NCBI GenBank assembly: GCA_963971425.1
Contig: OZ020514.1
Span: forward strand, 45,351,527-45,415,526
Length of the DNA: 64,000 nucleotides
Reading direction: 5' to 3'
DNA from: Bryoerythrophyllum caledonicum
Taxonomy: Eukaryota > Streptophyta > Bryopsida > Pottiales > Pottiaceae
In this document: positions 1-64,000 of the stretch, one piece after another
Layout: each line of letters begins with the position of its first letter
Numbering within the stretch: the stretch's first letter is position 1
Notes under the pieces: generated by a model
The model's input: only the letters and a program-made list of their open reading frames with translations
Told to the model about the DNA's origin: nothing
Databases searched by the model: none
Made by a program: the position numbers and the translations under genes

Positions 1-66
1 CCCCTTTGTCGCTGACCTTATTTCCGCCTTAACTGAACACCTCCTTGGTCATTAGATTTCGGAGGC

Positions 67-562
67 TTCTATCGCAGTTTAGGAGTTCAGCCTATGGCGT
101 GGAGCGCGTGGAGTTGAGCGATTGGCAATTCCACCATTGCATTCAAGGTTATCAACGTGGAAAAGGGTGTCAGTCTCGTCATCTGTTTGCTTGCAGCTGT
201 AGGTGCTGCTTCTGCTTTTGATCCGTTTCCTACTGTTTAATGGAATTGAGGCGATTCTTCAATTCGTATGGTCATTATACTAGTATTGTCATCGTGTGAG
301 GCGTGGATCTTCCCTTCTATCGCAGTTTAGGAGTTCAGCCTATGGCGTGGAGCGCGTGGAGTTGAGCGATTGGCGATTCGAGCATTGCATTCAAGGTCAT
401 CAACGTGGGAAAGGGTGCCAGTCTCGTCATCTGTTTGCTTGCAGCTGTAGGTGCTGCTTCTACTTTTGATCCGTTTCCTGCTGTTTTATGGAATTGAGGC
501 GATTCTTCAATTCGTATGGTCATTGTAATAGTATTTGTCATCGTATGAGGGGCAGATCTTCC
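67..562. repeat. Two tandem copies of a ~248 bp unit
   Basis: A unit starting TTCTATCGCAGTTTAGGAG at 67 recurs at 315, and the two copies stay nearly identical for about 248 bp, with a handful of substitutions and one- or two-base differences. No convincing coding frame spans both copies. It lies just upstream of the first palindrome cluster of element A and is probably subregional tandem DNA of that element. Confidence 0.85.
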
Positions 563-610
563 CTTCGCTGCTCTTACAATGAATAAACGGACGGACTTCT
601 TCAGTTATTG

Positions 611-930
611 TAGGATCCTACGATAAATATCACGGTGTCTTTCAGCACATCCGCACCGGATATTGTAGGATCCTACGATAGAGATCGCGGAGTAATTCAC
701 TAACTTTCCAATGTAGATCGTAGGATCCTACGATAGAGATCGCGGAGCAATTCACTAACTTCCCAATGTAGATCATAGGATCCTACGATAAGACAACATT
801 GTATGCTATGTACTCAGGACACCTGCATCGGTTTCATCACTCACTACGTACTGATTTTGTGTGGGTAGTACATATCAGGTTTTCTGGACGTATTGCAAGC
901 GGGCCATACCATCGTAGGATCCTACGATAT
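611..930. repeat. Palindrome cluster A (TCGTAGGATCCTACGA) upstream of the transposase
   Basis: Five copies of a 14-18 bp palindrome with core TAGGATCCTA lie at about 611-620, 666-675, 721-730, 776-785 and 915-924. The first four are spaced 55 bp apart inside a short tandem repeat (compare ATAGAGATCGCGGAG near 679 and 734). The cluster lies roughly 0.3-0.6 kb upstream of the transposase start, so a promoter or operator role is plausible but unproven. The same palindrome recurs at 4356-4894. Confidence 0.9.
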
Positions 931-1256
931 CATGGATTAATCGTTCTCTTCTAGTCCCGAGACTACAAACCTTGAAGATGGCGAGGTAGACGGACTTGTA
1001 GGTTTCGAACCGGGCAAGTCCGTATTTCTTTCCTATGCTGGTCAAGGTGTGGTTAGAGAAGCCATGATCATCGAAGCGGTTGTCTCTGGGACATGACTGG
1101 GCGTTGATACGGATCAAACCTTCAGCGACTTCAGTATCGTCAGGCTGACCGTCATATATCCTGTGGCTCGAAGTCTTCTCCTTCTACCGATGCAAGATGG
1201 CCTTCCTGTCTTGGCTAATTCGCTTGGTAGAATGATCCTGTGGATGTCTCGAAGCC

Positions 1257-4200
1257 TTGTTCTCACTTCCGACATACGTGCCAACTCTAATGGTCGAGAC
1301 GGTATCCCATTTCTACCTCGCATGGTTTAGGGTGGGAAAAATTGTGGCACACTTTAATGGCAGTGGTGATCTATTGTCATCCGGTAGCATTAATTGCGTC
1401 AGTCCTGAGGAACCGTTTGAGCACGACACATTGGGCGAGTGTTACATTGGAGTCACGATGTTTAATGTTTTTATAGGAGATCCAAGTGATATTATGAGTC
1501 TCCGACGTTGGCCCATTGGAGAGTGTTCGTTCGAGGGTGGACATAGTCTACGCAATACTATTGCCCATTTCGACCGGATTCCAGAGGTTGTTGACCCGAA
1601 TGCGCACCTGGGCGGCCGCAAGAAATCACCATACCGTTTTGTTGCCCGCTAGAAGTGTACTGATGAGAAGCTCAGCGCTTTTGCTAAGAAGACGCTCCCG
1701 GAAGTAATTCAGGCTATCAGTTCGCATTCCTGCTGTCCAGGCGAGTGCGTTCGAGTATCCAAACCCCAGGATACCCTATACATCCGGACGAAATTGTGGC
1801 TGAAGAATTTCGACGATCGTCGGGATTATGCCAGATCCGTTGGTGGACAACTGCGCTTTGTGGGTAATAATCGGAAACAAAAGTTTGTTACATTGTTTGG
1901 GCAGGAAGTCTGCGCTACCGCTTGGTATAAGATTCATGGCATCCCAAAGTCAACATTCCATGAGTATATGAACCAATACGAGAAGGGAGTTGTGTCCTCG
2001 AGGCACGGTAAGGACATTAAACGTCCACGACTTGAAACCATGCAGGCCCTAGGTAGTATTACGGCCATAGTCGATGAATGTGCTAATCAAATGCCAAATA
2101 AGATGAGGTCAACAACACCAGGGTGGATGGACACCCTGAAGTTCCTGCCCTCTGGTCAGAAGTGGAAGATGATTCAAGCTGCAGCCACAGAGGTAATAAT
2201 TAGTTCGCCATTCATTGTATATAAGATTATGGGATGTTTGTGTGGTCTTGTATCGTGGGATCTTACGATCATTTCTTTACATAGTGGTCCTTACTGTATC
2301 ACATGCTTTTTTAGTTTCTCATAACTTTGATTTGACGAAATTGCAGACTTATCTTTAGTACGGGTAACCGCCCGTATCCCAATCGGCTGTTAGTAGAATG
2401 AAGAGGGAGACCTTTAAGAATGTTGTAGTTAAACCGGTTGGGAGTTCTTTCGCAAAATGCACCTTCTGTGACACTCTACAACAGTACATTGGGAGGTCGG
2501 TTAAGGGATCACCTAAATATAATTCATTCGTGAAACAGAAATTGGCTCACTGTAACCTCCAAGCATCGTGTAGGCGTGTGTACCATACTTGGCGGGAGGA
2601 GTCTAAGATGAGCGAGGGTAGAATCCTGTGTATAATCCACGATAAAATGGATACAACGAAGACCGCTATCCCTCGTATGCGAATTAACACCAAACTCACT
2701 TCCTCCTTGGTAAGTTCTCAGCTAACGTCACCGGTATGGTGACGCACAGACATGGAGATGGTGCCTACGGCCACTATTCCTCCGACCTTTGGCCGGGGGA
2801 CGCTAATTATACTATTTCCTCCCTTGCAAAATTGCTCCGGCGTCTGTAGGAACCACCTATGCGTGGAACTCGTAGAATGTTTCCTTGCACACCTGCCAAT
2901 TCTTTATTTGAAGCAATGCTAAGAAGGAAGTCCAAATGCATGAACCTGTTGTCGGCGGTGTTGAATACCTCTGCAGACCCCATTCCCCTACCCAAAAAGT
3001 TGTACCTGCAATTGGACAACTTTGCAAAGGACAATGAGAATCAATTCCTCATGGCATTCTTATCTGTGCTAACTCATCGGGGTGTGTTCAAGGAAATCCA
3101 AGTTGGATTCTTATTAGTGGGGCACACCCATGAGGATAATGACGCTTACTTTAGCCACTTGTCGAAGACGTTGAAGGGTCAGAATACTTATGTTGTCGCG
3201 GATTTTATGATGGCCTTCATGAAATCGCAGGACATGAGTTCATGCCTGAGTTTGTCCAAGAGGTTGCTGATTTTAAATCTTTTGTTAAAGGTTATATCCG
3301 TGATGGTTCTGATAGGATTACGGGCCTCGAAGAGATGCACCTCTTCAAAATTCTACGTTGACGAAGAAGGGTGGCCAGTCATGCAATTTAAGAAATTGGC
3401 CTTTGATTCCTACTGGCTGCCTAAAGACAAGCCAAGTATTCGTCTTTGGAAGCAGGACGCAGATGGGAATCCCATGATACCTACCGGTATGCCCAATCCG
3501 GTTCCTTTCAGACACTTGTGGGGCGATATAATTGTCTCTACCACCGGCAACCAAGACAAGGCTAGAGAGAAGGCTTCGAAGGCGGTTGAGAAGAGGTCGT
3601 TCATCAAGTGAGGAATTCAAGGTTATATTAAGTTTTGGTAGGAGGGAATGCTCAATTGTACTGGCTGGGCGAGGGATTTTCCTCCGTACATTGAGTACTG
3701 GAATACAATACTTGCAGAACTGGAAAAACCTCTGCCTTCTATTCTTGCGGCATTGGTAGAAGGTTTCTGGCCAAGTCAGGTTTCAAGAGCTACTGATCCA
3801 AATCCGCTATGCCTTATGACAGGTCGAGATGACCTACCTTAAGATGACTCTCTTGAACCGTATTGCGGCCCCATGAAGGAGAGACCGAAGGACCCCTTGA
3901 ATCCATGGCGACATATCGTACCGGGGTCATGGGTGTATATTCGTCCGAGTGATCCCCATATATATCCCGTCTGGATGGGGAGAGCTTGCTCAGCAGTGAA
4001 CTGCGAAAGAGGACATGCAGAGTTTGGAATGTTCATTGTCCAATTCTGGAAGCGAAGAAATGCATTCAAGAACTCAAAGAAGAAGTATGAAAATTGTTGG
4101 GAAGACACCTGGATTCCCGAACGTTAATGACCTGTACAAATGCATGTCAACTCAGTTGTGTTTGCATCCTCGTCCGAAAGAACGAATCTCGAGACTCGAT

Positions 4201-4268
4201 CTATTTCAAGGAGGGACCGGTTAGCAGCGTTGGCTAACTTGGAAGCTGCAAATGCAACGGACCCTTGA
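1257..4268 (+). pseudogene. DUF7869-like putative transposase, copy 1 (decayed)
   Basis: Fragments in shifting frames align in order with the better copy at 19507-22320. The N-terminal part (1257-1560) carries a GSG and a WPI motif. A helix-turn-helix-like stretch (CATAWYKIHGIPKSTFHEYM) lies near 1912. Next come a CxxC zinc-type motif (CTFC, ~2460), IIHDKMD (~2634), LQLDN (~3009) and GHTHEDNDAYF (~3121). The C-terminal part (3873-4268) matches the same region of the other copies. The acidic stations D-K-M-D, L-D-N and H-E-D-x-D suggest an RNase-H-fold DDE/D enzyme, which is an inference. A probable intron lies at about 2192-2345 (TTGCAG acceptor) and contains a degenerate element-A palindrome (2252-2269). 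At least four frameshifts or stops make it non-functional. The true start is unclear. Confidence 0.7.
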
Positions 4269-4355
4269 TGCGAAGGCGATCTTGCAACCAGGATTAGAAG
4301 ACAACCCAACGAATATTTTTCATTGGTCATCATCTCCTAGAACTAGTCAACCCAC

Positions 4356-4894
4356 ATTGTAGGATCCTACGATTTAGTTCCTTCAAAGCTACCAAGTCTA
4401 CACTTTCACAACATTCGACAGTTTCGACCCCACTGGCCTGCTTACTCCGATCCTACGGCTGAAGTTCTCTTTAACAGGTAATCCACACAGGTCGTAGGAT
4501 CCTACGATATTGTTTCTCCGTAGCTGCTGATCATGTTTTTCGACATCTGTCGCCACTTTGTACCCATCTTTTGGCTTTGCCATTGAATTTATGAAATGTA
4601 TACTCTTTTTTGAGTAACTTTATTTACCCCCTACACTACTTCTATCCTACTTTACACGTTCCAACCAATTCAAGCTCTTTAATCATGCGTCTTGTACTTA
4701 CTTGCATCTTGTTTTCCCTTTATTGTTGTTAGACCGAGGAGGTAGGATTATGTGGGTCTTGCAGGGATGAATGGGATCGTAGGATCCTACTATCTCCACA
4801 GCTGGGACTCTTCTCACATTAAGTATGGTCTACAACTCGCTGAGTCCTTTGATATATCATGCATAAGTTGTATTCTTCGTAGGATCCTTCGAAG
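4356..4894. repeat. Palindrome cluster A, downstream side
   Basis: Further copies of the element-A palindrome follow the transposase: 4356-4373 and 4492-4508 (near perfect), 4776-4793 (one mismatched arm base), and a diverged form CTTCGTAGGATCCTTCGAAG at 4875-4894. A half-related CCGATCCTACGG lies at 4447. Palindromes thus bracket the gene and stop about 100 bp before the element end. Confidence 0.85.
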
Positions 4895-4947
4895 CACGTC
4901 ATTGCATATTTTATTGGATATTCTTCTAACAAATCGGGACTTTGACC

Positions 4948-4990
4948 AATCTGGACTTTTAAAAGTCCAGATTTAGTTAAATGTGGCATA
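4948..4990. mobile_element. Right terminus of element A: hairpin plus TIR
   Basis: Positions 4948-4973 form a perfect 26-bp palindrome (AATCTGGACTTTT and its mirror). It runs directly into ATTTAGTTAAATGTGGC (4971-4987), the reverse complement of GCCACATTTAACTAAAT. The same 17 bases occur at 47955-47971 as the left end of D, and a close variant at 11072 starts B. The shared sequence at four gene-flanking positions is the basis for calling it a TIR. Confidence 0.7.
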
Positions 4991-6584
4991 TATGCCTCAT
5001 GTCTTCTATCATCCTTCTACAAAACTTTGAGAATTCCAAATATAATTTGCAACCACTGGAACGTGCTCAAAAACTGATTATTCTTTTATTGCATGTATAA
5101 ATAAATCCAAAATTACTTACGTTATGAACATTAAATTATGCTTGATGCACTAAGTGTACAATTCTTCTTTGTATTAGTTATATTTTATATACTAATTATC
5201 GTTTTTTTGTCATGAGGAGGTAATACCATTTCTTGTTTAAATCTTTTAATATTATTCCACTCTCTATGTTTTACAAATGAAAAAGTCTTTAATTTCACGT
5301 CAAAACATAAAATAAATTGTGTATGGTCAAGAATTCCTCCATCTTTCATGTCATGCTTAGATTGTCACACCCTAAACTCATGATAATACAATGTGAACTC
5401 AAGAATAAGATATGTTAATCCAACAATTAGTGTCCGCACATTTTCAGTCTTTGAGTACTTAGTGGATAGTAACCAATTTCAATTCCAAATCCAGACCATG
5501 GGGACACTTGGGATTCTTGCAAAAGAATGAACATTCTAAATTGATTACAAAAGAGTAACATTATGCACTTTTTAAAAATCCCAAAAATAACGATGTCCAA
5601 AGCATGTTTGAATACATATTTTTTTGCTCAAAATACACGTGCACGTATAATTTTATTTTTGTTTTTTTAATGCTATTCGTTCGTTAAGGTCTTTGCTTTC
5701 AAATTTATAGATAAGTCCTATTTGGATAGTAATACAAATTCATTCTAATCATCTCAATATCTTCTCTACATTTTCCTATAGCTTAGTTGAATTATCAATA
5801 TCCAAAATATTCAAAGTATTAGTAAATTGAAATGAAATACCATCAGAGGGATAATACCTAAACCAAGGACTCTAAACCTTGAACCCTAAACCTGAGCCTA
5901 AATTCCTAACCCAAACCCAAAACCGTAAACTCTAAACCTAACCCTAACCCTGAGCGTTATCCTAACCCTTAATCCCACAATTACCTGTATATTACTCGCA
6001 TGTGTGCGAGTATATTCGAGGTATGTACTCTTCCTTAATTTAGTCAACCAGGAAATAGTTGATTCGGTTTTCCGCTCAAAATTTCAAATTTGCACTTTTT
6101 AAGGGGCTGTGGAAAAGTTTCCTCCCGCCAATTCTGAAATCGTAGCTCGCAATTGAAACGGTCGTGTGTCCGTGAGTGACCTCGGCAAACCTCGCCCAGT
6201 TTCTTCATTTCTTTTCTTCTCAGTTTGGTTGCTGTGCAAGGTTGGTGGGTGGGAGGCTTGGAGGTGGTACAACTGTGAGAGGTTGAGGAGGGCAACATTT
6301 ATAGGATGCGCACAGTTGAGCAGGGCGCTTTCGCGGGGCAACAACGCACCGGTTGTCAACTTCATAAGGTTTACTAAGATTACTTTTTGCATTCTCCATG
6401 TATTCTAGCTATTAGGATGTAAGAGTGATGCTTATTGCTCTAGTTCCAGTTGCTACTATGATTTTGAAGCGTCACTGCGACTTTCTCGACGACTAACGCA
6501 AAGATTTGGATTCTAGTATACAAAGAGGCATATTCATAGGCTGAGGGGTTTGTCCATATTATGCCAAATATCACGGAAGGACAT
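4991..6584. other. AT-rich stretch without a supported gene
   Basis: I see no ORF with recognisable protein similarity or splice structure here. The sequence is AT-rich up to about 6000, with a degenerate telomere-like block at 5865-5972, and becomes more mixed from 6040. A left TIR for element E may lie here, but I could not identify one. Confidence 0.6.
5865..5972. repeat. Degenerate telomere-like repeat (CCCTAAA variants)
   Basis: The stretch is a run of CCCTAAA, CCCTAAC and TCTAAAC variants, including CCCTAAACC and CTAACCCTAACCCTGA. TTTAGGG is the usual land-plant telomere unit. The irregular copies suggest an interstitial relic rather than a chromosome end. Confidence 0.6.
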
Positions 6585-6748
6585 TTTAGCTCGAATCGAG
6601 CTAAAGTGCCAGACCTTATTATCAGCAATAGTTTAGCTCAACTCGAGCTAAACTGTCATACCATATTATTAACAACTATTTAGCTTGACTTGAACTAAAT
6701 TGTCATACTTTATTTTCTACGTCAACTTACCACGACTCGAGCTTAAAT
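6585..6748. repeat. Palindrome cluster E (TTAGCTCGANTCGAGCTAA) upstream of transposase copy 2
   Basis: A 21-bp palindrome, odd-centred, is perfect at 6585-6605. It recurs at 6632-6652 (one arm mismatch) and 6679-6699 (more diverged), with a partial copy near 6733. The spacing is 47 bp because each lies in a tandem unit also containing TGTCATAC-type sequence. The cluster sits 100-260 bp before the putative ATG at 6848. The sequence differs from the palindromes of A, B, C and D. Confidence 0.85.
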
Positions 6749-6847
6749 ACCCACTTGAAATGGTTCTGCATTGATGTCCATTCCTACACGGTATTCATCC
6801 ATACTTATTGGAAGGATTATCTAATATTTATCTCATTGGAATGCAGA

Positions 6848-9371
6848 ATGTCGTCCTCAGAGGACGACGATGTTCATGTTAATGCTCCTATGAACCCAGA
6901 CCTTCCTGAGTTTGATGTTATTTCTCGCCGTCTCTGGGTCAGGATGACTGTTTCGCTTCACAATGGTTCGGGTATTCGCGTTGCGGAGGGGTTGGTTCGC
7001 AATGTCCGGTCCAGTGCAATTCTAGGTTCCTCTGGTCATCTTGGGGATTGTAATGTTGTAGTACAAGTGTTCAGTACTTTTGTTGAGGAGGAAGCTCCTG
7101 ATGAATGGCATTACTCGTTTAAGTCCTGGCCAATTCAACAAGTCTTCTTAAACAATGTGAGTCTCTTCCATCATTGCCTTAGGGAGATTTACAATGTCTC
7201 ATTGGTAAAGCGTAACAGACCTCTAAATGGGAGCTTCCGTTTGTACGACAATTCCTCAAGGAATACACGTCCAACAATGTCTAGGAATGCTGAATTCTTC
7301 ATGACCCCTCATTCCATTAACGTAGTTGTGAGCAATAGTTGTTGCATTTAAAACTGTGTTCAACACTACCCTAGAGATAAAATAAAAGTCCTTCGGATGC
7401 GCTTGTACAGTGAGACCATCGTGCAGTTCAAAAATCATATCAAACTCGATGTTCACAGACAATTTCATAGAAACGCTGCGTGTAGGAAGGTTGCGACCCT
7501 AGAGGGTGTGGACGGTTGTGCCCATGCGTGGATGAAAATCATGGGTGTAAGTTTGAGTACTTTCTATCGGAATGCAAAGGGCGATGCCGCTGGTCATGCG
7601 GCTCAACACCATGGGAATACCGGTTTGCATAAGCCTAGTGGTCATACGGTTGTGGCTACTGCCGCTCTTGGAGCCATCCTCGATAGACATGCGGACCACA
7701 TGCCTCACAAGTCTCGTGTTCTCCCATCTGGCGAGAAGGCTGTGGAAAAGGTCCTTCCTGCAAGTTTTAAGTGGAAGGATCAGATACCGCTTCTTAATGA
7801 TCACCTCGTTGACTGTGGATTGCCGCCAATCTCAACCTCAAGCTTGAGTAAGATTCGGCAAGTGAGCTTCCCCAAGTACTATGCCAAGAAAGGTGGAGAC
7901 AACTTTGCCCATTGTTCTACGTGTGACAAAAACGAGGATCAGAAAAAGCTTACTCAACCTGGAACACAAGCATCTCTGCTATGGCAAAAGAAGATGCAGG
8001 TTCACATCGATTCTGCTTTCACATCAGGACTTGTACTACCTGAACCGATTCCGATAAAAGTCGTCGCCCCAGGAGGTTCTTATCATCATGCATGATAAGA
8101 TGGATCACTCAATGACCGCCTCCCCAATTTTTTCACATAAAACAAAGCATTTAGATGGGCTTTGGAAGTTGCCTCTTGCAGTCACAGGCATGCTTGCCCA
8201 TGGTCATGTAGACCAGCGTTACGCCCATTACGGTCTTGATTTATACTCCCATGATGCCAATTACACGGTCGAGTCGTTTGCAAAACTATTGTGTGACCTA
8301 TAGGCACCTCCGAAATCATTGTCTTGCCAACTCTTTCCAGAATCTAGTTCTCATCTATTGTATGCGGCGGTATTACGGGGTGTGTTCCCACAATCTCTCA
8401 TCTCATCCGAGAAGTTCTTGACTTTAAGAAGTTCATTGGAGATATGATTGCAGACGGTGATGAAGCTTTGCAGGGTCATACGAAGGCTCATCAATTCAAG
8501 TTTTATGTGGACTCAAATGGTTGTCCGGTAATGAAGTATAAAATCCTTTGTCATGATGAGGATTGGCTTCCTAAAGGAGAAGGTAGTGGCATCAAATTGT
8601 GGAAGGAGGATTCTGAAGGAAGAACTTTATGGCCACGCGGAGAACCTGATGCATTGAAGCCTTTTACGATGCGGCATCTCCATGAGGTGGTGAAGGAACT
8701 TTCAAGATTCATCAATAACTGGGATCAGTCATGGCGGGAGACTGTTGAAGCCAGATCACGTTTTGAGCCGCTCTCGTACTATTGGCGCGACGTTGCAGAT
8801 GCTCTGACTCTTCCAATGGATATGCCCATATCATTGGAAGACGGCCAGTGGCCAACGACGCAAATTGCCCATGCCAATGAAGATGAGTTCTCAGCGGAGG
8901 GTGAGGTTCGCAAAGAGTACCGTGAAGATGAGTATTATATTGGCTAGAGACGCAATCATCCACCTCCTTCTTTTAGAGTTGGTCGTGATTTTTTTGCTGG
9001 CTATTTTTGTTGCATTCCGGCCTTGTGATGGAGACGAGCGCCCATTTTGGATTGCTCAAACAATTTCAGATCCTAACTCAAAGCCGAATATGCCAAACAC
9101 CGTGCGTATCCAATTCTTCCACCCTATATCGCGCAATCGGGATGTTCTGAAGTTCTATATAGATTGGGATACAGATTGCAACCTTCGCTGGACAGCTGAA
9201 AAGGGGATAGCCATAACGTGGGAGACTACTGATTCAATCTTGACAGCATAGAAACCTAGGTCTTTAAAGTGGGATGGAGGTCATGTACAAGATTCAACTA
9301 CAAAAATTCCGAAGGTGCAAGTAGCTATTATCAAGGCCTCTTTGGAAGCACTTGCTAGGTCCAAATCGTAA
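6848..9371 (+). pseudogene. DUF7869-like putative transposase, copy 2, catalytic core deleted
   Basis: The ATG at 6848 opens an acidic start (SSSEDDD) and then aligns with copies 1 and 3: NGSGIRVAEG, WPIQQVF, the helix-turn-helix-like segment (AHAWMKIMGVSLSTFYR, ~7518), a CSTC motif, MHDKMDHS (8088) and HTKAHQFKFYVD. One frame runs 6848-8095 with an in-frame TAA at 7349. There is a frameshift near 8070. Around 8370-8400 the block holding LQLDN...GHTHED in the other copies is missing (roughly 100 or more codons), so it cannot encode an active enzyme. The C-terminal part continues to about 9371 with in-frame TAG codons at 8945 and 9249. The stop lies about 1 kb from the right end of E, matching A and C in layout. 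Confidence 0.7.
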
Positions 9372-9688
9372 TAGACTTAGATGAATGGACTTTCAATTTC
9401 TTAGATTTTGGATTCTGATGCGTGATACTTCATGTAGTATAGTTAGATCCATTGGTGCTGAGATTATAGATATTTGTATTCAATTACACTCTGTATGACT
9501 ATATCTATTGCCAATGATTGCTATAAAATATTCTCTCCATTGTTTTCGCGTATCAGTGATAATTTGCAGTATGTTTTTGTTTCTTTTTTTAAACAACAAT
9601 GTGGTAAATTGCTTCTAATCTTGAAACCAATAATACGAGTAATTGCCTTCATGTTGAATGATAGAAAGTAAATGATGGTTTACACTGT

Positions 9689-10392
9689 AGCTCTAGTGGA
9701 GCTAAAGTGTGAGCAAATCTTCTTTTTAGTTCACTGCACTTAGTAATGGTGCGCACTTTAGGTGAAGTGGAGCTAAAGTGTGTGGAATTGTTTTTTTAAG
9801 TTCATTGCACTTTAAGTATTGGGGACACTTTGGTTTGAAGAGAGCTAGTGTCTGTGCAACTTTTTTCCCACTTCTAAACACAGTTTATTTGAAACTCGTT
9901 ACTTATTTTTTTAGCCAATGTGTATTCCACAAGGTGAACTGAAATTCTTTTGAAATAAAAAAAAGGCTCATCAGAATATGTTTAGCTAATTCTCTTACAA
10001 GTGGCTATATGTCCGTCATTTAGCTCACTCTTAGCTAACTTGGAGCATGGTGTTAATCCGGGTTAGTAGGTTCGAGAGATTTTTGTAACTTCTAAGGCTT
10101 TAGTGTGAATATTTTAACTATTCATATTCAATGAACACATGTGGTATAAAAGAAGTGTCAACTAATATGTTCTTCTTTTCAATATTATAGTTAGATTTGT
10201 AATGTAATCCTAAACCGTAGTACTTTTTTTTCTGGGGATTTTTGTAATAAACATTACCTCCCAATTTAATGGAAACTCATATCCCTCCATAGTGTAGAGT
10301 TAGATGTGCACTTTAGTTCTTATGTTCTACATGTGTTAATTTGGGAGTCGCTAAATCTCCCAAATATAACGAGTATGGTGTTTTTAATATCT
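9689..10392. mobile_element. Right end of element E: palindrome relics, hairpin and TIR
   Basis: Relics of the E palindrome (GGAGCTAAAGTGTG at about 9699 and 9769; TTTAGCTCACTCTTAGCTAA near 10019) follow the transposase. A hairpin TTTGGGAG...CTCCCAAA lies at about 10340-10364. It runs into TATAACGAGTATGGTGTT, whose reverse complement AACACCATACTCGTTATA resembles the right end of C (AACACCATATTCATTAAAA). I place the terminus near 10383. No target duplication was seen. Confidence 0.55.
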
Positions 10393-10399
10393 TACAGTC

Positions 10400-11015
10400 T
10401 TTGACTAACTCTTCCCCCCTCATTCTATCTCCATACCATGTTTATTTAATTAAATGTCTTTCATTCCTATTCCTTGCACCCTCTAACTCCTAATTATTTT
10501 ATTGTCTCATACTAAAACTTCTTCCTTCATTCTACCTCCATACTATGCTTATATAATTAAATGTCTTTCATTCCCATCCTTTAATCCTTTCCTCCTTATT
10601 GATTTAATTATTTTGCTATCTTCCACCACCAATTTTTCTTCCCTTCTAATAAATCTAATGGAGAAGGTGGGAGTAAGGGATGGAAATGAAAGACATTTAA
10701 TTAAAAATAGCATGGTATGGAGGTAGAATGATGGAGAAAGTGTCAGTGAGAGACAATAAAATATTAAATCTAGTGGAGTTTAAAGTGTGTAAAGAATGGG
10801 ATTGAAAGACATTTGATTATATAAGCATGGTATGGAGGTAGAAGGAAGGTGGAAAGGGTAGAAAAAGACAACAACACAATAAAATCTAATGGGGGGATGG
10901 GAGTAAGAGATGGGAATGAAAGACATATAATAAAATGATCAAGATATGGAAGGAAAAGGGAAATGGTAGTGGAAGACAACCAAATAATTAAATCTAATGG
11001 AGAGAGAAGGGAGTA
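10400..11015. repeat. Foldback repeat between the ends of E and B
   Basis: Two forward units (CCATACYATGYTTATWTAATTA followed by AAATGTCTTTCATTCC, at about 10430 and 10545) face three inverted units (GGAATGAAAGACATTTAATTA-type, near 10680, 10800 and 10915). The whole could fold into a long imperfect hairpin centred near 10650. No ORF in it is convincing. It fills most of the 690 bp between the E right end and the B left end. Confidence 0.75.
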
Positions 11016-11070
11016 CGACCTCCAAAGATATACCTCAAATATGGAGTTCCTTCCCACATATTGGCAAAGA

Positions 11071-11118
11071 TGCACAATTCAACTATATCTGGACTATGAG
11101 TTGAATTCTGGACTAAGG
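11071..11118. mobile_element. Left terminus of element B
   Basis: TGCACAATTCAACTATAT at 11071, followed by CTGGACT, closely matches the inward-reading end of A (GCCACATTTAACTAAAT then CTGGACT). It is followed by an inverted pair AATTCAAC...GTTGAATT (about 11076-11107). The nearest gene inside is the HAD2-type gene, as in D. The similarity and position support a TIR; the partner end is not in view. Confidence 0.55.
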
Positions 11119-11699
11119 ACTGAAATAAAGATCTGGAGATATGCCGGATAAAAGATAGTATAGCATGAAATTTGATGAGTTAGAGTACTTTTGAAGCATT
11201 ACATGCATCACTAATGACACGTAAGAAAGAAAAAATGGCTAGAAGAACTAAATTTGAGGTTAGACTACACGTAAGTCCGCAACATGTACCCAGATAATCG
11301 CTGGTTGAATGTCAAAGTAGGCTTCAAGAGAAGAATCGAGTCCTCAAAACCTAAATTGTTGGACGTACTATACATTACAAGGCTGCCCATACATGAAATC
11401 ACATGTGTGGTTGGGAAAACTGGGATAGAGATGCCGAGAGCAATTACTCACAATTGATCTATAGAAATTCTAAGTTCAGAGAACAGTGTTGGCCAATGGA
11501 ACATGCAACCGGATATCTTCGGAAGAATTCAGAGTAAGAGTTCAGTAGTTAACAATTTCATTATAAAAAAGTGTCATACAATAAATATAGGGTGGCTGTT
11601 ATTAACAGCCGCGTGTAATCTACGGAGAATTGGTAGAACTATTTTAATATAAGTGCTTCAGATGCCTACTACTCGTCTTGTATAGTATCTCCCATGTTT

Positions 11700-12170
11700 T
11701 AGATTATCGACTATAGCCTTCCTCGGAATCTTGAATGGATCTAGATCTACAACAACGACACAATTAGGCCACAAATAATGCCTTGTTCTACCATTAAATG
11801 AGGCCTTTCTAATAATGTGGAGAAAGCTACAATAACTAAGCCTTCAACTCTGCTTGCTGGAATGGACAAAAAGAATATATGATAAGATATCTAGGGGCAA
11901 TAATACTTCGACCGCCTCCATGAGCCTATCTGGACGCATAGAAGACCAAATCCCGACATTGAAATACCGCAATAGTACTCGAATGACATATGTCGTGTCA
12001 TTAAAGGAAGGCAGTTGCATGGAGCCGGACTTGGCCGAGTCTAGGACCTCATCGGAGCAAAGAGGACCGCGGAGAGATATGACTATGACCTGTGAATTGC
12101 AAGGCACGACCATTGAATTAGAAATTGAACATTGGAATGAAGAGAAAATAAGGTGTGAGGTTGCCAATTG
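11700..12170 (-). pseudogene. FCP1/NIF-like HAD protein, second type (HAD2), element B, degraded
   Basis: The minus-strand frame 11844-12167 encodes a segment with VISLRGPL in the place of the DLNG motif. It continues with LLRYFNVGIWSSM, LPLDILSYILFVH and then, in another frame further on, VVVVDLDPFK. These match in order LLRSFHVGIWLSM, LFVYGRNKCS and LMVDDQPMR of the D copy at 48485-49189. The HAD nucleophile aspartate is lost in this copy (SLRG), so phosphatase activity is unlikely. Frameshifts follow about position 11844. It is the last gene before the left end of B, 0.6-0.8 kb away. Confidence 0.6.
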
Positions 12171-12182
12171 AAAGAAAATCGG

Positions 12183-12196
12183 CCGGAGATCTCCGG
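12183..12196. repeat. Element B palindrome CCGGAGATCTCCGG
   Basis: A perfect 14-bp palindrome lies between the HAD2-type and HAD1-type genes. A diverged copy (CCGGATATCTTCGG) lies at 11509-11522 near the left end. The same sequence recurs in introns of the ParB/methyltransferase-like gene and in the array at 46289-46970. Confidence 0.85.
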
Positions 12197-12422
12197 GTGT
12201 CCCTCCAAGACCAACGTTCCGCAGTCTAAAAGTTCACGCAAATACTCAATAATGTTCAAGGATACTGAAGTATGAAGTTTGGGGGCGAGTCACTAACAAT
12301 AACAATTCAAAGGAAGGACAAAAATATTTATCTTCAAAATTGAAAGGTCAATATTCCACAGACAATCTTGAATTGACATTTACAAAGCATACAATGTTAG
12401 ATATCCAGTTTATTTCAATGTT

Positions 12423-13106
12423 CTACGGCGCTGGAATTATACTCGCCACCACGGCGAGGGTCGTAGAGGTAGATTTGTCTATTGGTCCATAGCCATCCTG
12501 CAAGAGATTTTGTCCAACATAGTTAGAAACATCTTCATTGAACGCTAGCAGTCCGGCAAGCCATAGGCAAAACGTGGAGTCCAAGAAGGTGTCATTCAAA
12601 AGCCCAGTCCAAGATGGCGGATGAACTATGCTGAAGGAATTATTAAAGACATTCTTTAGTGGGGTATCATCCACAAGCAAGACATCCTTGAGAGACCAGG
12701 GCATCGCCTTGGTGTTATACACTGTCAGGTCCTTCAAAAAAATTGGCTTCTTTGGATGGGTTGGGAGCACAAACGTTGACTCATAGCATTCGGCCCACGT
12801 TAGGACTGTGATGTCTTCCAAAATGATAGCACCTTTCCAGCGCAACTCCTTAATAATATCCACGATATTTTTCTCCAACACACTGCTCCAGAATGTTACA
12901 ATAGCCTTCTGCTCGACGAAGTTAAGAAGGTTTGTGCAACCAGGCCTTACTTTGATGTCCCTCGGTTGTTCCTCTTTAAATTCCCCCTTCTGCACAGAAT
13001 CTCCATTTAAGTCAAATAGGACATGATAAACCCGTTGTGTTGTTACATGATCCTTGTTTCTAGGCTCTCGGACGTTCCTAGTAAGCATCTTTGGACCTGA
13101 ACCCAA
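12423..13106 (-). CDS. FCP1/NIF-like HAD protein, first type (HAD1), element B
   Basis: An open frame of about 228 codons. Motif I is VLFDLNGD, where the FCP1/NIF family usually has DxDxT. Motif II is VTFWSS. LLVDDTPLKNVF is a good match to the family's late aspartate motif. The first aspartate, normally the phosphorylated nucleophile, is present; the second is Asn, which could weaken or change catalysis. The protein ends PAP before a stop at 12423. The frame probably begins at a splice acceptor (GGGTTCAG or TCATTTCAG near 13095-13127), so an upstream exon may be missed. It is the closest relative in the window of 49359-50042 in D. The role inside a transposon is unknown. Confidence 0.65.
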   Translation of the reverse strand: MGSGPKMLTRNVREPRNKDHVTTQRVYHVLFDLNGDSVQKGEFKEEQPRDIKVRPGCTNLLNFVEQKAIVTFWSSVLEKNIVDIIKELRWKGAIILEDITVLTWAECYESTFVLPTHPKKPIFLKDLTVYNTKAMPWSLKDVLLVDDTPLKNVFNNSFSIVHPPSWTGLLNDTFLDSTFCLWLAGLLAFNEDVSNYVGQNLLQDGYGPIDKSTSTTLAVVASIIPAP

Positions 13107-13625
13107 AATACGAGTACATAGTCTGAAATGAGGAACTTGTACAGCTTAGAAGAACTACAAATATACATACAGAAGTGTTCCGCACTGACAATCCTAATAT
13201 GCTCGGTGGAAGATTGAGGACTATATAGACAATGACACGTAAGGATATATGTACACATCAAGCACCTGGGACAGTAGGTGGAGTATCCCTAAAGGTCTGA
13301 GCTACGCTAGTCACTTCAACAGTTTGTGTAGGGTATCAGTCACCGTCATCCTTCAACTGTGCTGACCCTGCCAAAACCTGAATACCAATAATAAAGTAGT
13401 CAGAATACAGTCTGCGTAGAGTGAGTTGTCTTAAGAACAAGCAAGAAGGTTTGATTGACAAGTATTACTTCACCTTATCTTTTTGGTCCCTTCTCCAAAC
13501 AAGAACCAGATGAGGAGGTACTTTCAACACGCGATTCCTGGCGATTGCCTTCTTCTTCTCTTTTTCAGGCAGCTGTCCTTGGCGACGCAGAGGGTAGCGC
13601 GGAGGGCTAAAGACTTGTAATTTAA

Positions 13626-14550
13626 CCCCTAAAGGACCAGATTCTCCTTTGGGGGGATTTCTGATTTTGGGCAGGTTCCTAAAATTGGAAAAAAATCCTT
13701 TTTCTCTGAAATATATATTCTAGATTGCCTCCAATAAGAGCTTCGTGGAGATATTTTTATTTTATTTTTTGGATTTGTGGTTTGAAAGTTAGTACCACTT
13801 AAAGCCAAAAGTGGGGACACCGGGCACCTCCAATTTTTTGGACAAAAGTTTCTATTGACATAGAGATTATTCACACATATAAAGAATATTTCCTTTTCTG
13901 GAAATTTTCAAAAAAAAATCTTGTCTTTAGTGTAAAAAGGCATTTTATTCCAAGTCAAACATTTTCACACATTGTCGGGCAACGGGGGAAAAAAACTTTA
14001 TCTTTACGACATAAAACCTAGAGATCTTCATATATTTCACTTTGTATTTTTTCAACAACAATATGTGGTGAAGACCTTCTTATTGACCGTTTGGATTATC
14101 ATTTGAATACATACGTGGTTCACAAAAAAATAAAACGTGAAATGGCAATTTTTGAACTTCCACTCCTTGCACACTTGTTTTGAATATGCTACACCCCTTT
14201 TTTACCTCTAAAAATTGGTGTGTTGGAAAATAACATCATGCTTAAGACAATGGTAAAAGATTTAGACCTTGTACAATGCAAAAATTTGATACAAAGTGAA
14301 GTCAAAGTCTGCTGATCTACTCAATGCAGGGAAGCAAATGAACCATTGTTTTGACTTTAAACACTAAAATCTATCAATCCGTGTGGTGGATTGCAACCAA
14401 AACTCTAAGGCATGTTTATATAGAAGTCTATTTTAAGATCTTATGGCTGAAAATCCGAAGTTCACTTTAAAATGTAATTTTCATGTCTCTTTTTGGCAGT
14501 GGCAGTTTTGGACTGGTTTTAGAGCGAAAGTGGTCGTGGTCTTTTAGGGG
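13626..14550. mobile_element. 925-bp non-autonomous element with TTAA target (piggyBac-like MITE)
   Basis: TTAA at 13622-13625 and 14551-14554 flanks a 925-bp segment with inverted ends CCCCTAAAGGACCA and CCCCTAAAAGACCA. TTAA duplication with CCC-starting ends is typical of piggyBac-type elements; the assignment is inferred from this alone. No transposase is present. Removing it and one TTAA restores a continuous frame across an exon of the B gene. A second copy starts at 24097. Confidence 0.8.
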
Positions 14551-16961
14551 TTAAGCACTGTTTCTTCCACCAATACCTCATCTATTGTGTGTTGTGTCAT
14601 GTATTGTCAGGTCCTCGACACTCTTGAATAGAGCCTCTTGTTCAGAAGGCGTCGTCGCAAGCACGACCTGCCGAAAATCTCTGGCTGCTCTGTGGCTGTC
14701 ATCAAAGTGCAAGGGTTCGGACATTGCCGTGTCATCAAGAAGTTCTTGTGCTAGACAATGTTGCCCATCCAAATGCGAATTGGATTCTTCTGAAGAAGGA
14801 CGCAATCGTGCGTCCGGACTAGGTTCGCTTGTCGAACTAGGCAATGCACCACTGAAAGGACGAGGAGGTTCATCACCGTTTAACTCCATAGGGTCATTTT
14901 AAGTGCCTGAATCCAAGATCTGCAGTGCTGTGGCTAAAAGATCTGCAGTGCTGTGGCTCGAATTTGAGGTTGGTAAACAAGTTGCTGCAAATAGCAAATC
15001 ATCTTCATGCCGCAAGTTAGCAGCCATCTGCGTTATAGTGACGAAGTCAGTTTGAAAGAAATGAAGATGCATCAAACAAGAAATTGGCATCATACACCCA
15101 AAAATCTCCCGGTCAACGTAGTCCATGTCTACAGGGCATACTAAATTCAAACATCACGATGAATGAGATGAGTCCCAAAGCATTGTAGGCGTCTAGAACG
15201 AATGATTAGCTGGTGATCTCCGGCTCATGAAAATGCCATAGGCATCATACCTGTTCGGTGGAGTTCAACCTCGACATTGCCCGTGTTTGAACCGGTTTGC
15301 CTTGGATTGACTCAGTGATGTCAACCGCCTTTGCGTCCTCGCAGCACTGTCCTTAGCGTCAAGTACAATATTCAAGTAGTATTTAAATATTTCTTCCGCG
15401 TCAGAGTTGGACTTCACTTTGCCATCTTTGTTGTTCACAATCTTAAGGACTTGTGCGTTGTGCGTCTACAAAGAAGACACTTTAGTTATGGCGACATCTC
15501 AAAAATATACCACTGTACAAAGACACAAGAATCATGGATGTAGAATTGCTCGGGAAAGGATGTCGTGCTTACCAAGCCAAGATATGTTAAATGTGGTCCT
15601 CCATTAACAATTACGACCTCCATATCTTGTGTGACAAACCCCGTAAACAGCATATCGAGGACCGAGATCCTCAGCTGCCGAACATCGGGCCTTTGCCAGC
15701 ACTTAATGGATTCGGCATGATCAGCGGCTAAATGAAGGCCGACATTTTCTTGGGGTGGCCTTTAAAGAGTTTCTTGAATGACTGAGCAGGCGTCTCATTC
15801 ACATCACATTCATACAAGAATATACAGTATTCTGTCACCCCTACACCAATATATGGGGTCGAAAACCCATCAACTTGGCTGGGGAAGAAGTAGACCACAT
15901 GTGTTGACCACAATCTCGCCTTGCTCCTAGACTCCCTTTGCCAAAGTGCAATGTGTTTGGTTATCTCGAAGAATCTGGCTGTGTCTGTGATGAGAACCAA
16001 CTGTGATCTAAGTCTCGTCTGCCCGTCTTGCATGTCCACTTCGAGATGGTTGAAAATTTTATTGCACTCAAAGAGATCTAGGACCTAAGCACAACATTTT
16101 GAGTCTTTAACACAATAGAGGAACTATAAGTAAATGTGGGTGTCTTCAACGTTATGCCACGCTCGTATGTCCGGCTGAATAAGTACCTTGGCGACCTTGC
16201 CCCTATTGTTTGGCAAAACCGTGCAGGTGTATTTAGAGTCAAATAGAACGTCTCATCGTTGAGCGTGGCTTTGGCAGCTGCATCTGGAATGTGCTGTTTC
16301 TAAATAGACACAATGACGTCTGAGGTGGCGTCGATCTCCTTGTTAATCGTCTTCAGTGGGCCGTCCAACCAAGATTTACCTTTGGCTAAGTGCTTCGTGG
16401 CGTCCACCTAGGACTTGAGTCCAAAGGCTCGGCTAATCCTCTTCTCTTCCCCAAATTCGTCCCGTTGCTCTTTTGTGTATGGGACAAAGTCAACAGACTT
16501 GGAGAGGAGAGGGTGACCTTTGTAAATCAACATGAGTTTACTCTTCATTGCTCGAATTCTCTTCTCCCAATTGAGAGCATTCTCAAGGGTCTCGGCCTGC
16601 CCCAACTTAGTACCTTGGTTTGCTCCTTTGGAAGTCTTTATACAGACCTTCTTCGCGAGCACTAAGTGTGCAAGGTAGTCGAGGTCCTCAACGCGTATAT
16701 AATAAAGTGGCATGAAGTTGTTTTGCACCAGAGGTTTCCGCTTCAACTTAGCAGGGTTGTCAATCGCCCTATTCAAATCTGGTAGGAGTCTAGCGATGTA
16801 TATCTTTTCAATTTTGATCCACTTCTCGACAACCGCGTTATCCATTTTGAATAAAAGAGAGACCTTTGCATCTTTAGAGTCCGTTCGACCGAGGTGCGTG
16901 AAAATCGTAGGTACTACTTTCTGTTGGAACGCCTACAATCAGATATAATTTAGTGAGAGAG

Positions 16962-16981
16962 CAGCCGGAGATCTCCAGCTG
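16962..16981. repeat. Element B palindrome inside an intron
   Basis: CAGCCGGAGATCTCCAGCTG lies in the intron between the GQH exon (17024-17245) and the next exon (16187-16932). A related GCTGGTGATCTCCGGCT sits in another intron at about 15209-15226, and AGAGATCTCGA lies at 17286. Intron placement parallels elements C and D. Confidence 0.75.
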
Positions 16982-17379
16982 ATTAATTTGGTTAATGTAA
17001 AGGAAGGGCGCATCGACGGAATACTATTCACGTTGAGAACTCAATTTTATCAAAAACGCCTCAGATTGAGGATGACCATATAGTTCAAGGGCAAGTTTTC
17101 TGAATGGCAATACGTGAGCGAAAATTTTCTGCGCCTCCACAATATGCTGACCACTAATTATGTAGAAGTGCGTTGTGTCCTTTAGGCAGTTGCTTAAGTA
17201 GTTTATTAGGTTTATAGTGATTATTAAACCCGGTCTTGAAATCACTAGATTAAGTCACACAAATTCATTTCAAAAGAGTCCCTAAAGAGATCTCGAGATG
17301 AAAGTCTAAAATCAGCATTTAACCTAAATTAACTAGTTGAGTTTAGAAGGTAGTTAGAAGTAGTATAGACCTTCTAGAT

Positions 17380-18740
17380 GCTAATTCTTGTTTGAAAGAA
17401 TTAGTAGTAAGTTGCAGGACAAAAAGAAAAGACAAAAAAGATTAAAAAAAGACAAAAATAAAAAAAATAAAGTAAAAGAAAATTCAAATAACTTTATAAA
17501 AAAAAATTCAAATTCAAATTCAAATTGGCTGATACCGAGGCAGACCCCGGTACCAACCTGGGTACCAGTAGGGACGAGTCCTGGCTATCTAGGGCCTGGC
17601 CTTGGCAAGCCAAACCGTGCCTTGGCGCCCACCCGGGCCGAGCCTGGCCATTCGTGCGTTAACCCGGGCCCCGTCCAGTTGGTCTGGAGGGAGGCGAACC
17701 CCTGACCCTATGACTCGAGTTGGACCCCGACTCCGCCAGGGAGTCAACGCCGCAGGGATGACTGTCGTAGTACGTGTTGGCAACTATTCACATCTTAACA
17801 TAAAGATACCCTTAAGGATATCGTTCCCACAAAGAATCACCGTGAACTACAACGACTTACAACCAGTTTATATGTACACAATGTTACCTATATTGCGATC
17901 ATTACATCAAAGGAAAGAAAGGGAAAGGGTTAGATTACAACGCCTGAGCGTTATCTACATACACCAACCCGCTCTCCGTACGAGTGCTTTCCCTTGGGTA
18001 GGAGCCTACTTCGCTCGGAGATAGGGACCTTCGGGTAGGAGCCTACTTCGACTTAGCCCCGCTTAAGAGAGGGGGGGTTATCTTTATAACTATGCACACT
18101 ATAGACATCCAGAGTACACGAGTACCCAGATAGAGATTATATCACCACGGACGGTAGTCCGTGGACTCACAGAGATTTTAGCGTTGGACACAAGTAACAG
18201 CTATTCTACCTCCCATTCTCTCCTTCTAACTCTACTCACTCACTTGGATGGTTATGGTGTCACTGAGACCCCCCGAAGGGGTATTAGACCCGTGTTTCCG
18301 AGGTTGCGAGCGGCGTAATGTAAGTAAGCAAGGGGCCTACCCGCCCACTATCCGTCCTCCCCTCAATCTCCCTCCACATCCGATGCGGCTGGAGGTAGGA
18401 TATTTCAGGGAATGATACGAGTCTTCACAACCGACACCAACCAGTACGCCGGAAGGTCACTCAAGACTCGCTAGGACCCTTATACATCCGTCACTCCTCC
18501 CTTGTCCTTCCCTAGACACGTACAATCTCACCTGTTATTCCCATCCACCCAACTAATCTACTTGATGGAACAAGGAAACGACTGTAACGGTTAGAGTTGG
18601 AGTCACGCTTCTACTAGCTATCTTCTCACCTCACCTGTTATTCCCACCCACCCGGACTAATCTACTTGATGAAACAAGGAAACAATGATTAGACAATTAG
18701 TATAGACTTGAGGAGTGGACTACTTGAAATGGCACTCACA
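17380..18740. other. Non-coding stretch, possibly retroelement remnant
   Basis: The segment starts AT-rich, then becomes GC-rich (GGTACCAACCTGGGTACCAG near 17550). It contains short internal repeats: GGGTAGGAGCCTACTTCG twice (about 17995 and 18033), and a segment beginning CACCTGTTATTCCCA near 18530 and 18637. I see no reverse transcriptase, integrase or paired long terminal repeat. It separates the visible part of B from the left end of C. Confidence 0.4.
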
Positions 18741-18746
18741 GTCATG

Positions 18747-18800
18747 TAACGCCAGATTCATTAAAATGAGACATTTTAGAGTCTCAATTTATCATTGTGT
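18747..18800. mobile_element. Left TIR and hairpin of element C
   Basis: TAACGCCAGATTCATTAAAA (18747-18766) is followed by TGAGACATTTTAGAGTCTCA, an inverted pair able to form a hairpin. Its CCAnATT core also resembles the A, B and D ends, so the family ends appear to be related but diverged. Confidence 0.65.
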
Positions 18801-19506
18801 CTAATTATAGTGAATTTTTTGTTTCATTAATTTGAGACTATTTATTAAATTGAGACTTAAGCTCAATTGAAATTGCCAAGTACTACATTCTAAAAAATTA
18901 TCATAGCAAGAATAAAAATACTTCATAAAAATTTGAGCGGATATAAATTTGAGCATCCCTAGCAGGGCTCAAAATTAAACTAAAATAAGACATTTACACT
19001 CATTTATAAGCCACCCAAAATGCATGTCTTCTCAATTTAAAGGGAAATAAAAATTACCAATTTCAAGAAGTGGTACATGTTTCAAACAACAAGGTCATTA
19101 AAATACCAATCACTAAAAAATTAGCACATACTCTAGAAATACATTCAAATATTTATATTAATAGAAAGTATCCATGCATCAAGGATAAATGCACAATTAA
19201 TCAAACACACAATGTGAACCACAATTTATCCATCAATAACTTTATAAACAAACGGCAACGTTTAATGATATTGAAGCAACACAATAAATCACTATTCGAA
19301 ACTACAAATTCTAATCTAATATTGTCTACAAATATGCTACGCGAACATTCAAAGTCTCAATTCCACGACAGACCCCCATGTTCAGTACATACTTAGTACA
19401 ATATCTAGTCCAAAACAATACAAGTTCAAATAAGAACATGCACCCCCACCTATTTCGAATTACTAGGATAACTGTTGCCATCAAAAAACAAAAAACCTCT
19501 TGAAAT

Positions 19507-22320
19507 CTAATATTCAGCTAAAGATGCCTTGATTATTTCTACTTGTGATTTTGGAATTTTGAGCCTCGAAGAACTAATGTTCCCACGGAACCTAGGCTTC
19601 CAAGCTGTTACAATGCAATCTGTATATACCCAGATTGGTTCAGATTCAGATTCTTCTACCCAATTGTTCCCATTACTAGAATCCCACCCTTGGTATGTTT
19701 CTAAGTCCACATGACGTTGAGATGCAGGTTTGTAGTATTGCACTTTAATCTCATGAGAATGTTCACGATCTGGATGTGGATTAGTCAATGCCAAGGCGAT
19801 CCAAAATGGGCGCAAATCCCCATCAGCTGAACGCACCGCAAGTACATAGCCCTCATATACATCTCTACCAACCCGGAACGATGGAGGCGGACAATGACGT
19901 CGTTGTCCAATGAATGGAGGGTCTTCGGCATACTCCTCCCTCAATGTACCATCTATATCGTACTCATCCACCATAGATGGAGCATATCTAGATAGTGGCC
20001 AAAATCCCTCTCGTAGAGAACTCGATTCTTCGAGTGGCACCTCAAGAGCAGCCTTTACACCTCTCCAATAATACATGATATGCTCATTCTTCCTCCTGTA
20101 TTCACCTGAGATATCCTCATTTGCCATGGATTCCCAAAGACTTAGAAATCCAGAAATACCCTTCATAACCTCGTCATAATTCTCATGACGTCGCGGATTG
20201 AGAGGAAGTGGCTACCCATGAGGCAATATTGGTCTACCATCTGCCGTCATTTTCCACAACTGAATTCCTCCATTCTCCTCGGGCAACCAATCCCTATCTG
20301 TACAAAGAATTTTGTACTGCATCTTTGGCAAACCATCAGAATCCTTGTAAAATTTGAACTGCTGGCCCTTTGTATGACCTGTAAGGGCCTCATTGTTGAT
20401 GCACAAATATCCATTAAGAAAGCCCTTGAAGTCGGGCACCTCTTCAATAAGATGTGGAATAACTGGCTTCTCTTCAGCATCCATAAATGACTTCATTAAG
20501 AGCGGAATTGTTGGATAGCTATTTGACTTAAGTTTGGTACTCCATCTCCCAAACATTGCATCAATATCCTCGTGACTATGACCAACAAGTATGAAGTTCA
20601 CGTGTACTTCTCGGAAAATACCCAAATGAACAAGTAGGGAGAAGAAAGCAAACACAAATCTATTCTTATTGTCTCCTATGGCATTATCCAATTGCATTTG
20701 TAGAATTGGTGGTAAGTGCCTTGCAGGAACAGGTTCAACCGGTGGAGCCGCAAGGGATCCAAGGCACACATTGGCATTAGGAAGCACAACCTTAGACAGT
20801 GGAGAAGCTCTCCTTCTTGCAAATAATTCACGAGAAGAATACATCGGTGGACTCTCTAAGTCCCGAAGCAACTTAGCAATGGATCCAACTCTCTAATTCG
20901 AGTCGGTGGGGAAGATGTCAAGACTATAATGCGCATAACGGACATCTCCATGTCCATGAGCAATCATTCCAGTCACAGCTACATGGAGTTTCATGAAGGA
21001 CTCCGTCGCTTTATTCTTGTGAGAAAAATGGAGAGATGCTGTTTTGCTGTGATCCATTTTATCATGGATGATGCAAACAACGTCATTTGGTCTATCCTCC
21101 GAGTTCTTCCGGTTGCCATAATATAAAATACGATGAGTCTGTTGGGAGGCCTGATGCAACTTCAATTTGGTATCCCACGTATTGAATGAAGAGGACCCTC
21201 GTGTACTAGCCTTCTTCAATTGCTTCAATTAGTCGCATCTACCGCAGCGAGCAAAGTTGTCACCCGGCTTCTTAGTGGAAAAATGTTCAAATTCTGAGCT
21301 CCGAATTCGGCTAAGACCAGACAAAGATATTGGTTTGAGACCAAATCTTCAATTCACCTCATTCACTTTGGGCAACACTACACTCCATTGAAAGGAGGAG
21401 GGAAGATGTTTCGAAACAACCTTCTCCCCAGTGCCAAGAGTAGTAGTCTTGTTAGGACTACTATCAGCAGCATCGTCAAGTAGGTCGTGCAATGTAGCAA
21501 TTGCTTGGAGAATATGGGTGCGAGGCTTCTTAGTCCCAGAATTGTCGTGTGCCATCACTCGTACTTCATCCTTTGCATCACTTTTGTATCGATAGAATGT
21601 GGCTCGGCTAACCTCCATGATTGTACACCATGCATCTTGGCATACATCAATTCCATCGAGCGTCACCACATGGTTGCCATTGAAGTCAATGTGCATTTGC
21701 CTATGCACATCAAGCAAAACATGTTTCCGAAAGTATACACCTCCAATGTCATTGTGAACTTGCGTTCGAAGTACAGAAATTAAACTGTGCGGAAAGCGTT
21801 GCGTACAATTTCTTGGACAACAAACAATGCTCGCAACAAGGTTGATCGATTGTGCAGAAAGGAGTATTTCCTTCTTTGGTGGAGAAGGCAGCACTCGTCT
21901 CAACCAATTACTCTCATACTGTCGAAGACCAATTCTTGGACCCCGACGGAATACCTTCAAAGCAGCATTGTAAATGCTAGTTTGCTCTTGGTCGTACAAA
22001 CTCACATTACGAAGAAAGACCTGTCGAATTGGCCATGCTCGGAGAGCAAACATCCAATTCAAGGGAATATCATCCTCATTTAAGGATTCAACAATCAGAA
22101 TCGCGACATGATCATCTCCAAGTGGCCGGCCTCCAGTTTCAGGAATTAAACTGGAATCAACACTCTGTCATAGTCCGATTCCGACGTTATTCCCTGATGT
22201 GTTTTGAAGGATAACGCGCTTCGAAAACCAGGCAGCGAGAGGAATACCCTCACAAGGAGCAACATCGGAAGGCAAGGTTGGAGGAGCTCAATCTCTGACA
22301 TCAAATGAGTCTCCTTCCAT
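19507..22320 (-). pseudogene. DUF7869-like putative transposase, copy 3 (one frame, six in-frame stops)
   Basis: A single 938-codon frame runs from ATG at 22320 to TAG at 19507 with no frameshift. It is interrupted by TGA at 22288, 22168 and 21349, TAA at 21229, and TAG at 20893 and 20212. In order it shows LRAWPIRQVFL; a helix-turn-helix-like segment (VCQDAWCTIMEVSRATFYRY, ~21640); CGRC (~21240); IIHDKMDHSKTA (~21060); LQMQLDNAIGDNKNR (~20700); GHSHEDIDAMFGRW (~20575); HTKGQQFKFYKD; and a C-terminal domain with PFWIALAL and VQYYKPA. DKMD, LDN and HEDID are candidate acidic stations of a DDE/D transposase; the DUF7869 naming is from memory of the family. Each stop can be read as CGA, CAA or CAG after a C-to-T change. 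C-element palindromes crowd its upstream region. Confidence 0.75.
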
Positions 22321-22464
22321 CTACAATAAATCCATTTGACGTGGCTTTAGTTGAGAAATGAAGTTCATTGAAATATGAAAAATAATAAGCACCTTGAATC
22401 CAAAGCAATATAAATTTGGACAAGTGCATTTAGGCACAAAGGCAATATCCAAAAACGCGACTGA

Positions 22465-23257
22465 GTATCCTCGGCTCAAGGATATGAATGAGAGAAATTA
22501 GAAATACACATGAATATTTATTTAAACAGTATCCTCGATTCGAAGATACTAAGATAATATTATGATGCCAATGGAGAGAGCGACATCCTAGCCGTCTCAA
22601 AAAATATCAACAGTCATTTAAGTACTTGTTAAGATACATTGAAGACGAGTAGAATTAAGTAGGTCGATCATCGACGAGTAAAAGTTCAGTACGGACTCGA
22701 GGAAAAATGAAGTGTAGACGATCTCTTCTTTTAAGTAAACAAGAAGAGTTGATTAAAATTTAGATTGGCATTCTTTTATGGATAATATGGGATTATCCTC
22801 GGGTCGAGGATAGACCGACTACTAATAATTTGAAGTACTTTATAGTGAAACTTAACCGACGAAACGATTCAGTCCTTAAATAAGAATCTCATTTATAGGA
22901 TTTGTTGATCGACAGCCGAACTAGCAAAAGGCAGTATTATCCTCGACCCGAGGATAAATTTAATGACTATCTCACTCATAGGACTCGTTGATCGACTGCT
23001 GTACAAGCGAGAGTCAGTGGTATCCTCGACCCGAGGATAAATGGAATGAGGATCATTTTATATGACTCATTGATCAGTTGCTGAACTAGCGAGAGTCAGT
23101 GTTATCCTCTCATAGGTCACGTTGGTTGACTGATGAACTAGGAAGAGTCAGTGATATCCTCGACCCGAGGATAAATGGAATGAGGATCTCATTCATAGGA
23201 TTTGTTGATCAACACCTGAACTAGCAAGAATCAATTTTATCCTCGACCCGAGGATAA
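22465..23257. repeat. Palindrome array C upstream of the transposase
   Basis: At least seven palindromes of the TATCCTCGACCCGAGGATA type occur at about 22465, 22529, 22793, 22937, 23021, 23155 and 23237, plus a half site at 23103. From 22860 on they lie in a tandem unit of roughly 85-135 bp containing GTTGATCGAC and GAACTAGC. The array begins about 145 bp upstream of the transposase ATG. The central bases favour ACCC rather than the GAGTC common on the right arm. Confidence 0.9.
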
Positions 23258-23269
23258 ATGGTTAGTTTA

Positions 23270-24092
23270 AAATAGTAATGTGATATGCTACAGTGATCAT
23301 GAGTAGCGTTGGAGCATTCACAGCACACTTCCTTTTAATTGCAAACAAATTCTACGGTGCATCAGAAGTACTACACCAAGAATAATGATATCGACAATGA
23401 AAGAAATACACATACTTTGAACAAACAACCGTGATGCGGACGGCCTATGGGCTCGGGTCAGGTTTAGGGTCGAATGATAACAGCTAAGCCTCAGACAACA
23501 ATCTCTTGATGTTGAAGTACCCTTGAGAGGAAATCGAGCTCTCCACAAGGATGCATAAATGAAAAAGAAGTACAAACATACTTCAGATAAACTCAGACAT
23601 ATTATTGATGACTGCTGTGAATGTTCTCAAAACAAGCAAGACACTGAGCGGAGTAGAGAGAGAGAAAAGAGGATGCAGCAGGTGCAAGAGTAGGAAATGG
23701 ACTTTTGAAAACGAACATACAGTAGTCTTCCACGTGGCGGAGCACAAAAAGTGGCGCTAGGCGGGAAAACTTTATTCCAACGGCTCCAGGATTTGGGGGG
23801 CAGGAAATGGTATCCACAGTCCTACTTCTTAGCTGCCGATGTCCTATTTTGGGTTTGACATATGCACTAATTGCAGTAAGCCACTAGCCCGGAATCCACG
23901 CATGCATTGAAAAAGTGATGGATTGGATAAGTGATGCCTTCCTTTCTGTGTAGTAATCCTTCCTTTCTGTGCAGTAATCCTTCCTTTCTGTGCAGTAAAG
24001 GCTCTCTTTACTTGTGTCACAAAAAAATAAAAATAAATAAATAAGTTTAAAACGAAAAGAAAAAGATAAGTGATGACACAAATTTATCCCCT
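23270..24092. other. Stretch without a supported gene, with a 21-bp triplet repeat
   Basis: No convincing coding sequence. Positions 23937-23999 hold three tandem 21-bp units CCTTCCTTTCTGTGYAGTAA(T). The remainder has no feature I can name. It links the palindrome array to a MITE copy. Confidence 0.6.
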
Positions 24093-24096
24093 TTAA

Positions 24097-24749
24097 CCCC
24101 TAAATGATCAACTGTCCCCCCAGGATGAAATTGGTTTTCCGGCATGTACCTAAAATTTGACCAAAATTCAATTTTTAAAGATAACCTCATCAGTAGATTG
24201 CCTTTAATAAGAGCTACTAAGAGGTTTTTTTTTAAAATATTAGTTTTGCGGTTTAAACGTAAGTACCACTCAAAGTAAAAAAAACGGGGACTCCAGGCAG
24301 CTCCAAAATATTGGACAATAGTTTCTATTGACATTGAGATTTATCACACAAATAACAAATATTTTCTTCACTTGAAATTTTCTAAAATAGTTCTTGCCTT
24401 TAGTGGAAAAAGGAATTTTATCCCAACTCAAACATTTTCACACATTGCCGGGCAACGGGGAAAAAAACTTCATCTTTTCTACATAAAACCTAGAGATCTT
24501 CATGTTTTTCACATTTATTTTTTCAAAAAAAATATGTGGTGAAAACCTTCTTATTGACCGTTTATATTGTCATTCGAAAACATACGTAGTTCACCAAAAT
24601 ATATGTGAAATATCAATTTTGAACCTCCCCTCCTTGCACACTTGTTTTGAATATGCTACACCCCTTTTTTACCTCTAAAAATTGGTATGTTGGGAAATGT
24701 ATGTGAAACATCACGCTTAAGACAATGGTAAGAGATTTAGACCTTGTAC
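24097..24749. mobile_element. Second copy of the TTAA-type MITE, broken by a Tigger-like insertion
   Basis: TTAA at 24093-24096 is followed by CCCCTAAATGATCA and a body homologous to 13626-14270. Shared features include GTTTCTATTGACAT, CGGGCAACGGGG and CTAGAGATCTTCAT. Homology stops at CTTGTA (24749), where the element at 24750 begins. The far end of this MITE is not found after that insertion. Confidence 0.7.
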
Positions 24750-27060
24750 AGTCAAACCTTGATATGTGTTACCTCAATAAGTGTTAAAACTCTAGATGTG
24801 TTATGGAGATTTCCGCTCCCTTAAAATTAAAACTAGTAAGTGTTATGTGTTAAGCGTTAAGCAATGTCGCACTCCCAACTTTGTTGAATTTACCTCGGTA
24901 AATGATAAGTTTCCAAAAAAAGACTTTTTGTAAGAGCCATTGCTTGCGGGGAGATAATTTTGAGGTAAAGTAATAGTTTCTTGTTGCAAAGTGACTCTAG
25001 ATGTCTATTCTAGAAACAAATTGATAGGTAGATGTATTTTTAAGTTCATAAACTAATAGATCATATCTTTTTAAGCTCATAAAGTAAAGGATAAGTGTAC
25101 TTTTAAGTTTATAAACTTAATAATGAAAGGCAACTAGGCAAGGCGGCAAAGATTATAAGAAGAGACTGAAGGCTATAGAATTATTATTTGTGTTGTGAAC
25201 TCATTCATAGAATATATGTTGTTAGAGTTTTCAATTGTATTGCAAATTCATCAATAGAAGATATATTGTTCAAGAAAATTTCCTATAGTTTGCAATGGCA
25301 AAGGGTCATGAGTTCACGTTAGAGCAAATACAAGAGATTATTCAATGTCGTGAGACTCTGTTAGCTAGTGGTGGAAAGATTACCAATAGAGCATTAACTG
25401 CGTGGGCCAATGCACACTTTCAAGTAAACGCGTCTGAGATGAATATTGGAAGAATAGTAAAGCAAAAAGAATACATTAGTGGACTTGATGTTGGGTACCT
25501 CGGTGATTCCAAGCGCTTACAAAAGTCCCAATGCCCAGAAGTGGAGGAAGCCACTTTTACTTGGTTTACGATAATGCAGGAAAAGAATGTTGTTTTATCT
25601 GATGACCTTGTGGTGGCTGCTCCAAAGACATTTTACGCAGTACTTCCTAGAGGTGCTAACGAGAAGGAGCTTCAATTTTCTCATGGATGGGTCCAAAATT
25701 TCAAGAAGATATGTAATATCAAGGGCTATACCCGTCATGGAGAAGATGCATCAGCTGACATTTGTAAATCTGAGGTTTTTTAAGAAAATGGAAGACATCA
25801 AAACACTTGTATCTCAATACAGGAGTAGTGATGTTTTCAATATGGATGAAACTGGTCTTTTTTACAGGTTGGAACCAAATCATACATTAGCTATGTAAAC
25901 GTTATCTGGAAAAAAAAAGCAGAAGGAGCGCATCACGGTGGCACTTACCGCAAATGCTGATGGAAGCATCATTCTTCGTCCATTGGTTATCAATCAATAT
26001 TTGAAGCCTCGAGCTTTTACAAGCACGCACATTCAAAACCCAGAAAATCTAGGTATACAATGCCATGCTAATAAAAAAACATGGATGACAACACAGATTT
26101 TTGAACAATTTATGTTATATTTTGAGAGGAGGATGGTAAGTGCCGAGAAGGAGAAAGTACTTTTGTTGGTGGATAATTTTTCTGGACATCAAGTGCTTAA
26201 TGTAGGTTCAAGATTGAAGGTGACACAAAATTTAGAGTTTTTGCCTCCAGATACAACTAGTCGTTTCTAGCCTAGATCATTGCATCATTCAAAGCTCAAT
26301 ACATGAAGTTATTAATTCAACATCAAATAGATTGTATTTCAACTGGCAAGAGACTAGAGTTTGGCGATTGATGTGTACCAAGATGTGACCATGGTTGAGA
26401 AGGCTTGGCGTAACGGAGTGACTCCAACAACAATTCGAAATTGTTGAAGACACACAGGAATTCTTTCAATTCTTGTAGAAAATGAAGTCCTTCAAGAGCA
26501 GCGCACGAAAGAGGTAGAGGAGGCTGTTGCTGTATTGGAACAACTAAGTTTGATATCCTCTGAGACTGAGACCCCTTACATGAATGTTCAAGAGTATTTA
26601 AATTATGAGATGGAGTTTGATTTGAATAATCCTTATCAGCCCACTGATGAAGAAATTTATTTAAATGCTTCCATCTCAACAACAAGGTAGTGAACATGAA
26701 GATAGTGATCCTGATGAAGCTAATCCTCACGATATAGTAGAAGTTGTAGGCTTTAAAGATGTAGTTAGTGCTCTTCAAACTTTGAAGAAGTTTTTGGAGC
26801 AAAGACCTAAAGACACCATGTTATCTATGAGGTATATTGAAGCACTAGAAATGAAAGTAGAAGCTTGGCGTGTAGCAAAAACTTGCCAAAGTACTATTGA
26901 TTCATTCTTTCAACAGACTTAGATGAATAATGAATCAATGTTTTGTAATTTCATCCATTTTTTCTATAAATGTTATGTATTTACCTTTATAATTCTTCTG
27001 AGTGTTATTTTTTATAAGTGTTACAAATCATCGGCATCACTCTCTATAAGTGTTAAGTGT
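24750..27060 (+). mobile_element. pogo/Tigger-like DNA transposon, right end unclear
   Basis: CAGTCAAACCTTGATATGTG begins immediately after TA at 24748-24749. This resembles pogo/Tigger ends, which insert at TA. The segment carries a Tigger-like transposase relic (25295-26922). I could not find the matching inverted end; homology seems lost near 27060, where fragments of an inverted MITE begin. Confidence 0.6.
25295..26922 (+). pseudogene. pogo/Tigger-like transposase, broken
   Basis: The first frame (25295-25783) has an N-terminal helix-turn-helix region and a CENP-B-type DNA-binding segment ending in SHGWVQNFKKICNIKGYTRHG. After a frameshift near 25780, the DDE domain continues with VFNMDETGLFYRL (first Asp), RITVALTANADGS, LLLVDNFSGH (second Asp) and LEFLPPDTTSRF. 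A stop at 25896 and another at 26268 follow, and the usual third acidic residue region is degraded. The tail at 26665-26922 is in another frame. The order and motifs are characteristic of the Tc1/mariner superfamily, pogo/Tigger branch. It cannot be functional as read. Confidence 0.85.
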
Positions 27061-27079
27061 TACTAGTGCCTAAATGTTA

Positions 27080-27480
27080 ACTAAAAGTATGCTCCCAATC
27101 CCTAACACGGTCACTAAGAAGGATTAGACCACGTCATGTAATAGAACTTAGAAGGATTAGACCACGTCTTGTAATAGAAGGGGTGGTACAATTTGAAAAA
27201 ATTGTGCAAGGAGTGGAGGTTGGAATGTTGCCATTTCACTTAATAATTTGGGAACAAAGTATGCTTTCCCCATGGTCACTAAGAAGGATTAGACCACGTC
27301 TTGTAATAGAACTAATACATAGTGAAAATTATAAAGTGACAAAATTATATGTAGAATAGAATTATGTTTTTCTACATCCTTGGCTGACTATTTGTGGATT
27401 TTGTGAACATATTTGAGTGGGATAAAATGCATTTTTTCACTACGGACTATAAAAGATTCGGGACCATATAAAAAACAATG
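27080..27480 (-). mobile_element. Inverted, rearranged fragment of the TTAA-type MITE
   Basis: Read on the minus strand, this region resembles the MITE at about 13930-14220: compare GTGCAAGGAGTGGAGGTT and TTGCCATTTCAC near 27205-27240, and TGAGTGGGATAAAATGCA near 27412. A segment AAGGATTAGACCACGTC is repeated three times (about 27119, 27152 and 27282), suggesting local duplication. Confidence 0.5.
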
Positions 27481-27489
27481 TATTAAACT

Positions 27490-30400
27490 TAACCTAGTGT
27501 TGAAAATCAAAAATATAGTACTGTGTCTTGGCAAATGTTTTGGGAGTTGATGGAAAAGCCCGCAATAAAAATAAAATATAAATGGAATATACGCTTTAAT
27601 TGAAATCCAAATTCACTTGGTGTTATAAAGATATATATCCACTTCAATTCTACTTGAATCCACATTGGTGAATATATTCCACTTGAATGCCCATTGGTGA
27701 ATATATTCTATTTGAATCAACATTGGTGAATATTTTGCACTTGGTGTTATTCGAATGCTACCCATAAATAATATTCACATAGTACTAGACAAGTTACTTT
27801 TAGAAGTGGCATTCTTTGGTTAAAAAAAAATAATGTTGCAATCTTTATTTAGAAATTGACAAATTTACTTTAATTGAAATCCATTATTTTTCTCATTTCT
27901 CAACTTAAATTCAGTGTGTGTGAGTGTGTGTGAGTGTGTGTGAGTGTGTGTGTTTTATGTGTGAGTCTATGTATGTGTGTCTTAGACACACATTTAACTA
28001 ATATGAATTGAATTTAATAGTTCATTTTTAAGAACATAGTTTAGGGTTTTATTTATATGAGTAATTTACAAAAATATTTGGAGCTTTGGATATTACAAGT
28101 TGCTATGTGGTGTATGATCAAATTATTTGCTTGCATTTAAATTTCTCTTCATGTTACTTTTGCTTGCCAAGAAAAGGTAAGTAGTTTTAACATTTATATT
28201 TGATCATGGATTCCATGGCAAAACCAATAATCGGCTTGTACATGTCAATTTATATATATTATTATTTATGAATATCTTTATAGTAAAAATGTCAAAGTTC
28301 AATTTCATTTTCATGCATGAATTTGCAAATGGAATATCATGTTTGTTATTTTAAATAAAACTCATGAAGGAACATAGTTTCTTTATTTCTTGAATTATTT
28401 TGCACAATTTTCTGTTTGCAATCCTAGGGACAAATAATTTGATCACAATGCGCACCTTTAGGTTTCCATTTCCCTGTTATGCGCATGACTATACATATTC
28501 ACATACATACATTTTGTTGCATAAGTATAAATTATAAATTATTATTGAAATGAAGTTGTAATTGAGTACTCTAAATAATCAGAATCATCCATAAAGTTCA
28601 TTACAGTCAACAACACATTTAAAAGTAACTTCTTTGTACTTATGAAAATATTATTTCTGGATAGTATTAATTTCTTTATTACGTGAACAAGAACATTTTA
28701 AAAATCAGAATTCAATACCATTAAATATAATCAATTAGACCTATATCGTACATTTGCTTCAATTTCCTTGGTGTTATAAAGAAATGAAATCCACATTGTA
28801 TGCTTTTTTTTTGCTTTTTTGATATGAATGGTTTGTTTAGGGTTTAATAAAGTTTGATTCATTTCTCCATTTCCAAGTACATATGTATATTGATTTCTCC
28901 ATTGATTTTTATTTACTTGTTACACTAGTTTTCTGAATGTGCACAAAGTACTCCATGTAGTTTGAAAAAAAAAGAATTGAACCTTAGCATGCTATATCAA
29001 TTTTGATTTCAATGAAAGTGTATATTCTATGTCTTAAAATTTGTTTATTTACGAGCAATTCCGGCAACTCTGATTTTTTTTTCAAGAACACACTACTATA
29101 TTTGAGATTTTCAACACTAGTAAGTTGTATACATTTTCTTATATATTGTCCATAATCAATTATTGTCTATAGCAAAAAAATGCATTTTATCCATAGTAAA
29201 AGATTTTTCACGCATTGCCACTACACTCAAGATGGCTTTTACTGTAATGATACAAATCGTGTATTTACCCTTGTACAATATTTGTTAAGAAATTACCAAG
29301 TACTGTTAGCCCCCATTGACATTAATATTATCTTTCAGTCCTGCACCTACCCTAATACCCGTTGTATTTGCCTCAATCAACCACCCACCAAAATTTGTAT
29401 CAAGTTGACAAATAGTGTTAGCCCCCAATCAACCGCCTATTGGCCGCCATGCATATAATACACCCGTCTTGTCAACAACCACATCTCGTTATCCTCCCAT
29501 TTGTAACTATTCCAATTCACATATCATGCATTCCTTGAATTAAAAACATAAATATCCAACTAATATTGAATGTATATTTCTACATTTTACAAAAAAAAGG
29601 ATGATTCTAGAATGAATGTTTCAAGAATATTCAATGCATGTTTCTATATTTTAGAAATGCATAGATGAGTTTTGAATGAATGTTTCAAGAGTATTGAAAG
29701 TATATTTCTATATTGAAGAAAAAAAATATGATTTTTGAATGATTGTTTCAAGAATATTTAATGTATATTGCAATCTTCAAAGAGTCAAGCATAGTTAATG
29801 TATCTTTGTATCATTTTAGGAATATTAAAAAAAACATATACAAATATTTAAGGAATATTTGTATATGTAAGGTATATCAATATGTTTGAATAATATTTAT
29901 TCTACATATGCATATTTAACGAATACTTATTGTATATTATTATATTTAAAGATCATTTAGGGAATACTTCAATAGTTTTATTTAAGTTTTAAGAGTTTTA
30001 TATTTATTTTTCCTAGGATGATTAAAATATCTAATGTATATTTGCATTAGAAAGGAACATTTAATGAATTGCTAATAAATTTTTTAATGTATATTTAATG
30101 TGTATTTGAATATTAATAAAAATTTCAATGAATATTTGATGCATATTTAATAAATATGTATTGAGTATGATATGTAAATATCTATTTTTATGAGATATTT
30201 ATGTTTTTTTTGTTTTGAAAATTTCTTTTATTTTTCCTCGTCTCTTCTAATCAATTTTCAAATTTTGTTAATCTTGTAGTTCTAGTTTCGAATTTTCTCC
30301 TTACGAACAATTTTTGTTCTCTAATTTTTGGGATTTTTCATTTGTTCCATATCTACGTTCTATTTTTTTCAAACATTCCTTGTGCAAATTTACAAGTAGA

Positions 30401-31785
30401 AAAAATACTATAGTAAATAAAAATTTAGTTGAAATAGTAAATCGCAAATTATCTAAAAATTTAGTAAATGTAAATGAAGCCAAAAATTAGTATATGTAAA
30501 ATTAGTAAATATTTAGCAAATGTAAATCCAAAGTAGTAAATTTATTGTAGTGTACTATAGAAAATTTAGTTGACATTTCAATTACAAGAAATGGTGTAAA
30601 ATTTTTGGATTGAAAAGTCCCTTTTGCAGTAAAGGTCTCCGTTTGTTTTTCTTTTGTTTTTTTTTTATGACCGCTGCCTGTTCTCGTGTTGCCCGCTCCC
30701 GATTCCCCTGCCCGCTGCCCGAAACGACATTTGGCGGCGCGGTGAACCACCGCGACTCTCACCTCTCTCCCCATTCTCTCTTCACCTTCTCTTTGCGTAC
30801 TCCCGCGGCTTTCCCTCTTCCACTCCAAACCTCCCCATTTCCTCTTCTTCTTCAAACCCTATCCATTATCTCTTCCACTTCAAACCCTCCCCAACTGTGA
30901 GATGTGTGAGGTTTCTGTGAGGTGCGTGTGAAGGTGTGTGTAGGTTTTGTGTGTGTGAGGTGCGCGTCTAGGGTTTGTGTGTGTGAGCTGCGTGAGTAGT
31001 GTTTGAGTGTGTGAGGTTTGTGTGTAGGGTTTCTGTGTGTGAGGTGCGCGAGTAGTGTTTGTGTGTGTGAGGTTTGTGTGTAGGGTTTGTGTGTTGGAAG
31101 TGTGTGTGTGTGAGGTGTGTATGTGAGGTTTGTGTGACGCGCGTGTGTGAGGTGTGTGTGTGTGTGAGGTGTGTATGTGAGGTTTGTGTGACAAGCGTGT
31201 GTGAGGTGTGTGTGTGTGTGAGGTGTGTATGTGAGGAGTGTGTGTGTGAGGTTTGTGTGAGGTTTGTGTGCGTTGTGTGTGTGAGGTTGGTGTAAGATTT
31301 GTGTGAGGTTTTTGTGAGGTTCGTGTGAGATTTGTGTGTGGCTTGTGTGAGGTTTACGTGTGAGGTTTGTGTGAAGTGTATACTTGAGAGGGGTTAGTTA
31401 CTGTGATTGTTTAGGTGCTCTTAGGGTAAGATAGTGAGTTTAGGGTTTCGATTTAGAGTATTTCACCATAAAGCATAGTGCAAGATTTCGTGAGGGTTTA
31501 GGGTTTCTACAACACAGACATTTCTTTGTAGAGTTTGCTGTGTTCATATTTCCAAGTGCTTTGTGTTACATTGTGCATCATTCTGTGTTGTTTACCATTG
31601 TGCACATTACAGTATTCCTCAATTACATTGTGTACAATTTAGTTGATCACAATCACAAAATAGACTTCAAATCATTTCGCAAGGTACTCACTTCTAAGAT
31701 CATTTGAGTTGCAATGCTGATGAAACAGTTCAATCTAATATAAAAATATTACCGGTAATTTATGGACTTAGGGTTCTAGGATCAC
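27490..31785. other. AT-rich non-coding stretch of element C
   Basis: No supported gene in 4.3 kb. Features are low complexity: a (GTGTGTGTGA)n tract near 27915-27965; repeated AATGTATATTTCTATATT-like units with GTTTCAAGAATATT between 29560 and 29780; and AT-rich DNA throughout. A short GC-rich patch at 30670-30890 has open frames on both strands but nothing recognisable. Degraded insertions are likely. Confidence 0.6.
30900..31385. repeat. GT-rich low-complexity tract
   Basis: Irregular repeats of GTGTGTGAGG, GAGGTTTGTGTG and related units run for almost 500 bp. Long open frames across it (for example 31074-31295) encode only CVCVRCV-type repeats and are artefacts of the repeat. Confidence 0.85.
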
Positions 31786-31790
31786 AGCTA

Positions 31791-32459
31791 ATCCTCGACT
31801 CGAGGATACGTTATAGACCTTCGTCTAGCAACTTATCCTTGAGTCGAGGATAAGAGTCCATCCTTTGATTATATTTTATCCTCGAGTCGAGGATAAAATA
31901 AGTAAAATAAATAATCAAATAATTAATAACTTAAATATTAGTTCCGCTGAATCAAAATATTCTACTAATTTCTTCATATCAGTATAAAGTATCCTCAAGT
32001 CGAGGATAAGTGTAAGTCTTTTGCAACAGATCTATCTTGCTTATCAAATAATTCGACTCATCAAAATACTCACCATTAATAGGTTGTATTAAACTGATGT
32101 ATGATGTATCCTAACTCACAACCCTTTCGTAGTTGATCGAAGTATCCTCGACTCGAGGATATTTGTTAGTCCCAAGGTGATCAGTCTATGCTCCAATCAA
32201 GATTAAAAGCATATATTAAGAAAATAATATTACAAGGATGAATTAGGACTGATGCACAAAGAAAAATATCGTAAATTTCTGTCTCAAATAATCACAGTAT
32301 CACCGAGTCGAGGATACAATTCAACCTCTGACACTAACCATAAAAACTTCGTTGCATTTCACAATTAAAATAATGCTCACATACTTTAGCCGAGGATGGG
32401 TTCAGAATAAATATTATCTAAGTCAGAATTAGTTGATAACTATCCTCGACTCGAGGATA
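31791..32459. repeat. Palindrome cluster C upstream of the ParB/methyltransferase-like gene
   Basis: Palindromes of the type TATCCTCGASTCGAGGATA occur at about 31790, 31833, 31876, 31989, 32143 and 32441. Damaged copies lie near 32298 and 32388. The last perfect copy (32441-32459) is 62 bp before the ATG at 32521. Unlike the left-arm array, spacing is irregular and the flanks are not obviously tandem, so the palindromes themselves seem to be what is maintained. Confidence 0.9.
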
Positions 32460-33908
32460 ATAATAGTTGTTATCATCTAACTCTTTTTGCGAATGTATCC
32501 TCGCAAACAACCTCATCACAATGGATCCCGTCGACGGCTACGACTACTCGGGGTCAACGTACTTCATCACGGAGTTTGAAAATCCCGTTGCCTTGCTACC
32601 TTTCATCGACGATGTCGTCGAGAACTACGGCAAGCTGTGGTTGCTCAACCCCGACATCCTAGGATGAACCCTCTTCAGGTCGGAAAAGAACGTTCATCTA
32701 TCGTTCAAATTGAAAGAGAAAATTCCGTATGTTCCACTGAACAGAAACGAGAGAGTGACGTTCGTGGAGCAACGCCGTCGTGATTACATCGTTCTCGGTA
32801 TCCAGGCCGTGGACAATGCTGGGGAAGACCTACCGCATTTTCACTCGATTGTTGTGAAAGTCGGCGACACTTTCGGACAATTTGACTTCAACGAATTGCT
32901 TGAGAGTGCCGATAAGAATGGACAAGGGGATCTGCGTCAGGCGTTTGAAAAATACAGTCCGTGGTCAAACGACGATGCTGAGAAGGTTAAGAGGAGACTG
33001 GTACGTATTCACCAACTCCTATCGAACTTTGAGGCCCGTCCGATTCCTGTTGCTCCACCTCCACGACGTCGGCCCAAGCAGAAGAGCGCAACAGCCGGCG
33101 AGGTTACCACAGAAGCGGCAAATGCGACTCGAAGCACGAGTCGTGGTGCACCTCGGAGGACTTCTGAGATGGCCTCAAACCTAGGGCAACCTTCCAAACG
33201 GAAGAAGACTGCTACGACCAGTGGGAGTTCGACCTCGACTGTTACGAGGGCTGCAACTCCGGCCAAATCGCGCAATGATCCCCAAGTAGACTTTGAAAAG
33301 ATAACGGAGTCCCAGAGATTGTTTTGGGAGGAGTGCAATTCATGCTTTCCGTTCGAGTCCACATTCACAGTGAACATCGAACAGTGTGTGCCCGCAAAAG
33401 CCCAGTTCGTGATTCGTGGAATGGAGGAGGGCATTGTCCGGAACTCCATGGACTTTTTGGTCCAACTTGGAGAGATAAACCAGCGTCAGAAAATTTGCAT
33501 TTGCCCGATCGATGACGCTAGAGAACCGATAACGCGGAAGCCTAATTCCTATGAAGATATCAAGGGTGGGAAGTTCATGCTGATCAACGGCCAACACAAC
33601 GTCGAAGCTTCAAGAAGACTTCAAAGTGTTGAACAATGCGGGGAGCAACAAAAACGAAACCTGTGCCGATGGGATGCATATGTTGTCTGGACAACGGATC
33701 CTCTGAAGTTGCAGAGGATTTCAAAGTTTTACAACGACACCAACTACCTTGATCATGCCTAGCCTACGTGGGGGAACCAGATTTCAAGCTGTAGGAGAAT
33801 CTGGCTCAACTCTGGTAGACCCAGCTACCAACGCGACGAGGGCGACTTGCGAATGAATGGTGCCAACTTTGACCAAGAGAAGTATTTGGTAAGGTTCCAG
33901 TTCCCGAA

Positions 33909-34006
33909 GTATCCTCGAGTTGAGGATAATCTTCCATGGCTTTTATGTGCTCCCGCTAGTTGATTTTTTATATGCATCTTGTCAAAGTATCCTCGAGCCG
34001 AGGATC
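33909..34006. repeat. Two C palindromes in intron 1
   Basis: GTATCCTCGAGTTGAGGAT (from about 33909) and a copy at 33988-34006 lie inside the 175-bp intron between exons 1 and 2, which has GTAAGG at its start and TATTGCAG at its end. They occupy a large share of this short intron. Confidence 0.85.
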
Positions 34007-35413
34007 CTCTTCCATGCGGTATCGAAGATAAAGTTTTCTAATGTTGTCTGTATTGTATTGCAGTTGTTTGCGAAGTTGATTGTCACGCGCTTCCAGAACA
34101 TCGACCCCACGAGGGAAGGAAAGCAAGTGAACAAGTCATTGGACCTTACCAATGAGATTAAGGTCATCACTCTTCCAGATGACATTTTCAACCTCTGGGA
34201 AGAATTCCGCGATCAGCACAGCCGCGGAGAAATCGTTAATCCCGACATAGCTTGTCCATACAAGGACGCTAGGGGTTTCAAGCCTTCCCCAATCCACCGT
34301 GAGTTTTTTAAAAGGTTGGGTCATCTGTCAGACCAGGATTTAAGAGATTTGTTCACTTACCTGGTTGATAGTGATCGCGGGCAAGGTTATCCGAAGGTCA
34401 CGCTTTGTAGGACTGGCGTGGTACATGGATCGTGCTACCACTACGAGGAGTGGGCTGATCGAAGGAAGAAGAAGCGCGTCGTCATGCAGGAGTTGGTGCA
34501 CATCGACCCATCTTTATTGTTTTTACTTCCGAATGGGTCGATCAACGACGCAATGTGGAAGGAGTGGAAGGAGAAACACCGTGTATCTTCTGCTACTTAC
34601 AACATCCTCCTCTGTCAACCGGACAAGGAGTTCTGGTCGATGAGGTTGACCAATGCGGGGAAGCTGAAACGAGCATCTCATCTGTTGGAGAAGTTCCCGA
34701 ACGTTCTTCCGTTCTTCAAGAAATTTCTACATTTGAAGAACTTGTTCACCCCGCACGATGGATATGTGAAACTTCGCGAGTTTAACGCAGAGAAGCTGGA
34801 GTTTGGTGATTACTTTACCCCTCCAGATGATTCTAAGGAGTTTACACTGGGACTTCTCGACCTCCGTGAGGTACCCGGATGGCTGTCCAAGGACGACTCC
34901 CTGGACGAACCATACTTTGCAGACTTCATGAATGCCATGAAGTTGCAAAAGAGTACCCCAAACATGAGCACTCCTCATGTTTGGGTCTGGATCACCTCCT
35001 CTGCCAATCGTGCGTTGCAAGCGGCAAAGTTTGCCGAGAAGCGAATGGCCCGGTATTCGCCCGTCTCCTCGGCGTACCTTTCGTCAGCGAATGAGCGCTT
35101 GTACTACGGGACGTCCAGGGCTAAGGTTACGGATGTGAACCTACTCTTCTTAGTGAAGAAGAGTCATCCCCAGGCTTCCGTGCTCATCAACAAAGTGAGG
35201 CCGTTCTACTCTGCACCAGATACATTCTTCTACAAAGAGAAGAATAAGTATCTGGAGGCAGAATTCTCCGTCCACGGCTCCGAATTACGGATGGAGTTTT
35301 ACTTGGAGCTACTCCAGGACTTCTGCAATCGAAAGGAGAGGGTTTTCGGAATTTTTTGTGGTTCCAAATTTATGCTGTCCAATCCGGTATGCTCTCATTT
35401 GAATCATTGTAGT

Positions 35414-35544
35414 CTATCCTCGAGTCGAGGATACAACTTTTAGTATGTTGTCGTCTGTTATTTTGTAGGCTATCCTCGAGTCAAGGATAGCCAGTTCTAT
35501 CTGATCATTAGTTATACAGTGGTTTATCCTCGAGTCGAGGATAG
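35414..35544. repeat. Three C palindromes in intron 2
   Basis: Copies at 35414-35434, 35470-35490 and 35524-35544 sit in the 230-bp intron directly after the glycine-rich motif exon, spaced 54-56 bp apart. Two are perfect; one has a single mismatch. Introns of the B and D genes also carry their own palindromes. Confidence 0.9.
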
Positions 35545-36868
35545 ACAATTGATTTCATTTCAGATAAAATTTGCCATTATCCAATTTCTAATCTTATGTT
35601 CTCATGTCTCATGCAGATATTTGGAACGTCTTTCTGTGGATTCATTGATGAATCCTTCCGGCTTCAGTACAAGAATCAAATGCAGCGCATTTTCAGTTGG
35701 GTATGAATGATTTCATCCACAAGGACTGTGCTTACCTTCAGCCTTTGTCAACCAACGCTGGAGGTGCATCTACATCGACCGCTCAGGTTGCACCTCCGGA
35801 ACGCGTTCCAAGGGCCCGGATATCGCCAAAGAGGGCTGAACGTGTTCACAACCGTGCTCAACGCTCAGGTGTTGGATCGTGGCAGGACTCCCCCAAGACC
35901 CAGAGGGCATCTGGTACCGGTGCACCGACTCAGCAGCCTCCTCAGGATAACTCTCCCTTGCTCGTCAATCCATATGGGAGCAATGACAGCGTCGATCTTT
36001 CGATCCTTAGCTTGGATGATAGTGAGCCATCATATCGACCTTGTAGTAGATCGCCGCCTCGCCGACCTCCTATGCTCGCGGACGAAGACCTTCCGGTATA
36101 CGGCGAAGCCGTTCATATGGAAGTTCAAGGCGGTCCTGACATATCTCCTTTGGTTGGTACAGCCCCCTCACCAGGTGTTCCCATCGCTGGTAATGCCTCT
36201 GCCCTAGATGGTCCCGTCGCTGGTACCGCCCCTGCACCAGATGTTTCTGTCGCTGGTACTGCCCCCGCAGTAGATGTTCCTATCGCTCGTACCGTTGTCA
36301 AATATGTCCCTGTCATCCTGCTGTCCGACTCCAGTGATGATGAAGGTGGAGATCGTCCCAGTACATCTCAGAATGTGGTGGCACGGACCGTGGTGACAAT
36401 GATGGTTACGATGGATGTGGAGGACGCTCCCTTGCATAAGGCCGCCTCCGTAGATGCAGCTGGGCATGCTCCGGCCCCTCGCCCTCCTGTGGAAGGCGCC
36501 TCTTTAGCTGATGACGCCTTCGCAAATGCAGCTGGGCATGCTCCGACCCCTGGGCTGCCTGTGAAGTACGAACCTGGTGCTGACTTTTATGAGCACCAAC
36601 GCAACCAACGCCTTGAGGAACAACAGGAGAGGCAGACAATCTTGGCACAGTTAGAGGCTGCCCAGAAGAGACAGGCTGAGATGGAATCTGCTTTCGAGAA
36701 GCAGCAGGCGGAGTCTGATGAATAGTAGGAGAGAATGGCGGCGTCAATCCGTGCGGAGATCCAAGCGCAGATGTTGGTGGAACTCAACAGATGTCTTGCT
36801 GAGCAAGCTCACATTTCGATTCCCATCCCCGCTACTCCATCCGGATCCGTCGTGTCTCATCCCTCCAC

Positions 36869-37048
36869 TTATCCTCGCATCGAGGATAACTCTGTGACTG
36901 AGCCTCAGTCTCGTTCAACTGGATTGCAACCTTGCACTTCATCTAACCCACTTGGAGAAGCCGTCGTTTCGGTTGAGGTGTCAGTTCTTCACGGGGATAT
37001 CCCCTTTTCATCGTCCGGGCCTTCTGAGTATCCTCGACCCGAGGATAC
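36869..37048. repeat. C palindromes inside coding sequence (YPRxED)
   Basis: Two palindromes (36869-36889 and 37029-37048) fall inside exon 3 and are read in the same frame, giving TYPRIEDN and EYPRPEDT. Both lie in a low-complexity region. The frame-compatible placement suggests either tolerance or selection for palindromes that stay open when translated. Confidence 0.85.
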
Positions 37049-37529
37049 CCTACCTTTTAATTCATCTCCGATTTCGCCTCTGATAGATGGGGTCGGCTTT
37101 GCTGTTCGTGTGCGTGAAGTCAATGTTGATTGTGCTCCTCGCGGTTCGACTCTTTTGGTCCCTGTTCAACTTGTGGAAGAGTCGTCTCATGCGGTAGCTG
37201 CGGTGTAGGGAGAAGAGGTGTGCATGGAGGAGCGCGTCGACTACGAGCCGTCTCCTGAGCCTCAGGGACCACAGTCATCAGAGGTGGATAAGGTTGGCTA
37301 GCTTTTTAATACATTTTGCCCGTTTTATCACGAAGTGCAGCCTTGATTTTTTGGAATGACTGTGCTCAGCCTCAGACTCAGTAGGTTTTTTCTTGGATGT
37401 GATTCCATGCAGGAGTCAGATCCATACGCATTTTGATGTACTATACGAGGAGTATATATTTTTGTAAATACAATGTTATCATAATTCAAAGAATTGTTTA
37501 ACAATTCATTTTCTTCAATTGTTTCTCAG

Positions 37530-38524
37530 ATTGGATTGGATGACATTGTCCACCGTCCTCTTGCATTGAAGTCTCCAATTGGGATAGTTGTATGCCAGTC
37601 GCTATGTGGGGGGGAATTTGTGCAAGCAGTGGCAATTCCATTGCATATTACTCAATCTGCATTTTATCAGGTACCTACCACTTATTGCTACCATTGACTG
37701 TATTGTGTGTTGGTCCTGTCCCAGGACCATGTTCCTAGAACTGTGTCCGTTGTTGAGAGCGCCGGACCAGCAAAGTGGCTAAATCTCGTCATGGATTTGA
37801 ATGGCATTCTATGCGTGACGGATTCAGTCTCTATTGCTGTGAGGCTTACCGCGCATAGCTCACAACGGACTGATTATTCGTCCATCATTCCTACCTTGAT
37901 TGGACCAAAGGCGGTCTACTTTCCTTCTGGTGTTCGTGAGTTTTTATCGGTCATCAGAAACTTTCTGAACTCTGTCGTCATCTGGAGCTCTATGAAGAAA
38001 TCCACAGTCGAGGCGATCGCGGTCTCTTCAGGGATCTAGGGCCTCTTTTTCTTGTTCTAGGTCAAGAGAAATGTTCACAGATAAAAACTTCGCGGAATGT
38101 GTACCTCATGGCTAAAGATAATAAAGAGAAGCCAATGTTTTTGAAAACCTTGTCGAAAACGTTGTTTAGCCTTCGACATGAGCCGGTAGTCTTTAACTCC
38201 GACAACACTCTTCTTATAGACAACAGCCCGGAGAAGAGTGTTTGTAATTTTACCGGGAACGCCATCTTCTTGCCTCCATGGAGACGTGGAGATACGAATG
38301 ATAATGTTCTTACCGGGACCCTTCTTTCGTGGCTTCTTCGCTTGCATTCTGAATGTCTTCTTGGGCAGTTGAAGAATTACGTCGATAGTAATCGTATAGG
38401 GACACCTCCTTTGGTGCATGATAGTCCTATAATGAAGCATATCATTGATGGAATGGCGCTCTCCACAAGGAACATGGGTACTGCGTACGAGATTCCTAAT
38501 GTTTTTAATTCAGCTCCTAAATAG
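37530..38524 (+). pseudogene. FCP1/NIF-like HAD protein, element C
   Basis: Exon 37530-37670 (acceptor TTTCTCAG, donor CAG|GTACCT) joins in phase to an exon starting 37725 (acceptor GTCCCAG). Motif I is LVMDLNGILC; motif II is VVIWSSM; LLIDNSPEKSV is the late aspartate motif. A one-base frameshift near 38035 separates the halves, after which GPLFLVLGQEKCS continues. The latter matches LLFVYGRNKCS of the second HAD gene in D, so this is the HAD2 type, but unlike B and D it keeps the nucleophile Asp. A stop at 38522 is followed by a hairpin GTAGGAGTAACTCCTAC (about 38527). No separate HAD1 gene was found in C. The first exon is unidentified. Confidence 0.6.
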
Positions 38525-38827
38525 TTGTAGGAGTAACTCCTACTCAAGATATAGGGGAACTTCATATATGTAGGGGTTTTCAATGTAGGTTTAGTGCGCT
38601 GGATAGATTTTGTGATATACTTGTAGCAAAAACGTACTTGTAAATCTTGTATATATTTTGAAAACTGTTAATATATAAATCCGTTCGTTTTCTCCTTCTA
38701 CAAATTTGTCGTGTTTGTCACCTCTTATGATTCCATGAACTTATCTTCGAGACAATCATAATTTCATTGCCACGCATGTGTTCATGTTTCTTTCTCTCAT
38801 TCCTTCCTTTATTCCAATGTATTTCAG

Positions 38828-39571
38828 GTTTCAAAGTCTAGTGTTGATCCTACCGCATGCTTGAATATTGGTAGTATGCTGCCCTCGAATGTTAGCGTCA
38901 TTCCGGAGTACTCTGGGTCTTATGGTGGTGACATCTCCCAACCTCAACAATCGAAACCATATCTTATGTGCACTGCAACTGATGTTGCCTCTGCTATCAT
39001 GGACTTCTCCAAGCAGAAGGTCGATGATGGTGTTGTGGATAGCCCTCCCAAGCGGAGGGCTGGGATAGTGCCTGTTGCATCCCCTTCACCTCTCAAGCGG
39101 ATGTTTGCTGAAGTTCAAGATAGAACCGATTGTACTCCTCAACGGAATCTTTACGGAGATGATGGTGTCCATCTGAACATAGAGAAGGAGGATGTGCCTA
39201 ATTCTTTTGATCGTAGACAGCCGCCCGCTAAGCAAAGCCGGTATTCCGCTACACGTTCTCAAGGTGCAATGAAGGAAATAGCCTGTTCCAGTCGTTCAGT
39301 GAGGTGTCAAACTCAATCTGTAGGTGTACAGCCAAGGCTTCGAAGCTCAGGACCGTCAACGAATCAAGTGAAGTCCGTTCCGTCTCGAGTTCGTGATGGT
39401 CGTAGGGATGATATTGGTCTGTGTCCTATGTCATCACTTTTTGAGAGTGTGCTAGCAGTTGACCCGGACTGGTGTTTTAAGCCTTATTCTCGGAGAAGGG
39501 AAATCATGATTGGTTATGCAAAATTTAAAGCACAAGAGGCATTGTGTCTGAAGGCCCTAGAACTTGAGTAA
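38828..39571 (+). CDS. Basic low-complexity protein, last ORF of element C
   Basis: An open frame of 248 codons follows a good acceptor (TGTATTTCAG). It is rich in Ser, Pro, Arg and Gln, with PPKRRAG and PLKRMF clusters resembling nuclear localisation signals. The C-terminal part (SRRREIMIGYAKFKAQEALC) may be helical. I recognise no domain. It could be a terminal exon of the HAD gene or a separate gene; the in-frame stop at 38522 makes the link unclear. No matching ORF is seen in B or D. It ends about 0.7 kb from the right TIR. Confidence 0.5.
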   Translation, partial: VSKSSVDPTACLNIGSMLPSNVSVIPEYSGSYGGDISQPQQSKPYLMCTATDVASAIMDFSKQKVDDGVVDSPPKRRAGIVPVASPSPLKRMFAEVQDRTDCTPQRNLYGDDGVHLNIEKEDVPNSFDRRQPPAKQSRYSATRSQGAMKEIACSSRSVRCQTQSVGVQPRLRSSGPSTNQVKSVPSRVRDGRRDDIGLCPMSSLFESVLAVDPDWCFKPYSRRREIMIGYAKFKAQEALCLKALELE

Positions 39572-40239
39572 AATGTATCTAATAGGTACATTTAGTAGAC
39601 AATATTATATGATGATTCTATTTGTTAGGGTTGATTTTTCTAGAATCTATTCCGGAAGTTGTCTCCGTGTATAGCCAGCAGTGAGTTGTTTGAATTTTAT
39701 AAATAAAGTTTTCTAAATGATTCATTTCGTTTGTGCATATTATTCTAAATGCATGTATTTTTGTATGGTGTTCTATTATTAATAATTTGTAGTCGAAATT
39801 GTTGCATGTTTACTTTGCTTTTGCCTTCTACCATGCTTTCACCTTTGTTTTGTTACTTGTGATTTCTAATTTTAGATTGCCATTTTTCAAGAGCATTTAG
39901 TTTTGGTGAATGGTTGGTTCTCTTTGGTAGTAGCGAAGATAGATCTATCATGTCATATCACTTTAAATTAACAATTAACCTAATGTCTAAGTCTTTAGTT
40001 CTTATTTGAAACATAACACAATAGTATGTACTCTTAGAGAACTGTCTTCCAACATAGGCACTCCCTAACTTGTTGATAATTGGCCCAAATTCAGTAAATT
40101 ACCTTTTCTTCTAAGACAAATATTTAGAATTTTGCCCTTACAATGTTGGGGGGATCGCTAAGTGATTCTTTTCCTTATGTTGTTTATTGTATTTTACAGT
40201 TTGCAATAACTATACACGTTGGTTATTGTTCCGAAATAA
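39572..40239. other. Non-coding sequence before the right end of C
   Basis: AT-rich sequence without palindromes or a supported ORF. It is comparable in length with the 0.7 kb between transposase and end on the other arm. Confidence 0.6.
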
Positions 40240-40294
40240 TAGGCTTTTAGTCTCAAAATTCACAATTTGTCTCATTTTAATGAATATGGTGTTA
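40240..40294. mobile_element. Right TIR of element C
   Basis: The minus strand from 40294 reads TAACACCATATTCATTAAAA then TGAGACAAATTG, matching 18747 inward with two differences in the first 23 bases. A second TTGAGACT follows instead of the inverted GTCTCA seen on the left. Confidence 0.65.
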
Positions 40295-40774
40295 TGTATG
40301 CAATCCGAGCTCTCCAACCATTGAAGGTATTCTCAGAGCGTAGGTTTAGAATTAAACTGAAAGCAAATACAAACATCAAGCAGTGAAGAGAGAGGCCACG
40401 AGACTCCTCTCTTATATTGCCAAGGACTCTCACAAGAGTCCAAACTCAACAATACCTTCTAACGGTGACATTAACTACTCTTGGCGGCGGTGGCTGCCAC
40501 TCCACACGACGTGCACCGTCAGAGGTCACTTATTACACAAAACCCAAGGCAAAACCAAGTCAAAATCCAAAGTCAATGCGGGGCCTAGTCCGCGAATGAA
40601 CACTGACCTACCAACTAATGATTCTGACCCTACTTCCGGGTCAACTCCTCAAGTCTTCTCTTCTCTTCCCTCCTCTTCTGCTTCTTCGCGCTCTTGCTCG
40701 AAGTTGGATTTGCCGCAACCTTCGCGAGTGTTAGAAGAGGTGAACGCAGATCGGCAGATGAAGATGGTGCCGAT

Positions 40775-41791
40775 CTAGCCATAGAGGATCGAGGTAGGGC
40801 TTCCATCGAAGTCAAGGAGACATCCGGACCACCCGGAGTGAATAGCACGGAAGTCGTGCTTCGATGAGGCTCTACCGGGCCGGAAGGGTCGGTCCAAGGC
40901 CCGGGGTCCCCATGAAGGTCTCCGGTACGAAGGTTTGTCCCAACTTAACCTCAGCCCGTACTGGAAGGTGTAAGTAGGCCGAACTCTCACTCGTGCTCTT
41001 CCCAAACGGAGACATACCTGGTGAAGGAGCAACAGTCGATGTGGTACGAACAAGGTCTCCAAGGGAAAACTGATGAATGAGGGTCGTGCGTCGAGGCTCC
41101 ATCGTAGCACCCAAGTTATCCTTCCTTCCACTTTGCACCTGCGTGGTGAGATCTGAAGGGGAAGGACAAATGGTAACTTCCACAGGGGGAATTCGAGAAG
41201 GGGGACAGGGCTATCGAGGTCAATCACTCCCTTGCCCAGCGGAAGTCTTTGGTCACCCGAATCCTGCTTCTCCGAATCCGCATCCGAACCCGAGTCGCCC
41301 TCCGTGTCCGAACCCTCCGAATCCTCCACGAACTTTCGTAGGATATGGGTGAGGTTGCTTACCAACAACCTCATGTTAGCATACGCCGCTTTGATCTTCA
41401 CGGTTTGTTCCATCATGAAAGCAATTACCTTCTTGCTCGAAATGTGGCCATCCCTCTCCAACCTCGCATCAAACATCTTTGCTTTCATCACTACCTCCGC
41501 CGGAATGTGCAACGCCTCTTCCACGTGCTGCAACGCCAAGGTCGATGCATTGGCTTGGAGAAGGGCCTCCTTGCAACTCCGCTCTGCCTCCAAGGCCCAG
41601 CTCTTCATCTTGGTCATGTCCAAAGTGAGTCGGTTCACCTTTTGTTCCATATGGCGGAGGTCACCGGCTCCTCCTATCTTCTCCTTGGCCGCCGCAACTA
41701 ATCCTTGGTAAGAGGTATTGCCGAGCATGCTGCCCAACTGGCCCAAGGTCTTATCTACATCGTCCACATACACCCGAAGAGCCTCTACCAA
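40775..41791 (-). CDS. Coiled-coil, retroelement-associated ORF
   Basis: A 338-codon frame. The first ~150 residues are helical and coiled-coil-like (VDDVDKTLGQLGSML, HMEQKVNRLTLDMTKMKSW, HVEEALHIPAEVV), followed by an acidic Ser/Asp/Glu block (EDSEGSDTEGDSGSDADSEK). The rest is low complexity and may be out of frame. It probably belongs with the ORF at 41957-42490 as one gag-like product broken near 41800-41950. I do not recognise the family. Confidence 0.4.
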   Translation of the reverse strand: MVEALRVYVDDVDKTLGQLGSMLGNTSYQGLVAAAKEKIGGAGDLRHMEQKVNRLTLDMTKMKSWALEAERSCKEALLQANASTLALQHVEEALHIPAEVVMKAKMFDARLERDGHISSKKVIAFMMEQTVKIKAAYANMRLLVSNLTHILRKFVEDSEGSDTEGDSGSDADSEKQDSGDQRLPLGKGVIDLDSPVPLLEFPLWKLPFVLPLQISPRRCKVEGRITWVLRWSLDARPSFISFPLETLFVPHRLLLLHQVCLRLGRARVRVRPTYTFQYGLRLSWDKPSYRRPSWGPRALDRPFRPGRASSKHDFRAIHSGWSGCLLDFDGSPTSILYG

Positions 41792-41956
41792 CTCGGAGGC
41801 ACGGTAAGTCTTCCCCTCGAGTTGTGCTAATGTAGTAGCGGCCGCCCGTGCAGCAACTCTAGTCCGGGTTGAAGGTGCTTCTCTCTGTCTTGGTCGTTGG
41901 CGCTTGGGAGGTGGAAGGGCTTCTTCCTCTCAGTGCTACAAGCTACTCCTTCCTTC

Positions 41957-42490
41957 TCATCCAGGCTCGGGCTTCGATTCCGTCCCTTCAAACTTCTTAA
42001 TCATCAACTGCGTACCGTACGCCATAGCCTCCTCCGGAGTGGTTTCCTTGAAGTGGTGATAGAGGTGGATGAGGTATGGGCAAATGGGGGAGCGCCTCGT
42101 GCTATTGACACTCTTTATCAACCTCATCACTACCTCCTTCATGATAAGTGCCCAATTCACCATCCGCTCTCCCAGATAGGCACCATAGAGGGTGTTAGCT
42201 AGAGTGATTGTGACTCGGGTAGGTTTCTCCGGGTGCAAGATCGGCACGAGGAAAGCGAAAACCCTCTTCGCCCGAGGATCTTGGCAATCTTGCAATGCAT
42301 AGCCATTCTTGGCATCCTTGGTACCAAAGAGCCCCTTGGCATACTCCTCCTTCTTCAAACTCGTGAAGCCCGCCCCATGCCGCGGGAATCCGTACACCTC
42401 CTGCCATCTTCCCATGGTCCAACGATCTGGGCAAGCTTGGATGCTACTCTCCTCGGGCTCCGGTAGCGGATCTTGTCGTAGCTCCTGCAC
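41957..42490 (-). CDS. Retroelement-associated ORF (plant transposon-type domain)
   Basis: A 177-codon frame including RWTMGRWQEVYGFPRHGAGF, VTITLANTLYGAYLGERMVN and SPICPYLIHLYHHF. This resembles, from memory, the domain found in gag-like proteins of some plant retroelements, where a polymorphic N-terminus precedes a helical globular region. I cannot name the family with certainty. Codon use and GC are close to those of the neighbouring ORF 40775-41791. Confidence 0.45.
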   Translation of the reverse strand: MQELRQDPLPEPEESSIQACPDRWTMGRWQEVYGFPRHGAGFTSLKKEEYAKGLFGTKDAKNGYALQDCQDPRAKRVFAFLVPILHPEKPTRVTITLANTLYGAYLGERMVNWALIMKEVVMRLIKSVNSTRRSPICPYLIHLYHHFKETTPEEAMAYGTQLMIKKFEGTESKPEPG

Positions 42491-42789
42491 CGTGGAGTCT
42501 ACACAAAAACTCTAGCAGAAGTCTAGGAGCGAGAGGCAACCTATTCAAAGGAGGTCTTCCTTCAATTCAGTGAGCTTGAGCAAGTCTCTTGGGATCGTGG
42601 GAGAGACCTCCTTGGTGATGGAGGTCATTTTGGCAAGACTTCCTCTCTCGGTCTTCTTCTCTCTTGCCCCACGTTGTACTCCTCCGTAGAGAGAGGTACT
42701 CTCAGCCTGGACCTCACTTACCTTTAGATTCCTCGCACCATTCTTGTTTTTGGTGGTGATACGACCCCTGGCTTGGTTCTGCACCAGGC

Positions 42790-43170
42790 TCGGACCTAGA
42801 ACAGAGTTTGTGCTTGTGCTTACACAGCTCGTGCTCGGATCTGCATAGCTCGTGCTCGGACCTGCACTGCTCGTGCTTGGGATTGCCACCTTCGTGCTTG
42901 GACCTGCACAACTCGTGCTCGGACTTGCCACCTTCGTGCTCGGACCTCCACAGCTCGTGCTCGGACCTACACAGCTCGTGCTCGGGATCGCCACTAGCCT
43001 TGCTCGGACCTGCACAGCTCGTGCTCGGACTCTCTACCTTCGTGCTCGTACCTGCACAGCTCTTGCTTGGACCTACACAGCTCGCGCTCGGGATCGCCAC
43101 TTGCCTTGCTCGGACCTGCACAGCTCGTGCTGGAACCTACACAGCTAGTGCTCGGGATCGCCACCAGCCT
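42790..43170. repeat. Tandem repeat ACAGCTCGTGCTCGGACCT and variants
   Basis: About fifteen 19-30 bp units alternate GCTCGTGCTCGGACCTGCAC with GCCACCTTCGTGCTCGGACC-type variants. Open on several frames; on the minus strand it encodes PSTSCxGPSTK repeats. Long ORFs on both strands here follow from the repeat. Confidence 0.85.
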
Positions 43171-43559
43171 TGCTTGGACGTGCTGTTGGTGACGATACGT
43201 TCTCCCGCTCGACTGTTGTCTGCTCAGCGTGAGGGGCAGTGCGGTGTACTCGGCTCGGTGGCTCCCTCCCAGCTCGGACCTACCAGGCTCTCCTCCAGCT
43301 CGGATCCATCCAGCTCTTCTCTAGCTCAGAGCTATCTAGCTCAGAACTACTCTTAGCCGCCTTGTTGTGTGATGTGGATCTCTCCAATGCCCGGCTCCTT
43401 ATACTAAGGCCTAGGTGAGCTTCCTTGCCGTTGCCGGTGGAGCTTCCTTCCCGTTGCCGGTAGGGCCTGCTTGGAATGAGGTCTCCCAATCCCCGTGGCC
43501 TTGCAAGCTTTACACGGCCGAGCCTCCTCCTCCAAGCCTTTCAATTACCCTCTAGGCTA

Positions 43560-46080
43560 GGGTGTTAGTACCTGGTGTTAAACCACTACTTGTCTACTTT
43601 AGCATTTTCCCAGGGTCCTATTTCTTTCCTATTCTAATTCTTCCTAAGAGTCACTACTAGGAGGCTACTTACCTCTAAACTTTATAAGGTGGTACGCTAA
43701 TACCCTTCCTAAGTAACTAATTACAAAAAATTTAAAATTTGGGGTACAACAATGATCTTCTCTAACCCCGACCTACTATTCTTTTTTTTTTTCCTTCTCA
43801 AGAGCTTCTGACTCCGCTCTCTGCCGCAACGGCCCTCCTTCTCTCTTCTCTTAAAATTCCCCATCTTCCCTTATTTTTTATTCTCTCTCCCTCTCTCTTT
43901 TTCTCTCTCCCTCTCTCTTTTTCTCTCTCCCTCTCCCTCCTAGTTCTTCTTTCTCCATAGTTTGATCTTTAATTGAGATGGAGTTTTGAAGAAGAAGGAT
44001 GAAAGTTGGGATTTTGAAGAACAAGGATACAAGAAGATTTTGAAGAGTAGGAGGTGCAAGTTGGGGTTTTTGAAGAGAAGGTGCCTTTTTGGTTGTAGTA
44101 GACATTCTTAGGGTTTGGAGGTGGAAGAGATTCGTGGCCAAGGCAAGAAGATAAAAGAGACAAAGAAAGGAGGTTGCGGATGCAACAACGAGTTGGAAAA
44201 CAAAGGTGATTCTTGCCCATGTTGGGTTTCTCTTGTTTGTGCAAATTTCTTTGTTTGTAAGCCTTTTTCTCCCTTTTTCTATTAGGGTGACCCCTAGTAT
44301 CATCCTCCCTGGTCTAGACAAATTGTCCCCCGGTGGACCCTATTCAGATCATATTGTGACTTCTTATACATGTGAGTCTACATTGGTGTCATATAAATTG
44401 TTCTCTATTATCTTAGCCTTGTGGCAAGTCTTTCTTTTAGGTTTTTTCCATCCTCCTACCATTTGTAGGTCTTGCCCATATTTTCTAACTTCTCCCGGTC
44501 TTCCCGGTCAACCAAGAAAACCTTTTTTTAAGTCTTTGTCTCCCAAGTTCTCTCATTGTAATGTTTTTATGTGACCTTGTGTCATTAGTGTGTTGCTAGA
44601 TTTGTGAGACACCTATATCCCCATATTCTAGTAAAGTGTTCCGGAGTAGTGTACCGGTTGACCGGTAGACTTGGATTTATGGGCCGGACCAGAGTTTGTG
44701 AGAATTTGTGATTGTTGTAAATACAAGGCACATCCGGAAGTAAGTCCATCTTGGACAACACGACTCCACTGGTAACACGGAGGCTTTCCAAGATTGATCT
44801 AAACAAGTGGAAAGGAATTGTGAAAGGAGAATACTTTGAAGAAAGTGGTTGAGTTTTTTAACTCAATCTTACGATCAATCCTTCCATGGATCTTCCGGTA
44901 GATAATTCCACTCTTCCGGATGGGCTTCCGGTTGAGCCTTTGTTATATGTTATGTATATTATTGATTTATCTCACCAGTTGGTGGGATGTTGTTAAAAGT
45001 TGCTAGATTTAAAGACTATGGTGAGAGTAGTGATGTTGATGGGGCCCCATTGCGCACCCAGTCACTACCACTTGAGTGGTTTCTCCGGCTACTTACTTTT
45101 GTTAGGGAATGGTTCACCGGTCCCGGGACCGGAAGTCTTCCGGTTTACCACTCTACCGGTAATCCGCCGGTGATTAGGCTATCCTTGATTTTAGGATCTA
45201 GATGTGTTTTGTCCTTTTGTGGATCTACTTTTGGAGGCTAGCTATTGACTTTAATGCACGCTCTAGATGCCATTTCCACCCTTTGAGGATCTAGTTTTGG
45301 AGGGTAGTTAGTAGCCTTTGTATACTTAAAGACCCTTCGGCTCTTGTGTAAAGTACTCTTCTCTTTGTTGATCTGCTCGTGTCTTGCATTCATTGTTTGT
45401 GTCTAGAATCTTTATTGAACTTGTGTGAGTAGACCGGGAGAGAGTTAGGTCCTCCTAGTGTGTCTTTGCTCAGTGTGCAAGGTTGTGACTTGTTGTGTGT
45501 TATGTAATTGAGTGTGAGTGTAGACATCTCGAGGGTGTAGGATATCGAGGTTAGATAGGTGGAGTGAAATCTGGGATCTATGTTCCAGACCCTTTATTGG
45601 TAGGATCGAAAAGAGTTGTTTTATCGGATGGGATTTTGAAAGCCAAAGGCTATTTATGATAGCCTCCCTTAAGTGGGAAGTGTTTGGATTGGTGCGGAGG
45701 AGGGGTGATATCCCTCCTCTCAGTACACCGGGAAAGATCCTGGTTTCGGGATTGATTCATTGGGTGTGGTTGTAGTTGGAACCCGGGCTTGCGTGACCGT
45801 ATTTCGGGACAAGTTTCCGGTAGATTATAGAGATTGGTAAATTGGCTACGACCTTTTAAATTCTTTCAAAGTATAGGGTTAGATTGTGGATATTGTGGAC
45901 TCTGGACTGCAAGAACAGAGGGCAGTGACTTTTCAGGCATTGTAAAAACATACCGGAAAACTACTCAGACGTTCAACACAGTTTAACCAAAACACTTGTG
46001 GTTACTTGTTATCGGTTACTAAGGTACCGGGGAAGCCAACCTCCGGGATGTGCTCAGGTATTAAGTGTAAAGTGATGTTA
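43560..46080. other. Spacer without a supported gene
   Basis: Includes a CTCTCTCCCTCTCTCTTTTT microsatellite at about 43880-43940 and a region rich in CCGG-containing words (44930-46060). No frame gives recognisable protein. The boundary with B-type sequence is placed near 46080 only because the following DNA carries B palindromes. Confidence 0.45.
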
Positions 46081-46099
46081 AGATTTAAAGAGTTTAATG

Positions 46100-47720
46100 C
46101 ACGATAAAAATCCCTAGAAACGATGTGATTAGGTGGGCTCGCATAAGATTAACTCCACAAATGCCCCAAGTTTCCTGGGACAGTTCTCCGTCAGAAGTGT
46201 GGTTGACCATGAATCCCTGTAAGAAGGTTATGAAACAGCACACCGGTAGTTTGCATTCGGAGATAACATCCGGTCACCTTTGTAACATCCGGAGATATCC
46301 GGCTATGTTTCCTAAGTAGGAATACATGGAAGGCGCTTCCATTTCCATAACATAGTGACAGCAACCGAAGATCTCTCGCCGATTTGTGAATCTACAGAAA
46401 CTCGTGCTACTCATAATTTCTATTCACCTGAAATATCTAGCTCGCGCTACAGCCGGAGATCTCCAATTCATAATCCAAAACCGAGTTTCACAAAATTTGA
46501 CTTCGTCATCACGGAGTATTGCAACTCCCTTGTAACATTTGAAGATCTTCAGCTATGTGTCGGAATCAAAACAACATGGAAGGGTCTACTAGTTCCATGT
46601 GACAACGAAAGCATCCGGAGATCTCCGGCTAACTAGTGGAACTCCAGAAAGTCGTCCTAATAAGTACCTCTAATCATCAGAAGGATCCATCCTAGGCAAC
46701 AATCGGAGATCTCCGGTTCATAACCCAAAATTGAGGTTCACAAATCTTGACAGCATCATCAAGGCGTATCTCTACTACTTTGTAACGTCCCGAGATCTTT
46801 GGGTATGTGCTAGAATCACCACATTATGAAAGCGGCTTTCAGTTCCATGAGACAGCAAAAACATTCGAAGATCTCCAGCTGATTAGTGGAACTCCGGAAA
46901 CTCCTTCAAATAAGTACTTTTAATCATTGGAAAGATCCAGTTTAGACAGCAACCGGAGATCTCCGGTTGCGGCGTGACCGGCTTTAAATTGCAACAATCG
47001 CATTAGACCATCAAGCGTGAATTCACAACCATTCATAGAAACTTTGACATATGATTCAGTAAAATGCCAGAATCAAACGACTCTACATGGATTACTCAAC
47101 TTACAAATTCAAAGGTGGTCAAACAACGAAGGCCTCAACATCGAGTTCTCTATTCCAAAATTCAAGAAGAATTATTATACCATCAAGCTTCAATTCCTTA
47201 CCATTTTAGGTATACTTGGACAAATGATTCAATGAAACGCCGAAATGTAACGATTCTACATGGATTACTCTTTTCACATTCAGAGTGCACCGGAATCGAA
47301 GGACTCTACATGGAGAAATTCATTTGAACCTTCAGGGGAAAACCAAAATCATATGCCTCTACATGGATAAATTTATAATAATGTTTACATGACAACAGAA
47401 AACCATTTGACCTTAGAAAAACACACTTTTGTATTCTAGTACGGTATTTCTGAGTTTTCTCATAGTCATGCAAGTGTTCGACATTGTCATACACCCGGTC
47501 GGTAATAACAAAACCAATTCTAAATCGACACAAGACAAGAAACCCCACACGGCCGCACATAATGAGCATAAAAAATTGTAATCAGACTACGTACCGGTTA
47601 TTGCAACGACCCACTCGACGTCCCTGCAGAAGTAGATATTTCCCCACCGCCTTCACCAACTGCTCTGCAACAACGCCCAAGCGGCTCCGCAATACATCAA
47701 AATTCCACAACTCAGCACTA
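46100..47720 (-). pseudogene. Possible displaced 5' exons of the element B gene
   Basis: Short open minus-strand stretches lie on either side of the B-type array. 47590-47720 encodes LGVVAEQLVKAVGKYLLLQG before a GTACGT donor. A stretch near 46090-46215 encodes LSQETWGICGVNLMRAHLIT. The first loosely resembles the beginning of the C protein (PFIDDVVENYGKLWLLNP). With CCGGAGATCTCCGG palindromes between them, this is what one would expect of the 5' half of the B gene, separated from 17250 by later insertions. The similarity is weak and the reading is tentative. Confidence 0.3.
46289..46970. repeat. Tandem ~250-bp repeat carrying element B palindromes
   Basis: About two and a half units repeat the order GGAACTCC..., TAATCAT..., CCGGAGATCTCC..., each with up to three palindromic sites. 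Good copies lie at 46289-46302, 46615-46628 and 46704-46717. 46949-46970 is a perfect 22-bp palindrome (GCAACCGGAGA and its mirror). Diverged sites lie at 46363, 46452, 46541, 46789 and 46865. Confidence 0.85.
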
Positions 47721-47950
47721 CAATTTCAATAGTAACTCAAACGCCCTAAAATTTGAGCTAAAAATCTTGTTGACATGAATTCCTCGGAATGAATCACAAC
47801 ACATCATAAAATGCTCATATAAAGCCTTAAAAACTTGAATATATAGAACACCTAAACCCTATATCCTATATCCTACAAATCCAATCAAACCACAAACAAT
47901 ATCACTACTTATTGAGTCTATCAAAACCCTAATAGAGCCCACCGAACCCT
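47000..47950. repeat. Diverged ~200-bp tandem repeat and spacer
   Basis: ACTCTACATGGATTACTC at about 47079 recurs as ATTCTACATGGATTACTC near 47253, each preceded by ATGATTCARTRAAAYGCC, with further CTACATGGA words at 47308 and 47361. The rest (47720-47950) shows no gene. This lies directly outside the left end of D. Confidence 0.6.
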
Positions 47951-48089
47951 ACATGCCACATTTAACTAAATCTAGATTTTAGGATGAAATCTAGACTCTG
48001 GCACAATATTATGTACAGGATGCTAGATCCAAAAACACTGTCAATGTTACCATTATAGCAAAGTATTGAAAAATATTACAATAAATGAG

Positions 48090-48470
48090 CACGAAGAAAG
48101 ACAGTTATAGCCATTGAGTTGTTATTATGGGTCAAAACTGAATGAGAAACTGATCAACGACAGTTACATAGAGGGATCTCCCTATAGATACATACATTGA
48201 TAGATCTGCCCATCCATGAAACACATTATCAAGTAAGCATAAAAGTAATAGGTGTTCAAGTAGGGCGCAAAGATAGACAATAATAGCCATTGAATTGTTA
48301 TCATGGATTACCAATACACAATAAGAAACTTATCAAATGATAGCTACATAGAGGGATCTTCCTATAGATACATTGATAGATCTGCCAATCCTTGAAACAC
48401 ATTAACTAGTAAGCATTAAAGTAATAGGTGTTCAAGGGCAATCGAAGAAAGACACTAATACTCATTGAAG
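48090..48470. repeat. Two tandem ~180-bp units near the left end of D
   Basis: GAGGGATCTYCCTATAGATACATTG (in two parts at 48171 and 48351), CATCCATGAAACACATTA and GTAATAGGTGTTCAAG recur with a 180-bp period. Each unit has one shortened palindrome (GGGATCTYCC). Between the end of HAD2 and the TIR. Confidence 0.8.
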
Positions 48471-48484
48471 ACTTTATTCATAAA

Positions 48485-49189
48485 TCAAAAGTGAATGAGA
48501 AGCTGTGGCAAAACAAAAATGGTAAAACCAACCATGTAATGCAGTTTAGTTCTACAAAGTTTGCAGTACTCGGTCACTGTGCCATGATTTGTTTCAAGCA
48601 GTCTTCGTTTGTACTTTCCATCCATCTGATGTTGACGTAGATAGTTTTTCACCGAGGCATAAGATCGCAGCGGAAGGATGAACGGAATCAATGCTGTAGT
48701 AATATTTGGTAAGACATTGGATGCATTGGGCAAGACAATTTCACCACGCCAAGGCTTCGGAAAGTAGCAAGCCATGTCTTCGTTAAAGACATGCCGCATT
48801 GGTTGATCATCAACCATCAACACTTTGTCAGGAAGGCAAATTTTCTTTGTCTTTTGGTCTATTGATAGTCTTCGAAGAACCTTGTAACAGTAAGGATAAA
48901 ATTGTGGCCTTGAGCACTTGTTTCGTCCATAAACGAAGAGAAGTTTCGACCTTATGTCATCGGGGAGGAGCACTTGAAGAACCCTCTTCAGCCGTCCGGG
49001 GACCATGGACAACCATATACCAACATGGAAGGACCTCAATAGGATTTGGAAGAACTCTATGAGACCAGGTCGAATAATAATGTTGATGTGATCGAAGCGT
49101 CGGGGAGTGCAGTTATAGTATTGCTCAAAGCAAAGCAATCCGTTCACAGACAATACGATTACTTTTTTTGAGTCGTCGCGGACTGGCTG
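48485..49189 (-). CDS. FCP1/NIF-like HAD protein, second type (HAD2), element D
   Basis: An open frame begins at a TGTTCGCAG acceptor (exon from about 49189) and runs about 235 codons. VIVLSVNGLLC stands in the place of motif I (LDLNGxL in HAD1), so the nucleophile Asp is replaced by Ser. VGIWLSM is motif II; VLMVDDQPMRHVF is the late motif. The frame is free of stops, unlike most neighbours, despite the lost catalytic residue, which could mean a binding role. It is the HAD2 type of B and C (shared LFVYGRNKCS-like stretch). An upstream exon with the start codon was not identified. Confidence 0.6.
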   Translation of the reverse strand, partial: QPVRDDSKKVIVLSVNGLLCFEQYYNCTPRRFDHINIIIRPGLIEFFQILLRSFHVGIWLSMVPGRLKRVLQVLLPDDIRSKLLFVYGRNKCSRPQFYPYCYKVLRRLSIDQKTKKICLPDKVLMVDDQPMRHVFNEDMACYFPKPWRGEIVLPNASNVLPNITTALIPFILPLRSYASVKNYLRQHQMDGKYKRRLLETNHGTVTEYCKLCRTKLHYMVGFTIFVLPQLLIHF

Positions 49190-49358
49190 CGAACATAACA
49201 AAAGAGAAGAGCTGGAAGTTAGATGGGAAAATATTCCTACCTAGGCATCACAAAAAGAGAGGACATGAAGCGTGTTACATGTGGTAGTTGGAAACCATTG
49301 ACAAGGATATATTGAAGCCATATTAACAAATAAACAAATCACCGATAGCAGTGCTTAG

Positions 49359-50042
49359 TCAGTGAAATTTTCCAGTCTTGGGGTCCCATAGTTTGGAACA
49401 CCCTAATACGATATTACGTGCGATCGCAGACTTCCTAAATCCAGTACTAGCTCCACATCCGGAAAGAGGATTCTCTCGAACAAAATCAGCAACAGGGAGC
49501 TTAGAGGCAATCATAATCTGCAACCACGGAAGCATGGTGTTCATGAGGAACCGGTCCTGCGATTCACCAGACCACTCCGAAGGATGAACATCGTTGAACT
49601 GCCCGTTGAGGAGGTTCTTTTCTCGGCTGTCGTCAACAAGCAATGTCCGATCAAGGTCCACATGCTCAAGAACACCTCTAAGTTTTCTAAGGTCTTTCAT
49701 CATGTACTTCTTGTCTGTCTTGCCCTTGCTTCTAGGAAAGGAAGAAAACGTCACATCGTTTTGTGACAAAACCGGCAGTTGCTCTCGTTTGAGAGAAGAA
49801 CCAGACAGAACACAGTCTAACATGAATTCAATGTTTCTCGGAATGGCGCAACTCCATACCACAACATTAGCCTTACTCCACAACCAGTTCAGAAACGAAA
49901 CACAGTCGGGTCTAGGGATACAACCGCGATCGCTATCTGTTCTGTGGACCAGAAATCCATTCAAGTCCAGGACGACCGTGTACCTCGGATCCATTACCTT
50001 TGCAGAGTGGGGTGACAGCCAGAGCGGGTGGAGGTATTTCAG
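49359..50042 (-). CDS. FCP1/NIF-like HAD protein, first type (HAD1), element D
   Basis: A stop-free exon from a TTTGCTGCAG acceptor (about 50042) to the TGA at 49359, roughly 227 codons. Motif I is VVLDLNGFLVHR, motif II VVVWSCA, and TLLVDDSREKNLL the late motif; lysines of the KYMMKDLRKLRG stretch lie where the family has its motif III Lys. The second Asp of DxDx is Asn. FLMNTMLPWLQIM aligns with FLDSTFCLWLAGL of the B copy, supporting orthology between B and D. Spacing to HAD2 is 170 bp. The function within the element is unknown; FCP1-type enzymes act on phospho-Ser/Thr proteins. Confidence 0.7.
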   Translation of the reverse strand: MKYLHPLWLSPHSAKVMDPRYTVVLDLNGFLVHRTDSDRGCIPRPDCVSFLNWLWSKANVVVWSCAIPRNIEFMLDCVLSGSSLKREQLPVLSQNDVTFSSFPRSKGKTDKKYMMKDLRKLRGVLEHVDLDRTLLVDDSREKNLLNGQFNDVHPSEWSGESQDRFLMNTMLPWLQIMIASKLPVADFVRENPLSGCGASTGFRKSAIARNIVLGCSKLWDPKTGKFH

Positions 50043-50275
50043 CTGCAGCAAACCAAAGAGCAAGCATTAGTAGAGAGGGAAGGACATCGAAAGATCTTCC
50101 TATCTAGCAATATAGAACACCAAAAGGAGGAAGTTAGGACATCGAAAGATCTTCCTATCAAGATCTATAAAGCACCAAATGAAGGAGGTCATGACATCAG
50201 AAGATCTTCCCATCTAGATATATAGAGCATCAAGAAGGCGATGACATCAAAAGATATTCCCATCTATCGATACAT
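50040..50275. repeat. Four ~53-bp tandem units carrying D palindromes
   Basis: Units of the form GAHATCRRAAGATCTTCC-CATCTA-GAAYATAGAGCACCAA repeat at about 50080, 50136, 50190 and 50242. Each has one palindrome (GAAGATCTTC core); the last is diverged (AAGATATTCC). A similar 53-bp period is seen at 63570-63735 in the same element. A perfect GGAAGATCTTCC also occurs alone at 50993-51004. Confidence 0.85.
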
Positions 50276-50279
50276 CGCA

Positions 50280-50900
50280 AAAACAAGAGAGTAGTGAAGG
50301 TAGAGCGGCCTCCAAGAGATGTAGCTTCAATAGAGAGTCGACCTCCAGAATGGGCACCGCAGCGTGCATTCTTCTCCCCAACAGCAGCTTCATCATGAAG
50401 CAACTCCGAGTCGACCCTGTAATCCTGGCTAAACTTCACTCAGTCTGAATCCGCATCATTGACCGCAGACTTCAACACGTTCGCAGGAGGACTGAAGGCC
50501 TGCAGAGATTCGCTGGCCTCATCGAATATCCCAGCCAACAATTCTTCCACAATCTCCACGCCATCTCGGGAAGAAGTCCAAGCTTAAGGAGTTGGAGAAG
50601 ACGCGGAGCAATCACAAGCAAGAAGTCTAGCAAGTGTATCTGTAGCCGAGTGATGCTCATGATCCGAGATAGTCCCCAGTGCAGCGCTGGAACTAGGCTG
50701 AGATGATGCATCTACCTCCATTGGCATCGCGCCGGACATAGAACAATAAACATCGTCCGATGGATTTCAGTGGAGATAAACGTACAATCGGACATGTCAC
50801 TCTCGTCCTAGAGCCAGTGCATGCACTCCCGTCCTGGATATTAGGCCACCGTCGAGCATTTCCAGTGGAGGGATCCCCCTTCGCACATAACCCCGACGGC
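50280..50900 (-). pseudogene. C-terminal part of the element D ParB/methyltransferase-like gene
   Basis: One frame stays open for about 150 codons between in-frame TGA, TAA and TGA codons (SMSGAMPMEVDASSQ..., LARLLACDCSASSPTP, GVEIVEELLAGIFDEAS, VDSELLHDEAAVGEKN). It is low complexity and acidic, like the C-terminal parts of the B and C genes. Assignment rests on position between the methyltransferase-like exons and HAD1, and on similar composition. Confidence 0.4.
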
Positions 50901-51283
50901 ATAGATTTAGGATAGAGAATTAGAATATGATAGAATTAGGGTGCTCAAATTTTCGTATTAAAAACGGGCAAAGCGTAAGACCAATGGGGATCGGAAGATC
51001 TTCCTATTCTCCAATACTCACCGAGGAATGAAGGATCCTCCAATCCATAAAGACTAACCAAAGAACTTCTAAAACAAAAAAATTTACAATAATATACCAA
51101 AAAAATTACAATAGTAAACCAAAAAAATTCCCTATTAGATTATTGAGCATCTAAAAAATTGTTATAAATCATCAGAAGATTAATTGTTCTGGTGATTGAG
51201 ATTGGAGTTAGCCGCTGCATCATACTTGAGAACTGTGCGGAGAGGAGCCTTCTCCTACAGGAGCCTGAGACGGTAGAAACTAG

Positions 51284-51816
51284 TCATGCTGATGGGGTAG
51301 CGGCTCCTTCGAGGCTTTCTTCTTTAAGATCTTACTCTTTCGAGGCTCGCAAACTTGGACCTCCTCCTCCTCGTCCTCCGGTTTGCTCCTCCGGCTCGTT
51401 CGCTGGCTCGTCCTCCCGGTCGTCCTCTCGCTCGTCCTCCCGGTCGTCCTCTCGCTCGTCCTCTCGCTCGTCCTCTCGCTCGTCCTCCCGCTCGTCCTCC
51501 ATGCTTAATTCTTCATCAGATGGCTCTTGCTATCGTTTCATCCGCGTCTCCGCGTTGTTGTCCTCCTCCTCATCTTCGTTCTCCTGCTCTTCTTCCTCGT
51601 CCTCATTTGCCTCGTCCCTCTGCGTTTGCCTGGACGCCACAATCACCTTTTGCTCGTCGGCAGAGACCAAATTCTTACGATCGTGCCCTCTCTTTGAGGC
51701 CCGTTCCTTCTTCCTGGGTTGTCTTTCCCTGGGCTGTATCATCATGGGCTCCTTCATCATGGGTTGCTTCTTCCAGGTTTGATTCTCTTGTTCTGGAAGT
51801 GTTACAGCAGCCACTT
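51284..51816 (-). pseudogene. Element D gene, exon part left of the hAT insertion
   Basis: Read on the minus strand from the target duplication, the frame gives KVAAVTLPEQENQTWKK, then a Lys/Arg-rich region and a long acidic tail of REDE and REDD repeats. The latter is encoded by a 12-bp unit (GAGAGGACGAGC and variants) at about 51395-51500. In-frame TAG near 51533 and TAA near 51330 look like CAG and CAA changes. When the hAT element and one duplication are removed, the frame continues from 61815-61901. Long plus-strand Ser/Arg ORFs here are shadows of the repeat. Confidence 0.55.
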
Positions 51817-51824
51817 TTTGAGAG
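51817..51824. repeat. Left 8-bp target duplication of the hAT element (TTTGAGAG)
   Basis: TTTGAGAG is identical to 61815-61822 on the other side. It fits the hAT target preference (T at position 2, A at position 7). Confidence 0.9.
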
Positions 51825-51998
51825 CAGGGTTGTTCGGCCGTCCGTCCGTCCGGTAGTGTCCGTCCGTCCGGATGTCCGTCCGATAGAGGCTGCTGTCCGT
51901 CCGATAAGGGTCAACCCTAGTTTGACCATGACTCGAGGTAAATCAATTTACCCACTGCCACGAAGGCGACTACATGGCTGACACATCGTCAATAGGGT

Positions 51999-52440
51999 CA
52001 CGCGCGTGCGGACAGGGGGCGGGCGCGTGAAGGGGTCGGGCGCGTACGGAGATGGGCCGGGCACATATTGAAGGGGCCGGGCGCGTGTGGATATGGGCTC
52101 GGCGCGCACTGAAGGGGCCGGACGCATACAGGGGAGGACCGAGCGCGTACCGTGTTGGGCCAGGCGCGTACAGGGGTGGACCGGGCGCGTACTGTGAGGG
52201 ACTGGGCGCGTGCAGGAAGGACTGCGCGCGTAATGCAGGTGTCCGCGCGCGCGCGATGAAGGGCCGCACGCATACTTGGAGGGGCTGGCGCGTCTGGCCT
52301 AGGTCGCGCGCGTTCGTAGAGGGGCTGCGTGCGTTCGTGGGGGAGGACTGGGCGCGTTCGTGGAGGAGGCTGGGCCGGGCGCGTGGCCTTTGGGGTCGCG
52401 CGCGTATGGGTATTGAATTTAGGGGTCACGCGCGCTCTCT
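51999..52440. repeat. Subterminal array GGCCGGGCGCGT, left
   Basis: About 20 units of 18-25 bp carry GGGCCGGGCGCGT and variants (GGCGCGTACNGNG). Orientation is opposite to the arrays at 54395-54985 and 61310-61620. Long open frames on both strands across it (for example 51998-52453) are compositional artefacts. Confidence 0.9.
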
Positions 52441-52605
52441 CACTTCTTAACATGCATGAGCTTCATATCGCAATGTGTATGAAAAATGTTAATCTTATAT
52501 TTATCACAAGATGGGCAAAAAGCACCGTTACATCACAATGCTAGTACGTATTGCAAAATGATCAACAATTGAAACCTTCACTATCAATATGCTAAGTCAA
52601 AATAT

Positions 52606-54217
52606 CTATATCTCATAGCGGAAGCAAGCGTCCGGAACTTCAAAGTTGAATGGTTTAGCCATTAGCTCGTCAACCACTTTGCAGAGTGTTGGACGTTTGA
52701 GGGGATCTCGCTCCAGTAATTTCTCGATCTTCACTTGAAAAGCTGCGTAGTTGACGGTTGATTTGAAGAATTTTGAGTCAGATTCTTTCTCCCAAATCGC
52801 TCTAGCCATCCACCCAACGGAGTACGAATCGGCGAGCTGTGTGTATTGGTGACGCCGCTGCATCACATCCAATGCCGTTTCCGAATCTTGTGGGCCGAAT
52901 TTGTAAAACAACTCTGGAGCTACCCAATGTCGTCTACGGCGTTGATTGTCCAGCTCCGTGTCTGTCCGAAATCCATATTTTGATGGCTCTTCGTGTGATA
53001 CTCGGCTCGCAATTCCCCAATCACAAACGCCTATGAAGACGGATCGTGGTTTCTGTGGAGGAAAGTGGAGAAGCACGTTTGTGGGAGCGATGTCATTGTG
53101 AATGACATTTGCCTTGTAGACTTGGGCCATGGTGCACATCAAAGCCCAAACAAGTCTTGCTCTATTCTTCCGGAAGGCTAAGATTTGTGTTGTATCCTCC
53201 GCCGAAATATATGGAGCTGAAAGGATTGAGTTGCTCGAAGCCGCCGGATTTGCCTTTGAATCGACGGTTTTAAAATGGGCCCAACTACCACGATTCCACC
53301 ACAATGTGTACGCCTCCATATTCTTTGTATTCACCGCCCAAAACTTTATAACTCTCGGGTGTGCAACATGACATATCATGGCCTCGTGAGACCGTTGTCT
53401 AAATTTCTCCTTCGGATGAGACGCCGTTGGCATTTTCCCGGCAAACTCCATGTATGCCGAAATGGCTCGCACACCCACGATGCGGACCTTCCGAACCTTT
53501 CCGTATCCACCGACGGCGTCATATCCGGAAAGTCCATAAACTCCGATATCTTCTCGAAGAAATTGCACGGTGTGCAACATATGTGCCTCCATGGCTGACT
53601 TCATCACTTGTTCATTCCAAGGCATACCTCTCGTACGAGAGCTTGAAAACCTGCCGATGGTGGTCTTCACACCTTCGAGGAACTTGCGGAGTTTCCAAGT
53701 CTCGTGGCTGATGCTGGCCCCCGCGAGGTTTTTTCACCTCACAATCAAATACATGCGATGCATTACTCGTACATTGAGTGATTACTCTCTCCATGAATGA
53801 GGCATAGTGATACATGCCATATGCATCCTTGAACGATTCAGAACTCTCCAAAGCGCGCTCGAATTTCGACTGGAGGTCGGCCTGTAAGCACATGATTCCT
53901 GACTCTCCCTTCTCCAAATAAACTTGACGGAATCGCACCAAGTCAGTTTCACACCATCGACGGTAGTATTCTATTGCCACACCTCGAAGAAATGCGGTAT
54001 ACTCCTTTGGTGGATAACCGGCATCCTTCTCGTGCGCAGACATTTTTTGCTTCGCCCTCTTTGACGGTGCGTTCGGTGCATCGGAAGGATTGCGGCTCGA
54101 CTCCGCAACGCTAGTAGGTGGAAGCTCCGATGCATCTGGAGCATCTAAATCAACATACGCGGGCCGCTTTCCAGTATTACGATCAGTGGCCATTGCAATA
54201 ATCACAACCCTACACAA
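52606..54217 (-). pseudogene. Protein-kinase-like gene carried by the hAT element
   Basis: Two overlapping frames (53612-54217 and 52606-53670) join through a one-base shift in the A or G run near 53735. The N-terminal ~150 residues have a basic patch (SKRAKQKM) and a helical region. The kinase-like domain has a glycine-rich loop (GGYGKVRKV), a lysine in FAGKM, a catalytic loop VIHNDIAPTNVLL (HRD changed to HND), CDWGIAS (DFG changed to DWG) and VAPEL for APE. The catalytic Asp and metal-binding Asp are kept, so activity cannot be excluded. The kinase half (355 codons) is free of stops. Kinase-like genes are not standard hAT cargo; capture from the host is the simplest explanation. It is divergent from the transposase. 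Confidence 0.7.
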
Positions 54218-54394
54218 ACTATAATTTTATAAAAAAAATCAAAACCTCCCCCGGACCCAATGTGTGGTGGCCCCCCTCTTAGTTCCTAGCAAAGTACAAA
54301 TAGTACTAGGACAAGGAGTCACTTGAGAGGAGCCTATGTGATTAATATTAGAATCTGTTCCATTTATAGTGAAATGGAAAACCCTGGCCGCGCA

Positions 54395-54985
54395 TGCGCG
54401 TCTGCATGCGCCTGACCAAGACGCCACGCGCCCGGCCCTCCAGCGTACGCGCCCGGCCCACCGGAGAACGCGCCCGACCCTCCAGAGAACGCATCCGACC
54501 CTCCAGCGTACGCGCCCGGCCCTCAAGCGAATGCGCTCGGCCCTCCAACGTACGCGCCCGGCCCTCCAGAGAACGCGCCCGGCCCTCCAGCATACGCGTC
54601 CGGCCCTCCAGCAAATAGAGCATGTTCCCCATGAATAGAGCATGTTCCCCCACGAAGAGAGCCTGTTCCCCCATGAATAGAGCCTGTTCCCCCACGAATA
54701 GAGCTTGTTCCCCACGAATAGAGCCTGTTCCCGCCAGGATAGAGCCCGTTCCCGCACGCGCCCAGTCCGTTCCCGTTCGCGCCCGGCCTGTTCCCGCACG
54801 CGCCCGGCCCCAATGTCCACGCGCCCGACCGTGGATCCTACGCACGAGGCCCCAAAGCCTACGCCCGAGACCCCGAAACGTACACGCGAGACCCCAGCGT
54901 ATGCGCCCGATCCCCATACGGCATGCGCGCGTTCCTCATGCGGCGTGTGCGCGTGGCCCACTAGTATAAATAGTCGCGCGCGCCC
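54395..54985. repeat. GC-rich array ACGCGCCCGGCCC between the kinase and transposase genes
   Basis: About 14 units of ACGCGCCCGGCCCTCC-type at 54415-54610 are followed by an 18-bp repeat GTTCCCCCAYGAATAGAG (54625-54725). Diverged GC-rich units run to about 54985. It lies between divergent genes, so it could include both promoters. Same orientation as the right array. Confidence 0.85.
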
Positions 54986-55877
54986 AACCCATCTCACAAA
55001 CTCCAATTGGAAATCGTGGCCTTCAACTATGTTTTTAAGGTGGCTCATTGCGTGATCTTCAATTGGCGCTCCAGATTTGCACACATCCATACGACGTATT
55101 GCATCACCGCATCGATCACCGTTCTAATTAATTAACATTGCTACCTTGGATTATTTTGAAATCCAAGGTGGTGATTTCTGTTAGTTTTTTGTTATGATAG
55201 AGCTTAGCATAGTTAACGAACATTTTGGTAGATTTTTTTACAGTGTTTGGCTTGGAGACTGAGAGTGAGCCGGATGCCCAACAACAGCCACCAATGTCCA
55301 CCGCACGGAGGAAGAGGGAGAAAGACAGAGATAGGGCGAGGCACGGGAAGCTCCAGAAGAAGCGGATGTATGTGTTCAACAATCCAGCGAAGATTGCATT
55401 CGTGGGTTGGCAAGATGAGCCATCGCCGTGGTCGTCTGTCACTTGCGAGGATTACATCGAGTGGTGCCATTTGTCGAAGATGTTTCCTCCACATCGCCAT
55501 TTAATAAATCGTCGCGCAAACAAGGCGAATTTGAAGTATTGAATCAATGAGGCATTTCGAGCTCGTGCCCTCCAAGTTCACCAATACTTATACGAGCTCG
55601 AATTCATGCCGCGCAATGATTGTCCCCTCTATCTTGCTCGCATGGTATATGCGGAGGTCATTCTCAATAAGCGAGTGGATTGGAGGACTGTGCGGAAAAC
55701 TCTCAAAATGCCGAGGGTGTGGATGCATGCTGATGTGCCTAGAGAGCAACATCCAGTGTTTCCTTTTACGGCACTAGGGCCACAGAAAACGGATGGCCCA
55801 GAAGAAGTAGCTCCAGTAGAGTCAGATTCATCACCAGATTCGGACTCAGATGGACGTGTAGGTCGGCGTTCATCGAC

Positions 55878-56077
55878 NNNNNNNNNNNNNNNNNNNNNNN
55901 NNNNNNNNNNNNNNNNNNNNNNNNNNNNNNNNNNNNNNNNNNNNNNNNNNNNNNNNNNNNNNNNNNNNNNNNNNNNNNNNNNNNNNNNNNNNNNNNNNNN
56001 NNNNNNNNNNNNNNNNNNNNNNNNNNNNNNNNNNNNNNNNNNNNNNNNNNNNNNNNNNNNNNNNNNNNNNNNNNNNN
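55878..56077. other. Assembly gap of exactly 200 N
   Basis: The round size suggests a fixed-length scaffold gap rather than a measured one. Bacterial-like sequence starts immediately after it, with no plant-like bases between. Confidence 0.95.
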
Positions 56078-56078
56078 C

Positions 56079-57002
56079 GGGGCCACCTGCGCCCGGGAGT
56101 TGAGGCGAATGGGCGTGGAGGCCGCGGCCTTTGATCGGGACGCATTCCCGCGGGAGAAAGTTTGCGGCGGGTTTCTCTCGCCGGGCGCGGTGGAGGCCCT
56201 GCGTTCGCTGGGCATGCTCGATGCGGTTCGCCGGGCCGGGGCGACGGAAGTGCGTTCGGCGCGAATCCGGGTGGCCGGCGCGGAGTTGAAGTTCGAATTG
56301 CCGCGTCCGGGTCTGGGCATCTCGCGTCGGGCGCTCGATGCCATTGTGGCGGACCACGGCGCGGTGGAACGGGGGGCCGTACAAGCGGTCAATGCGGACG
56401 GTGACTGCTTCCGGGTTGCACTCGATCATGAAGAAATCCTGGCGCGTGTCGTCGTGGACGCCGCAGGAAAGCTCAGTCGCTTCAGCCCGCGCCGGAGTTC
56501 CGAAGAGTTCGGAGTGCAATTCTATGAACCGGATTCCGGGAAGGGAATCCTGGATTTCTGGTTTTTCGCCGACGGTTATGGGGGCTCGGTCGGCGTGGAA
56601 GGGGATCGGACGAATTCGTGTTTCCTGATCCGGAAGCAGGCGCTGCCGCGGTATGTCAACAAGCCGGGCTGTCTCGTGACGGGGCCGGTTTCTTACGATG
56701 CCGGGCGCTCGCCCTGGATTGCGATCGGCGACGCCGCGGGAATGATCGACCCGTTCTGCGGAGAAGGAATCCGGCACGCGCTCGATACCGGACGCGCGGC
56801 AGCGCATGTAGTGTCGCAGGGTCTTCGAGAGGGCTTGAGCTATCGCGAGATGAAGATCCTTTATGCGCGCCGGCGCCGGCGCGCATGGATCGGAAAGCGG
56901 GCGCTGGTCCGCTGGCTCCGGCTGGCGATCCGGCATCCTGAAATCCTTCGCCGCGCCTTCACGCTTCGCCCCGAATGGTTCGTCGCGCGACTCTGGGGCT
57001 GA
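56079..57002 (+). CDS. Bacterial FAD-dependent oxidoreductase (geranylgeranyl reductase family), 5' truncated
   Basis: The frame is open into the gap; the first visible residues (GATCARELRRMGVEAAAFDR, then FPREKVCGG) match the part just after the N-terminal FAD-binding glycine motif. GDAAGMIDPFCGEGI near residue 215 is the second FAD-contacting motif of the family, and the C-terminal helical region is complete to TGA at 57002. Family members reduce prenyl chains or oxidise ring compounds using FAD; the substrate cannot be told. GC content is far above the surroundings and there are no introns. Fifteen bases separate it from the next gene, an operon-like spacing. Confidence 0.8.
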   Translation, partial: GATCARELRRMGVEAAAFDRDAFPREKVCGGFLSPGAVEALRSLGMLDAVRRAGATEVRSARIRVAGAELKFELPRPGLGISRRALDAIVADHGAVERGAVQAVNADGDCFRVALDHEEILARVVVDAAGKLSRFSPRRSSEEFGVQFYEPDSGKGILDFWFFADGYGGSVGVEGDRTNSCFLIRKQALPRYVNKPGCLVTGPVSYDAGRSPWIAIGDAAGMIDPFCGEGIRHALDTGRAAAHVVSQGLREGLSYREMKILYARRRRRAWIGKRALVRWLRLAIRHPEILRRAFTLRPEWFVARLWG

Positions 57003-57017
57003 CGGACCAGCGCAACC

Positions 57018-57858
57018 ATGATCGTTCTCTACATCCTCGGCGCCCTCGTCATTCTTCAAGGCGTCGTCAGCCTTCGCGGCGGTATTGGCTCGGCGCGGCA
57101 CATCGTCACGTTTCGGCCCACAGCTCCGTGGCGCCGAGAGTTGCGGTTTTCTGTCCGGGGGCAGGGGACTGGACGCGGAGTTCCCGCTGAATGTCGCGTC
57201 CATTTGCGATCAGGACTACGTCCATTTGCGATCAGACTACCCGTTCTTCAGCGTCAGATTCGGACCAAGGATCCGGCATACGCGCAACTGAAACAACTCG
57301 GCGCCACAATCCTGGTCGCCGGATCGGCAGTGGCTTCCGGCCAGAAAGTTCACAACCTGCTGTATGCCGTCGAGCGCGCGCCCGCCGATGCCGAAGTGTT
57401 TGTGTTCTGTGATTCGGACGCGCGCTACCCGCGGCATTGGATCCGGGATCTGGTGGCCCCGTTGCAGACGCCGGGCGTCGCTGTCAGCACGGGTTACCGA
57501 TGGTACGGCGCGCTGAGCGGGCGATGGCCCGCGCTGCTCCGTTCGATTTGGAATGCCTCGGTGGTCACCCTGCTCGGGAGTCACGAACGAAACTTTGCCT
57601 GGGGCGGTTCGATGGCGTTGCGGCGCGACGTCTTCGCAGAAATTCGGGTGCGGGAATTCTGGGAGGGCTCGATCAGCGACGACTACGGCGTTACCCGCGC
57701 GGCTCGCGCCGCGCGCATGCGAATCGTCTTCACTCCAACGTGCCTGATTCCATCGTATGGCGACTGCAGCTGGCGCGAGTTGCTGGACTTCACGACCCGG
57801 CAGATTCTAATCGCCCGCATCCACGACCCGTCGCTGTGGCGCGCCGATTTTATTGTGA
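57018..57858 (+). pseudogene. Bacterial family 2 glycosyltransferase, frameshifted and 3' truncated
   Basis: An N-terminal membrane segment (MIVLYILGALVILQG) is followed by a GT2 domain with FCDSDARYP (DxD), AWGGSMALRRDVF, ISDDYGVTRAAR and RQILIAR in place of the Q/RxxRW motif. This pattern is like ceramide glucosyltransferase/HpnI-type enzymes. Between about 57165 and 57245 the sense frame shifts (RGLDAEFPLNVASICDQDY is in another frame), associated with a short duplication of CATTTGCGATCAG (about 57211 and 57223). The frame is cut off near 57858, where plant-like hAT coding resumes without an N gap. Confidence 0.7.
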
Positions 57859-60800
57859 TGTCGTCTCAACAAAGGACTCAAACGAAGGATGGGCTCCATG
57901 GTACACATTTAACAAGAAGGATCAAGTGACATGTGTTTGGTGCAATTACACGTTCGCATACAAACGTGGGAGGTGCATGTCACACTATGGGTATCCACAA
58001 TGGACGAAGACTTCGTGCACTAAGGCCCCAACAGTTGTTAAGGCATGTTTTAAAAGATGCGGGAATATTATTCCTACTAGGATGACCAAGGCGGAGATCG
58101 TTGGCCTTCCTAGCGCACCAGCAACATGTTCCACTGAACCTTGTTCTAGCCAATACATCCAACAAGGTAGTTTCTTGGAAACTCGAAATGAGGAGAACAC
58201 GCAGTCCACGAATCCTCTAAGCCAAGCAGCATCATCAACACCAAGATCTGTACGACAACGGAGCTTTCCAGAGGCTTACCAAATAGAAAAACGAAAAGAA
58301 TTTGACGAATTATTGGCACAATTTTTTTATGAAGCCAACGTTGCATTCAACGTGGTTAGACATCCGGCCTTCATCAAGGCCACCCTCGCAACGTCAAAGG
58401 CCGGTTTCGATTATACACCGCCATCGTACAATGCCATGAGGACGACATACATTGAGCCTCTAAAAAAAAAGTGAAAGACCTTGTGGACAAGAAGACCGGC
58501 GTAGATATTGCCAAGTATGGGGCAACAATATGCTCGGACGGGTGGGACAATGTTACACGTCGCCCTCTCATGAATATCATGCTCGTATGTCCAATGGGTG
58601 ATATCTTCTTGAGGTCTATAGACACCACGGGTATGAAAAAATCTACGGCATATATAGGGGACCAATTGAAAAGTTTTATCCGTAAGGTTGGACCATTGAA
58701 TGTGGTCCAAGTGTGCACCGATAATGCTTCAAACATGTTGGGGGCAATGAAGAAGGTCAACGATGAGTACGCGCACATATATACTCAAGGGTGTTGTGCA
58801 CATATTTTGGACCTCCTGCTCGAGGACTCGGGGAAGGAAAGCCTGTTTGCAGACCTCGTCCAGAAGGCGAAACAGATTGCATTGTATATCCGGAACCACC
58901 ATGTGCCCATGGCCCTTTTTCGTCGATTTTTGCCAAAATTGTCTCTGTTGTGGCCAGCAGCAACAAGGTTTGCATGCAATAACATAATGATCCATCGTCT
59001 ATTGGAAGTGAAGAATGCCCTGGAGATGGTTGTGATAGACCGAGCATGGATATCCTACGTATCCTCTCTTTTCGATAGGCAAAACGGGCACCGTGCCCAT
59101 GCGAAGGCATCGCAGGTGCGAGCCACCGTTCTAGATGAGACTTTCTGGCATCGGTGCACTAACTTTGAATTTGTAGTGGCACGAGTACTAAAGGCATTGC
59201 GGACTTTTGATGGTGACACTCCGGCAATGGGAATTGCTTGGGTGACCATGAACAAGGTAAAGGAGCACGTGTTCAAGTTGCGCAATGCGCCATTCAACAT
59301 GCTTGACGGAATTGCAACTCGCCTTGAAGGATCATTCCTACGGCGTTGGGAGATGATGACAACAGATCTTCATTATGGAGGGGCTTTATTGAATCCTTAT
59401 CTAGCCAATAACTTGCAAATTCAAAACAATGGTGAGGCCAAAAGGGCCCTAAACAAGGTTGTTATGACGCTCTGTGGTCCACTCGGAGTGTCTTTTTCGG
59501 CAGAAATGCTCGAAATCACGGAGTACGAAGAATTGCGAGGCCCATATTCACTCGAGGAGGTTGGGGAAATTGAAAACAGCAACCTCTTGCCTCACCAATG
59601 GTGGAACCGCGTGGGCGGGCAATCATTGCCTATCATTGCGAAGCGTATACTAGCACAAACCTGCTCGGCCTTGTCATGTGAGCGTAATTGGAGCATGTAT
59701 TCGTTAGTGCATAGTAAGAGCCGAAATCGCTTGGGAGTGCAGAAAGCAGAAGATTTGGTTTACATCTACACGAATAGTCGATTGTTCCATGAACGTGCTC
59801 GTCCAGACCCGATTTGATGGTATGAGGAGAATGTGCATTCGGAAGAGTCTGATCCAGATGAGGGACTTCCTTCAAACAGAGAGGACGAGGGTTTGGAGTC
59901 GGATGATGAGGGTTATAACTGGATGGGCGGCGATTGGGAAGACCTTGCCGGTGACAACAACCCTGTCTCTGATCATAGCTCACCTAGGGACAACTCTGCA
60001 AACAACGAGCACGGTGGAGATGCACTACATGACCATTTTCACAACGTCCACGGTGACCCAGTGGATCCTTTTGTGTTTGATGATGTCCACGCAGCGGCAG
60101 TCCATACTGTAGTAGAATTATCGGGTGAAGACCGTGCCCAAGAAGCTAGGGCAGACGAAGATGGGTCGGCATTGGCGGGCAATCTTGATGGAGATGACAA
60201 CATCTCGGAGAATCAGTCTATGAACTCAAACGGCTCTAGCGCCTCGGGCCCTTCTAGTGGCGATGGCCCTGAACTCGACGGTCATGGCATTGGCATTGTA
60301 GCAAACGATACATTTCCTCACGATGGAAACGAAGTGAGTAGTGGTGGAAACGATAATGAATCCCATGAGCCAATGGCCACCACGGGGTCCATTGAAGTTG
60401 TGAGAAGCTCTCCGATTTTGCCTCAAGCAATAGAACCGGACTCAGAGGAAGACATGCCACTACAAGATTTGTTTCGGTGGCCCTGTGATCAAAGTACCGC
60501 ATTGATCGGAAGAACTCTTTTACGTGTAAAGAAAAAGACCTCTTCAACAATAGTTCGGCCACCCGTCCACCGTAGCGCACTCGGCCCAAATGGTGGTGTA
60601 GAGCGTGCAATACTAACCCCACAACTTCCCTCCGCGAGAGTTGGGTCCTCTACTATGAGCAGCCATTTAGGGACACGGAGGGGCGAGAACAATGGTACTC
60701 TCCCTTTCTTCACGGGACCTTGGCGAGGTGGAACCTCGGAGAGAGTCATTGGGGCTAAAAGCAACCGCTCCAAAAACATGGATGGAGTAACAGACAAAAG

Positions 60801-61309
60801 GAAGAATATCCGAGTAAAACGACTTGTGAACGCCGCATGAACTACTGGAGCCGAGCTACAATTACGAAACTTGGCCTCGGAGATTGAGGAGTACGTGGCA
60901 CCAGTCTTGGAAAATGCAGCGGAGAACTTCTCATCATTGGGCGATGATGCAGACGATGAGGATTGCGATGAGGTACCTGGCGACAATACGGTGGTGCTTC
61001 GCGGGCTTTCTCTTCCCCAAAATGTTCGCCGATCAAAACGAAAGCGAAAACACAATGAAGAATCCTCAAGCTCAGATGATTAAAAGATGACGGACATGAG
61101 GGTACTACAAGTTAAAAGTGACTTTAGTCGTGAGGTGATAGCATGGTACAATAGCACCGCGGTTTTAAACTATGTACTTGGTGTTGAGAGTGCCCATTCA
61201 TGAAAGCACCACATAGAAATAAATAATTTTAATGTTAGAGCACCCTTGTACAATTGAATTCTTTCACATTCTCTAAACCTCAGCCCTTTTGAGGGGCAGA
61301 CGCAGTATT

Positions 61310-61620
61310 CGATCGCGCGCGCGACCTACAATGGAACGCGCCAGGCCTGTGACGCAACGCGCCCGGCCCCTAACGGTACGCGCCCGACCTTGACGGTACG
61401 CGCTCGACCCTGAGTGCAACGCGCCCAGCCCTGACGCGTACGCGCCCGGCCCTGAAATGCACGCGCGAGGCCCTTAAGGAATGCGCCCGACCCTATATGC
61501 ACGCGCCCGGCCCTAATTGGAACGCGCCCGGCCCTACATGAACGTGCCCGGTCCAGATTGGTACGCGCCCGGCCCCAAATGCTGCGCGCGCGGTCCGAAG
61601 GCACGCGCCCGCCCCTTGAT
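61310..61620. repeat. Subterminal array ACGCGCCCGGCCC, right
   Basis: About 14 units of 20-25 bp contain ACGCGCCCGGCCCT with variable spacers. It is the inverted counterpart of the array at 51999-52440, at a similar distance from the element end (about 190 bp against 175 bp). Such subterminal repeats are common binding sites for hAT transposases; that role here is inferred. Confidence 0.85.
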
Positions 61621-61814
61621 GTGACGTGGAATGCCGTCTGACGTGTCGTGCACACGTGTTTTACCAGGGGGTAAGTTGAAAATTAGATTTAGGGTTTGTA
61701 ATTTTTTTTTACACGCAATTGACCGCCAAAAAGTGTTGTCCGTCTTGTCCGTCCGTCCTACTGTCCGTCCGTCCGATGTCTTCGGGCCCCTGTCCGTCTA
61801 TGTAGACAACCATG

Positions 61815-61822
61815 TTTGAGAG
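61815..61822. repeat. Right 8-bp target duplication of the hAT element (TTTGAGAG)
   Basis: Identical to 51817-51824. Removing one copy and the element joins two parts of an exon of the D gene. Confidence 0.9.
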
Positions 61823-63533
61823 TCTCAGATACTTATGGCCGTCCTTATGGCAGCCAGACGTTCGTCGTTTGAATAGACGACCTCGATGACTTGCCCTTTG
61901 TCTGCAAAAAAAATCGAGCGACACAATTGAGAACTTGGAATGCCAACAATCACAATGCAACAACGAGAATCACACACATCATAGCATACCGCGGGGAGAT
62001 CGAAATATATTCCTATCCACTTATCAAACCAAGCCAGGTTATTGCAGGACCTCCACCGATGTTCACAATGACATTTTTGGGCGCCGCAAGTGTCCCAATA
62101 ATATCATCAACCGCGTCGATATTGAAATTCGCCCACCTGAGCTAATTCCACCGCGTTGTCACATTCTTGAAATCCGATGCGGATACTACAGACTTGAATG
62201 GCATGTCGTTCCCAAAGAATCGACTAAAGGATGCCGCAGGCTGGCAGCCCTGTTCATTCCCATAGACAAAATTGAAGTAGAGAGGAAGTGTCAGTTCAGG
62301 AGTTGGAGGTTTCTTGAAGCCCTCAGTACCCTCTGTGATATATAATGTTGATGAAAAATTCCATGGTTTGATCTGGTGAACCGTCGAACCCTTCTCCGCA
62401 ATAGCATTCGCAACGTCCACCATACCATCTGGTCGGTGATAAACACGCCAGGATTACAAGCCCTCCGAAATTGATGCTCATCCTTGTACTCCATGGCGTG
62501 CAAAGTTCTCACGACCCGCTCATAGATACCGTTGAAATCGGATTCATGGCCAGTATCTCGATCAACGAAGCAGGAAACAAACACCATGGTTGCATCCATC
62601 GCCAACCATCCCTTCTCCAATAATGTGGACAAGCGAGTAGACTTCTCAACATCCCCAGTAAGCTTGTCCATGGTGGTGCACCTATAAAAGGCGGAAAATG
62701 ACTCAACGGCAGTCGACGGCTCGGGCAGACGCTCCTGCGATGAAATTTGCCTCTGCTGATCGAAGAGCAACTTTAGAACGGCTGGAAAGTCTTCTCGCTT
62801 CAAGGATGGCGCCAAGATATTCCCTCGCTTTGCAAAGAACTTAATGCCACCCTTATCCTTCATCAACCTGTCATACCAAGACTCAACGACAAACTCCGAA
62901 ACCTTGAATTCATTGACCCCATCACCGTACTCCGTCTCCATATAAGACACATCCTTCTGAGTCTTTGACTTCAACGACTTCGACTTAAAGTAGTGCATAA
63001 ACTCATTTTTGATGAGTCTCTTCTTCTTCTTGATGCTGCACCAGTAATCAAGTCCCTTAAGAACAGGAGTCTTCTTCGTGGACATGGTCGACTTAATCGA
63101 GCACTTCTTCTCCATGACCAGCTTAGCAACTCTATCAATATCAGTCTCCTACATGGTATAAAACGGCTGAAGATCGCCCTTTCTCAAGGCCTTACTTTGG
63201 TACCGCCTTTGTTTTGCCCTCTCCCTCCTCACCACAGCATCCGCATCATCGGCCTCGTTGGCAGAGTCGTCGTCCGCAACGCTAGGAAAAGTGCATTGCA
63301 CCCCGTATGGATCAGGTAGTAGACCACTAATCCAGTTCTCCTGGATGCTAAGTCAGATCTGATAAACCCGCTCACCGACAAAGAGATGCAGCAACTTTGG
63401 CTGACCAGTGGCATCATCTTTTGTGAAGTCATTCTTCGTGAATACAGCGGGAACCTTATCTAGCCAAACCTGCACGAAAAGAATCGACACAAAGAACATC
63501 ATCAGAGACTCGGATCGAAGAAAGCAGGAGGGT

Positions 63534-63905
63534 ATGATAGGAAGATCTTCCCATCCAATGAGACGCGGAGGATAGGAAGATCTTTCGATCTATAAGAATG
63601 ACGCGAAGTCTAGAGGTAGAGAAGATAGGAAGATCTTTCGATATATAAGAATGATGCGAAGTCTAGAGGCAGAGAAGATAGGAAGATCTTTTGATCTATA
63701 AGAATGACGCAAAGTCTAGAGGCAGAGAAGTTTAAGCATACGCTTATGCAACGGGGTCAAAAGGTGCATGGGAAATTCCTTAGAACGACAACATCCAACA
63801 ATAATAACAGACGTCAAAGGACACTGCGGATGGAAAGATATTTCGATCTCTGTGACCACTACGGTGATTAGAGGACCCTTGGGATAGGAATATATTCCGA
63901 TCAAT
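63534..63905. repeat. Palindrome array D in an intron
   Basis: A perfect GGAAGATCTTCC lies at 63540-63551. Diverged copies (GGAAGATCTTTCGATC and relatives) lie at about 63574, 63628 and 63680 in a 53-bp tandem unit (TATAAGAATGACGC, GAAGTCTAGAGG). More diverged forms occur at 63832 and 63884. All lie in the ~500-bp intron between 63470 and 63971. A weaker site sits in the next intron at about 61999. Confidence 0.85.
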
Positions 63906-64000
63906 TCTGTGGTAAACAACATAACAACGCGGACAAGAAAATGCAATTTAACAAATGGTTTCAGACTTACATTGAATTGTGGCGAGTGTGCCAAACCATT

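Follow-up and report, generated by a model that had tools for sequence, protein, structure and literature searches.

Our overall reading, which we hold at a probability of about 0.5, is that the stretch of DNA analysed here contains large cut-and-paste transposons in which a protein of the element's own, most likely the product of the GQH gene, binds palindromes within the element and marks its DNA against silencing. The stretch, termed the window, is 64,000 nt long, and all coordinates are positions within it, position 1 being its first letter. The elements are TIR (cut-and-paste) DNA transposons, with inverted ends, a target duplication (TSD) of fixed length, empty sites and a DDE transposase. 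The genome holds several families of such large transposons, of about 14 to 38 kb, and the copies split into several subfamilies with different ends. Neither these subfamilies nor the palindromes, which are a new observation here, appeared in an earlier sequence-only reading of the window.

The element that lies between two inverted ends in the window, element C, has the following features.

18744..18747, left TSD copy, ATGT, 4 bp
18748..40293, element C, between inverted ends (TIR and TSD)
18748..18773, + strand, left TIR, starting AACGCCAGATTCATTAAAATGAGACA at 18748
19507..22167, − strand, DUF7869 transposase gene, open stretches (PF25273, 5.2e-38 for 20212-20892)
22466..23256, seven copies of the family-C palindrome, upstream of the transposase gene
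25289..26270, + strand, Tc5/pogo-type transposase pieces, probably a nested insertion (PF03221, PF03184)
31790..32459, seven copies of the family-C palindrome, upstream of the GQH gene
32668..33762, + strand, GQH gene, first open stretch, holding LINGQHNVEASRRL (similar to the GQH gene of sister families, E 8e-5 and 4e-4)
33893..35443, + strand, GQH gene, second open stretch
33910..37047, seven more family-C palindromes in and between GQH-gene stretches (starts 33910, 33988, 35415, 35471, 35525, 36870, 37029)
37940..38524, + strand, HAD (NIF, CTD-phosphatase-like) gene (PF03031, 3.5e-5)
38762..39571, + strand, last gene, present in a second C-type element too
40268..40293, − strand, right TIR, inverted partner of the left
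40294..40297, right TSD copy, ATGT, 4 bp

The two TIRs differ at 2 of 26 positions and, with the exact ATGT duplication, bear out the proposal that C is bounded by paired inverted ends. These lie at 18748 and 40293, each one base away from the positions first proposed (18747 and 40294), and the end motif once quoted for C, GCCACATTTAACTAAAT, belongs to sister families, where it terminates element A on the right (4971-4989) and element D on the left (47953). C is complete, as had been claimed, in its structure, but its coding regions are damaged: the transposase is split by an in-frame stop at 20212-20214, and the GQH frame extends back to an ATG at 32521 across a stop at 32665-32667 (read by eye).

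The core of the C-type ends, ATTCATTAAAATGAGACA, occurs 196 + 212 times genome-wide, against 0 for the reversed pattern (one analysis of these ends took the first 100 of 408), and ends with GCCACATTTAACTAAAT occur 55 + 53 = 108 times (control, 0). Of the 108 listed GCCACATTTAACTAAAT places the first 100 were paired, and 21 pairs of convergent neighbouring ends separated by up to 38 kb resulted. This genome search for segments bounded by such ends, which the sequence-only reading had suggested, returned an exact 4-bp TSD in 18 of the 21, a one-base difference in two and one false pair; the second end of the pair L035/L036 belongs to no known class. An exact 4-bp TSD is also present in both C and the second C-type element, C2. 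A two-base AT duplication was rejected, since AT is part of the end and the four bases outside it repeat, as was L002/L003 as a single element, these being two HAD-side ends 35.7 kb apart without a duplication. The insertions of C2 and of a further element, E4, can each be compared with an uninterrupted paralogous site, and L033/L034 provides a third, weaker case of an empty site.

Ten end pairs were opened for genes, five of them only in the outermost 10 kb on either side. All ten carry a DUF7869 transposase on one arm and a GQH gene with HAD genes on the other, the transposase facing out of one end and the GQH and HAD genes out of the other, and the same gene order is found in a second C-type element. 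The claim of a single kind of transposon with two arms is thus upheld; it would have been in doubt had the arms never occurred together elsewhere, and they do so in every pair opened.

The other elements of the window, A, E, B and D, are represented as follows.

1236..3611, + strand, element A, transposase arm (family 1)
4971..4989, − strand, element A, right end ATGCCACATTTAACTAAAT
6585..6743, element E, 47-bp tandem array holding palindromes of the TTTAGCTCGACTCGAGCTAAA kind
6689..9344, + strand, element E, transposase arm
10353..10382, − strand, element E, right end, AACACCATACTCGTTAT... at 10382 (C-like by eye)
11070..11120, + strand, element B, possible left end, weak
11730..13145, − strand, element B, genes similar in sequence to the HAD genes of D
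16408..17179, − strand, element B, pieces resembling the GQH gene (E 5e-6 for the second exon)
47953..47971, + strand, element D, left end, GCCACATTTAACTAAAT motif
48485..50066, − strand, element D, two HAD genes (PF03031, 1.8e-13 for 49359-50066)
62154..63514, − strand, element D, GQH gene, second exon (by similarity to the GQH gene)

All four had been credited with related ends. This holds for A and D, which share GCCACATTTAACTAAAT, and for E, whose end is C-like by eye, but not for B, whose end at 11070 has 5 mismatches in 19 and is no better than shuffles; the bases that follow it resemble, by eye, the HAD-side end of a sister family. The GQH-like piece ISGQHIVEAQ of B (17120-17179) reaches only E 0.03. 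The right end of D lies about 26.7 kb from its left end, beyond the window.

The DUF7869 protein is very likely the transposase, because it is tied to the ends, the 4-bp duplication and the empty sites. Its structure model has a DDE-type fold, and its relatives range from liverwort to coral and lancelet; a search of the open-licence literature for 'DUF7869' found no paper.

The GQH gene had been described as ParB/methyltransferase-like, a description that the family searches do not support. Homology to ParB, DGQHR or methyltransferases was rejected: GQH pieces match no ParB or methyltransferase family in Pfam, NCBIfam, PHROGs or PADLOC, and ParB is suggested only by a motif. Against solved structures there is no match below E 0.7, and a structure model built from four sequences has a pLDDT of 34. 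Searches of a protein database recovered at least one homolog in one case and at least three in another, each among about 8,000 scored candidates, and this genome holds at least four GQH subfamilies.

HAD genes (PF03031) do accompany the GQH gene on its arm, as had been claimed, but C shows one rather than two: a Pfam search up to E 0.1 finds nothing for its last gene (38762-39571), which leaves one HAD gene in C against two in sister families. The C gene, the inner gene of D and both genes of the end L020 score above the curated PF03031 cut-off. The catalytic motif of this NIF/CTD-phosphatase branch is DxD; by eye, just the first Asp is retained in the inner L020 gene (LDLNG) and neither in the outer (LSVNG). 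The HAD proteins are related to phosphatases whose substrate is the tail of RNA polymerase II.

In the opened elements a palindrome of 18-20 bp recurs about 20 to 48 times. Most copies lie in non-coding DNA, namely ahead of the transposase gene, ahead of and within the GQH gene, and around the HAD genes. The palindrome word differs between families C, E and 1/D at like places. That every subfamily has its own palindrome is only partly true, as the word of a fourth subfamily is close to a sister's. Between C and C2, 11 of 21 palindrome sites are kept where the flanks no longer align. A separate analysis of palindromes took the first 50 of 220. A cluster of three also lies outside the elements, within 40298-47948. 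RNA hairpins were rejected as the meaning of the palindromes, because with only 0-1 base at the centre there is no room for a loop, which makes DNA sites likelier.

In the mechanism that we favour, the DUF7869 protein, with its DDE-type fold, would catalyse reactions at the short inverted ends and make the 4-bp target duplication on insertion. An element-made protein, most likely GQH, would bind the palindromes as a dimer; such binding would mark the element's own DNA, and the mark may keep its genes expressed despite host silencing, by self-activation or anti-silencing. HAD proteins are possible partners of the palindrome-binding protein. A bolder version, to which we give somewhat less than even odds, is that the elements form a new superfamily of plant DNA transposons with a self-recognition code, in which a possibly ParB-like protein and a private palindrome drift together, as an independent VANC-like invention with dimeric sites.

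It is unlikely that the palindromes are instead bound by the transposase, serving as internal or subterminal sites for an assembly that brings together the ends of a long element. E4 does have palindromes near both ends: four in the last 0.7 kb or so on the transposase side, and three, of which two have 3 mismatches, in the last 0.4 kb or so on the opposite side. CACTA transposons offer a parallel, since a protein of the element binds their subterminal repeats; most palindromes here, however, lie deep inside, before and within genes. Less likely again is a ParB-parS-like system, in which GQH would load on the palindromes and spread or bridge for compaction, segregation or replication of the element. 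The GQH stretch HYVIIGGQHxVAA echoes the ParB/Srx N-domain, as does the strand-helix order of the very poor model, and the palindromes are of parS-like size; yet the pLDDT is low, Pfam and NCBIfam searches up to E 10 return neither ParB (PF02195) nor DGQHR (HMMER filters drop most matches above about 0.1), and a partition system would be of no use to an integrated element. We give least credence to the idea that a host transcription factor uses the palindromes as its sites, or that they spread functionless by slippage. Several do sit in tandem arrays (83-bp at 22886-23109, 47-bp at 6585-6743), and the cluster outside the elements would fit, but families C, E and 1/D have different words at like places, and sites persist between C and C2 though their flanks do not. 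A viral origin of the elements was rejected: no relative of their proteins was confirmed in viral contigs, with 31 and 101 stretches fitting a pattern in IMG/VR scans and none confirmed.

None of the papers listed in searches of the open-licence literature describes such an element. A soybean study reportedly describes a CACTA element of 20.5 kb, a plant TIR transposon of about the same 20-kb size, but CACTA elements differ from those here in end sequence, transposase family and TSD (3 bp against 4 bp). DNA transposons with a TET/JBP gene, said to occur in fungi, likewise carry a gene with a possible action on the host's epigenetic marks, with other transposases and another accessory gene. Sola and other superfamilies with a TSD of 4 bp also have a DDE transposase. 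These superfamilies are named in PMC4455052. Also close are the VANDAL elements of Arabidopsis with their VANC anti-silencing proteins; according to PMC5735166, they are likewise multi-gene plant DNA transposons with a short motif that is dense in non-coding DNA (including accessory-gene introns and the region upstream of VANA), differs among related families and spreads by tandem repeats. The palindromes may, by analogy, work in a VANDAL-like manner, being a family-specific motif dense in non-coding DNA, the word of the fourth subfamily excepted. The VANDAL motif is, however, a directed word of 8-9 bp (PMC5735166) rather than a palindrome of 18-20 bp; family-model searches found no Mutator-type transposase here, DUF7869 alone reaching its cut-off; and the accessory genes (GQH, with no family match, and HAD) and 4-bp TSD are also unlike VANDAL.

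DUF7869 proteins, which bear no function in Pfam, are here linked to transposon ends, a 4-bp TSD and empty sites. The palindromes provide a second, testable case of a transposon that possibly evades silencing by self-tagging, and since this genome alone has at least four GQH subfamilies, whether protein and site change together is directly testable.

The elements transpose with a 4-bp target duplication, carry a linked gene set and contain clustered palindromes that are kept between diverged copies. The genome searched comprised 437 Mb in 894 contigs, with the window at C1:45351527-45415526. Two elements of C type are bounded as follows:

Element C, 18748-40293: inverted ends of 26 bp with 2 mismatches, ATGT flanking each side
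Element C2 (L057/L058), 19,468 bp: second C-type element, CCTT flanking each side

The sister families, to which A (family 1) and D in the window belong, share the end sequence ATGCCACATTTAACTAAAT. An exact 4-bp target duplication was present in 18 of 21 convergent end pairs and one with a single differing base in two more (L013/14 and L021/22), while duplications of 3, 5, 6 or 7 bp occurred in none of the 21; in the control, flanks of ends that were not paired agreed in 5 of 420 combinations. The last of the 21, L002/L003 (C1:13877361-13913059), with convergent ends 35.7 kb apart, was rejected as one element: both are HAD-side ends, without a duplication, from a rearranged or merged pair. Among 63 sister-type ends on contig C1, convergent arrangements within 60 kb were found 12 times and divergent ones once (at random 1.1 on average and at most 5 in 2000). 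C-type ends within 30 kb, taken from the first 100 of 408, were convergent 14 times, divergent 4 times and in the same direction twice; strand shuffles of these ends gave a mean of 5.0 and at most 11. Contig C1 holds 63 of the 108 GCCACATTTAACTAAAT ends, though it makes up 15% of the genome, and could be a sex chromosome or another chromosome of low recombination.

E4, a family-1 copy, interrupts the final gene of an element of C type, and C2 interrupts an E-type transposase gene. When the flanks of E4 are joined with one TTAG, an alignment to locus L049 spans the junction (88% over 391 columns), as do alignments to C2 (71%) and to window 39206-38945 (73%); that to L056 (88%) extends 26 bases beyond it. 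The flanks of C2 joined with one CCTT align without gaps to window 8088-8382 (90% over 295). Since both sets of flanks align to uninterrupted relatives, these families have made clean insertions into each other. A weaker third empty-site case is L033/L034 against window 7081-7272 (68%).

The genes of the window are interrupted by introns. The transposase, a DUF7869 protein, has its nearest named relatives in the liverwort Riccia sorocarpa. Both features point to a land plant, perhaps a bryophyte. No description of DUF7869 elements was found in the open-licence literature searched, and DUF7869 may correspond to a superfamily in Repbase, for instance Sola. Plant DNA transposons of large size are already described, including a 20.5-kb CACTA (PMC2613891), and giant elements have been reviewed (PMC6431247). 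At L020 both HAD genes match PF03031; by eye, the inner one keeps the first aspartate (LDLNG) and the outer one has lost it (LSVNG), so the outer protein is unlikely to be a conventional phosphatase.

The GQH protein, encoded beside the HAD genes, had no match in four family libraries. A HYVIIGGQHxVAA-like stretch is found in family 1, the D family and a fourth subfamily; the corresponding stretch is LINGQHNVEASRRL in C and, weakly supported, ISGQHIVEAQ in B. The possible likeness of GQH to ParB consists of a resemblance between this stretch and a ParB motif, together with a very poor structure model. Likeness is 38-59% among family 1, D and the fourth subfamily, and about 20% between these and C. 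The first exon of GQH gave at least 97 matches in the genome. Of the matches on C1, 38 share less than 57% identity with the query, and 26 of these are on the inner side of an exact GCCAC-type end no more than 40 kb away; none of the 20 at 57% or above is so placed, and this latter group includes the fourth subfamily, whose ends were not found.

Further features of the window are:

52606-54226: protein-kinase-like gene (PF00069) in element D
58456-59817: hAT transposase (DUF659, Dimer_Tnp_hAT) within the span of element D
13621-14291 (B) and 24092-24764 (C): repeat of ~670 bp, 80% alike

None of the other loci compared had a match to the kinase-like gene, which is possibly cargo or a nested insertion. 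The segment 55743-57929 is GC-rich (about 58-64%), adjoins a 200-N gap and codes for a weakly FAD/lycopene-cyclase-like protein and a bacterial-type glycosyltransferase; it is perhaps assembly contamination or a transferred piece.

When repeated near-palindromes were searched for blindly, C yielded a cluster of 19 sites, C2 one of 14, E4 one of 25, E2 one of 20 and window A one of 9, with smaller ones in E (3), B (2) and D-family loci (only 2-4); the five Markov controls per sequence never exceeded 1. Outside the elements, 40298-47948 holds a cluster of 3 within a 250-bp tandem repeat. At 4 mismatches or fewer, TATCCTCGANTCGAGGATA occurs 21 times in C and 21 times in C2 (expectation in C with 3 mismatches, none), ATCGTAGGATCCTACGAT 27-30 times in each of the family-1 copies E1-E5, TTTAGCTCGACTCGAGCTAAA 6 times in E, and the D-family word GATNGRAAGATCTTYCNATC 11-28 times per fetched arm, i.e. 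27 to 48 for two arms. C and E contain no sites for the other families' words; D-family arms hold 0-6 weak matches to the family-1 word, and these two words are related. Positional agreement is 0.82-1.00 in the family-1 core with flanks at most 0.46 (145 sites, five similar copies), 0.80-1.00 in C except the centre at 0.45, with flanks at most 0.55 (42 sites), and 0.46-1.00 in D with flanks at most 0.48 (111 sites), the core edges being sharpened by picking sites for likeness to the word. Exact family-1 palindromes number 220 genome-wide (control 0); of the first 50, 41 are on the inner side of an exact end (1.8 at random and 9 at most), and the other nine form two clusters with no exact end nearby. 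CpG occurs in both palindrome halves at 89/145 sites in family 1, 33/42 in C and only 10/111 in the D family; protein binding to family-1 and C palindromes could be methylation-sensitive.

Between C and C2, 11 of the 21 C palindromes have a counterpart and 10 do not; the 80 bases beside them are ~40% alike, in effect unaligned. The middle of C and of E2-E5 is tandem-repeat DNA that varies among copies. In three families the sites lie upstream of the transposase gene, upstream of the GQH gene and in GQH introns, and two in C fall within an open frame (36870, 37029). It was stated beforehand that the fourth GQH subfamily should have its own palindrome. Two of its copies (L059, L060) carry 17-18 palindromes per 10 kb, and their word, GATCGTANGATCNTACGATC, is intermediate between the family-1 and D-family words: the prediction was right about clustering but wrong about distinctness. 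As GQH proteins 38-59% alike have related words and C, at about 20%, an unrelated one, a fair statement would be that the palindromes drift along with the GQH protein.

The transposase would make the cuts, and a protein of the element would bind the palindromes. We favour GQH as this binder because its own gene and the DNA immediately upstream hold many of the sites (14/21 in C, 14/30 in E4), although in the D-family pair L021/L022 the transposase side is the richer, with 28 sites against 20, and because VANC of the Arabidopsis VANDAL elements acts as proposed here for GQH (PMC5735166). The role that we put first for the palindromes is anti-silencing or self-activation. The transposase or a host factor as binder and a ParB-like bridging role are also possible.
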